Below, in pieces: positions 1 through 43,756 of a stretch of 43,756 bases of DNA. The notes beneath the pieces are model-generated. The model did no database searches. It was not told the DNA's origin and saw nothing but the letters and a program-made list of their open reading frames with translations. Position 1 is the stretch's first letter. Every line of letters begins with the position of its first letter. The stretch comes from Ruegeria sp. PrR005. Lineage in GTDB: Bacteria > Pseudomonadota > Alphaproteobacteria > Rhodobacterales > Rhodobacteraceae. Both the position numbers and the translations under genes were made by a program. The stretch spans positions 1 through 43,756 of the forward strand of contig NZ_JAAGOX010000017.1 in the NCBI RefSeq assembly GCF_010500245.1, written 5' to 3'.

Positions 1-77
1 CGGGGAAAGGTTCACATGGCTCAGTTCTCAGTGGAAATTATCCGCCGGCCCGGCTCACTTCTGGGTGGAAATCAACA
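1..77 (+). mobile_element. IS end (IS21-like), left boundary
   Basis: These 77 bases are the exact reverse complement of 43680-43756. They contain two copies of a 21-bp unit (18-38 and 52-72, 18 of 21 bases alike, 34 bp apart) that includes GTGGAAAT, and the tip read outward is TGTTGATTTCCACC. Multiple subterminal repeats of this kind are a feature of IS21-family ends, where they bind IstA. No transposase is inside the window, so the element body would lie to the left. The insertion cuts the 3' end of the TMADH-like gene and supplies its stop codon. The family call is from recalled pattern only. Confidence 0.7.
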
Positions 78-2090
78 GATGGGTCTTTCTCTGCGCACCT
101 CAACTGCGTCCGGCGGCTCCAGATGTTCGCGCGCAAACCTGTGCCCGTCGTGAACCGCATGGGCGATCAGACCGGGGGCGCGGGCGTCGCCGATGCGATG
201 AAGCGAAGTGAGGCCGGCATCCTTGAGCTTGGTCCAAAGACTGTCTTGTTGTTCGCGCGAGGTGACGGGAACGAATCCCTCGCAGGCAATCCTGCTGCTG
301 CGCCCGGTGTAGGCGCAGGCCAGTTCCGCAGTGCCGGGGACCAGCCCGGTGACGACCGTGTCGGTCAGGATGGTGACACCGCGTTCGATCAGACGGGACT
401 GAAGGCGGGATTGTTCGACCGTGTAGGCGGACCAGTCCGCGACCCGGCCCGCCGGAGTGACATAGGTGATGTCCAGCCCTTCGCTCGCCAGCAGGTCCGC
501 AAGCCCCGCGGCGATGTGATATTCCTCGTCATCGAAGATCACCACGGGGCCTTTGGGTCGCGCACCGTTCAGGATCGCCTCGGGCGTCATTGTGCGCGGG
601 TCGGAGAAACTTGCCACCCCGCGCGGATGGCTGCGCCCGCGCCCGTCGGCACGCCAGAGGCTGCCGGTCGCGACGAAGACGTGCCGCGCCCCGGTTTCCA
701 GCACGGTCGCCCGATCCATCTCGGAGGCGAGGTAAAGTTCCACGTTCGGCATCTGGCTGATCTGGTGCAGCCGCCAGTCGCGCACCCGCGCCCATTCGGT
801 CAGCCCCGGCAGGCGCGATTCCAGCGTCACCCGCCCGCCCGGCTCGTTACCCGCCTCGGCCAGCATCACCTGCGCGCCGCGCCGCCCGAGCGTCAGCGCG
901 GCCTCAAGCCCCGCCGGGCCAGCGCCCACGACCAACACAGGCTCCACTTTGCCGATCAGCGCCGGCACCCGCTCGGGGTGCCAGCCGCGCCGCCACTCTT
1001 CGCCCATTGTCGGGTTCTGGGTGCAGCGGATCGGCGCGCCAAGCCCGTCATGGGCATAGCAGATGTTGCAGCCGATGCATTCGCGGATCTCGGCCAGCCG
1101 CCCCTCGCGGATCTTCGCGGGCAGGAAGGGATCGGCGATCGAGGGGCGGGCGGCACCAATGAAATCCTGCACGCCGCGCCGGATCAGGCTCAACATCGTC
1201 TCGGGGCTGGTGAAGCGACCAACCGTGACAACCGGCTTGCCGGTCGCGGCCTTCACATGGGCGATATGGTCCTCGAGCACCGCTTCCTTGACGAAACGCG
1301 AGGGGCCCATTTCCGTGCCGTAATCGGGGATCGTCACGTCGAAGACATCGACCAGCGGGGCAAGCTCGGCCAGAAACCCTGCGCGTTCCTCGCCCCCCTT
1401 GCCGTCCTCATCGGTCACCTCGATCCGGATCGCCACGGCGCAGCGGTCGCCCACCGCCTCGCGCGTGTCCTCGACCAGTTCGCGCACCAGCCGGGCGCGG
1501 TCGGCAAACTCGCCACCGTAGTCGTCTGTGCGCGGATTGGTCGAGGAATCAAGGAACTGGGTCAGCAGATAGGTGTGGGCGGCATAGACATAGACCACGT
1601 CGAAATCGGCCTGCTTCGCCCTGAGCGCCGCCGCCCGATGCCAGTCTCTCAGGTTGCGGATATCCTGCCGGTCCATGCGTTGGCTTTGCCAGGGCACCCT
1701 CGCGGCCAGCATGCTTTCCGGCCCCAGAGGCGCCTCGCGGGAAAGGACGTTCCCCGCCCGCCATCCGCCGTGCCAAAGCTCCACCCCCGCGAGTGCGCCA
1801 TGGGCATGCACGGCCTCGGTCATCGCCGCCATGTTGCGGATATCGCCCTCATCCCAAAGCGTGGCATAGGGTGCGGGCGTGTCGTCGGAGGTCGGATGTA
1901 TCGAACAATACTCTGTATTGACCACGCCCCAGCCGCCCTCGGCCTTCACCCCGCGCATCGTTGCCAGCGTCTGCGGCAGGGAAAACCCCATCCCGGTGCA
2001 ATGCGGCACCTGCCAGAACCGGTTCGGCGCGGTGACCGGACCGATCTTCAGCGGCTGGAACAGGATGTCGAAACGCGGATCGCGCGGCAT
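72..2090 (-). CDS. TMADH-like FMN/4Fe-4S/FAD oxidoreductase, 3' end cut by IS
   Basis: Member of the trimethylamine dehydrogenase / 2,4-dienoyl-CoA reductase family: an N-terminal old-yellow-enzyme TIM barrel (FMN) followed by a dinucleotide-binding half. Tyr169 and His172 (VYAAH) sit at the same positions as the TMADH catalytic pair. Cys338, Cys341, Cys344 and Cys356 form the CIGCNIC...C 4Fe-4S site, and GAGPAG near residue 389 is the second Rossmann loop. The TMADH aromatic-bowl Trp355, four residues after the third Cys, is Asp348 here, so the substrate is probably not trimethylamine itself. The protein ends in RRERPIC-stop, where Cys and the stop come from the IS end; comparison with TMADH suggests some 15-20 residues are lost. 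It lies 3 bp after the TetR gene on the same strand, preceded by AAAGGG. Expected role: oxidative N-demethylation of a methylated amine in the cytoplasm. Confidence 0.85.
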   Translation of the reverse strand: MPRDPRFDILFQPLKIGPVTAPNRFWQVPHCTGMGFSLPQTLATMRGVKAEGGWGVVNTEYCSIHPTSDDTPAPYATLWDEGDIRNMAAMTEAVHAHGALAGVELWHGGWRAGNVLSREAPLGPESMLAARVPWQSQRMDRQDIRNLRDWHRAAALRAKQADFDVVYVYAAHTYLLTQFLDSSTNPRTDDYGGEFADRARLVRELVEDTREAVGDRCAVAIRIEVTDEDGKGGEERAGFLAELAPLVDVFDVTIPDYGTEMGPSRFVKEAVLEDHIAHVKAATGKPVVTVGRFTSPETMLSLIRRGVQDFIGAARPSIADPFLPAKIREGRLAEIRECIGCNICYAHDGLGAPIRCTQNPTMGEEWRRGWHPERVPALIGKVEPVLVVGAGPAGLEAALTLGRRGAQVMLAEAGNEPGGRVTLESRLPGLTEWARVRDWRLHQISQMPNVELYLASEMDRATVLETGARHVFVATGSLWRADGRGRSHPRGVASFSDPRTMTPEAILNGARPKGPVVIFDDEEYHIAAGLADLLASEGLDITYVTPAGRVADWSAYTVEQSRLQSRLIERGVTILTDTVVTGLVPGTAELACAYTGRSSRIACEGFVPVTSREQQDSLWTKLKDAGLTSLHRIGDARAPGLIAHAVHDGHRFAREHLEPPDAVEVRRERPIC

Positions 2091-2093
2091 GGT

Positions 2094-2747
2094 TCAAACA
2101 CCCTTTCGCGTCCCGGCGGCGGTGAAGTGGCGCGGGAACTGGCCCGCAAGATAGGCGTAGATCTGCGCCTTGGCGTCGTCATTGGTGAAACGCGCCGGAT
2201 ACATCAGGATGTTCAGCCAGAATCCGTCGAAGAGCGCTTCCAGCGCTTCGCCGATTCCTTCGGGGTTCACGTCGTCATATCCGCCCTGGCTGATGAGAGC
2301 GCGGCACAGTTCAGTCGACGTGTCCAGCCGCTCCATGTCGAGCGCGGCCGTACATTCGCGGTAGGATTTTCGCTGCTTTGTCTCGCCGAAAAAGGCGAAC
2401 CAGACGGCGAGCTTGCGGCGATTGCTGATGCCGCCCTCGAAATGCGCCTCGACGATCGCGGAGAGTTTCTCATGTGGCGCAAGATCTGGCCGCCGCGCGG
2501 TTTCCTGCCAGCGGTCGCGCAGTTCGGCAGCGAGATAGTTCAGAGTTTCGACCAAGAGCGCGTCCTTGGACTTGAAGTGAAAATTCACCAGGCCAAGCGA
2601 CAAATCCGCAATCCCCGTCACGGTCGTAAGCGTCGTGCCCGAGATCCCATAGCGGCTGATCGAGGTGATCGTCGCCTCGATCAATTGCTTTCTACGCTCT
2701 TCCGGAGGAGCAGTTCTTCTCTTCCTAACACTATCTGATTTATTCAT
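2094..2747 (-). CDS. TetR-family regulator, BetI-like
   Basis: 217-residue TetR-type repressor. The N-terminal half has the helix-turn-helix pattern (RRKQLIEATITSISRYG, then SLGLVNFHFKSKDALL at about residues 50-65), and the layout of the C-terminal ligand domain (KLAVWFAFFGE near the middle) resembles BetI, the choline-responsive repressor. It is transcribed divergently from the DMGDH-like gene at 2843 and in line with the TMADH-like gene 3 bp downstream, so it probably controls both arms. A palindrome in the divergent gap (2762-2775) is a plausible operator. Ligand is unknown; choline, betaine or a related methylamine is an inference from family and neighbours. Confidence 0.85.
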   Translation of the reverse strand: MNKSDSVRKRRTAPPEERRKQLIEATITSISRYGISGTTLTTVTGIADLSLGLVNFHFKSKDALLVETLNYLAAELRDRWQETARRPDLAPHEKLSAIVEAHFEGGISNRRKLAVWFAFFGETKQRKSYRECTAALDMERLDTSTELCRALISQGGYDDVNPEGIGEALEALFDGFWLNILMYPARFTNDDAKAQIYAYLAGQFPRHFTAAGTRKGV

Positions 2748-2761
2748 TAATTTGCTTCCAC

Positions 2762-2775
2762 TGAATGGTTATTCA
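2762..2775. promoter_or_regulatory. candidate TetR/BetI operator palindrome
   Basis: TGAATGGTTATTCA is a perfect 5+5 inverted repeat with a 4-bp spacer between the divergent TetR gene and the DMGDH-like gene. The longer context reads CTGAAT..ATTCAAT, similar in style to BetI-type half-sites. It covers an ATG at 2765 that could be taken as the start of the downstream gene, which argues for the later start at 2843. Confidence 0.5.
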
Positions 2776-2842
2776 ATCATTGCTTGCTTTTGTCGCCGAG
2801 TCAATCGATGCTTTTGATCAAACCTTGATTCGCGGACAGACG

Positions 2843-5299
2843 ATGCGGCAGACTCTTCCTTCCCATGCCCAGGCCGTTGTTATCGGCGGTGGTGTCATTG
2901 GTACATCCACAGCCTACCACCTCGCCGAACAGGGCTGGACCGATATCGTCGTCCTCGAACGGGACAAGCTCACATCCGGCACGACCTGGCACGCTGCGGG
3001 GTTGATCGCCTCGGCCGGCATGTCGACCGAAACGCTCAGCTGGATCTTTCGCCACTCGCGCGACCTCTATCGGCGGCTTGAGGCGGAAACCGGCGTTTCG
3101 ACCGGCTTCCATCAATGCGGTCATTTGCACATCGCCACGACCAGGGCCCGGCGCGAGGCGCAGCGGCGCGAGATGAACTTCATGCGCCTCATGGGGCACG
3201 TGAAGCACGAGGTGTCGCCCGCCGAGGTCCGGGAAATGTTCCCGCTGATCGAGACCGAGGGAATGCTGTCGGCGATCTGGTCGCCAGAGGATGGCCGCGC
3301 CAATCCGGTCGACGTGACCATGGCAATGGCGGCCGGGGCGCGAAAGCGCGGCGTGCGGATTGTCGAGGGATGCCCGGTCGATGACATCCTTGTCGAGCGC
3401 GGTCGGGTCAGCGGCGTAGTCACGCCGCTGGGCACGATCAGAGCCGACACGGTCGTCCTGGCCGCGGGTATGTGGTCGCGCCAGATTGGCGCGAAGATCG
3501 GGGTGCCGGTGCCCCTGCAGGCAATGGAGCACTACTACCTGTTGACCGAGCCGATGGAGGGCGTCCACCGCGACCTGCCGGTGGTCGAAGACCCCGAAAG
3601 TTACGCCTATGTCCGCGAGGAAGGCGGCGGGCTGCTCTTTGGCCTTTTTGAGCCCGATGGCGCGCCGTGGCACCCCACCGGCATTCCCGGGGATGCGAGT
3701 TTTTCCACCCTGGCGCCAGACTGGGACCGGATGACGCCGCATCTGGAACATGCCTTCCGCCGCTTCCCGGCGATGCAGTCTGCGGGGCTGAAGACCTTTT
3801 TCTGCGGCCCCGAAAGCTTCACGCCCGACGGCAAGTTCCTTGTTGGCGAATGCCCCGAGGTTCAGGGGCTTTACCTTGGCACCGGCCTGAACTCGCTCGG
3901 CATTCTTTCGGGTGGCGGTGTCGGCGCGCTTCTGGCCGAAGAGATCGCGCACGGCAATGCCAGCCAGGACATGACCGGCCTGACCCCTGCGCGCACGGGC
4001 GCGCATGAAGCGGTGCGCCACTATCTGCTCGACCGGCTGCCGGATGCGCTGGCCTACAGTTTCACCAATGCCTCGCTGCCAAATTTCAAGCACAAGCAGG
4101 CCCGGGCCGCGCGGCGGTTGCCGCTGCATGACCGGTACGCTGAAGAGGGCGCCTATTTCGTTTCGCTCTCGGGCTGGGAGATGCCCTTCTGGTTCGCGCC
4201 AAACGGACTGAAGCCAGACGTGAAATACGAATTCGGCCGGCAAGAGTGGTTTCACCTCTCCGCCGCCGAACACCGTGCGACGCGCGAAAGCGTCGGGCTG
4301 TTCGACAAGACCTTCATGGGCAAGTTCGTGGTCCAGGGCCGCGACGCCGAGAAGGTTCTGAACCGGGTCAGTGCCAATTCGGTCTCGGTTCCCATCGGCG
4401 CAAACATCTATACGCAGTGGCTGAACCCGCAGGGTGGCATCATCTCGGACCTGACGATCACCCGGACGGGCGAGGACGAGTTCCTGCTGGTTACCGGCGA
4501 TGTGCTGCAGCGCATCACGCCGTCGTGGCTGAAACGTTATACCGGGCCGGGCGAGTTCTGCGCCGTCACCGATGTGACGTCGGCCTATACGATCCTGTCG
4601 TTGCAGGGCCCCCGGTCGCGCGATCTGCTGGCGGGGATCACCGGTGCGGACCTTTCGACCGAGGCGCTGCCCTTCCGCAGCTCGGCCTTCGTCGAGATCG
4701 GCTATGCCCGCCTCCGCATCGTCCGCGTCACCTATATGGGTGAACTCGGCTATGAACTTTACATCCCGTCAGAGCAGAGCCTGAACGTCTTTGATGCGTT
4801 GGTGACGGGAATAGAGGCGCAAGGAGTACCCTGCACTCTCTGTGGGCTGATGGCGCTGGAAAGCCTGCGGTTGGAAAAGGGCTACCGTGATTTTGGCGTC
4901 GATATCGACAATACCGATACGCCGCTGGAAATGGGCCTCGGCTTTGTCGTCGATATGGGCAAGGACTTCATCGGTCGCGACCGTCTGGCCGAACAGAAGG
5001 CGGCGGGCGCCTTGCCGAAACGGCTGGTCGCGCTGAAGCTCGATGACCCGGAGCCGCTGCTGCTCGGGTCAGAGCCGCTTTTCGCGGATGGTGTTCCGGT
5101 GGGCTATGTCCGCGCCGGCACCTTTGGCCACACACTGGGTGCCTCAGTCGGGCTCGCCATTGTCGAACATGAGGACGGCGTGACGTCCGACTACCTGAAA
5201 ACGAAATCATTCGAGGTCGAGGTGAACGACCGGCGCGTTATGGCAACGCTGTCGCTTGCGCCCTTCTACGATCCGAAAAGCGAACGCGTGCGCGCATGA
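2843..5299 (+). CDS. FAD + GcvT-domain dehydrogenase (dimethylglycine/sarcosine dehydrogenase-like)
   Basis: 818 residues from ATG 2843, weakly preceded by GGACA. An in-frame ATG at 2765 adds 26 residues without family resemblance and overlaps the presumed operator. The N-terminal half is a DAO-type FAD oxidoreductase ([17 protein letters not shown]), and TTWHAAG holds the His (residue 50) that carries covalent FAD in mammalian DMGDH and sarcosine dehydrogenase. The C-terminal half, from about residue 400, is the FAO_M/GcvT/GcvT-C block that takes the one-carbon unit to tetrahydrofolate ([15 protein letters not shown]). Expected reaction: oxidative demethylation of an N-methyl amino acid with formation of methylene-THF. 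It leads an ABC importer operon; the exact substrate (dimethylglycine, sarcosine or other) cannot be told. Confidence 0.87.
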
Positions 5300-5345
5300 C
5301 CTGTTGTCAGGACGGCACATGGGCCAAGAAGGAGGGCCTGACCAC

Positions 5346-6440
5346 ATGAACGAAGCAATCGGCATCCGCGATGTCAGCAAGGTGTTCGGCCAGGGCGATA
5401 CCACCTTCACCGCCGTGGCCAGGGTCAATATCAGCATTCGTGAAAACGAGTTCTTCACGCTTCTCGGGCCATCCGGCTGTGGCAAGACCACGCTTCTGCG
5501 GATGATCGCAGGATTCGAGTTCCCGACCGATGGCGAGATTCTGCTGCACGGCGAGAATATCGCCGACATGCCGCCCTTCCGCCGCCCGATCAACACGGTC
5601 TTCCAGAATTACGCGCTCTTCCCGCATATGACGGTGGCCGACAATATCGGCTTCGGCTTGCGCATGCTGGGAAAGTCGAAGGCTGAGGTATCCGAGCGGG
5701 TGATCGAGATGCTGCGGCTTGTGAAGATGGAGCCGATGGCCGGGCGCCGCACAAGCGAGATCTCAGGCGGCCAGCAGCAGCGCGTGGCGCTTGCCCGCGC
5801 GCTTGCACCGCAGCCCAAGGTTCTTCTGCTCGACGAGCCGCTTTCCGCGCTCGACTACAAGCTGCGCAAGGAGATGCAGCTCGAACTGAAGCGGATGCAG
5901 CACGAGACGGGCATCACCTTCATTTTCGTGACCCATGACCAGGAAGAGGCGCTGACGATGTCGGACCGTATCGCGGTGATGTCGAAGGGTCAGGTCCTTC
6001 AGGTCGGTAGCCCACGGGACATCTACGATGCGCCAGCCGACCGGTTTGTTGCCGAGTTCATCGGAGAGACGAATTTCCTGACTGGCCGCGTGCGCAAGAT
6101 TGCAGAAGAAACCGCCGAGGTCATGCTGGAAGGCGGCGCTGCGATTTCTGCGACCGCAGCCGGTGTGGGTGTTGGCGACGATGTGACCATCGTGGTGCGC
6201 CCCGAACATGCAGAGGTCGTCGCCGTGCCCGCCACAGGCAGCGCCGTGACCAAAGGCACACTGGAGAACGTGGTCTATTTCGGCACGGATACGCATTTCC
6301 ACGTCCGTCTGCCGGATGGGTCGGTCTTCGTGACCCGTCAGCAGAACCGACCCCGGCTGAGCAGCGAGTTTGCCGTCGGCAGCGAGGTGAGTATCGCCGT
6401 GGCCGCCGACGCCGCGCGTATCCTGAGGGCCGGGGCATGA
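5346..6440 (+). CDS. potA: Pot-type ABC transporter ATP-binding protein
   Basis: 364-residue ATPase of the spermidine/putrescine (PotA) type. It shows Walker [10 protein letters not shown], signature SGGQQQR, Walker [12 protein letters not shown] and the H-loop THDQEEA, followed by a C-terminal TOBE domain from about residue 235. Start chosen at ATG 5346 because AAGGAGGG lies about 10 bp upstream; in-frame ATGs at 5256 and 5319 lack this and would overlap the upstream gene or add non-family residues. Its stop overlaps the next start as ATGA, so it is translationally coupled to the permease. It should power uptake of an amine or polyamine-like compound for the demethylating enzymes next to it; the symbol marks family, not proven substrate. 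Confidence 0.9.
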
Positions 6441-7351
6441 GCCAGTCCGCGATCAGGGCAGACTATCGCCGGACGCTCACGCGTCGCTGGCTTCTGTCGT
6501 CGCCCGCACTTCTCATCGTTCTTCTCGCGGCAACCGGCCCACTTCTGGTGGTTCTGCTCTATTCTTTCCTGAAGGCGGGCCCCTATGGCGGTGTCCTGCC
6601 GGAGTTTTCGCCCGAGGCCTGGATCGGCGTGGTCATGCAGCGCGGATTGTTCGACGATACGTTGTCGATCGCCGACGCCCACCTGGCGATCTTCTGGCGT
6701 TCGATACGGTTGTCGCTGGAAACGACTTTGCTGACGCTGATTTTCGGTTTCCCGACCGCCTATTTCATCGCCACGCGCCCCCCGAACACGCGCGAGCTTT
6801 GGCTGTTCCTCATCACGATCCCGTTCTGGACGAACCTCCTGATCCGCACTTTCGCCATCCTTCAGATCATCCGCAACGACGGCACTATCAACACGGTCCT
6901 GCTCAAGCTCGGGTTGATCGGGGAACCGATCCGGATGCTCTATACCGACGGCGCGATCCTGGCCGGTATGGTCTATGTCTATCTGCCGCTGATGGTTCTG
7001 CCGCTTTATGCCAGCATGGAGAAGCTCGACTTTCGCATTGTCGAGGCGGGCTATGACCTCTACGCGACCCCGTTCCGGGTGCTGCGGCTGGTCATCATCC
7101 CGCTGGTAAAGCCGGGCATCGTCGCAGGCTGCATCCTCGTCTTCATCCCCTCGCTCGGCGCCTATGTTACGCCGAACGTGCTGGGCGGCGGCAAGAACCT
7201 GATGATCGGCAACCTGATCGAGCTGCAGTTCGGACAGGGCCGGAACTGGCCCCTGGGGTCGGCGCTGTCGATCTCGCTCATGGCCGTGGTGATGGCCGCG
7301 CTGATCGTCTACGTCCGAAACGCCGACAAGACGGGGGGGCACCATGGCTAA
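6437..7351 (+). CDS. potB: ABC transporter permease, PotB-like
   Basis: 304-residue inner-membrane permease with about six transmembrane helices; the first is at residues 20-43 ([20 protein letters not shown]). The EAA-type cytoplasmic loop is visible around residues 200-225 ([27 protein letters not shown]), typical of PotB/PotH partners. It overlaps the ATPase by 4 bp and the second permease by 8 bp, so the importer genes are tightly coupled. It would form the translocation pore with the PotC-like subunit. Confidence 0.9.
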
Positions 7352-8144
7352 GCCGTTTTCCGTCAAGCGCCAGCGCGGCTTTACCGCCATGGCAATCGCC
7401 TGTTTCGCAGCGCTTTACCTGCCGATCTTCGTTCTGGTCATCTTCGCGTTCAACTCCGCCTCCAGCCTCAGCCATTTCGAAGGCGTTTCGCTGCGTTGGT
7501 TCCATGAGGCAGCGCAGAACAAGCAGGTCGTCGATGCGACGCTTCGGTCGTTCCACGTCGCTTCCGTGGCCGCCGTCATCGCGACCCTCGTTGCCACCAT
7601 GGCAGCGTTGGCGACCACACGGACCCGGCCATATCCCGGCCTGACCTTCAAGTATGCGCTTCTGAACGCACCTCTGATGATCCCCGAGATCGTGACGGCG
7701 GTCGCACTTCTGATCGTCTTTTCGCAGGTCAAGGGCTGGATCGGCTATACGGGCATCGGCTATCTGATCGCCGCCCATACGGCATTCTGCGTGCCTTTCG
7801 CCTATCTGCCGATCCGCGCGCGGCTGGAGAACATGGACCTGACGCTGGAAACCGCGGCGGCCGATCTTTACGCCACCCGCTGGAACACCTTCCGGTACGT
7901 GACGCTGCCGCTCCTTTGGCCGGGTATCCTTGCAGGCCTGATGCTGTCTTTCGTCATCTCGCTCGATGATGTCGTCATTACCGAATTCGTGAAATCCGCC
8001 GGGCAGGACACGCTGCCGACCTACATGCTCGGCCAGCTCCGCCGTTCGATCACGCCCGAGGTGAATGCCATCTCGGTCGTGCTCCTGTTGTTCTCGGTGC
8101 TGGTCGTGACGCTTTTCTTCTTTGCCAGCAAAAGACGGAATTGA
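7344..8144 (+). CDS. potC: ABC transporter permease, PotC-like
   Basis: 266-residue second permease of the Pot-type importer. The first membrane span is at about residues 13-35, and the EAA-like loop (TAAADLYATRWNTFRYVTLPL) lies at about residues 170-190, followed by a SLDDVVITEF segment commonly seen in PotC/PotI proteins. It starts inside the end of the PotB-like gene (8-bp overlap) and is followed after 33 bp by the binding protein. Together these give a complete importer order: ATPase, permease, permease, binding protein. Confidence 0.9.
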   Translation: MAKPFSVKRQRGFTAMAIACFAALYLPIFVLVIFAFNSASSLSHFEGVSLRWFHEAAQNKQVVDATLRSFHVASVAAVIATLVATMAALATTRTRPYPGLTFKYALLNAPLMIPEIVTAVALLIVFSQVKGWIGYTGIGYLIAAHTAFCVPFAYLPIRARLENMDLTLETAAADLYATRWNTFRYVTLPLLWPGILAGLMLSFVISLDDVVITEFVKSAGQDTLPTYMLGQLRRSITPEVNAISVVLLLFSVLVVTLFFFASKRRN

Positions 8145-8177
8145 AAACGAACTGACATACTAACCAGGGAGGTACCC

Positions 8178-9200
8178 ATGAAACTGTCAGGACTTATGGT
8201 GGCGCTTTTTGCCACGACCACCGCCGCCCATGCCGAGGGCGTGCTGAACATCTACAACTGGGGCGACTATACCAACCCCGAACTGATCGAGAAGTTCGAG
8301 AAAACCTATGACGTAAAGGTAACGATGACGGATTACGATTCGAACGAAACCGCGCTGGCCAAGGCGCGGCTGGGCAATACCGGCTTTGACATCGCCGTGC
8401 CCTCGCAAAGCCATCTGCCGATCTGGATCGCCGAGGGGCTGCTGCTCGAAACCAACCCCGGCCAGATGGAAAACGGCAAGAACATCGCGCCGGATTGGGC
8501 AGATCCCGATTTCGACCCGGGCCGGAAATACTCTGCGCCCTGGCAGCACGGCACGATCGGGATCGCGGTCAATACTGACGTCTACAAAGGGCCGCTCGAC
8601 AGTTGGGCCATCGCCTTCGATCCGCCGGCGGAGCTTCAGGGCAAGGTCAACGTCGTGCCCGAAATGAGCGACATCATCTTCGGCGCCATCGCCTATAATG
8701 GCGGCGAGTTGTGCAGCGCCGACGAGGAAATCCTCAAGAAAGCGCATGCAACGCTGGTCAATGCCAAGCAGCACTGGGCGGCTATGGAATATGGCACGAT
8801 CGAGCTGATGCTGGCCGGCGATTTTGCGGCGACCATCGACTGGAACGGCTCGGCCATGCGTCAGCGGCTGGAAAATCCGGCCATCACCTATGTTCATCCG
8901 AAGGAAGGTGTTGCGACCTGGTCGGACAACGTCGTCGTCCTGAAAGAGGCGCAGAATGTCGAGAACGCAAAACTTTTCCAGAACTTCATCATGGACCCCG
9001 AGAATGCGGCGCTGATCTCGGCCTTCGCGCGCTATGCCAACGGCATCGCGGGGTCGGAAGAGTTCATGCCGGAAGACATGAAAGGCGCGCCGGAGCTGAC
9101 GATTGCCGAACATGCGCGGGCCAACACCGTAAACATGCGGATCTGTGATCCTGAAGTGCAGGACATCTACACCAGGATCTGGACCGACGTCCTTAAGTGA
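8178..9200 (+). CDS. potD: Pot-type periplasmic substrate-binding protein
   Basis: 340 residues with a Sec signal peptide (KLSGLMVALFATTTAAHA, cleavage near residue 19) and a mature start GVLNIYNWGDYT, the hallmark of PotD/PotF binding proteins. The start has GGGAGG 6-7 bp upstream. It captures the substrate in the periplasm for the two permeases. Ligand class is inferred from family as a cationic amine or polyamine; the demethylating enzymes in the operon favour an N-methylated compound. A GC-rich hairpin follows at 9206-9234, a usual place for an mRNA-stabilising or attenuating structure after a highly expressed binding protein. Confidence 0.9.
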   Translation: MKLSGLMVALFATTTAAHAEGVLNIYNWGDYTNPELIEKFEKTYDVKVTMTDYDSNETALAKARLGNTGFDIAVPSQSHLPIWIAEGLLLETNPGQMENGKNIAPDWADPDFDPGRKYSAPWQHGTIGIAVNTDVYKGPLDSWAIAFDPPAELQGKVNVVPEMSDIIFGAIAYNGGELCSADEEILKKAHATLVNAKQHWAAMEYGTIELMLAGDFAATIDWNGSAMRQRLENPAITYVHPKEGVATWSDNVVVLKEAQNVENAKLFQNFIMDPENAALISAFARYANGIAGSEEFMPEDMKGAPELTIAEHARANTVNMRICDPEVQDIYTRIWTDVLK

Positions 9201-9205
9201 CCTTC

Positions 9206-9234
9206 TCGCGCCCGTCCAAACCGGGTGGGCGCGA
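9206..9234 (+). terminator. GC-rich hairpin after binding-protein gene
   Basis: TCGCGCCC (9206-9213) pairs perfectly with GGGCGCGA (9227-9234) around a 13-nt loop, 5 bp after the stop of the PotD-like gene. There is no T-run, so it is more likely an attenuator or 3'-end stabiliser than a strong intrinsic terminator. Confidence 0.5.
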
Positions 9235-9266
9235 CACCACCCTTGCAGCCAATTGGAGAGCTAGCC

Positions 9267-9749
9267 ATGGCCCAGACCGCACGACACATCACCGATTATG
9301 CGACGGGACTGCGGGCCATGTTCGAAGAGGAATACATGGGTGAAGGCCTCTTCGAAGCGCTCGCCGGCTACCACGACGGCGTGGCGCGGCAGGCGTTTCT
9401 CCTCATGGCCAAGATCGAACGTGCCATGATCGCCGCCACCGAGTCTGCAATCCGCCGGAACGGGTTGCAAATTCGCGACCCCGAAAGTTTACGCGCCGAG
9501 GGACGGGCCGAGGCCGAGACGATGCGGATCATGAGCTGGCCCGATTTTCTTGACCTTATCGTCACTGATTACCCCGCGTTTCTCGACGAGTTCGAGCAGG
9601 TCGCCCAACTTGCGCCGCCTTGTGACGCAGTGGAAGCCCAACTTCTGATCGACCATGAAGTAGCGTTCATCGACTTTGCAGTCGCCTGCCGGCGCGGTGA
9701 CCCTGACAGCTTGGGAGTCCTCGAAAGCTTTCTCGCCAGGATCACTTAG
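9267..9749 (+). CDS. small helical protein of unknown function (possibly ferritin-like)
   Basis: 160 residues from ATG 9267, preceded by GGAGAG; an earlier in-frame ATG at 9225 has no such site. The composition is helical and rich in Glu, His and Met, with no signal peptide. Glu/His-containing stretches (FEEEYMGEGLFEAL near residue 20, KIERAM near 50, LIDHEVAFIDFA near 130) would suit a four-helix ferritin- or rubrerythrin-like bundle, but the canonical ExxH pairs are not clear. It is the last gene after the ABC importer, beyond the hairpin, and may work with the amine-oxidising enzymes. I do not recognise the family with certainty. Confidence 0.6.
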   Translation: MAQTARHITDYATGLRAMFEEEYMGEGLFEALAGYHDGVARQAFLLMAKIERAMIAATESAIRRNGLQIRDPESLRAEGRAEAETMRIMSWPDFLDLIVTDYPAFLDEFEQVAQLAPPCDAVEAQLLIDHEVAFIDFAVACRRGDPDSLGVLESFLARIT

Positions 9750-10316
9750 TCGTTTAGACGCGGACAGATTCATCGTCGATCCGATCCAACAGTTGCCGGG
9801 CCTGACCAGAAGGCAAACGTCGAGATTTCGCGGTCGCGGTGAAGGTCCGGAAAGAGGGCTGCGACCGCAGCATAATGTCACCACGTTGAGAGTCCGCATA
9901 GGGCCGGTCTTTCCCGCGCGATTTCGCTGCGGCTGCGAAATGCTGCAGCAGCTCGCTCGGTCACATTGGGCTCTGAGCCCGTATTCGCGGTGTTTGACAT
10001 TAACGTCGCCTGCCGAAGCGTGAATGTCTCGGGTGCCACGGGCAAGGCCAAAGATCAATGGCTTGGCGTTTGTGGCGAACGGCCGGTTTCCTGCGGTCTG
10101 AGCCAAGGTGCGTGCCGCGGTCGCATTGGGCCGCTTCGAGCCCATACCGGAAGCGCCCAAAGAACAGTTCGTGCACGCGCAGCATTCCCACCGCTGCGAA
10201 GTCGCTGCGTTCGCCTCAATGGCAACTTGGGGCAGGAAACTGACGGGCTTGCTCCCCAAGCGACACGGTTGACGTGCATCAAGGTCTTCCGCGGGTGTCA
10301 GTGTAAATCTTAACAG
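9750..10316. repeat. non-coding stretch with degenerate repeat modules
   Basis: 567 bp without a convincing gene. It contains diverged copies of a module: CGGTCACATTGGGC with a following GAGCCCGTA (from 9958) and CGGTCGCATTGGGC with GAGCCCATA (from 10118), 160 bp apart. There is also a short hairpin ATTTCGC/GCGAAAT at 9921-9941. Such worn-out, pseudo-coding repeat DNA is common in Roseobacter-group genomes (recalled, not searched). The reading frames present are short, overlapping and of biased composition. Confidence 0.5.
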
Positions 10317-13300
10317 ATGGAAGTGTTGCTTGGCCTTATTCTGATACCTCTCGGTATTGCTTTGATTGTTGCACCCGTTCTTGCGTGGGTGAGCTTTTTT
10401 CGCACTCGGCGTCTCAATCGGGAAGTGAATCGCCTCAGCGTGGCCAACAAAGCCCTATCAGACAGCATTGATCGTCTTGAAACCCGCGCCGACGAACTCC
10501 AGACCGAACGGACCAGTCTGCGCAGGAAACTTCGCTCCGAACAGGTGCCGCCAACCGAACCAGCAACGGCGCAAGACGATCTTGCCACAACCATACTTCC
10601 GGACACAGCTGATGCCGAAACACTCGAGTCCCCGGAGCCGCCTGTGTTTACCTCGCCCGAAGAACGTCCCAAAGCGCCGAAAGACGTCATTGCCGAGCCC
10701 GAACCCCAAACGGCTCCCGAGGAAATCCCCCTCGAAGAAAAACCCGTAATCGCAGCCGCCCTTATCGGGCCTGTTCAGGATCCAGTGGCAGTGAGCGAGG
10801 CGATTTCGGCGAAGCGCGAAGAATCAGACAAGGTTGAGAGCGCAGAACTGCCAACCGGCACGGCGCCATCCGAGCCGGAAGAGGAAGCACAGGCAAAGGA
10901 TCTCAAAGTCCCTGCACCGCCTCCTGAGATCACGAAAGAGAGAGAACCGGAGACGAAACCTAAGCCGTGGACGCCCGCCGCAACTGCTCGGCCACCGGTG
11001 TCACAGGAACCGGCCCGCCCGACCCGGTTCCGTTCAACCAAAGCCGCGCTCGCCCAGCGCCTCGGCGCCGGTGAGGGTGACTGGGAGACGCGCATCGGCC
11101 AGAACTGGCTCAACATCCTCGGCATCATCATACTTGTCGTGGGCCTGGTTCTCCTGATCCAGCAGAGCCTCTTGCTGGTTACGCCGGCCGGGAAGATCAT
11201 GATTGGTGTGAGCGTCGCCATCGTCCTTATGGGGTGCGGGGCTTTCTTGCGCCGCAGGGAGCGGTATCAGGTCTTCGCATTCACGCTTATCGGCGGGGGG
11301 TGGGGACTTCTCTATTTCGCCGCTTTCGCCGCCTACAACGTCGAGGCCGCGAAGATCATCGAGAACGCGTATCTCGCCATGGTGGTGCTACTGGCCGTCG
11401 CGGCGGGGATTATCGTGCAGTCTTTTGCCTATGGGCGGCAGTCGGTCACCGGGCTGGCCTATGGGCTGGCCTTCCTTGCACTGCATCTCAGCCCGCTGTC
11501 GATCTATTCCCTTGTGGCGACGGCGGTGCTGGCGGTGACCATCCCCTTCGTCGTGCACCGGACGGATTGGCGGCGGTTGGGTGTTGTCATCGCCATCGCC
11601 ACCTATGCCACCCACGCCCGCTGGCTCTGGGCTACCGGACTAGCCGCTAGCCCCGATGAAGCCACACTGGTCCTGGGCGGATTGGAGGCGTCCACGGCCT
11701 TCTGGGCAAACATCGCTATTCTCGCGGTCTACTGGGCCGTCTACTGCGCCACCGCTATTGCCCATCGCGCCGAAACGGCCCAGGCCAAGATGCTGGACTT
11801 TGCAACCTCGATCATCAACATGGTGGGCTTCCTGGGGTTGGCCACCTGGCAGATGCAGGTCTACCTGCCGGGCAACCTGCATTACCTCGCGCCACCCGCG
11901 GTCGTGGCCTACATCGCCACGGCCATTGTCGATGACCGGTTGCAGCGTCCGATCCTATCGCGCCTGAACGGGACTATCGCGATTGTGCTTTTCGCCGTGG
12001 CGCTGCCACTGGCCATCGACTCCGAAGGCTGGTCGTGGAACTGGCTGGCCCCTTATTGGACCCTTGGCGCGTTGGTGGTCTGGGAGATCGCACGCCGCAC
12101 CCGCATCCAGCTTTACCGTGCACTGGCCTATGTGCTGAGCCTGCTTGCGCTGGCCGTGGCCGCCTCGGTCAACCTGGCGCCTGACGAGCTGCCGGAAAGC
12201 TGGCTGTTCTTGGTGCTGGGATTGGCGCCGGTGGTCCTGTTCGAGCGCATTATTGCGTATCTGAAGACCGATAGCGAAACAGGTACGACGCAGCTCGATG
12301 CGCTGATGGGGCAGGTTGCTGTGATTGCGGTGCCGCTGGTGCTGGGGCTGTGCGTGTGGTCAGCAGCGCCCGATCACGTGGCCGGCCTGATCATGCTGGT
12401 ACTAGGCATGGGGCTAATCGAATCCGGCACCCAAACAAACCGCCTCTATCTGCGCCATCAGGGCTATCTACTGGCTCTGGCGGGCGGTGTGGTGCTGGTG
12501 ATATGGAATATCGTGTTCCCGGCGACCGAGCAAATCGCTGGCGTGCGGACGGTTTTGCTGACCGCGGCGGCGCTGGCCTATACCATCGGTCTGCGGATGC
12601 GCGGGCCTGCGGCGAAGACCAAGGGTTGGGAGGACAGCGCAACCTGGGTGGCGCCGGCCTTCGCCACCTTGTTTGCCGCCGCGGCGGCCTGGCACTGGAT
12701 GGACCCGCCCTATGCCGCGCTTGCGTGGATCCTGTGGGCCATGGTCCTGTCGGAGGCCGGACAGCGCCTGGCGTGGTGGGAAGTGCGGGCGGAGTCCTAC
12801 ATCTTACTCGCCGCCGGCAGTGTTTTGGGGATCTGGGTTCAGCCCGAATTCGTTTCGCAGGGCTGGCCCGCCGCTTCGTGGCAATGGACGCTGCTTTCGG
12901 CCGCTCTGCTGCACGGGCAGACGCTGCGAATGTTGTTCCCGGCCAAGCCGCTGACCAAATCCGAGCAACCTTGGGTGACCTTGCCACTGGCTGCCGGGCT
13001 GGTCCTATTTGGCTTTGCAACCAATCAGGCGCTGACGAGCAATCTTGTTCCGCTGGTCTGGGCGGCCTGGGGGCTGCTGGTCATCGAGGCCGGGCAGCGC
13101 CTGCGCCAGTCGAGCATGCGCGCATGGGGCTACCTGTTGATGGGTGCCGCCGCGGTGCACATGGGAGCGCAGCTGGCGGTGCTGGACATCGGCCGGATGG
13201 CGCCCGCACCCTGGACCCATGTGATGATCCTTGCCGCGCTGTACCATGTGGCGGCGGTGCGTATCCACTTCCCCGCCGCCAACACGGCCCGCACCGACAA

Positions 13301-15002
13301 GGGCTTGGCCATCGCGCCGCTGCTGCTGGGCGTCCTGTACTATGCGGCAGCGACCTACGATTGGCTGCCCCAGATCTGGGTGCCGGTGGCCTGGGCACTC
13401 TGGGCGCTTGTCGTGCTCGAGGCCGGTCAACGCCTGGCGCGCAGTGACGCGCGGGTGGTCAGCTATTTGTTGCTCGGAGCAGCCTGGCTGGTGTGCGGCT
13501 TGCTGCAGAGCGCACTGTTCCTGCTCGAGGCGGACGGGTCGCCCTGGTGGATGACCTTGCTGGTAGCAGTGCTGTTCCACCTGGGCGCCTGGCGCGTCGC
13601 CGTGCCCGCGGGTGCCGAAGCGCAAGAGATCGACTTTGCGTCGGCACCGCTTTTAGGTGGCGGCCTGCTTTATGCCGCGGCCGTATGGACCCTGCTGCCC
13701 GCTGAATGGGTGACGGCGGCACTGGCGCTCTGGGCTGTCGGAGCCGCTCTCGCCGCGCGCCGGCTGTCGCACGCCTATGGCGCGCTGGTCTCGGTGGGCA
13801 TGGGACTGGCGGCCTTCGGACTTGGTGTACTGCTTAACGTCTACGAGATGATCGCGGCGGGTGCGGCAGGCGCGGCGCTGAACTGGCTGGCCATGTCGAT
13901 CAGTGCCGCCGGGCTATACGGCCTGCACGCGGTGGCACGGAAATCCCCGGCCGTTTCGCCCTTGCACCAAGCGGCCCGGTCGCACATGGCGCTGCATTTG
14001 GGCACCTTGCTCGTAGCGCTGATGCTGTGGAAGGAACTGCCCTCCGTCGCGGTGGCGGTGGCATGGGCTGCAATGGCCTGGGTGCTGATCGAACTGGCTG
14101 GCAGGATCGAGCGCGCGGCCTTGTCGCGGCTGGCGCAGGTCCTGATCCTCGCTGCGGTGATCCGCCTGTTCTTCGCCAACTTCACCGTACCGGGTGAGAC
14201 CTTTGGCCTATCGCACCGCCTCGTCACGGTGGGGGCGGTGATTGCGCTGGTCTATTACATGCGCGCGCTGCGCCTTGACGGGTGGGGCGACGGGCTGCGG
14301 CTGGCGCCTTCAGCGGTGTTCTCGTGGATCGGGGCGGGGCTTCTAGTGCTCTTGGCAAGGTTCGAGGTCGGACGGGAATTCGCCGTGGCGATTTGGTCGG
14401 TGCTGATCCTTTTATTTGCCATGCTGGGCACGCGGATGCCGGACCTGTCGTTCCGCCACCAGTCCTACGTGATCGCGGCGCTTGTCTTTGCTCGCGCCTG
14501 GGCAACCAACGCGCAACTCGAAGGCACTTTGTGGGGCATGTCCGAACGGGTGGTCACCACGCTACCGTCGCTGGTGGCGTTGCTGATCGTGGTGGTGCTG
14601 ATCCCGCGCGGATTCGAGGGGCTACCGCCCGCGGCGCGCAACAACAGCCTGCTGCGGATGCTCGCCTTTGCCGACCGGCATGCGCGCACGGTAATCTCGA
14701 TGCTGTTCGCGGTACAGCTGACGTTGCTGATCTACTACGAGATGACCATCGACCTGGTGTCGATCGGCTGGGCGGTTTCGGCGCTGTTCCTGATCGTGAT
14801 CGGCTTCGCGCTGAACGAACGCAGCCTACGCCTTTTCGGCCTGCTGCTGCTGATGGTCGTGCTGCTCAAGGTCGTTTTCGTTGACCTTGAGGGGGTGGAA
14901 ACCATCTACCGCGTGTTCTCCTTCATTGTGCTGGGCCTCGTTCTGCTTCTGGCATCGCTGGGCTACAGCAGGTTTCGGGACGTTCTGGGGAGGTATCTGT
15001 GA
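10317..15002 (+). CDS. giant DUF2339 polytopic membrane protein
   Basis: 1561 residues, well above the 600-1000 usual for DUF2339 proteins. Order: an N-terminal membrane helix (residues 1-25), a coiled-coil stretch (about 35-80), a long Pro/Glu-rich linker (80-245), then DUF2339 starting at GDWETRIGQNWLNILGIIIL (about 255) and running through dozens of membrane spans to the C-terminus. A motif of the type W.L.VLEAGQRLAR recurs about every 110 residues, at base positions near 12072, 12400, 12730, 13063, 13395, 13720 and 14074. The protein thus looks built by internal duplication. It has a weak ribosome site. Its stop overlaps the start of the M48 protease gene (TGATG), so the two are coupled. 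Function is unknown; a cell-envelope role is inferred from topology and partner. Confidence 0.85.
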   Translation: MEVLLGLILIPLGIALIVAPVLAWVSFFRTRRLNREVNRLSVANKALSDSIDRLETRADELQTERTSLRRKLRSEQVPPTEPATAQDDLATTILPDTADAETLESPEPPVFTSPEERPKAPKDVIAEPEPQTAPEEIPLEEKPVIAAALIGPVQDPVAVSEAISAKREESDKVESAELPTGTAPSEPEEEAQAKDLKVPAPPPEITKEREPETKPKPWTPAATARPPVSQEPARPTRFRSTKAALAQRLGAGEGDWETRIGQNWLNILGIIILVVGLVLLIQQSLLLVTPAGKIMIGVSVAIVLMGCGAFLRRRERYQVFAFTLIGGGWGLLYFAAFAAYNVEAAKIIENAYLAMVVLLAVAAGIIVQSFAYGRQSVTGLAYGLAFLALHLSPLSIYSLVATAVLAVTIPFVVHRTDWRRLGVVIAIATYATHARWLWATGLAASPDEATLVLGGLEASTAFWANIAILAVYWAVYCATAIAHRAETAQAKMLDFATSIINMVGFLGLATWQMQVYLPGNLHYLAPPAVVAYIATAIVDDRLQRPILSRLNGTIAIVLFAVALPLAIDSEGWSWNWLAPYWTLGALVVWEIARRTRIQLYRALAYVLSLLALAVAASVNLAPDELPESWLFLVLGLAPVVLFERIIAYLKTDSETGTTQLDALMGQVAVIAVPLVLGLCVWSAAPDHVAGLIMLVLGMGLIESGTQTNRLYLRHQGYLLALAGGVVLVIWNIVFPATEQIAGVRTVLLTAAALAYTIGLRMRGPAAKTKGWEDSATWVAPAFATLFAAAAAWHWMDPPYAALAWILWAMVLSEAGQRLAWWEVRAESYILLAAGSVLGIWVQPEFVSQGWPAASWQWTLLSAALLHGQTLRMLFPAKPLTKSEQPWVTLPLAAGLVLFGFATNQALTSNLVPLVWAAWGLLVIEAGQRLRQSSMRAWGYLLMGAAAVHMGAQLAVLDIGRMAPAPWTHVMILAALYHVAAVRIHFPAANTARTDKGLAIAPLLLGVLYYAAATYDWLPQIWVPVAWALWALVVLEAGQRLARSDARVVSYLLLGAAWLVCGLLQSALFLLEADGSPWWMTLLVAVLFHLGAWRVAVPAGAEAQEIDFASAPLLGGGLLYAAAVWTLLPAEWVTAALALWAVGAALAARRLSHAYGALVSVGMGLAAFGLGVLLNVYEMIAAGAAGAALNWLAMSISAAGLYGLHAVARKSPAVSPLHQAARSHMALHLGTLLVALMLWKELPSVAVAVAWAAMAWVLIELAGRIERAALSRLAQVLILAAVIRLFFANFTVPGETFGLSHRLVTVGAVIALVYYMRALRLDGWGDGLRLAPSAVFSWIGAGLLVLLARFEVGREFAVAIWSVLILLFAMLGTRMPDLSFRHQSYVIAALVFARAWATNAQLEGTLWGMSERVVTTLPSLVALLIVVVLIPRGFEGLPPAARNNSLLRMLAFADRHARTVISMLFAVQLTLLIYYEMTIDLVSIGWAVSALFLIVIGFALNERSLRLFGLLLLMVVLLKVVFVDLEGVETIYRVFSFIVLGLVLLLASLGYSRFRDVLGRYL

Positions 15003-17446
15003 TGGCGGCACTACACAGGAATCTCTATCGCTTGCTTCTGGCGGGGCTGTTCGTTTTATCCGCCGTGATGCTGGCCACGAGCCCGACGCGGTACAAGGTC
15101 GATCTCGATGCCCTGATGGGAATCTGGGGCGATGTCATACGTGATGTGGACAGCGTCGTAAGGACCATCCGCATATCCACCGAGTTGGAAATCGAGTTCG
15201 GCGATGAGATCGCGGGCGTTTATTCGACCACTCCAAGCGGCGTTGGCGATCAGGAATATGTGGCCGCCGTCGGAGCGAAAGTTGCCGCCCAAACGCGGCG
15301 ATCGGACATTCCATGGACCTTCCACATCGTCGACGCTCAATATTCGAATGCCTGGGCGATCCTGGGTGGCCATGTCTTTATCACCACCGGCATGCTCGAT
15401 GAGATGGAGAGCGAGGCCGAACTGGCCGGGATCCTCGGGCACGAGATTGCGCATATCGACCTCTATCATTGCGTCAATCTGGTTCAGAACCAGATGATAC
15501 TTGAAAGACTGGGATTGGGCGATATCGGCGCCATCATCGCCTTGGGTGAGCGTTTTCTGCTTCTGGGGTATAGCGAGGTTGAAGAGGCGGAGGCCGACCG
15601 CTACGGTATGCTGCTGACCGCGCAGGCGGGCTACAGCCCGCTCAATGTGTTCGATACATTCCGCCGGTTCTATCTACGGGAGGAGTACGGGCAGGAAAGT
15701 GAAGCCAGCCGCGGGCCTGAGGGCGAGATCATCGCCTCGCTTAGCACCGCGCTCGAGGATTATTTCAATACGCACCCGCCGTTTTCGGACCGCTTAGACG
15801 CATTGCGCGCCATGCTGGATGCGAATGCCCGCGGCTGGGAGGGGAAAAGCTTCCGCGTGGGACGGACCACCTATGCGGACCGAACCTTCGTTGAAGGTGA
15901 TGCGGCGCCGGGGGAAAACTGGACCTTCTCAAAGAATGCCCCAGACTATCTTGCAGCCCGTGCGGAACTAGCATTCCTACTGGGCCGGGATGCAGAAGCT
16001 GAACGTTACCTTGGTCGGCTGCGTGAAATCGCACCGGAGGACACCAGAATCGGCTACCTTTCCGGGCTACTCGCAGGGAGGATTGAGCCGGAGCGGCCAA
16101 GTGTGATGCCGTCGCCGGGACCCGCGATTGAGACGCCAGAACCAAAAATTCCCCAAGAGGTCAGAGACCTTGCGCAGGATGGTTGGGACGAATTCAAAAA
16201 CGGGCGCTATGCCGAAGCGATCAGGAAACTGGAGGAGGCCATCGCCAGGGCGCCCGAATATCGATGGGCGCTGGGTAATCTAGCATGGGTCTACGCAGCG
16301 GCGGGTCTGCCGGAGTATCGTAAACCCGAACGTGCGATCTTTCTAGCCGAGCGGGCCATAGAGATCGAACCCCGAAGTGCGTACCTCGATACTCTTGGAA
16401 ACGCTTACATTCTAATAGGAGAACATACGCGGGCGCGTGATGCTTATGACCGTGCGATTGCCATCGAACAAGAATATCGAGAGATGCTACGCAATGATCT
16501 GGTCTATCTTGGCTATTTGACTGCGGGTGCCCCGGACTCGGACCTGACCGAAGCGTTGACCAAGGCCATTGAGACTGGACATGCACCGTTCGTATTGGCC
16601 GAAAGCCGCGAAAGGATAATGCACCTTATGACGTCAGATCTGGAACAGGCACGCGCAGAGTACGAATTTCTATCGATCCTGTATCCCTTTCATCCGGATA
16701 TCGCGACCTTGGCGACGGGATTGGGAATCACGCATCCGGTCGAACGGATTGACGAGTTATCGGTTGCTGGAGATTTCGTCGCAGCGGTGGAGCTTGGACG
16801 CGATCTGTTATGGAAGGATCCCGAGAATCTGCAGCTAAAAAGGGCACTATCCTCGGCCTTGTTCGAGTTGGCGCGAAGGGAGGCGGGTGACGACAATCCG
16901 GAGGACGCATTAGCGCACTACACCGAGGCTATCGATTTGCGGGATGGCGTTTTTGCGGTGGCGTTGAACAATCGAGCGATTCTTCACGCTAAAGGTGACG
17001 ACACCTACCTTGCATTACTCGACATCAATCGTGCGCTTCGCATCGATCCCGAGAAAAGCTTGTATCACGCCAACCGCTGCCTGTTTCTGCGTCTTCGCGG
17101 GCAGAACGACTCCGCCTTAACCAGTTGCGAGATGGCGTTCGAGGTTGGATTGCCCGCAGATCAGGGCAACCGATCCTGGGTCTATCTACAACGTGGAACC
17201 GTCAGACGCTTACTCGGGGATCTAGACGGTGCCTCTGCCGATTTCCGCGGTTCCGTGCAATTGGCAAGGTCTGAGATCATTCGGAAGGTACAAGAGTTGA
17301 TGGCGGCGGCAGGCTTCTATTCGGAAACTGTCGACGGTCAGCTCAACGACGCGCTGTTACAGGCGGTCGAGAATTGTATTCGTTTCGACGAGTGTTACGC
17401 ACAGGCGGTTGGGCAGATGGATTACCTAATAGATTTTCTTCAATGA
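15002..17446 (+). CDS. M48-family metalloprotease with TPR repeats
   Basis: 814 residues from ATG 15002 with GGGGAGG 8 bp upstream; a GTG at 14999 would add one residue. A signal or anchor helix lies at residues 6-27. The M48 peptidase domain (about 55-265) has zinc motif HEIAH (His147, Glu148, His151) and a downstream EEAEAD ligand around 198. After a Pro-rich linker come TPR-like repeats (about 385-480 and again about 600-760). The last 60 residues (KVQELMAAAGFYSETVDGQL) resemble a peptidoglycan-binding-like fold. The architecture is BepA-like in spirit (envelope protease/chaperone with TPRs) but larger. Coupling to the DUF2339 gene suggests both act in the envelope. Confidence 0.85.
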   Translation: MAALHRNLYRLLLAGLFVLSAVMLATSPTRYKVDLDALMGIWGDVIRDVDSVVRTIRISTELEIEFGDEIAGVYSTTPSGVGDQEYVAAVGAKVAAQTRRSDIPWTFHIVDAQYSNAWAILGGHVFITTGMLDEMESEAELAGILGHEIAHIDLYHCVNLVQNQMILERLGLGDIGAIIALGERFLLLGYSEVEEAEADRYGMLLTAQAGYSPLNVFDTFRRFYLREEYGQESEASRGPEGEIIASLSTALEDYFNTHPPFSDRLDALRAMLDANARGWEGKSFRVGRTTYADRTFVEGDAAPGENWTFSKNAPDYLAARAELAFLLGRDAEAERYLGRLREIAPEDTRIGYLSGLLAGRIEPERPSVMPSPGPAIETPEPKIPQEVRDLAQDGWDEFKNGRYAEAIRKLEEAIARAPEYRWALGNLAWVYAAAGLPEYRKPERAIFLAERAIEIEPRSAYLDTLGNAYILIGEHTRARDAYDRAIAIEQEYREMLRNDLVYLGYLTAGAPDSDLTEALTKAIETGHAPFVLAESRERIMHLMTSDLEQARAEYEFLSILYPFHPDIATLATGLGITHPVERIDELSVAGDFVAAVELGRDLLWKDPENLQLKRALSSALFELARREAGDDNPEDALAHYTEAIDLRDGVFAVALNNRAILHAKGDDTYLALLDINRALRIDPEKSLYHANRCLFLRLRGQNDSALTSCEMAFEVGLPADQGNRSWVYLQRGTVRRLLGDLDGASADFRGSVQLARSEIIRKVQELMAAAGFYSETVDGQLNDALLQAVENCIRFDECYAQAVGQMDYLIDFLQ

Positions 17447-17476
17447 AAACTTGAATTTTGGAGTGCGATTCTTATC

Positions 17477-17690
17477 GGTACGGCGCCCCAGACCACCAAA
17501 TACGCAGTCTCCTGCAAGCTCCGGAAGAAGGTCGAGATGCTCTTTGCCCACCTCAAAAGCATCCTCGGCCTCGGGCGTCTCCGATTGCGAGATCCATGCG
17601 GCGCCCGCGACGAGTTCCATCTCGCAGCCACCACCCAGAACCTCAGAAAACTCGCAAAGCTCATCCCGGCGCCACGAGGTCGGTGTCGCT
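17477..17690 (+). pseudogene. IS1182-type transposase 3' remnant
   Basis: Translation in this frame gives CKLRKKVEMLFAHLK, then LGRLRLRDPCGARDEF and AATTQNLRKLAKLIP, the characteristic C-terminal end of IS1182-family DDE transposases (DDE_Tnp_1_6). Nothing of the N-terminal or catalytic part lies upstream, since the M48 gene ends at 17446. It is a decayed fragment of the IS cluster that continues to 19485. Confidence 0.65.
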
Positions 17691-17911
17691 GCATCAGCAT
17701 CAGGCCGGTTTGTCCGCAACCCGGTCATTGCCGTCGAAAAAATGCTGCGCGATGCATGAACGGCCGGAACGCGAGAGCTGCATCGCGGCGTCGCGGCCTG
17801 TGATGAAAGTCAGGAAAGGGCCGAAATTGTCAAACTAGGCACCGCAATTCGGTTCTGGAACGGCGGTTGCGCCCTCCCGCAACCAATTTATCAAAAAATA
17901 TCAGATACTTC

Positions 17912-17940
17912 AAAGCCGAGCACAACGCTCGGCTTTTGTT
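17912..17940 (+). terminator. intrinsic terminator
   Basis: Perfect 10-bp stem AAAGCCGAGC (17912-17921) / GCTCGGCTTT (17927-17936) with loop ACAAC, followed by TGTTGTT. It can stop transcripts from the DUF2339/M48 operon and the IS remnant behind it. Confidence 0.8.
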
Positions 17941-18002
17941 GTTCCAATTTCTTGTCAACGCCTGGTCAACATTCGGCGAGGCCCCATGCGTGGGGGCTTG
18001 TT

Positions 18003-18086
18003 GCGTCTGCCCATGGCGGTCAACCGCCCGCCGTGGTCTACTTTAACCGCATTGAAACCGATCAGCAGGTGAAGGCCGTAGCTTAA
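18003..18086 (+). pseudogene. IS3-family transposase C-terminal remnant
   Basis: In frame to the TAA at 18084 the sequence reads AHGGQPPAVVYFNRIETDQQ then VKAVA, the usual C-terminus of one IS3-family transposase group. The bases after it (GAAATCTGTACAAGAGTTGGGGAG) look like the matching IS3 right end. No longer open frame is recognisable upstream. The deleted IS1111-type element begins right after it. Confidence 0.55.
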
Positions 18087-18123
18087 ACAACCCGGAAATC
18101 TGTACAAGAGTTGGGGAGTATGT

Positions 18124-18138
18124 ATGAACTGCCTTCCC
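18124..18138 (+). repeat. IS1111-type subterminal inverted repeat, right end
   Basis: ATGAACTGCCTTCCC, an exact reverse complement of 19142-19156. It lies downstream of the transposase stop. Confidence 0.8.
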
Positions 18139-18369
18139 CTGCAAGTGTTTTGTCGATGCGCCGCTGACCCTGCTTCTATGTATTCGGTCTTTCTTCGGGA
18201 CCGTTCGATTTGCCCCTGACCAAGATGGGAAGTCGCGCGTCCTGTGTCTCGTTAGCTCATCGGCACTTCGGGGGCCATGCTCCCCATCAGACTGACAAGA
18301 CGCCGATCGGTCGTTGGTCCATCTCCTCCTCGCTCACAGTTTCTTTTGTCCGGTTGCGCGTCTGCCCGA
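18139..18369 (-). ncRNA. candidate seekRNA (bridge-RNA-like) region of the IS1111-type element
   Basis: This non-coding arm between the transposase stop and the right-end repeat is where IS1111-group elements encode their seekRNA. It contains TTAGCTCATCGGCA (18252-18265), 13 of 14 bases identical to the sequence just outside the opposite end (19161-19174). It also contains ATGCTCCCCATC (18277-18288), whose reverse complement matches the outer flank 18110-18121 at 10 of 12 bases. The two guide-like segments are 11 bp apart and in opposite sense, the arrangement expected for left- and right-target guides. Strand and RNA ends are inferred from the transposase direction. Confidence 0.5.
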
Positions 18370-19092
18370 CTACAGGCCGCTCATCGCATTCGGCCGATAT
18401 CTCTCACCCTTCGTCAGCACAGCCCAGGCAATACGTGCCATCTTGTTGGCCATGGCGACCGCCGCGACGTTCACATGCGTTCGCTCTTTCAGAGCGTCTG
18501 CCCATGCCGTCATTGGTGACGTCCTGTCACGCACGAGATGCAGCACCGTTCGGGCTCCGTGGATGAAGAGCTTACGCAAATATCGATTGCCGTGCTTGGA
18601 GATGCCGATCAGCTTGGCCTTGCCACCTGTCGTGACCTGCCGCGGCACCAGACCAAGCCATGCGGCAAGATCACGACCTTTGCCAAAGGAGCTGCCAGTG
18701 CCGACAGCTGCTACGAGTGCTGTCGCAATCGTCGGACCTATACCGGGGATCTCCATCAGTCTCTGCATGTCAGCGTCCGTTCTGGCCAGCGCCTTGATCT
18801 CGGCATCGATGGCTGTGACCCGATCATTGATCACATCCAGTTCGGACGCCATATCAGTCACGAGCAGGCGCATTCGGGGTGAAAGATCGGCCGCGCCCTC
18901 TACGGCCAATCTCGCCAGCTCCTTTTGAAAGACATGGCACCCGGTTCCTACCCGGATGCCGCGCTCCATCAGAAAACCGCGGCCCTGGTTGATCAAGCGC
19001 GTCCTGTCCGACACGACCGCTCCGGCTTCATCCAGCCCGGCAAGACTGCAAACGGTCTTGCCCAAATCAATGCCCAGAACCTTGATGTCCAT
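18370..19092 (-). pseudogene. IS1111/IS110-family transposase with internal deletion
   Basis: 240 residues where about 340 are normal. The start MDIKVLGIDLGKTVCSLAGL and the C-terminal Tnp_20 part (IPGIGPTIATALVAAVG, LGLVPRQ, GISKHGNRYLRKLFIHGAR) are intact. The frame jumps from DEAGAVV straight to SDRTRLINQGRGFL. The missing block normally carries the acidic residues after the first Asp of the DEDD site (the MEAC and NDxxDA segments), so the protein cannot be catalytically active. The reading frame is kept across the deletion. Upstream AGGAG precedes the ATG. Confidence 0.85.
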
Positions 19093-19141
19093 TTGATGCT
19101 CCTCTCTCCACCTATGCCCGCCACGGTAGCAGCGGTTTGGT

Positions 19142-19156
19142 GGGAAGGCAGTTCAT
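19142..19156 (-). repeat. IS1111-type subterminal inverted repeat, left end
   Basis: GGGAAGGCAGTTCAT, exact reverse complement of 18124-18138, about 50 bp upstream of the transposase start. Confidence 0.8.
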
Positions 19157-19174
19157 CCCATTAGCTCACCGGCA

Positions 19175-19485
19175 AGGCCAATACCCATGCCTTGGAGCCG
19201 TTGACGCGGGAGCACGCAGAAACCCATCGGGGCGCGCGGAGACGAAATATCGGGCCGCACAAGAAAGCCGGATATACGGGTACTGTCAAAGATTTTTCGC
19301 ACTTTCGTTTTTCACGCGACGACGGCTCCTTGGGTTTGATCCGCAAATAGCGGGGTCATATTCACGTACTTGCGGGTGGACCATTGGGTTCCCGCGATAT
19401 GACGCAAGCGAGCGGCGGCCAGGTTCAGGCAGTTGCAATCAGGTGGGGTCCATATTTGTCCACAAGTGACACTTTTCCCGTTGGT
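19175..19485. other. non-coding IS-derived stretch
   Basis: 311 bp between the IS1111-type element and the XRE-cupin regulator. I see no gene. It looks like IS-flank debris and ends in a motif that occurs again at 34252-34291. Confidence 0.45.
19432..19472 (+). repeat. dispersed repeat copy 1 (possible IS end)
   Basis: GTTGCAATCAGGTGGGGTCC then ATATTTGTCCACAAGTGACA. It shares about 33 of 40 bases with 34252-34291 in the same orientation. Both copies sit at the 3' side of a minus-strand regulator gene. Probably a solo IS end, but the family was not identified. Confidence 0.55.
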
Positions 19486-20088
19486 TCACGTCGGCTTCCA
19501 ACACACACCCAAAACCATTGCATCCTGATCTCCGACCGAGACATATGCATGGCCGATACCGCTGTCGAAATAGATGCTGTCGCCTTGCCTGAGGGTGATC
19601 GTATCTCGCCCCTTGAGGAAAACGGTGACCTCTCCTGCGAGCACATAGATGAACTCTTCGCCAGGGTGAGAGATGAAGTCTTCGAAGGCCGCGAAACTAT
19701 GCGCCTTGATTCGCCCGACCATGGGCACCATGTGCTTGCCGCTCACGTCTGACGCCAGCATGTCATAGTCGTATGTGGCGGAACGATGGATCGGTGCTTC
19801 GCCCGCGCGTGTGACCGTGATTGTCCCATGCGCGAAACCTTCCGCCTCGGCATCGAACAACTCGCCCACGTCCAGCCCGAGCCCTTGGGCAAGCCGCATG
19901 AAGCGATCATAAGTCAATGAAATCTCGCCACGTTCCATCTTGGAAATCGTTGAAATTGCAAGGCCGGTTCGATCGGACAGTTCTTTCAAGGTCCATTTCC
20001 GTGTCTTCCTGATTTGCCGGACACGGGCCCCTAGGCTGGTTTCGGTCGCGGTGGGACTGGGCTTGAGATCGTTCAGAATTTTCTGCAT
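19486..20088 (-). CDS. XRE-family regulator with cupin sensor domain
   Basis: 200 residues: an N-terminal XRE helix-turn-helix (LGARVRQIRKTRKWTLKELS, TGLAISTISKMERG, residues 19-55) and a C-terminal cupin barrel (HPGEEFIYVLAGEVTVFL, residues 141-158; GDSIYFDSGIGHAYV after it). This PuuR/SutR-like layout usually senses a small metabolite. It is transcribed divergently from the DauA-like/TRAP operon. Two identical-type palindromes lie at its 5' end (20090-20130), so autoregulation and control of the operon are likely. Its stop codon sits 14 bp from the dispersed repeat, so the 3' tail may have been altered by an insertion. Confidence 0.88.
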   Translation of the reverse strand: MQKILNDLKPSPTATETSLGARVRQIRKTRKWTLKELSDRTGLAISTISKMERGEISLTYDRFMRLAQGLGLDVGELFDAEAEGFAHGTITVTRAGEAPIHRSATYDYDMLASDVSGKHMVPMVGRIKAHSFAAFEDFISHPGEEFIYVLAGEVTVFLKGRDTITLRQGDSIYFDSGIGHAYVSVGDQDAMVLGVCWKPT

Positions 20089-20089
20089 T

Positions 20090-20130
20090 TTTTCCTATTG
20101 GAAAATTTCCGTTGTTTTCCGATTGGAAAA
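20090..20130. promoter_or_regulatory. tandem palindromic operators for the XRE-cupin regulator
   Basis: TTTTCCTATTGGAAAA (20090-20105) and TTTTCCGATTGGAAAA (20115-20130) are both TTTTCC-N4-GGAAAA with 25-bp centre spacing. They begin 2 bp before the regulator start and lie in the divergent gap of the catabolic operon. Two near-identical dyads at an XRE gene strongly suggest its own binding sites. Confidence 0.75.
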
Positions 20131-20187
20131 TATTGTAGCGTCTTGCTACCGAAATTGAAAATGAAACCGACCCTGGGACTGTGAAGC

Positions 20188-21330
20188 GTGCCGAATTCGT
20201 CATCAGATTGCGATTTTGCCGTCATTGGCGCGGGCATCGCCGGGGCCTCGGTCGCGGCGGAACTCGCTGCATCGGGGCGGGTCGTTCTTATCGAACAGGA
20301 AAGCCAGCCGGGCTACCATACGACCGGCCGATCCGCAGCGGTCTACGCGCCCATCTATGGTCCGCAGCCGATCCGCGCGCTGACGCGGGCTTCGCTGGAG
20401 TTTTTCCAGAACCCGCCGGAGGGGTTCACCGACCGGGAGCTTCTCAAGCCGATCGCCGCGGCCTTTGTGGCGCGCGAGGATCAGAAGGACAGTCTCGAAG
20501 CAATGCAGCACGAACTGGTCGATGCATCCACCGTCACGCGCATCGACGCCGAGGACCTTCAAGCCCGTCTTCCGCTTTTGCGCGACGGTTATGCTGCAGG
20601 GGCCTTGTGGGACAACGGAACCTCAGAGATAGACGTGGCCGCATTGCATCAGGGCTACCTGCGGCGCTTCAAGGCCAGCGGAGGCACCTTGCTGACCCGT
20701 GCTCCGGTCACTGCGCTTGGGAAAACCGGGGACGGCTGGAAGATCCAGACCGGGAGCTCCGAAGTAACGGCGCGTGTCGTCATCAATGCCGCCGGGGCAT
20801 GGGCCGACGAAGTGGGCAGGCTGGCCGGGGCCGAGCGTATCGGCCTTGTCCCCAAACGTCGCTCGGCCTTGATGATCGCGGCACCCCAAGGGTGCGACGT
20901 GCATGGATTGCCCCTTGTGGTTGATGTCGACGAGCAGTTCTACCTGAAACCGGACGCAGGCAAACTTCTGGTTTCGCCTGCAAATGAAGACCCCGAACCG
21001 CCTTGCGATGTGCAGCCTGACGAGATGGATATCGCGATCTGCGTCGACCGGATCGAACGCGCCTTTGACATCTCGGTGCGACGGATCGAGAACTCCTGGG
21101 CCGGTTTGCGCAGCTTCGTAGCGGACAAATGCCCGGTCGTCGGTTTTTCGCGCCAGGTCGACGGCTTCTATTGGCTGGCCGGACAGGGCGGATATGGGAT
21201 CCAGTCTGCTCCGGCGCTTGCACAACTGGCCGCGGCCGAGGTGACGGGTCGAGGCATCCCCGGACACATTCAAGCTGAAAACCTGAAACCGAATGACATC
21301 CGGCCCGGGCGCAAAGGGATCGGAGCATGA
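20188..21330 (+). CDS. DauA-like FAD-dependent D-amino acid dehydrogenase
   Basis: 380 residues with a GTG start (20188); the ATG at 20161 in this frame runs into a stop. DAO fold with DFAVIGAGIAGASVAAELA, then GYHTTGRSAAVY and the C-terminal GLRSF and GQGGYGIQSAP. It resembles Pseudomonas aeruginosa D-arginine dehydrogenase throughout (DALHQGYLR-like, PKRRSA, FYLKPDAG, WAGLRSFVAD). The substrate-carboxylate residues appear kept (Tyr252, Arg308). By recalled alignment, however, Glu87 (basic side-chain recognition) is Ala91 and His48 is Val52, so D-Arg/D-Lys preference is unlikely. Expected reaction: D-amino acid to 2-imino acid with electrons to a quinone; the imine would be the substrate of the RidA protein in the same operon. 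The stop overlaps the TRAP permease start (ATGA). Confidence 0.85.
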   Translation: MPNSSSDCDFAVIGAGIAGASVAAELAASGRVVLIEQESQPGYHTTGRSAAVYAPIYGPQPIRALTRASLEFFQNPPEGFTDRELLKPIAAAFVAREDQKDSLEAMQHELVDASTVTRIDAEDLQARLPLLRDGYAAGALWDNGTSEIDVAALHQGYLRRFKASGGTLLTRAPVTALGKTGDGWKIQTGSSEVTARVVINAAGAWADEVGRLAGAERIGLVPKRRSALMIAAPQGCDVHGLPLVVDVDEQFYLKPDAGKLLVSPANEDPEPPCDVQPDEMDIAICVDRIERAFDISVRRIENSWAGLRSFVADKCPVVGFSRQVDGFYWLAGQGGYGIQSAPALAQLAAAEVTGRGIPGHIQAENLKPNDIRPGRKGIGA

Positions 21331-22610
21331 TCTGGCTGGCTCCGATACTGCTCGCGGTCCTGCTCGCATCGGGATTGGGTCTGGCCTATGTGGTCGGGGC
21401 CACGGCGGTCGTCTCGTTCCTGATGACCGAAAACGCCCGCTACCTTGCCATTCTGCCGCAAAAGGTCTTCTCGCAGATCAGCGTTTTCGCATTGTTGTCG
21501 ATGCCACTTTTCATCCTTGCAGGCGAGTTGATGAACCGGGGCGGCGTGACCAAGGCGCTGATCGATGTTTCCATGGCCATGGTCGGGCGCATTCGCGGGG
21601 GACTGGGGCATGTAAACATCATGACCTCCGTGTTCTTTGCCGGGATCAGCGGTTCGGCGGTTGCCGACGCCGCCTCGCTGTCGAACACCCTTGTGCCCGC
21701 AATGGAACAACGCGGCTATACACGCCTCTATGCCGGGGCGATCACCGCGGCCTCTTCGATCATTGGCCCGATCGTTCCCCCGTCGATCATCCTGATCTTC
21801 TATGGCGCGATCATGCAGACCTCGGTGGCCGCCCTTTTCGTGGCCGGCATCCTTCCCGGCCTTTTGCTTGCCTGCGCTCTGTTTGCCCTCAACGGGTACT
21901 ACGCGGTGCGCGACGACCATCCCCGTATCGAAAAGGGAGAGGCGCCGCCGATCCTGCCTGCAATCGCCCGGGCCTTGCCTGCGCTCTTGCTGCCCCTGAT
22001 CATCGTGGGCGGGATCGTTCTGGGCTGGATGACGCCGACAGAGGCCGCCGCCGTCGCCGTCATCGTCGCTGCCCTGGCCGCCATCTTCTACGAGGGGCTG
22101 AAACTCGAGGACGTGGTCGAAAGTCTCCGCCGCACCGCGATGCTGACGGGCTCCATTTTTGTGGTTCTGTGCGCCATCGCCGCTTTTGGCCATCTGGCAT
22201 CGCTGGAAAAGGTGCCGCAGGCGATCTCGGCCCTGATCACCGATCTGGGACTGGGACCTGTCGGCTTCATGCTGGCGATGAATCTGCTCTTCATCTTGGC
22301 GGGCATGTTTCTGGACATCCCCATGGCGCTGGCCCTGCTGGTTCCACTTGTAGCGCCGGTCGCCTTGGCCAACGGGGCAGACCCCGTGCATCTGGGCATC
22401 GTGATCTGCTTCAACCTGACCATTGGCCTGGTGTCGCCACCGATGGGCGGCTGCCTGCTGATCGTCTCGACGGTCACGGGGCTGAACTACTGGACCCTGG
22501 CCCGCGCTGTCATCCCGTTCGTGCTGGTCGAAATTCTGGTGCTGGGGGTGTTGGTCTTCGTCCCCGAGATCAGCCTCTACCTGCCGCGCGCGTTTGGATT
22601 GTGGAACTGA
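21327..22610 (+). CDS. dctM: TRAP transporter large permease (DctM-type)
   Basis: 427 residues, polytopic. The sequence has the DctM hallmarks FFAGISGSAVADAASL (about residues 110-125) and GAITAASSIIGPIVPPSI (about 139-156), and ends in the usual LYLPRAFGL region. It is translationally coupled to the DauA-like gene (4-bp overlap). It exchanges substrate with Na+ together with the DctQ and DctP subunits. Here it precedes the binding protein and small subunit, whereas most TRAP operons run P-Q-M. Confidence 0.92.
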   Translation: MIWLAPILLAVLLASGLGLAYVVGATAVVSFLMTENARYLAILPQKVFSQISVFALLSMPLFILAGELMNRGGVTKALIDVSMAMVGRIRGGLGHVNIMTSVFFAGISGSAVADAASLSNTLVPAMEQRGYTRLYAGAITAASSIIGPIVPPSIILIFYGAIMQTSVAALFVAGILPGLLLACALFALNGYYAVRDDHPRIEKGEAPPILPAIARALPALLLPLIIVGGIVLGWMTPTEAAAVAVIVAALAAIFYEGLKLEDVVESLRRTAMLTGSIFVVLCAIAAFGHLASLEKVPQAISALITDLGLGPVGFMLAMNLLFILAGMFLDIPMALALLVPLVAPVALANGADPVHLGIVICFNLTIGLVSPPMGGCLLIVSTVTGLNYWTLARAVIPFVLVEILVLGVLVFVPEISLYLPRAFGLWN

Positions 22611-22654
22611 AAACAAATTCCCCGAAAGCAGGGGGAAAAAGAGGAGGAACTAGA

Positions 22655-23629
22655 ATGTCGTTCATGAAACTTGTGGGGCCCGCCTGCCTCACGCTGACCC
22701 TGGCAATCGCCGGCCCCGTTTCCGCAGAGATCAAAATCGCGCTCGATTCAGCCAAGGACCTGGAAAACTCCGGATCCTATGTCTGGGCGAATGCGTTCTC
22801 GGAATACCTCAATGCCAATGGTATGGAAGCCGTGGAATATGAGCGCGGTGCGCTTGGTGGCGAGGCCGAGAAGATGGACCAGGTGCAGCAAGGGCTGCTC
22901 GAAGTGTCCCTGTCCGACACCAAGGGCGTCGGCGCCCTGGACGGGCACCTCATTCCGACCACGCTGCCCTATCTCTTCCCGGATTGGGAAAGCCTCGATC
23001 GCGGTCTTGCCAACGGCATGATGGACAAGATCAACGCAGGTACAGTTCCGCAAGGCGTGCGCGTCATCGGCATGGCCGCGCTGGGGTCTGCCGCCGGGAT
23101 CTTCAACACCAAACACCCTGTAGAAAAGGCGGCTGATCTCGCCGATCTGCGGATGCGGGCTCTGGATGAAAACCAGATCGGCGTCTACAAGCTCTGGGGC
23201 ACCAACGGCACCATCGTGGCATGGGACGAAGTGCCCAACGCTCTTCAGACCGGCATCGCGGATGGCTACATCAACCCGCCGATGGTTCCGATCATGTTCG
23301 GGCATACCGGGTTCATCAAGTATTTCACCAACGCCAAGGTCGGATTGGGAAGCCGCACCATCATCGTGTCCGAGGACTGGTACCAGGGGCTGTCCGCCGA
23401 ACAGCAGGCGATCGTGATGGACGCTGCCAAGGCCGCCACCGAGGCCAACCGTGCGTGGCTCGCGACCCGGTCGGCCGAGATGGACAAGCTGCGCGAAGCC
23501 GGCATCGAGGTGACCGAACTGACCCCTGAAGCCTGGACCGAATTCAAGGCACTGAGCGCGCCCCTGCACAACATGGTGCCCCTGCCCGAAGGCGCGTTGG
23601 CCGCCTGGCAGGCTGCGATCGGAGAATAA
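22655..23629 (+). CDS. dctP: TRAP transporter substrate-binding protein (DctP-type)
   Basis: 324 residues from ATG 22655 with GAGGAGGAA 5-10 bp upstream. A signal peptide (residues 1-24, ending SAE) precedes a DctP fold. ADLADLRMRALDENQIGVYK (about 155-175) carries the conserved Arg region that binds the substrate carboxylate in this family. A carboxylate-bearing ligand is therefore expected, which fits an amino acid or acyl-amino acid. It follows the large permease after 44 bp and precedes the small permease by 4 bp. Confidence 0.9.
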   Translation: MSFMKLVGPACLTLTLAIAGPVSAEIKIALDSAKDLENSGSYVWANAFSEYLNANGMEAVEYERGALGGEAEKMDQVQQGLLEVSLSDTKGVGALDGHLIPTTLPYLFPDWESLDRGLANGMMDKINAGTVPQGVRVIGMAALGSAAGIFNTKHPVEKAADLADLRMRALDENQIGVYKLWGTNGTIVAWDEVPNALQTGIADGYINPPMVPIMFGHTGFIKYFTNAKVGLGSRTIIVSEDWYQGLSAEQQAIVMDAAKAATEANRAWLATRSAEMDKLREAGIEVTELTPEAWTEFKALSAPLHNMVPLPEGALAAWQAAIGE

Positions 23630-23633
23630 TACG

Positions 23634-24155
23634 ATGCGTGCGGCGATTTCCTGGCTTGATCGCATTTCGGCATTCCTGAACCGCGTTGCGCTTTGGGGGG
23701 CGGTGCTGGCGGTGGCTTCGCTGGTGCTGATCGCGGGATGGCAGGCCGCCGCGCGCTATCTTCTCGATCAACCGCCGGCCTGGACAGAGGAGCTTGCACG
23801 CTACCTCATGGTCTGGGCCGGATTGCTCGGCGCATCCTGTGCCTTCCGGTTCCAGGTCGATCCGTCGCTGTTTCCCGCCGCGCGAGAGCGTACTGACGGG
23901 GTGGGCCGCGTCTATGCGGTGGTGCGTGCGATCGGCGCGTTCATCTTTGTCGCGCCGATCCTTTGGTACAGCCTCTACGGGCTGAACGGAAAGATTGCCT
24001 CGGGGTATATCGCTCGGAACGCGCGGGTCACGGCGGAAACCCTCGACTTACCGATGTCCGTTTTCGCAATGGCCATTCCAATCGGCTTTGGCCTGATCAT
24101 GCTTCACTTGCTGGCAAATCTGTCGACAGCACTGATGCAGCCGAAAGAGACATGA
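23634..24155 (+). CDS. dctQ: TRAP transporter small permease (DctQ-type)
   Basis: 173 residues with four predicted membrane helices (about 18-38, 54-70, 96-116, 135-157) and the DctQ motif WTEELARYLMVWAGLLGAS. It starts 4 bp after the DctP stop and ends one base before the first M81 gene, so it belongs to the same transcript. It completes a three-component importer. Confidence 0.9.
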   Translation: MRAAISWLDRISAFLNRVALWGAVLAVASLVLIAGWQAAARYLLDQPPAWTEELARYLMVWAGLLGASCAFRFQVDPSLFPAARERTDGVGRVYAVVRAIGAFIFVAPILWYSLYGLNGKIASGYIARNARVTAETLDLPMSVFAMAIPIGFGLIMLHLLANLSTALMQPKET

Positions 24156-24156
24156 C

Positions 24157-25605
24157 ATGAAGCTGATGATTGCGGCGCTGACCACGGAAACCAACAGTTT
24201 CTCGCCGATCCCGACCGGACGTCTTGCCTTCGAAGCACAGCTTCTAACGCGCGAAGGAAGCAAGGTAGAGCCGCGCATGCACAATGTGTCGCTGCATGTC
24301 TGGCGCCGTATGGCGCAGGAACGGGGCTGGGAGGTCGCCGAAAGCCTGACCGCGGCGGCACAGCCCGCGGGGCTGACGACCCGCGCCGTCTATGAAGAAT
24401 TTCGCGATGAGATCCTGCGCGACCTCGAAGCGCAAAGTCCGGACATCTTCCTGATCAACATGCACGGGGCGATGATGGCCGAGGGCTATGACGATTGCGA
24501 AGGTGACATGATGCAGCGCGCGCGGGCCATCATGGGCAGAGACAAGGTGATCGGGCTCGAGCTCGATCCCCACAATCACCTGACCCGGGCCATGCTCGAC
24601 AACGCGACCCTGATCGTCAACTACAAGGAATATCCCCATATCGACCCGGCGGACCGCGCGGTCGAGCTGTTCAACATGGCTGCTGACGCCGCCGAAGGAA
24701 AGACCCGCCCAGTGATGCGCGCGCATGACTGTCGAATGCTGACCATCATCCGCACCCTGACGGAACCGGGCAAATCCTATGTGCAGGCGATGAAAGACGC
24801 CGAGGGTAAGGATGGCATCCTGTCGGTTTCGCTCACGCACGGATTTCCCTGGGGGGACGTGGCCGATGTCGGGTCCAAGACACTGGTGATCGCCGACGGT
24901 GATGCGGACAAGGCGGCAAGTGTCGCCGAAGAATTCGCCGCTCGGCTTTGGGATATCCGCGATGGTCTGCGTCTGGACTACCCGGATTTTTCCACCGCGC
25001 TCGACATGGCCGAAGCAGCCAACGAGTTTCCAGTCACATTGGCGGACATGGGTGACAATGCAGGGGGCGGCGCACCCTCGGATTCCACCTACTTTCTAAA
25101 GGAAATCCTGAGGCGCGGGACAAAGGATGTTGGCCTCGCACAATTCTGGGATCCCGTGCTTGTAGCCATGTGCCAGGACGCGGGCGTCGGCGCCCAAATG
25201 CGGGTTCGGATCGGTGGCAAGATATGCGCCGAGTCGGGCGAGGCGATAGATCTCGACGTTACCGTGCGCGGCATTCGCGAGGACATGTTTCAGACGGTAA
25301 ATGAAATGTCGATGTCGATGGGCACGGGCGTTTGGCTGGAGGCCGATGGTGTTCACCTAATCCTGTCGTCCAAGCGCGGGCAGTGTTATTCGCCATCGGT
25401 CTTCTCCGATCTCGGGTTGGATATCGGGCGCCTGCGGATCATGGTCCCGAAGTCCACGAACCATTTCTACCAGAATTTCGACCGCGTCAGCGCGCAGGTA
25501 ATCCATGTCGGATCGCCCGGTGCGGTTACGCCGGACATCCCGAATATTCCTTTCACCAAGCGCAACGGAAACTTCTGGCCCAGGGTCGAGAACCCCTTCG
25601 CCTGA
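24157..25605 (+). CDS. M81-family metallopeptidase (MlrC-like), copy 1
   Basis: 482 residues, full length for M81 (N-terminal DUF1485-type domain, C-terminal MlrC domain). Putative zinc ligands are Glu11 (TETNSF), His103 (NMHGAMMAEGYDDCEGD) and the His residues of LDPHNHLT (139/141). MlrC hydrolyses the linear tetrapeptide from microcystin degradation, but most family members are uncharacterised amidohydrolases. In this operon it would cleave an amide bond of the imported compound in the cytoplasm; no signal peptide is seen. Start ATG is one base after the DctQ stop. It is about 70% identical by eye to the next gene. Confidence 0.87.
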   Translation: MKLMIAALTTETNSFSPIPTGRLAFEAQLLTREGSKVEPRMHNVSLHVWRRMAQERGWEVAESLTAAAQPAGLTTRAVYEEFRDEILRDLEAQSPDIFLINMHGAMMAEGYDDCEGDMMQRARAIMGRDKVIGLELDPHNHLTRAMLDNATLIVNYKEYPHIDPADRAVELFNMAADAAEGKTRPVMRAHDCRMLTIIRTLTEPGKSYVQAMKDAEGKDGILSVSLTHGFPWGDVADVGSKTLVIADGDADKAASVAEEFAARLWDIRDGLRLDYPDFSTALDMAEAANEFPVTLADMGDNAGGGAPSDSTYFLKEILRRGTKDVGLAQFWDPVLVAMCQDAGVGAQMRVRIGGKICAESGEAIDLDVTVRGIREDMFQTVNEMSMSMGTGVWLEADGVHLILSSKRGQCYSPSVFSDLGLDIGRLRIMVPKSTNHFYQNFDRVSAQVIHVGSPGAVTPDIPNIPFTKRNGNFWPRVENPFA

Positions 25606-25636
25606 TCGCCTAGCATAAGACCGAGGACTGACTGCC

Positions 25637-27085
25637 GTGAAACTGCTTATTGCCTGCCTTGCAACCGAAACCAATACGTTTTCACCGATGCCTACTGGCC
25701 GGCTCGCTTTCGAGGCCGGCATGGTCTCCCGTGAGGCGACGCGCCAGCCTGCCATGTTGTTCAGCGCGCCCCTGCACGAATGGCGGCGTATGGCAGAGGA
25801 AAAAGGCTGGGAGGTCATCGAAAGCCTGACTGCTGCTGCGCAGCCGGCGGGCCCGACTGTGCGCGCGGTCTACGAAGGTTTCCGCGACGAGATCCTCGCC
25901 GATATTGAACGGTCTCAACCCGATGTCCTGTTGATGTCGATGCACGGCGCCATGGTCGCCGACGGCTATGACGATTGCGAAGGAGACATGATGGCGCGTG
26001 CCCGCGCGGTCATGGGGCCGGACAAGGTGATCGGGCTGGAGCTTGACCCGCACAACCATCTCACCCAGACGATGCTGGACAACGCGACGTTGATCATCAA
26101 CTTCAAGGAATACCCGCATGTCGATGCGCCCGAGCGCGCGCGCGAGCTGTTCGTGATGGCCGCCGACGCCGCCGAGGGCAAGACCAAGCCGGTGATGCGG
26201 GCGCAGGACTGCCGGATGCTGACGATCATCGAGACCATGAAAGAGCCTTCCAAGACCTATGTGCAGGCCATGAAGGACGCCGAGGGCAAGGATGGTATCC
26301 TGTCGGTATCGCTCACCCATGGCTTCCCCTGGGCCGATGTCGCCGACGTGGGTGCGAGGACGCTGGTGATCGCAGATGGAGATGCAGACAAGGCCGCGCG
26401 CGTGGCCAAGGAGTTTGCGGACAAGCTTTGGAATATCCGCGATGGGTTGCGGATGGACTACCCCGATATCTCCGAGGCGCTGGACATCGTTGCCGCCTCG
26501 AACCATGGCCCGATCGCGCTTGCGGACATGGGGGACAATGCCGGCGGCGGCGCGCCTGCGGATTCTACCTTCTTCCTGCAAGAGATCCTCAGGCGCGGGA
26601 TGAAGGATATTGCCCATGGCATCTTCTGGGACCCGGTGCTGGTGACCATGTGCCAGGATGCCGGTGTCGGCGCGCGGATGCGGGTGCGACTGGGCGGCAA
26701 GATCTGCAAGGAATCCGGCGAGGCGGTGGATCTGGATGTGACCGTCCGTGCCATCCGCGAGAACATGACACAGAAGCTGGGTGAGACAGATATGCCCATG
26801 GGCACCGGCGTCTGGCTCGACGCTGACGGGGTGCACCTGGTCGTGTCCTCGCTGCGAACGCAGAATTTCTCGCCCTCGGTCTATACCGATCTGGGCATCG
26901 ACATCACCCAGATGCGCGCCCTGATCCCGAAATCGACCAACCATTTCTACCAGAATTTCGAGCGGATCAGCCCGCAGGTGGTCCATGTGCGCACCCCCGG
27001 CACCGTGACACCCGACATGACCATCATTCCTTTTACAAAGCGCGATGGAAACTTCTGGCCCAAGGTCGAAAACCCGTTCAACTGA
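25637..27085 (+). CDS. M81-family metallopeptidase (MlrC-like), copy 2
   Basis: 482 residues with a GTG start, 31 bp after copy 1. Same length and same putative metal residues (TETNTF, SMHGAMVADGYDD, LDPHNHLT). Conserved blocks such as MKDAEGKDGILSVSLTHGFP are identical in both copies, while the stretch around residues 25-45 and the C-terminal substrate region (EISPQ-like) differ. This indicates tandem duplication with partial specialisation. It could act on a related amide, or the pair could form a heteromer. It is followed after 11 bp by ridA. Confidence 0.87.
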   Translation: MKLLIACLATETNTFSPMPTGRLAFEAGMVSREATRQPAMLFSAPLHEWRRMAEEKGWEVIESLTAAAQPAGPTVRAVYEGFRDEILADIERSQPDVLLMSMHGAMVADGYDDCEGDMMARARAVMGPDKVIGLELDPHNHLTQTMLDNATLIINFKEYPHVDAPERARELFVMAADAAEGKTKPVMRAQDCRMLTIIETMKEPSKTYVQAMKDAEGKDGILSVSLTHGFPWADVADVGARTLVIADGDADKAARVAKEFADKLWNIRDGLRMDYPDISEALDIVAASNHGPIALADMGDNAGGGAPADSTFFLQEILRRGMKDIAHGIFWDPVLVTMCQDAGVGARMRVRLGGKICKESGEAVDLDVTVRAIRENMTQKLGETDMPMGTGVWLDADGVHLVVSSLRTQNFSPSVYTDLGIDITQMRALIPKSTNHFYQNFERISPQVVHVRTPGTVTPDMTIIPFTKRDGNFWPKVENPFN

Positions 27086-27096
27086 AGGATCAAGCA

Positions 27097-27501
27097 ATGA
27101 CAGTTCACCGCATCGGTCTCCCCCCCGTCCTGCCGAACGGAGCCAAGGTTCCACTGGTTCCGGCAACCCGCGTCGGAAACCTGATCTTCTGCTCGGGTGC
27201 GCTTGGCGTGGATGCCAGTTTCAAACTTGTCGATGGCGGCGTCGGGGCGCAGACCCGTCAGGCAATCACCAACCTCAAAGCCGTTCTGGCCGAGGCAGGA
27301 GCGACGCTTGCCGATGTTGCCAAGACAACCGTCTGGCTGACCGATCTGGCCAATTTCGCCGAGTTTAACGCCGCCTACAGCGCGGAATTTGGCGATACCT
27401 TCCCCGCACGTTCAACAGTTACTTCTACCCTGGCTATCCCCGGTGCGTTGGTCGAGATCGAAGCTGTCGCAGCGATCCCAGAGACTGACAAGAAAAGCTG
27501 A
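27097..27501 (+). CDS. RidA-family enamine/imine deaminase
   Basis: 134 residues, typical Rid length. Arg105 in FPARSTV is the catalytic-site arginine that binds the 2-imino acid carboxylate, and the fold motif NLKAVLAEAGATLADVAKTT is intact. AAGGA precedes the start. RidA proteins hydrolyse reactive 2-imino acids to 2-oxo acids. Their pairing with FAD-dependent D-amino acid dehydrogenases is biochemically well supported, which supports the DauA-like assignment in this operon. Confidence 0.9.
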   Translation: MTVHRIGLPPVLPNGAKVPLVPATRVGNLIFCSGALGVDASFKLVDGGVGAQTRQAITNLKAVLAEAGATLADVAKTTVWLTDLANFAEFNAAYSAEFGDTFPARSTVTSTLAIPGALVEIEAVAAIPETDKKS

Positions 27502-27504
27502 CCC

Positions 27505-28890
27505 ATGTGGACAACGGTTTGCGAAACCATTTCGAAACAAATTGGCAAAGACCGCATAGTCGGGCCTGAAGATGCGGAGGGTCGTCTGATCTCGGTCACT
27601 GGCGAGGCAATGCCACCTGTCCCTATCCTGCGTCCGCGCGATACAGAGGAATTGGCCAAGGCCCTCGAAATCTGCTCTGCCTACAAGACGCCTGTCATCC
27701 CGATGGGCGGCAGCACGGGGCTGGTCGGCGGCCTTCGCCATACCGGCAAGGAATTGTACCTGTCGCTGGAACTGATGAACCAGATCGAAAGCATCGATCC
27801 CGTCAACCGCGTGGCGACGGTTCAGGCCGGGGTGGTGTTGCAGAACCTGCAACAGGCCGCAGAAGACGCAGGCCTCTCTTTCCCGATGGACCTTGGTTCC
27901 CGAGGCAGCGCAACGGTCGGCGGGTTGATCTCGACTAATGCCGGGGGAGAAAAAGCGTTTCGCTTTGGCATGATGCGCGAGCAGGTCCTGGGCTTGGAGG
28001 TCGTCACCGCCTCGGGTCAGATCCTCGATCTGTCCAACTCCATGATCAAGAACAATACCGGCTACGACCTCAAGCATCTGTTCATCGGTGCCGAAGGGAC
28101 GCTTGGCATCGTTACCCGCGCTCAATTGCGGCTCCGCCCGCACCTGGCGAATGTGAATACCGCCTTCGCACTCATTCCAGATTTTGCTTCGTCCCTGGAG
28201 GTGCGAAACCGGGTCGAAGCGGCACTAGGCAACGATCTGACGGCATTCGAGGTGATGTGGCCGGAATTCTATGAAATAGCGACACGTCACAGGACCGGGC
28301 GGCTTCCGCTCCCGGTTGCCTCTGGCATCTATCTTCTGTTCGAAAGCGAAGCAGGGACCGCCCGCGATCCGGAAGCCTTTGAAACCGCTATGGCCGCGCT
28401 TTATCAAGATGGCCTTGTCGAGGATATGGCCATCGCCGCGTCCGAAGCGGATCGCTGGGACATGTGGGCAATCCGCAACGACATAGATGCTATCATTCGA
28501 AACTTGTCTCCTTTCCTGGCTTTTGATGTTTCGCTGCCGGTTTCCAAGATGGAGCTTTGTGTCCAGGAACTGGAGACGACACTGACCACTCGATGGCCGA
28601 AAACCCGATTTGCGCGCTTCGGGCACATGGGCGACAACAACCTGCATATCGTCGTGAGTATCGGTCAGGATACGATCTCCCATAAGGCCGACATCAGTAA
28701 TATCGTCTATGATAGGGTCACGGTGATGAATGGATGCATCTCGGCTGAGCACGGCATAGGGATGGACAAGTTGCCCTGGTTCGAAATGGGGAAAACCTCA
28801 TCGGCCATCTCCCTCATGCAAACCATCCGCAACGTGCTGGATCCGGATAGTATCCTGAACCCGGGCAAGACGATTGAACCGGTCGGATGA
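27505..28890 (+). CDS. FAD-linked D-2-hydroxyacid dehydrogenase (GlcD/D2HGDH-type)
   Basis: 461 residues of the FAD-binding PCMH/VAO family: PMGGSTGLVGG (about residues 71-81) binds the FAD pyrophosphate, and STNAGGEKAFRFGMMREQVLG and NNTGYDLKHLFIGAEGTLGI follow. The C-terminal half has GHMGDNNLH and SAEHGIGMDKL, the conserved metal/substrate and cap motifs of D-lactate and D-2-hydroxyglutarate dehydrogenases. It begins 3 bp after ridA. It would oxidise a D-2-hydroxy acid to a 2-oxo acid, meeting the product of the DauA/RidA branch. Confidence 0.88.
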   Translation: MWTTVCETISKQIGKDRIVGPEDAEGRLISVTGEAMPPVPILRPRDTEELAKALEICSAYKTPVIPMGGSTGLVGGLRHTGKELYLSLELMNQIESIDPVNRVATVQAGVVLQNLQQAAEDAGLSFPMDLGSRGSATVGGLISTNAGGEKAFRFGMMREQVLGLEVVTASGQILDLSNSMIKNNTGYDLKHLFIGAEGTLGIVTRAQLRLRPHLANVNTAFALIPDFASSLEVRNRVEAALGNDLTAFEVMWPEFYEIATRHRTGRLPLPVASGIYLLFESEAGTARDPEAFETAMAALYQDGLVEDMAIAASEADRWDMWAIRNDIDAIIRNLSPFLAFDVSLPVSKMELCVQELETTLTTRWPKTRFARFGHMGDNNLHIVVSIGQDTISHKADISNIVYDRVTVMNGCISAEHGIGMDKLPWFEMGKTSSAISLMQTIRNVLDPDSILNPGKTIEPVG

Positions 28891-29040
28891 GATGGCTCGG
28901 AATGGTATTCTGGAACCCTAAAAACTGAGACACACGGTCAAATGGTTTGGCCCAATCTGAAGCCGTGGATGAATCTTCCGGTTCGTCGAATTGCTATCAC
29001 GGAACTTGTCACGTGACCCGGCTGCGAAAGGAACGCACCA

Positions 29041-32000
29041 ATGAACAAGCACCTCTCTGTAAAACGCCTTGAAATGACGCTGGAGGACCGGCTGCATCAG
29101 GAGGAGGGTTGGGTTTACATGACCGGCATGCAGGCCCTGGTGCGGTTGCCGATCCAGCAGCGAAAGCGGGATGTGGCGGCGGGGCTGAACACGGGCGGCT
29201 ATATTTCGGGCTATCGCGGCTCTCCGGTCGGCACTTATGACATGAACCTCTGGCAGGCGGCCAAGATGCTGAAGGAAAACAACATCTACTTCCAACCCGG
29301 TGTGAACGAGGATCTGGCCGCCACCGCGACCTGGGGGGCGCAGATGGTGGGTCTGTTCCCCGGGGCCAAGGTCGATGGCGTGTTCTCGATCTGGTACGGC
29401 AAGGCCCCGGGCATGGACCGGTCAATGGATCCTTTGCGCCATGCCAACCTTGCGGGCACCAACCCCAAGGGCGGCACGCTTCTGCTGGTGGGGGACGACC
29501 ACGGAGCCAAGTCTTCGACGGTGGCCTGCTATTCGGACATGAACTTTGCGTCACTGGGCATGCCCTTGCTGGCGCCCGCCAATGCGCAGGATGTGCTGGA
29601 CCTGGGCCTGCATGGCATTGCGCTGAGCCGGTATGGCTCGACCCTGGTGGGGATGAAGCTGGTCACCGATGTGGTCGAAGGGGGCGGATCAGTCCTTATC
29701 GCGCCTGACAGCCTCAGGATCACCGTGCCCGACGACACCGGTCCCGACACTTCGATCAAGCCCTTCGTGCCGATCCTGGATCAGGAACGCCTTTTGTGGG
29801 AGGTCCGGTTGCGCAAGGTCCTTGCCTATGCCCGTGCCAACGGGCTGAACCGTCAGGACGGTTCGGACGCGGCCCGGATCGGCATTGTGGCCGCCGGCAA
29901 GGCTTGGCAGGATCTGAACCAGGCGCTGGCCAGCCTGGGGTATCTCGACGGCAAGATCGGCAACATGGCCGTGCGGCGACTGAAGCTCGGCATGGTCTGG
30001 CCGCTGGATGACGCGGAAATCCGCAGCTTTGCCAAAGGGCTTGATACGATCCTTGTCGTCGAGGAAAAACGCGCCCTTCTGGAAGACCAGATCAGGTCGA
30101 TCCTTTACGGCTCGGGCCTCACCCCCCGTATCGTCGGCAAGACGTTCCACGGTCATGCATATTCGGCGGCGACGGATGACTGCGCCTTTCCCATGACGGG
30201 CGAGATCGACCCGAATATGGTCACCCGCGTCCTGGTACGGGTGGCGAACGAAACCGACCCCGATTGCGGTATCTCCATGCCGAACCGGCCGGATGCTCCG
30301 CCCGCGCTTGCTGGAGGCACGATCCGCCCGCCGTCCTTCTGCGCCGGTTGCCCGCACGGGCGTTCGGCGCAAGTCGTGGGGGGCAGCCGGGCGCTGGCCG
30401 GGATCGGATGCCATACCATGGCGGTGATGCGCGATCCGACCAAGACCAACTCGATTAGCCACATGGGGGGCGAAGGCGCGATGTGGCTGGGGCAGTTCCC
30501 CTTCACCGACGAGAAACACGTCTTTACCAACATGGGCGACGGCACCTATTTCCATTCCGGCCTGATGGCGATCCGCGCGGCTATCGCCGCCAAGGCGCCG
30601 ATCACCTACAAGCTGTTGCACAACGGCTTTGTCTCGATGACCGGCGGTCAGCCGCATGACGGCGAGATCACTCCCGAGATGATGGTCGCGCAGCTCAGGG
30701 CCGAGGGCATCGAGCGCATCGCGCTGCTGACCGACGAGACCGACAAGTTCGAAGGCAAGTCCTTCATTGGCGGCGGTGTCACCCTGCATCCGCGCACCGA
30801 GCTGGAACTGGTGCAAAAGGAACTGCGCGAATTGCCCGGTGTCACCGTGCTGATCTATGACCAGCCCTGCGCCACCGAGCGCCGCCGTCTGCGCAAGCGC
30901 GGCAAAAGGGTCGACCCCGACAAGCGGGTGTTCATCAACCCCGCCGTCTGCGAGGGCTGCGGCGATTGCTCGACCGTGTCGGGCTGCATGGCGATCGAAC
31001 CCCTGGAGACCGAATTCGGCCGCAAGCGCGTGATCAACCAGTCGTCGTGCAACAAGGACTTCTCCTGCGTCGAGGGCTTCTGCCCCTCCTTCGTGACGAT
31101 CAGCGGCGCTGAGCCGCGCAAGGCCAAGGCGAGCAGCGCCGAGATCGACGTCAGCCACCTGCCTGCCCCGACGCCCCGCGCCATTGACGGGTCGTGGTCG
31201 ATCCTGGTCTCGGGCATCGGCGGCGCGGGCGTGGTGACCGTGGGCCAGACGCTGGCCGTGGCGGCGCATGCCGACGGCTATTACTCGTCGAACCTCGACA
31301 TCACCGGACTGGCGCAGAAATACGGCGCGGTCCACAGCCACATCAAGATCGCGCTCTCGCCCGACGAGATGCGCGCCACCCGCATCGCCGCTGGCGAGGC
31401 GGATGCGCTGATCGGCTGCGACCTTGTCGTCGCCGCCGGGGACGAGGCGATGTCCAAGCTGACGCCGGGAAAGTCGGTCGCGGTGACCGACATCACGGTG
31501 GTGCCGACCTCGGAGTTCTCCAAGAACCCCGATTGGCGGCTTTCCGGCGCCGAACAGCTGGAACGGCTGACCCGCGTCCTGGGGGACGGGGTGCGCAGCA
31601 TGGACGCCCAGCATCTGGCGGAAAAGGTCATGGGCGACCGGGTCTTTGCCAACATGCTGCTGATGGGCGCGGCCTGGCAGCAGGGCGGCATTCCGCTCTC
31701 GCTCGAGGCGATCCACCGGGCGATCGAACTGAACGGCGTCGCGGTCGCGAAGAACAGGCGCGCCTTCGACCTTGGGCGTCTTGCAATGGCCGACCCCGAG
31801 GCCGCCGCGAAACTGGCGGGCGACGCCGCGCCGATCCTGCTGGAGAGCCGTCGCGAGACCCCGCTGGAGGAGGTGATCGCCATCAGCGTCAAGGAACTGA
31901 CCGCCTACAGGGACGCGGCCTTTGCCAGGCGCTACACCGACATGCTCGGCCGGGTGAAGACCGCGGGCCTGGGCGCTGCCGCAGAGCGCGCCGTCGCCAG

Positions 32001-32499
32001 GGGTTACTACAAGCTGATGGCCGTGAAGGACGAGTGGGAAGTGGCGCGGCTTTACAGCAAGCCCGAGTTCCGCGCGCAGCTTGAAGAGGCCTTCGAGGGC
32101 GACATGGAACTGACCTTCTATTTCGGCGCCTGGCCCTATGGCGGCGTCGATCCCAAGACGGGCAAGCATGTCAAGGGCGCGGTCAAGGGCAAGACGGCGA
32201 TGCGCTTCTTCGGGCTGATGAACCGGTTCCGGAGGCTGCGCGGCACGCTCCTGGACCCGTTCCGCAACAATGCCGAAGCCAAGCTCGCCCGCAAGCTGCT
32301 CGCCGACTACGAAGCGGACATCGCTTTCGCGCTGGCCAACTGGTCCGACGCCACTGCTGCTACGCTGACCGAACTGCTCGACCTGCCCGAACACATCCGC
32401 GGCTACGGTCCTGTCCGCGAGCGCCACGCCGAAGCCGCCGACAAACGCCGCGCCACGCTCAAGGCAGCAGTCACCAACCCCACCGCCAACGCGGCCTGA
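29041..32499 (+). CDS. fused indolepyruvate:ferredoxin oxidoreductase
   Basis: 1152 residues, the proteobacterial fused IorA-IorB form. The N-terminal pyruvate-oxidoreductase-like part (GLNTGGYISGYRGSPVGTYD, residues 48-67) is followed by the TPP-binding region (CAGCPHGRS, MGGEGAMWLGQ, NMGDGTYFHSG around residues 437-505). Next come Cys-rich Fe-S motifs (CEGCGDCSTVSGC and CNKDFSCVEGFC, about 638-685) and the C-terminal gamma-type domain (GIGGAGVVTVGQ near 722). Reaction: CoA-dependent oxidative decarboxylation of aryl 2-oxo acids to aryl-acetyl-CoA with ferredoxin. AAAGGA precedes the ATG. It stands 150 bp after the D-2-hydroxyacid dehydrogenase and could take 2-oxo acids released from aromatic D-amino acids. 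Confidence 0.92.
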   Translation: MNKHLSVKRLEMTLEDRLHQEEGWVYMTGMQALVRLPIQQRKRDVAAGLNTGGYISGYRGSPVGTYDMNLWQAAKMLKENNIYFQPGVNEDLAATATWGAQMVGLFPGAKVDGVFSIWYGKAPGMDRSMDPLRHANLAGTNPKGGTLLLVGDDHGAKSSTVACYSDMNFASLGMPLLAPANAQDVLDLGLHGIALSRYGSTLVGMKLVTDVVEGGGSVLIAPDSLRITVPDDTGPDTSIKPFVPILDQERLLWEVRLRKVLAYARANGLNRQDGSDAARIGIVAAGKAWQDLNQALASLGYLDGKIGNMAVRRLKLGMVWPLDDAEIRSFAKGLDTILVVEEKRALLEDQIRSILYGSGLTPRIVGKTFHGHAYSAATDDCAFPMTGEIDPNMVTRVLVRVANETDPDCGISMPNRPDAPPALAGGTIRPPSFCAGCPHGRSAQVVGGSRALAGIGCHTMAVMRDPTKTNSISHMGGEGAMWLGQFPFTDEKHVFTNMGDGTYFHSGLMAIRAAIAAKAPITYKLLHNGFVSMTGGQPHDGEITPEMMVAQLRAEGIERIALLTDETDKFEGKSFIGGGVTLHPRTELELVQKELRELPGVTVLIYDQPCATERRRLRKRGKRVDPDKRVFINPAVCEGCGDCSTVSGCMAIEPLETEFGRKRVINQSSCNKDFSCVEGFCPSFVTISGAEPRKAKASSAEIDVSHLPAPTPRAIDGSWSILVSGIGGAGVVTVGQTLAVAAHADGYYSSNLDITGLAQKYGAVHSHIKIALSPDEMRATRIAAGEADALIGCDLVVAAGDEAMSKLTPGKSVAVTDITVVPTSEFSKNPDWRLSGAEQLERLTRVLGDGVRSMDAQHLAEKVMGDRVFANMLLMGAAWQQGGIPLSLEAIHRAIELNGVAVAKNRRAFDLGRLAMADPEAAAKLAGDAAPILLESRRETPLEEVIAISVKELTAYRDAAFARRYTDMLGRVKTAGLGAAAERAVARGYYKLMAVKDEWEVARLYSKPEFRAQLEEAFEGDMELTFYFGAWPYGGVDPKTGKHVKGAVKGKTAMRFFGLMNRFRRLRGTLLDPFRNNAEAKLARKLLADYEADIAFALANWSDATAATLTELLDLPEHIRGYGPVRERHAEAADKRRATLKAAVTNPTANAA

Positions 32500-32513
32500 C
32501 CGGGGAACAAGAC

Positions 32514-32639
32514 ATGAAACTGAGATCCGACAAGGTCACCGTTGGCAAGCTGAACACCGGCGCGCGGGCCCTGTGGCGGGCGACCGGCACGCTTCCGGAG
32601 GAGTTCGGCCACCAGCGGCGTCAGACGGATTTCGGCTGA
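32514..32639 (+). pseudogene. IlvD/Edd-family dehydratase N-terminal stub
   Basis: The 41-codon frame starts MKLRSDKVTVGK and has GARALWRATGTLPEEFG, the conserved N-terminus of dihydroxy-acid dehydratases, then runs into unrelated sequence and a stop. The remaining 500-plus residues are absent; the next gene is cardiolipin synthase. It is most likely a deletion scar marking a recombination joint 14 bp after the IOR gene. Confidence 0.55.
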
Positions 32640-32706
32640 GAGAAGTTGCGCATTCGCGCAGGGGCGGCATTTGCAGCGTCTGGCGCAAGCGAGGAGGCAC
32701 GAACCT

Positions 32707-34137
32707 ATGATCTGGATCGCCCTGCACTACGCCTTGGTGCTCGCCTGCGCGGTGCGCGTTCTTCTGCGGCCGCACCGTGATCCGTCTGCGCGCGTCGCAT
32801 GGTTAGCGGTGCTTTTCGCGCTGCCGGTCGCGGGCGTCGTCGCCTACTTTTTCCTTGGCGAAACGAGCATTGGCCAAAAGCGTGTCGAGCGGCTGAGACG
32901 AATTCTTCGGGAACTGCCGAAGCCGCGCGGACCTAAACCGGCGCAGAACGAGGTTCTCGCGCCCCCTGTTCCGGACCGATACGCGCAGCTATTCAACATT
33001 GGCCGCTCGATCAGCGGATACGACCCTGTTGGCGGAAACCGGGCCAGGTTGATGAAAGACTCCGATGCTGCGATCGACGAGATGATCGCCGATATCGACG
33101 GGGCTCGGGACCACGTCCATCTGATGTTCTACATTTGGTTACCCGACGGTAACGGCTGCAAGATGGTCGAGGCACTGAAGCGCGCGGCTGCGCGCGGTGT
33201 GACTTGCCGCGCCATGGTCGACGATCTCGGCTCGCGGGACCTGATCCGAAGTCCGCATTGGAAGGCGATGGGCGATGCCGGCGTGAAGCTGGCCCGTGCT
33301 TTGCAGATCGGAAATCCGCTCTGGCGGGTTTTCGACGGCCGGGTCGATCTTAGGGATCATCGCAAGATCCTCGTGATAGACAACCGCGTCACCTATTGCG
33401 GCAGCCTGAACTGCGCCGACCCTGCCTTTCTGCCCAAGGCGAAATACGCGCCTTGGGTTGATGCGGTCATGCGGTTCGAGGGGCCAGTGGTACGACAGGC
33501 GCAGCACCTCTTCGTCAGCGACTGGATGGCCAACTTCGACGAGGACATTAGCGATGTCCTCGACGCGCCGTTGGGCCCGCAAACGCCTGGCTTCACCGCA
33601 CAGGTGGTGGCGACGGGGTCGACGGTACGAAATTCTGCGATGCCCGAGATGTTCGAGAGCATCATGTACACTGCACTGCGAGAGCTTGTCATCACGACGC
33701 CCTACTACGTGCCGACCGAGGCAATACAGGCGGCACTCTGTGCCGCGGCCAACCGGGGTGTCGATGTGACCATCGTGTTCCCGGCACGTAACGACGATTT
33801 CGCGGTCGGGGCGACGAGCCGGTCCTATTACGAGGATCTGCTGACCGCGGGCGTAAAGATCTACAAATTTCAGCCCGGCCTTCAGCACACGAAATCCATG
33901 ACCGTGGACGGCGAGATAGCGCTGATCGGATCGGCGAACTTGGACCGGCGAAGTTTCGACCTGAACTACGAAAACAACATCCTTTTCCATGATGCCACGC
34001 TAACCGCCGAACTGCGTGCGCGCCAGAAGCTATACATAGCCGCAAGCATGGCGGTCACCCTGGAACAGGTACAGGGCTGGCCTTGGCATGAGCGGCTTTG
34101 GAACAACGTTTTGGCAACCGTCGGGCCAGTTCTTTAA
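32707..34137 (+). CDS. cls: cardiolipin synthase (phospholipase D family)
   Basis: 476 residues from ATG 32707 with GAGGAGGC about 10 bp upstream; an earlier in-frame start at 32671 lacks a site. Two N-terminal membrane helices (about 1-22 and 30-52) precede two PLD domains, each with an HKD motif: DHRKILVIDN (about residue 217) and QHTKSMTVDGEIALIGSANL (about 395). It transfers a phosphatidyl group between phosphatidylglycerols at the inner membrane. It stands alone, without functional ties to its neighbours. Confidence 0.93.
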   Translation: MIWIALHYALVLACAVRVLLRPHRDPSARVAWLAVLFALPVAGVVAYFFLGETSIGQKRVERLRRILRELPKPRGPKPAQNEVLAPPVPDRYAQLFNIGRSISGYDPVGGNRARLMKDSDAAIDEMIADIDGARDHVHLMFYIWLPDGNGCKMVEALKRAAARGVTCRAMVDDLGSRDLIRSPHWKAMGDAGVKLARALQIGNPLWRVFDGRVDLRDHRKILVIDNRVTYCGSLNCADPAFLPKAKYAPWVDAVMRFEGPVVRQAQHLFVSDWMANFDEDISDVLDAPLGPQTPGFTAQVVATGSTVRNSAMPEMFESIMYTALRELVITTPYYVPTEAIQAALCAAANRGVDVTIVFPARNDDFAVGATSRSYYEDLLTAGVKIYKFQPGLQHTKSMTVDGEIALIGSANLDRRSFDLNYENNILFHDATLTAELRARQKLYIAASMAVTLEQVQGWPWHERLWNNVLATVGPVL

Positions 34138-34251
34138 CCACCGACCCCTAACTGACGGGGGGGTGAGTGATCAGGTCACAGATCTGCAACGCGAAGCTTC
34201 CTTCGGGTATACTTCAGCAAGCTTGATCAACGAACCACGTCCAACCAGGCC

Positions 34252-34291
34252 GTTGCAATCTGGCGGGGTCCATATACGTCTTCAAATGACA
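34252..34291 (+). repeat. dispersed repeat copy 2 (possible IS end)
   Basis: GTTGCAATCTGGCGGGGTCC then ATATACGTCTTCAAATGACA, matching 19432-19472 at about 33 of 40 bases. It lies 8 bp from the AraC stop codon. Confidence 0.55.
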
Positions 34292-34298
34292 GCTCCGA

Positions 34299-35300
34299 TC
34301 ACAGCTTCAACCGAAACTCGGTAGGTGTGACGCCGGTCCATCTCTTGAATGCTCGAGAGAAACTTGGGGCGTTCGAAAACCCGAGCATTTCGGCGATTTC
34401 CTCGTTCTTCATGGATCGCTCGCTGCCAAGGATCTCTAGTGCCTTCTGTTTTCGAACATTGTCTCGAGTCTTCTGGAACGACGTCCCCAGCCAAGTGAAG
34501 GTGCGCTGCAAGCTCTTTGGATGCACATCGATGCGATGGGCAAGGTCTTTCAAGCCAAAGGATCCTTCGCAGATCCCTTTGTGACAAGCGATTTCCAACC
34601 AAACTTTTATGGCCTCGCGTCGGGATATATCATCGAACTCTCCGCGCCTGGCAGACGGGATTTTCCAGTTCAATTCCAATGGCAGCTGTAACCATTCCGT
34701 GGGAAATCGGATCTTTACGCCGTTCCACTTTTGTTTCAAGATCGAAGGCTTTGGTACAAGGTCTGGTGGAATGCCGGCGTCTTCCTGCACTACGATCAAG
34801 ATCCGCGAGCGGTCGAACTCTTGGGCGACCGCCAATCTCAGTAAGGTTACCCAAATACTCGCGAGTGCGGCATCGGCCTGAATGATCGGTGCCGACGGGT
34901 TGAAAGTTCTCTTGCCCAAGATCACGGTGAAATCCACATTAATCTCAAGGGAATAGTGGATATTGCTGATCTGCCGATCGATTTCGAGGATTGCACGAGG
35001 AAGAAACTCGGCCAGCGTGCGTGATGCTTTGAAGCTTTCTCGAACAAAAACTGGACCAGCCTCCACGAACACCGCTGCGGCGCGGGCCGCGAAGTAGGGA
35101 TCACCGAGCGCATCAGCCATTTCCTGCTCCGCACGGTAAAGCGCATTGCCTGTAATGAGTGTCGCGGGGTCCGAGAGGTCGAAGCTTTCGAGGTGAGCGG
35201 CCCTGAGCACTCGATCGGTGTTGCCGCCTAGCTGTTCGAATAGTTCAAGAAACGGCTGAAGCTGCAGTGCACGGTTGAATGCGATCCCATCATTAATCAT
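34299..35300 (-). CDS. AraC-family transcriptional regulator
   Basis: 333 residues. The N-terminal ligand-binding part is of the arabinose_bd/OruR type (ITGNALYRAEQEMADALGDP near residues 49-68). The C-terminal AraC DNA-binding domain is at about 235-333 (HPKSLQRTFTWLGTSFQKTR, EIAEMLGFSNAPSFSRAFKR, GVTPTEFR). It is divergent from the amidohydrolase/porin/ABC operon with a 193-bp gap, so it is the likely activator of that operon. The ligand is unknown; an N-acyl or D-amino acid is a reasonable guess from the target genes. Confidence 0.9.
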   Translation of the reverse strand: MINDGIAFNRALQLQPFLELFEQLGGNTDRVLRAAHLESFDLSDPATLITGNALYRAEQEMADALGDPYFAARAAAVFVEAGPVFVRESFKASRTLAEFLPRAILEIDRQISNIHYSLEINVDFTVILGKRTFNPSAPIIQADAALASIWVTLLRLAVAQEFDRSRILIVVQEDAGIPPDLVPKPSILKQKWNGVKIRFPTEWLQLPLELNWKIPSARRGEFDDISRREAIKVWLEIACHKGICEGSFGLKDLAHRIDVHPKSLQRTFTWLGTSFQKTRDNVRKQKALEILGSERSMKNEEIAEMLGFSNAPSFSRAFKRWTGVTPTEFRLKL

Positions 35301-35493
35301 TCAGCTGTCCTACGTATGAAAACTCGACCCGGCGATACGCAAGCTTTTGCATTGCTTCTATTTAATTATCTCTTGAGGACGAAAATCAACTGCAGCTGTC
35401 CATCAGCGGTACGATAATGTGTGTCGGAAACATGTATGGTCTAACGCGAACGCCACGACTCTTGAAGCCCATCAACATTGACAGATAACGCTT
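35301..35493. promoter_or_regulatory. divergent control region, AraC regulator / amidohydrolase operon
   Basis: 193-bp AT-richer gap holding both promoters. I could not define a convincing operator or a Zur-type palindrome in it. Confidence 0.4.
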
Positions 35494-37053
35494 ATGTTCT
35501 TGAAAAACGCACTCCACTCTAGCTGCGCCTTTGCCATCTTGGTCGCCACAGCCAGCGCGGCCCTGGCCAACGACATCGTCATCATGAACGGTCGTGTGAT
35601 AGACCCTGAGACGGGCTTGGATGCAATTCGCAACGTAGCGATCCAAGATGGCCGTATCTCGGCGATCAGCGAATTCCCGCTTGAGGGCAATATCGTGGTC
35701 GATGCCACGGGTCATGTCGTATCTCCCGGTTTCATCGACCTGCATGCACATGGGCAGAGCATCGGCGACTATCGGATGCAGGCCATGCAGGGGGTGACGA
35801 CAGCGCTCGAGCTTGAATCCGGCGTATTGCCAATCGGCGACTGGTACGACGGACAGGCTGCCAAGAGCCTGCCGATCAACTACGGTGCGGCGGCGGGCTG
35901 GACCTATGGCCGGATTGCCACCTTCGACAACACTGACCCGCTGGCAACCGTCGAATTCTTCCAACAGGCCCAGGCCGAAAACAGCTGGAAGATGGACATC
36001 GCCGACCCAGTCCAGACCGGGAGAATCCTGTCGCTGGTCGAACAGGGGCTGAAGGAGGGCGGACTGGGTATCGGGGTCAACGCCGGATACGCGCCTGGAT
36101 ATGGTCAAAAAGAATACTTCGCGTTGGCCGAACTGGCCAATGAATACGGCGTCGCGACCTACACCCATGTCCGCTATGCCAGCGTCATTGAACCGCAAAG
36201 CTCGTTCGAGGCGCTGAAGGAACTGATTTCCAACGCGGCGATTACCGGCGCGCATATGCACATCTGCCACATCAACAGTACCTCGATGGCGGACATCGAG
36301 GCAACGCTGGCCCTCGTGGAAGAGGCGATGGCGCAGGGCATCAACATCACCGTCGAGGCCTATCCCTACGGCGCGGCAAGCACTGTCGTCGGCGCCGCCA
36401 TGTTCACCGGGCCGGACTGGCGGGAACGAATGCAATCGACCTCGGAGAATTTTCAGCTTGGCGCCGACCGGATGACCGAGGACGAACTCGCCGATTACCA
36501 GGCCAACAAGCCCGGCACCTTCATCACCTGGCACTTCCTGGATGAAAGCAAGTCCGAGGATCTCGCCATGCTTGACATGTCGGTGACGCATCCCGCCACA
36601 TTGATCGCTTCGGATGCGACGTTCTGGTCCTATTTCGACGACGACGGCAATATTCAGACCTATACCGGCGATGAGTGGCCACTGCCGGACAACGTGTTTG
36701 CCCATCCGCGCTCGGCCGGGACCTTCGCCAAGATCCTGCGCTCATACGTGCGTGAGCGCGGCGTGCTGTCGCTAAGCGAGGCGATCCGCAAGATGTCTCT
36801 GATGCCGGCGCAGACTTTGGAAGACTTCGTGCCACAGATGCGCCGAAAGGGCCGGCTTCAGGTGGGTATGGACGCCGATATCGTGGTGTTCGATCCCAAG
36901 ACAGTGGCGGACCGCGCGACCTTTGAGAACGCCAACCAACCGGCCGTCGGCGTGCAGACCGTGCTCGTGAACGGCGGCTTTGTCGTTCGCGACGGAAGCC
37001 TCCTCCTCGACGCGCCGCACGGACAGCCGATCCGAAGGGAACCGGCGCAGTGA
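35494..37053 (+). CDS. exported N-acyl-D-amino-acid deacylase-like amidohydrolase, copy 1
   Basis: 519 residues with a Sec signal peptide (cleavage ALA-ND near residue 26), so it should act in the periplasm. Amidohydrolase fold: GRVIDPETG then SPGFIDLHAHGQ with metal ligands His84/His86. IASDATFWS holds the catalytic Asp of the D-aminoacylase family, and HPRSAGTFAKILRSYVRE and ADIVVFDPKTVADRATF are also typical of it. Reaction expected: zinc-dependent removal of the acyl group from an N-acyl-D-amino acid. It overlaps the next gene's upstream region by little and shares its order; both are driven from the AraC-controlled gap. Confidence 0.85.
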   Translation: MFLKNALHSSCAFAILVATASAALANDIVIMNGRVIDPETGLDAIRNVAIQDGRISAISEFPLEGNIVVDATGHVVSPGFIDLHAHGQSIGDYRMQAMQGVTTALELESGVLPIGDWYDGQAAKSLPINYGAAAGWTYGRIATFDNTDPLATVEFFQQAQAENSWKMDIADPVQTGRILSLVEQGLKEGGLGIGVNAGYAPGYGQKEYFALAELANEYGVATYTHVRYASVIEPQSSFEALKELISNAAITGAHMHICHINSTSMADIEATLALVEEAMAQGINITVEAYPYGAASTVVGAAMFTGPDWRERMQSTSENFQLGADRMTEDELADYQANKPGTFITWHFLDESKSEDLAMLDMSVTHPATLIASDATFWSYFDDDGNIQTYTGDEWPLPDNVFAHPRSAGTFAKILRSYVRERGVLSLSEAIRKMSLMPAQTLEDFVPQMRRKGRLQVGMDADIVVFDPKTVADRATFENANQPAVGVQTVLVNGGFVVRDGSLLLDAPHGQPIRREPAQ

Positions 37054-37094
37054 GACAGAACCCCGAAAGACACCAGGAAGAGCGAAAGATACCA

Positions 37095-38723
37095 ATGAAA
37101 CTGAATTCGTCCTTTGCCGCGGCGGCTGTTGCATCCGCGTTATTTGTGGCCAGCGCCCTTCACGCCCAGGAATACGATCTCGTCATCCTGAATGGTCGGG
37201 TCATGGACCCCGAAACGCTGTATGACAGTGTCGCCAATGTTGGCATCAAGGACGGTCGCATTGTCGAGATTTCTAAGGATTCACTGACGGGAAAAGAAGA
37301 AATCGATGCAACCGGACACATCGTGGCACCAGGTTTTATCGACACCCATTTCCACTGGCAACAACCGATGGGCTATGCGCTTGGCCTGCGTGACGGACTG
37401 ACGTCGAGTATGGACCTCGAGGAGGGCTGCGCAGGAACATTCATCGCGCGGTGGTACGAAGAACGCGAAGGCAAGAACCAGGCGAATTTCGGGTGCGCCT
37501 CCAGCCACGAACAAGCCCGCGCCATCGTGCTCGACGGTTTCGACGACGAGGAAACCCTTCTGCTGGGGCCGGCGGCGGCGCTTACCTCCCGCAAGGGATC
37601 GGGTTGGAGTTTGGACAAGGCTGATTACGACGCTGGTAACAAGATTCTGCAGATCATCGACGAAGGCCTTCAGGCTGGCGCGCTCGGTATCGGATCGACA
37701 TTGGGATACATGCGCGATGGTGTCACCACGCGTGAGTTGTTCGAGGTGCAGAAGGTTGGCGCGCGATATGGTCGCCAAACTGCCGTTCATACGCGTTTCA
37801 CACCCGATGGCGACGTGTTGGAAAACGTCGGTGCGCAAGAAGTCATTGCCAATGCATTGGCTCTGAACGCGCCCGCAATACTGCAGCACTTCAACAATCC
37901 CGGCTGGCGACTCACGCATGAACTCATCGCGCGGCTTCAGGAAAACGGCCATAATATCTGGGGCGAGATCTACCCCTATTCCGCCGGATCGACCACGGTG
38001 AACGCAGTCTTCCTCAAACCCGAAAACTGGGTTGAAAGACAGGGGCATCGCTACGAAGACACGATGCAGGATCCGATTACAGGTGATTTCTATACGCAGG
38101 AAAAATACGATCAGGTCCTGAAGGATAATCCGACCCAGGAAATTCTGTTGTTCAAGACTCCGCCAGAGGACTCAGTCAAATGGTTGACTCTCAGGGGGAC
38201 AACAATGGCCAGCGATGCGATGTTCGCGGAACCTCTTATGGCGCCTTGGAATACTCCATTTGAGAAGTTGGGAAACATGCATCCGCGCGGCGCCGGGGCG
38301 CGCGCTGCAACACTGCGCCTTGGGCGCGAAAACGACATACCGATGATGCAGCTTTTGTCGATCCTCAGCTACAACGCAGCGCACCATCTGGGCCGTACGG
38401 GGCTGAAGGCCATGCAGGAGCGGGGCCGGATTCAGGAGGGCATGGTTGCCGATATCGTGGTGTTCGACCCCGAAACCGTTGCCGACAATGCGACCTATGA
38501 ACAGGGCTCGGTCCCCTCGACTGGGTTCAAGGCGGTGATCGTGAACGGCGCGGTGACGGTGCGTGACGATGAGCTGATAGAGGTTTTCGCTGGTCAACCG
38601 ATCCGTTTCGAGCCTGAAGACAAGCCGCGTTTCGAGCCGGTCTCGGAAGAGGCGTGGAACCGAGAATTCTCGACCGGGATGCCGGATGTGGCACCGGGTA
38701 TTCCTCCGAAAGGTGGCAATTGA
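37095..38723 (+). CDS. exported amidohydrolase (D-aminoacylase superfamily), copy 2
   Basis: 542 residues from ATG 37095, which starts a clean signal peptide (cleavage LHA-QE near residue 24); an upstream in-frame ATG at 37050 adds charged residues. GRVMDPET, then APGFIDTHFHWQQ with His85/His87, and later ADIVVFDPETVADNATYEQG match copy 1. The HPRGAGARAATLRLGREN region has diverged, and the SDA segment reads SDAMFAEP. It is a paralogue of copy 1 with probably different acyl or amino acid preference. Followed after 29 bp by the DUF3299 gene. Confidence 0.83.
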   Translation: MKLNSSFAAAAVASALFVASALHAQEYDLVILNGRVMDPETLYDSVANVGIKDGRIVEISKDSLTGKEEIDATGHIVAPGFIDTHFHWQQPMGYALGLRDGLTSSMDLEEGCAGTFIARWYEEREGKNQANFGCASSHEQARAIVLDGFDDEETLLLGPAAALTSRKGSGWSLDKADYDAGNKILQIIDEGLQAGALGIGSTLGYMRDGVTTRELFEVQKVGARYGRQTAVHTRFTPDGDVLENVGAQEVIANALALNAPAILQHFNNPGWRLTHELIARLQENGHNIWGEIYPYSAGSTTVNAVFLKPENWVERQGHRYEDTMQDPITGDFYTQEKYDQVLKDNPTQEILLFKTPPEDSVKWLTLRGTTMASDAMFAEPLMAPWNTPFEKLGNMHPRGAGARAATLRLGRENDIPMMQLLSILSYNAAHHLGRTGLKAMQERGRIQEGMVADIVVFDPETVADNATYEQGSVPSTGFKAVIVNGAVTVRDDELIEVFAGQPIRFEPEDKPRFEPVSEEAWNREFSTGMPDVAPGIPPKGGN

Positions 38724-38752
38724 AACTGCCTTGTTTGTTTGAGAGGTTTGGA

Positions 38753-39487
38753 ATGCGGTTCTTTTTGACAACTGTGGCGGCCATTCTGGCCGCAACGCCG
38801 ATGTTGGCCGATCCCCGCGCCATCGATTTCGACCAACTGCCGGATCCTGCCGCGTTGGCCTTCGAAGATCCATTCCTCGAGATGGAACTGAAGGACCTGG
38901 AAGACCTACGCACTGTCGTGCGCTTGCAAGAGCGATTGAACAGCGAGACGTTTGACACCAACACGCGAAACAGGCTTGCTGCTCAGGTCAATGAGGCCCG
39001 CAGATCGCTGGCGCAAGAAGGCCATGACATTGAGGAACTGCTGGCGGCCCGTTGGGAGGTGGCAATTCAACGAAAACGCGCCAAGCTCGCAACCAATCCT
39101 GCTTTTGACAGTGCCGAAGTTGTCCTGAATGGGTTCCTGATACCCGCTGAAACCGACCCGGACGGTGCTGCGGTAGGTTACCTGGTGTCCGAGATCGGGC
39201 TATGCAGTCACAAACCGGCACCGCCGCCGAACCAGTTGGTGCGCGTCCGTTATGAGGGAAGTTTTCCAACCAGGAACCTGTATGTGCCAGTCCGCGTTAT
39301 GGGCACCTTGTCTACGGACCCAAAAGATCAGACAATATTCATGTTGGATGGCACCGTGCGCATGACCAGCATGTGGAATTTGTCTGCTTACAGGATCACC
39401 GTGCAGGGACCAGTCGCGGAGGTCGAGGTCGGCCAAGGCGCGCAGGGCGGTATCGATCCTTTGGCCGTCGTGCAGGGTTCGGAATGA
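38753..39487 (+). CDS. DUF3299 periplasmic protein, copy 1
   Basis: 244 residues from ATG 38753 (GAGAGG upstream) with a signal peptide (cleavage MLA-DP near residue 19). A Glu/Arg-rich helical middle part (45-115) precedes the DUF3299 domain. The motif C-x-H-x-P-x-P-P-P-N-Q begins at Cys151/His153 and recurs in copy 2 at 42867-43523, which suggests a metal- or partner-binding site. In Pseudomonas a DUF3299 protein (PA4066) belongs to a Zur-regulated ABC operon. Here one copy is placed between the amidohydrolases and the porin. Confidence 0.8.
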   Translation: MRFFLTTVAAILAATPMLADPRAIDFDQLPDPAALAFEDPFLEMELKDLEDLRTVVRLQERLNSETFDTNTRNRLAAQVNEARRSLAQEGHDIEELLAARWEVAIQRKRAKLATNPAFDSAEVVLNGFLIPAETDPDGAAVGYLVSEIGLCSHKPAPPPNQLVRVRYEGSFPTRNLYVPVRVMGTLSTDPKDQTIFMLDGTVRMTSMWNLSAYRITVQGPVAEVEVGQGAQGGIDPLAVVQGSE

Positions 39488-39546
39488 ACAGCCTGAAACG
39501 AAGCCTGGATGTGTTTCACCAACTTAATTCCTTTGGGCGCTGACAG

Positions 39547-40803
39547 ATGATCTTTGCGCAACCTGGGTCTTTGCTCGGCCCTCGTCCCTGCAGGAGCAGG
39601 GCGGGACTGGTGATTTTTTCTCTTTTGTTGCTTTTCGCATATCCGGCGCAACCGCATGCACAAAGCTTGGAGAACCTCGGATTCGAGTCGCACCTCAGTG
39701 TAGCTGGCACACTCGCGGCTGAGGCCGAGGGTCAGAGAACTGGTCTCCTTGAGGGGGCAATCGCCCAGAGAAAGAACTTCGAAGCTCGAACCGGCGTCTC
39801 CTTCGGTATCGACAATCAAATCCAATACTTGGGCACGAATTCCGGCAAAAAACCTTCTGACGCATCTTCGAATGCGTTTCGCATCTATGGCACATGGAGG
39901 GCCGTGGGTCAGAACACGTCGAACGACGGTACGTTGGTTTTCAAGGTCGAGAACCGATCCGCCATCGGAAACAGGATGTCCACACAGGCGCTTGGGCCGT
40001 CTCTTGGGTATGCCGGTCTGTTCTCATCCACCTTCAGCGATGCGGGCTGGGTCTTGACCAATTTCTATTGGCGCCAGCGCTTTGCGAGCGGTCGCGGCAG
40101 TTTCGTGATCGGACAGGTCGATGTCACCGACTATGTGAATGTCGATGGGCTGGCGAACCCCTGGACGGCGTTTACAAATCTTGAGTTTCAGCAGCAATCA
40201 ACCTTTCCGGCCCCCAGTCAGGGTTTGGGCGCTGCACTCAGGTGGCGGGTCGATAATAATTGGGTCATTCTGGCTGGTTTCGCACACGCAAATGGAGATC
40301 CATCTGACCTAGGTCGAAGCGCAAAAGACCTTTTCGAGACCGGCGAAACCTTCAAGCATTTCGCAATCGGCTGGACCCCTGATTGGGGGGCACTCTTTGA
40401 TCGGCTCTTGCAGCTTACAGTCTGGCAGGTTGATGAACGCACTGCAGCCGGCGTTCCGGAGGGTCATGGCATCTCATTTGCCGCAAGTGGCCGTTCCGGT
40501 TCCTGGCATCGTACGTTCCGCGTCGGTTATGCAAACGGTGGTGGTACTGCGCTGGATCGTTCGATCAGCTTTGCGACTGCATACGAGGCACGCGGTGGTA
40601 AGGACTTAGCCGGCCTTGGATTGAATTGGGGACGTGCACCTGGAAGTTCGCTGAATCAGTACACGCTGGAAGCGTTTTACCGTTATGATCTGAACGATTT
40701 CTTCCAGATCACGCCTCAGGTTCAATATGTTGTGAATCCGATCGGCGATCCGAGCTCTGACGGCATCGCGGTCTTCGGAGTACGTTTGAGAGCAGTATTT
40801 TAA
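39547..40803 (+). CDS. OprB-like outer-membrane porin
   Basis: 418 residues with a signal peptide (hydrophobic core 20-33, cleavage near HAQ 38-40), alternating amphipathic strands rich in aromatic residues, and a terminal Phe (RLRAVF), the assembly signal of outer-membrane barrels. Segments such as NFYWRQRFASGRGSFVIGQV and NPWTAFTNLEFQQQSTFPAP resemble the carbohydrate-selective OprB family. It would admit the substrate of the periplasmic deacylases. Ribosome site is weak. It is followed by the ABC genes after 43 bp. Confidence 0.82.
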   Translation: MIFAQPGSLLGPRPCRSRAGLVIFSLLLLFAYPAQPHAQSLENLGFESHLSVAGTLAAEAEGQRTGLLEGAIAQRKNFEARTGVSFGIDNQIQYLGTNSGKKPSDASSNAFRIYGTWRAVGQNTSNDGTLVFKVENRSAIGNRMSTQALGPSLGYAGLFSSTFSDAGWVLTNFYWRQRFASGRGSFVIGQVDVTDYVNVDGLANPWTAFTNLEFQQQSTFPAPSQGLGAALRWRVDNNWVILAGFAHANGDPSDLGRSAKDLFETGETFKHFAIGWTPDWGALFDRLLQLTVWQVDERTAAGVPEGHGISFAASGRSGSWHRTFRVGYANGGGTALDRSISFATAYEARGGKDLAGLGLNWGRAPGSSLNQYTLEAFYRYDLNDFFQITPQVQYVVNPIGDPSSDGIAVFGVRLRAVF

Positions 40804-40846
40804 CACTGTTGGGGCTGTGTCAAAATAACCGAGGGGAGTGTATCGA

Positions 40847-41533
40847 ATGAGGGCGTTGCACGTCGAAAACCTGACTTTCAATTGGCCAGGGTCGGAAAAT
40901 GCGACGCTGCGAATACCAAACCTGTCGCTAGCTCAGGGTGAGCGGAATTTCTTGTTTGGCCCCAGCGGGTGCGGAAAATCCACGCTCCTCTCAGCTATCG
41001 CAGGCGTGGTGGATGTTTCACCGGGGGCTATCCTGGTCGCGAACAACGACGTAGGCGCGTTGAATGGCGGTGCGCGGGATCGGTTCCGGGTGGACCATAT
41101 CGGCATGATCTTTCAGGTGTTCAATCTGATTCCGTGGCTGAGCGCGCTCGAGAACGTCCTTCTGCCCTGTACATTTTCCAAGCGTCGGCTTGCGCGCGCG
41201 GGTGAGGATCCTGCGGGAACGGCCCGACATCTGCTCGACGAATTGGGCCTGTCGGATCCGTCCCTGGTATCCAAGCCAGCCAACGAACTCAGCGTGGGCC
41301 AGCAACAACGGGTTGCCGCCGCGCGCGCGCTGATCGGCAAGCCGGACCTGATCCTGGCGGACGAGCCGACCTCGGCGCTCGATGAGGCGGCCAAGGCGGT
41401 CTTTGTCGATCTGCTGGCGAGGGAATGCGCCGAAGCGGGCAGCGCGCTGCTCTTCGTCAGCCATGACCGCAGCCTGGAGCATCATTTCGACCGCAGTGTT
41501 GATTTCGTCGCCCTCAACGGGGGCGCGGCCTGA
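40847..41533 (+). CDS. MacB/LolD-type ABC ATPase
   Basis: 228 residues from ATG 40847 with GAGGGGA upstream. Walker [10 protein letters not shown] (about residues 39-47), signature [15 protein letters not shown], Walker [15 protein letters not shown]-loop SHDRS. The size and pattern are those of LolD/FtsE/MacB ATPases, not importers. It overlaps the permease start by one base (TGATG). It is the equivalent of PA4064 (ZrmB-like) in the Pseudomonas zinc-starvation operon. Confidence 0.87.
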
Positions 41534-42846
41534 TGCTAGTGTTCAGCCTGCGCAGCCTGTGGAACCGCCGCTTCGTGGCCGGCCTGACCGTGCTGGCCAT
41601 CAGCCTCAGCGTCGCGTTGATCCTCGGTGTTGAGCGGCTCCGGGACGGCGCGCGCGACAGCTTTGCCAACTCCGCGTCAGGGATCGACCTGATCGTGGCG
41701 CCGCGCGGCAATTCGGTGCAGATCCTGATGGCCACCGTCTTCGGCGTCGGCGGCACCGGGACGGGCATGACATGGGACAGCTTCGAGTGGCTGGAAGATC
41801 GGCCCGAGGTGGCCTGGGCGGTCCCGATCCAGATGGGCGACAATCATCGCGGCTATCCGGTGATCGGGACGGATGCATCGTATTTCGAGCATTTCCGGCA
41901 CTCCGGCGGTCAGCTTCTCTCCCTCGCCGCAGGCACGATCCTTACCGGTGACGGGGCGGATGCCGCCGTGGTCGGGGCCGAGGTCGCGGTGCGGTTCGAC
42001 TATGCCCCCGGTGCGGTGATCGTCAACGCCCACGGCTCGGGCGAGGTTTCTTTCGACCTGCACGACGACGCGCCCTTCACAATATCGGGTGTGCTCGCGC
42101 CGACGGGTACCGCCGTCGACCGGATGGTCTTCGTCACGCTCGAAGGGTTCGACGCTCTGCATGCGGAAGAAGATGCGCCTGCCGCCGACCCCCTCGACCC
42201 GGCCGCCATGCCCACCGACGATCATGAAGATCATGACGATCATGAAGATCACGGCGAACACGAAGGCACGGAGGTCAAACACAGTCACGAACCGGACCGG
42301 ATCAATGCCGTCTACGTTGGGCTGGTCGATCGGACAAATGTACTCGGTCTGCAGCGGGCCATCAACGAACGCTCCTCCGATGCGTTTAGCGCAGTCCTCC
42401 CGGCGGTCGCGCTCGCCGAGCTCTGGGGGATTACCGGGACAGCGGAGCGCGCGATGCGACTGATGGCGTGGGCCGTGGCTTTGGCAGGGATGATTGGCAT
42501 GGTGGTCATGCTCTCTGCGACCCTCGACACCCGCCGCCGCGAATTCGCGATCCTGCGGTCTGTTGGCGCCACGCCCACCCGTATCTTTGCGCTAATCGTC
42601 GCCGAGGCTGCCATCCTCACCGCGGCGGGGCTGATCATCGGCCTTGTTCTGCTCACGGTGGCCACGTTCGTGACCGACCCGATCCTGTCTGCCCGTTTCG
42701 GTCTGAGGTTGGGATTGAATGTCTTCGGTGCGCGCGAATTGGCCACCCTTTTCGTCATCTTCTGGGCCGGGCTCCTCGCCTCGCTCATCCCGGCCGTCCG
42801 GGTCTACCGCATGACGCTGGCCGACGGGCTGTCGGTTCGGCTATGA
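41533..42846 (+). CDS. MacB/FtsX-type ABC permease with His/Asp-rich loop
   Basis: 437 residues with four membrane helices: one N-terminal (about 16-34) and three C-terminal (about 310-335, 350-385, 400-430), the FtsX topology with a large periplasmic domain between. Residues 230-246 (DHEDHDDHEDHGEHEG) form a His/Asp/Glu-rich loop on the periplasmic side, encoded by a 9-bp tandem repeat, which is a good metal-binding candidate. MacB-type permeases transmit mechanical force to periplasmic partners rather than import. It probably works with the flanking DUF3299 proteins. It is the equivalent of PA4065. Confidence 0.87.
   Translation: MLVFSLRSLWNRRFVAGLTVLAISLSVALILGVERLRDGARDSFANSASGIDLIVAPRGNSVQILMATVFGVGGTGTGMTWDSFEWLEDRPEVAWAVPIQMGDNHRGYPVIGTDASYFEHFRHSGGQLLSLAAGTILTGDGADAAVVGAEVAVRFDYAPGAVIVNAHGSGEVSFDLHDDAPFTISGVLAPTGTAVDRMVFVTLEGFDALHAEEDAPAADPLDPAAMPTDDHEDHDDHEDHGEHEGTEVKHSHEPDRINAVYVGLVDRTNVLGLQRAINERSSDAFSAVLPAVALAELWGITGTAERAMRLMAWAVALAGMIGMVVMLSATLDTRRREFAILRSVGATPTRIFALIVAEAAILTAAGLIIGLVLLTVATFVTDPILSARFGLRLGLNVFGARELATLFVIFWAGLLASLIPAVRVYRMTLADGLSVRL
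42220..42255 (+). repeat. 9-bp coding tandem repeat (His/Asp loop)
   Basis: Four units GATCATGAA, GATCATGAC, GATCATGAA, GATCACGGC encode DHE-DHD-DHE-DHG in the periplasmic loop of the permease. Repeat-number change would vary the His count without shifting the frame. Confidence 0.85.
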
Positions 42847-42866
42847 TAAATGAAGGGGATTCCTCC

Positions 42867-43523
42867 ATGACCATGTTCGCCCGCTTCGTCTTGATATTCT
42901 CGCTTGCCGTTTCTCCGGGTCACGTACAGGCGACTGAACCTCAGGAAATCTCGTGGGATACGCTTGCACCTCCGGCCACCGTGATTGAAAACCCGTTCGA
43001 GAACCTCACCGATGACCAGATGGACAGCTTGCGCCAGATCCTGCGGTTCGAAGCACGGGCGGAGCGGAGTGATGACGCTGAAGCTCGCGCCGAAGCGCAA
43101 GCGTTGCGCAAACAATTGGCCGAGGACGGTCTCGATGTCGACGGGTTGTTCGCCGCGCGCCTCGCGATCATGGAAGAACGTGAAGCTGCGGCCACCGAGG
43201 TGAACGAAGACCTTGTTGGCATGAGCGTCCGCCTGCCGGGCTATGTTCTCCCTCTGGAATTTAAGGGTCGCAAGGTTGTCGAGTTTCTTCTCGTGCCCAC
43301 AGTCGGCGCCTGTATCCATACTCCGCCGCCGCCCGCCAACCAGATCGTCCATGTCGTGTATCCCGAGGGCATCGAGGTTAGCGGTCTCTTCACCCCGGTA
43401 TGGATCACCGGGACCATGGTCGCCCAGAGTTCGGTTCAGACGGTTGGCTATGTCGACGGACAGGCTCCGGTTTCTGTCAGCTATTCGATGCAGCCGCTGC
43501 TGGTCGAGGACTATAGCAGCTGA
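42867..43523 (+). CDS. DUF3299 periplasmic protein, copy 2
   Basis: 218 residues from ATG 42867 with GAAGGGGA 8 bp upstream; an ATG at 42843 overlapping the permease stop (ATGA) is an alternative that adds 8 residues. The signal peptide ends near residue 23 (HVQATE). A helical acidic segment (45-110) precedes the DUF3299 domain, with the motif C149-I-H151-T-P-P-P-P-A-N-Q. It shares architecture and the Cys-x-His motif with copy 1. It is the last gene of the operon, as PA4066 is in the zrm operon. An IS6 remnant and the IS21-like end follow within 160 bp. Confidence 0.82.
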   Translation: MTMFARFVLIFSLAVSPGHVQATEPQEISWDTLAPPATVIENPFENLTDDQMDSLRQILRFEARAERSDDAEARAEAQALRKQLAEDGLDVDGLFAARLAIMEEREAAATEVNEDLVGMSVRLPGYVLPLEFKGRKVVEFLLVPTVGACIHTPPPPANQIVHVVYPEGIEVSGLFTPVWITGTMVAQSSVQTVGYVDGQAPVSVSYSMQPLLVEDYSS

Positions 43524-43600
43524 GGATCTTGTCGGCTCCAGACGGCGGTGTCAGAAGGAATCCGGTTCAGACGGGCAGGGCACTCTCGTGGCTTCTCGGC

Positions 43601-43678
43601 ATGCCGAAACGTGATCTGTTCAAATATTTCCACAGCAGCCCAGAGATCATTCGTCTGGCGGTGATGTTGTACGTCAGA
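43601..43678 (+). pseudogene. IS6-family transposase N-terminal stub cut by the IS21-like end
   Basis: MPKRDLFKYFHSSPEIIRLA then VMLYVR reads as the N-terminus of an IS6-family transposase (the usual continuation FPLSLRNVEDLL is missing). The frame is broken exactly where the IS21-like end begins at 43680, so one IS landed inside another. Confidence 0.65.
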
Positions 43679-43679
43679 T

Positions 43680-43756
43680 TGTTGATTTCCACCCAGAAGT
43701 GAGCCGGGCCGGCGGATAATTTCCACTGAGAACTGAGCCATGTGAACCTTTCCCCG
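43680..43756 (-). mobile_element. IS end (IS21-like), right boundary
   Basis: Perfect 77-bp reverse complement of 1-77; tip TGTTGATTTCCACC at 43680 pointing into the window, element body to the right. It interrupts the IS6-type transposase start. Confidence 0.7.

What the first reader, a model, noticed from the sequence alone, without database searches (positions are those of the whole stretch)
35494..43523. Periplasmic deacylases + porin + MacB-type ABC + two DUF3299 proteins: possible undescribed system
The last three genes mirror the Zur-regulated PA4064-PA4066 unit (ATPase, FtsX-like permease, DUF3299) of Pseudomonas aeruginosa. Here the unit is joined to two exported, metal-dependent D-aminoacylase-like enzymes, an OprB-like porin and a second DUF3299 protein under an AraC regulator. 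All components are outer membrane, periplasm or inner membrane. One model: uptake and deacylation of an N-acyl amino acid (perhaps a metal chelator), with the ABC unit and DUF3299 proteins supplying or guarding metal for the enzymes. The MacB topology argues against simple import.
Basis: partly seen in the sequence, partly recalled or inferred. Interest (0 to 1): 0.75.

Follow-up and report, generated by a model that had tools for sequence, protein, structure and literature searches.

The report
Metal transporter joined to exported hydrolases
This is an operon that joins a variant of a known zinc-linked membrane transporter to exported metal-dependent enzymes and a porin; related combinations recur in many marine bacteria, which suggests that the transporter helps supply or manage metal for those enzymes.

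Summary
The seven genes and the divergent AraC gene are present as described. The last three are the Zrg/PA4064-PA4066 unit, altered: no ZrgA match in the genome, a His/Asp-rich disordered loop in the permease instead, and no Zur-box-like site in the window, although this genome has such sites at znuA-zur. Loop and ZrgA never co-occur among 76 permeases, but few evolutionary events underlie this. The link to exported amidohydrolases is not confined to this genome: stand-alone DUF3299 genes like the window's first lie within 5 kb of one in 48 of 53 cases, against 4 of 70 at ZrgA operons. It recurs in Roseobacteraceae, Roseibium, Ferrimonas, a planctomycete and a verrucomicrobial bin, sometimes with DUF3299 fused to a NicO nickel/cobalt transporter. 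The ABC unit recurs behind different hydrolase sets. Best reading: a substrate-induced periplasmic hydrolase operon with its own metal-handling unit; direction of transport, metal, substrate and regulation are unproven. A known kind of transporter in a variant and setting that my searches did not find in print.

The parts
34299..35300 (-). AraC-family regulator gene, divergent from the operon
   Evidence: PF12833 66.8 bits; Arabinose_bd 25.8, just under its cut-off 27.6; a divergent AraC-like gene also stands at many related clusters
35301..35493 (.). intergenic region, likely promoter of the operon (inferred); no Zur-box-like site
   Evidence: best match to TGTTATANTATAACA in the stretch tested has 5 mismatches; 0 matches with up to 3 in the whole window
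35494..37053 (+). AmdA, exported amidohydrolase, PRK09061 subfamily (N-acyl-D-glutamate deacylase-like)
   Evidence: NF006560 725 bits, cut-off 340; PDB 3gip E 6e-33; signal-peptide-like N-terminus by eye
37095..38723 (+). AmdB, second exported amidohydrolase (D-aminoacylase-like)
   Evidence: PF07969 45.8 bits; NF006560 326 bits, below cut-off; PDB 1rjp E 1.8e-21; H102, E124, H247, H280, D389 (numbered from the ORF start 37050) identical in 46 aligned relatives
38753..39487 (+). DUF3299 protein 1, stand-alone type
   Evidence: PF11736 58.3 bits; invariant C151, H153 in 16 relatives (alignment A1); signal-peptide-like N-terminus by eye
39547..40803 (+). OprB-family porin
   Evidence: PF04966 53.7 bits
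40847..41533 (+). ABC ATPase (ZrgC/PA4064-like)
   Evidence: PF00005 103.5 bits
41533..42846 (+). MacB/FtsX-type permease (ZrgB/PA4065-like)
   Evidence: PF02687, PF12704; AlphaFold2 model mean pLDDT 82.3 matches MacB 5gko E 1.6e-15
42172..42288 (+). segment coding for the His/Asp/Glu-rich periplasmic loop of the permease (residues 214-252)
   Evidence: pLDDT below 50 over 214-252; 7 His and 14 Asp/Glu in 39 residues; absent from the five ZrgA-type permeases in alignment A3
42843..43523 (+). DUF3299 protein 2, OB-fold, PA4066/ZrgE-like
   Evidence: PF11736 121.8 bits; model mean pLDDT 90.9 matches 4hsp E 1.2e-11

Best explanation
A periplasmic hydrolase operon, probably under AraC control, that carries its own metal-handling unit. 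Likely working: a small substrate enters through the OprB-like porin; two exported, metal-dependent amidohydrolases cleave it in the periplasm; the ATPase and MacB-type permease, whose periplasmic domain holds invariant histidines and a His/Asp-rich loop in place of the ZrgA protein, together with the two DUF3299 proteins (OB-fold), keep catalytic metal (probably zinc, possibly cobalt or nickel) available to, or in balance for, the enzymes. Expression would have moved from zinc (Zur) control to control by substrate. Shown from sequence: gene content, homology, signal-peptide-like N-termini, the loop, no ZrgA match, no Zur-box-like site, recurrence with exported hydrolases. Inferred: metal binding, metal identity, direction of transport, delivery to the enzymes, AraC control, substrate.
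For: DUF3299 recurs beside amidohydrolases in three architectures: stand-alone type 48 of 53 within 5 kb, NicO fusions 7 of 11, His-loop MacB units 11 of 24, against 4 of 70 at ZrgA operons. A check with Pfam instead of my own profiles: among 100 neighbour ORFs at 18 ZrgA loci of the window's family, no amidohydrolase family matched two or more members, while CobW matched 4. NicO is fused to DUF3299 in six Pfam-checked proteins of the window's family and in Bythopirellula. The NicO fusion at L139 sits beside genes that read as a COG0523-like GTPase and a ZnuA-like protein (by eye). Other DUF3299 neighbours include PhoD, arginase-family and metallo-beta-lactamase-fold proteins, families that use metal as I recall. 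Loop and ZrgA exclude each other: 50 ZrgA only, 21 loop only, 5 neither, 0 both, of 76. PA4063, the ZrgA of P. aeruginosa, has His-rich loops of its own (PMC8561739, passages). Zur-box-like sites (up to 3 mismatches): 22 of 47 ZrgA loci, 3 of 10 loop-type units without hydrolase, 0 of 18 regions at hydrolase-linked loci. The ABC cassette is 83-92% identical in DNA between the window and L035, L036, L109, L126, whose hydrolase sets differ.
Against: No metal has been measured, and PA4066 is described as without evident ability to bind zinc (PMC11481552, passages). That paper argues that PA4064-PA4065 exports pyochelin-cobalt. PRK09061-type genes occur in 9 of 23 genomes without any DUF3299, and in six of the other 14 (G433, G438, G467, G517, G596, G606) the AmdA-like gene lies on another contig or over 30 kb from the listed DUF3299 genes, so the link is not obligatory. 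Five stand-alone genes have no amidohydrolase near (L173, L174, L178, L182, L184) and 13 of 24 His-loop units have none. Seven of 10 loop-type units without hydrolase also lack a Zur-box-like site, as do 25 of 47 ZrgA loci. Some partners are serine-type beta-lactamase-family proteins. The loop/ZrgA exclusion rests on 1-2 informative independent pairs, not significant. Eight of 12 amidohydrolase-linked permeases are one clade.
Confidence: 0.45

Rival explanations
1. Export/clearance model: the MacB-type pump with DUF3299 removes a chelator, a chelator-metal complex, or a harmful product of the hydrolases; enzymes and pump together deal with a metal-binding compound.
For: Permease fold is that of MacB, LolCDE and the heme exporter HrtBA. 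PA4064-PA4065 is reported as exporting pyochelin-cobalt (PMC11481552, passages). In four Ruegeria loci (L200, L201, L202, L229) a HlyD-family adaptor gene lies just before the ATPase gene (Pfam for L229; similarity for the others), and L128 has a weaker match there. Weaker matches also lie elsewhere in the hydrolase-bearing loci L117, L129 and L168.
Against: No HlyD-family hit among the eight window genes and no match to the Ruegeria adaptor in the window's last 15.7 kb; the barrel is OprB-family, not TolC. The same pump sits with different enzyme sets. Vibrio work points to zinc acquisition for the homologous unit (PMC9817125, PMC9820375, passages).
Confidence: 0.25
2. DUF3299 is not a metal protein but an accessory OB-fold protein that binds substrate or enzyme, and the ABC unit acts as a mechanical switch on the hydrolases, as FtsEX does on peptidoglycan hydrolases.
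For: DUF3299 has an OB-like fold; the permease also matches FtsX; a mechanical role for this ABC class is described (PMC6355983, seen only in the listing; otherwise recalled).
Against: Does not explain the His-rich loop, four invariant periplasmic histidines, NicO fusions or the Zur-box-like sites of relatives.
Confidence: 0.12
3. Gene traffic only: the metal cassette and hydrolase cassettes gather in the same mobile regions without working together.
For: Mosaic identities along the cluster; an IS110-type transposase gene in the window; the R. conchae cluster lies on a plasmid.
Against: Co-directional arrangement with short gaps in the window, and recurrence in several phyla and with three DUF3299 architectures.
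Confidence: 0.13

Closest known systems
ZrgABCDE of Vibrio / PA4063-PA4066 of Pseudomonas aeruginosa
   Same: ATPase, MacB-type permease and DUF3299 protein
   Different: No ZrgA found; His-rich loop in the permease instead; no Zur-box-like site; joined to amidohydrolases, a porin, a second DUF3299 and an AraC gene
MacAB-TolC type exporters
   Same: Permease fold (5gko, E 1.6e-15)
   Different: ATPase and permease are separate proteins; no adaptor or TolC-type channel among the window cluster's genes
N-acyl-D-amino-acid deacylases (3gip N-acyl-D-glutamate deacylase, 1rjp D-aminoacylase)
   Same: Sequence similarity of AmdA and AmdB; His/Glu/Asp positions kept among 46 relatives
   Different: Signal-peptide-like N-termini; the Cys of the GNCG stretch of 3gip is not kept in AmdA (alignment); activity unknown
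mlr microcystin-degradation genes
   Same: Some relatives carry M81/MlrC-family (L150) or MlrB-like beta-lactamase-family genes (L156, L157) in the cluster; the window has two M81 genes some 8 kb to the left
   Different: MlrA was not searched for; amidohydrolases are not part of mlr as I recall; papers seen only as a search listing

Membership tests
Zrg/PA4063-PA4066 transporter | ABC ATPase plus FtsX/MacB-like permease | tested here: met
   Pfam; model and fold match
Zrg/PA4063-PA4066 transporter | DUF3299 protein (ZrgE/PA4066) | tested here: met
   PF11736 121.8 bits; 4hsp
Zrg/PA4063-PA4066 transporter | ZrgA (PF10986) zinc-binding protein | tested here: not met
   No match in the genome (the 14 control genomes were silent too, but the same model matches 4 of 4 candidate proteins at other loci); none from base 28001 of the window on
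Zrg/PA4063-PA4066 transporter | Zur control | tested here: not met
   0 sites with up to 3 mismatches in the window; the motif is found at znuA-zur of this genome. The test is weak for one locus: only 22 of 47 ZrgA loci have a site at this threshold
Zrg/PA4063-PA4066 transporter | role in zinc nutrition | not testable with these tools
   needs mutants and metal assays
MacAB-TolC exporter | MacB permease fold | tested here: met
MacAB-TolC exporter | periplasmic adaptor (HlyD/MacA family) encoded with it | tested here: not met
   no HlyD-family Pfam hit among the eight genes; one Ruegeria adaptor used as query finds none in the window from base 28001 on; adaptors elsewhere in the genome not searched
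PRK09061 amidohydrolase subfamily (NF006560) | score over curated cut-off | tested here: met
   AmdA 725 against 340; AmdB 326, not met
N-acyl-D-amino-acid deacylase | deacylase activity | not testable with these tools
   sequence similarity only
mlr microcystin cluster | mlrA, mlrB, mlrC, mlrD together | not tested
   only M81 genes noted in the window

The most novel reading that the evidence does not exclude
DUF3299 is a periplasmic OB-fold metal carrier dedicated to exported metallohydrolases, and is powered in different lineages by a His-loop MacB-type ABC unit, by a fused NicO transporter, or works alone with a porin: a portable metal-loading cassette for periplasmic enzymes, under the control of the enzyme's substrate rather than of zinc.
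Probability: 0.27. Interest if true: 0.8.

Novelty: new variant of a known kind. Interest (0 to 1): 0.6.

Why it matters
How exported enzymes acquire zinc or another metal in the periplasm is largely unsettled (recalled). DUF3299 and the Zrg/PA4063-PA4066 unit have disputed roles (zinc acquisition in Vibrio, pyochelin-cobalt export in Pseudomonas). Clusters that tie this unit to named enzyme classes, apparently outside the Zur regulon, give an assayable readout (enzyme metal content and activity) for its function, and the loop-for-ZrgA exchange hints at what ZrgA does.

Tried and rejected
Zur control: tested and not supported for the window. Association in one genome only: rejected. Microcystin-type degradation: considered because of MlrC/MlrB-family neighbours, not pursued; no substrate can be named. 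Phylogenetic test of the loop/ZrgA exclusion: too few independent events, so the Fisher p of 2e-14 and the genome-level co-occurrence p of 4e-5 (14 of 23 genomes with PRK09061 also have DUF3299, against 88 of 394 overall) are not corrected for kinship.

Limits of the tests. A first Zur-box pattern with a wrong spacer found 2 of 47 and was replaced by the 15-base palindrome suggested by the enriched 7-mers, so motif and test share the ZrgA loci; the outside check is its place at znuA-zur in this genome. That genome scan gave 3 palindromic sites with up to 2 mismatches and the reversed control pattern gave as many, so the motif alone is weak. The 18 hydrolase-linked regions include stand-alone and NicO loci that may never have been Zur-controlled; those with an ABC unit are eight loci and the window, seven of them with the window in one permease clade. 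Loop means at least 7 His in some 60 residues; L081 is borderline and lies outside the loop clade; L079, counted as neither, has a ZrgA in its locus but further than 5 kb away. My amidohydrolase profiles were built from this cluster type and can miss others: L112 has one by Pfam that they did not flag. The control for this scanned 100 ORFs, up to 6 a locus of 18 ZrgA loci of the family, out of 269 listed for 47 loci; ORFs over about 800 aa were left out; a single-member amidohydrolase match could be hidden in the part of the table not shown.

Sampling. Of 33 rows, those of G010, G013 and the second place in G017 were not fetched. Of 71 rows, G353 and G154 were not. From the match list (itself cut) 40 stretches were fetched, 32 chosen for unusual scores or lengths and 8 typical ones. 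Genes in relatives were called as longest ORFs by script, not by a gene finder.
Full report
WHAT IS THERE. The window carries, left to right, a divergent AraC gene (34299-35300) and seven co-directional genes: amidohydrolase AmdA, amidohydrolase AmdB, DUF3299 protein 1, an OprB-family porin, an ABC ATPase, a FtsX/MacB_PCD permease and DUF3299 protein 2. Gaps are 29-59 bp up to the ATPase; ATPase and permease share one base; permease and DUF3299-2 overlap by four. Promoter- and terminator-like sites are no more frequent than in shuffles (2 against 3.1 and 8 against 9.5). The window is the whole of contig C17.

THE TRANSPORT UNIT. A profile of DUF3299-2 and relatives matches PDB 4hsp (E 7e-38), and the predicted fold does too (E 1.2e-11; the entry is titled PA4066); all other fold matches, many of them OB-fold domains, are weaker (E 2e-3 or worse). 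The permease model (mean pLDDT 82.3) matches MacB 5gko best (E 1.6e-15), then LolCDE and others, including the heme exporter HrtBA. Residues 214-252 are below pLDDT 50 and hold 7 His and 14 Asp/Glu. In alignments of 20 and of 22 permeases H105, H167, H177 and H210 are invariant.

ZRGA REPLACED BY A LOOP. At typical loci a ZrgA gene stands with the ATPase gene (PF10986 in 4 of 4 proteins tested). The window genome has no match (where the built-in controls were silent too). Among 76 distinct permeases with room for a neighbour, 50 have ZrgA and no loop, 21 a loop and no ZrgA, 5 neither, 0 both; seven more lacked room and were dropped. Caution: on the tree the main loop group is one supported set of 22 rows that also holds two loop-free members (L084, L204), and only 1-2 independent informative pairs exist. 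A distant group (L092-L108) has loops in some members and no ZrgA, and fell below the score limit.

REGULATION. The palindrome TGTTATANTATAACA was derived from sequence around ZrgA genes: 22 of 47 have a site with at most 3 mismatches, against 0.8% of shuffles. In the window's genome the motif lies twice between znuA and a gene that reads as zur (C16). The window has no site with up to 3 mismatches. Of 30 regions at variant loci, 18 belong to hydrolase-linked loci and none of these has a site (best 4-7 mismatches); of ten loop-type units without a hydrolase nearby, L130, L140 and L212 have one (2-3 mismatches) and seven do not; L084 and L119, neither loop-type nor hydrolase-linked, do not.

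RECURRENCE. DUF3299 was found in 56 of 387 genomes of the class and 88 of 394 of the family. Among 187 distinct DUF3299 genes at the loci held, an amidohydrolase (my profiles, score over 60) lies within 5 kb at 4 of 70 ZrgA operons, 48 of 53 stand-alone genes of the window's DUF3299-1 type, 11 of 24 loop-type units, 7 of 11 NicO fusions, 1 of 8 units with neither ZrgA nor loop, and 2 of 21 other stand-alone genes. Three of the four ZrgA cases are one locus, L180, where two clusters adjoin. OprB-family genes lie within 3 kb of 33 of the 53. As a control free of my profiles, 100 neighbour ORFs at 18 ZrgA loci of the family were scanned with Pfam: no amidohydrolase family matched two or more of them; CobW matched 4 and ZnuA 1, a zinc setting. 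Among the first 49 named loci (L149-L197) 43 show an amidohydrolase; 26 of the 49 are titled Ruegeria, so they are not independent. They include Seohaeicola saemankumensis (full window order), Shimia aestuarii, Pseudothioclava arenosa, Primorskyibacter aestuariivivens, Roseibium, the gammaproteobacterium Ferrimonas sediminicola and the planctomycete Bythopirellula polymerisocia; further down, a Verrucomicrobiales bin (L206) has amidohydrolase, OprB and a DUF3299-NicO gene. The annotation of a Ruegeria conchae plasmid shows AraC, amidohydrolase, DUF3299 and carbohydrate porin, then, on the other strand, DUF3299, permease, ATPase and a biotin/lipoyl-binding (HlyD-type) protein.

THE OWN GENOME. 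It has four DUF3299 genes at three loci, each with an amidohydrolase beside it: the window; C43 (AraC, amidohydrolase, DUF3299, PhoD, OprB); and C6 (amidohydrolase, ion channel, DUF3299 fused to NicO).

MODULARITY. Against Seohaeicola, AmdA is about 100% identical in protein (rounded), AmdB 83%, DUF3299-1 75%, porin 79%, permease 94%. A genome of the same genus (G002, L036) shares the ABC cassette at 92% DNA identity from base 40957, inside the ATPase gene, but has three other amidohydrolases just before it; with L035, L109 and L126 similarity starts at 40949 (83-86%). This may be a recombination point or just faster change at that end. Either way one kind of transporter cassette stands behind different hydrolase sets.

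CO-OCCURRENCE THE OTHER WAY. PRK09061-type genes at E 1e-70 occur in 23 of the 394 family genomes; 14 of these also have DUF3299 and 9 do not (Fisher p 4e-5 without kinship correction). In six of the 14 the AmdA-like gene is far from the listed DUF3299 genes. Of ten AmdB-like matches (310-336 bits) nine lie in the clusters described and one (G517 C6) does not, by comparing coordinates.

MECHANISM. For metal handling speak the invariant His positions and His-rich loop of the permease, the NicO fusions, the Zur-box-like sites of relatives, and partners mostly of families that use metal (amidohydrolases, PhoD, arginase family, metallo-beta-lactamase fold, M81; metal use recalled). Serine-type beta-lactamase-family neighbours do not fit this and are told as such. 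Direction is open: Vibrio work supports zinc acquisition (PMC9817125, PMC9820375), Pseudomonas work pyochelin-cobalt export (PMC11481552); four Ruegeria loci carry an adaptor gene that favours export. Of these papers and PMC8561739 I read passages only.

LITERATURE. Four held papers contain the word DUF3299 and none holds it together with amidohydrolase; searches with DUF3299/zinc, ZrgA/NicO and MacB/zinc/amidohydrolase showed no such arrangement in titles and abstract openings. The library covers open-licence papers only.

VERDICT. It is a variant of the Zrg-type unit in a new setting, with a plausible but untested role in metal supply to exported hydrolases.

Noticed in passing
L005:8106-11184 (G000 C6): DUF3299 fused to a NicO nickel/cobalt transporter domain, beside an ion-channel gene and an amidohydrolase.
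   Followed up: partly
window 24157-27085: Two tandem M81/MlrC-family genes, with a FAD-dependent (DAO) oxidoreductase gene (20188-21330) and a TRAP transporter gene nearby; M81 also occurs inside the cluster of Shimia aestuarii (L150).
   Followed up: partly
L114:9354-11166 and L112:9272-13648: DUF3299 beside arginase-family genes with signal-peptide-like starts, a further possible metalloenzyme partner.
   Followed up: no
L033:14948-17568: About 2.6 kb extra between AmdA and AmdB in a genome of the same genus, with a short AmdB-like fragment.
   Followed up: no
L230 (G000 C2:150987-151001): Perfect Zur-type palindrome with no gene that I recognised as zinc-related in the 3 kb held.
   Followed up: no
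window 18370-19092: IS110-family transposase gene (PF02371).
   Followed up: no
L092-L108: A distant DUF3299/permease group in Alphaproteobacteria, some with very His-rich permease loops (up to 22 His in 60 residues) and no ZrgA found.
   Followed up: partly
18 ZrgA loci of the family (alignment A6): Ordinary ZrgA operons tend to have CobW-family neighbours (4 of 100 ORFs scanned), the usual zinc-starvation company.
   Followed up: no
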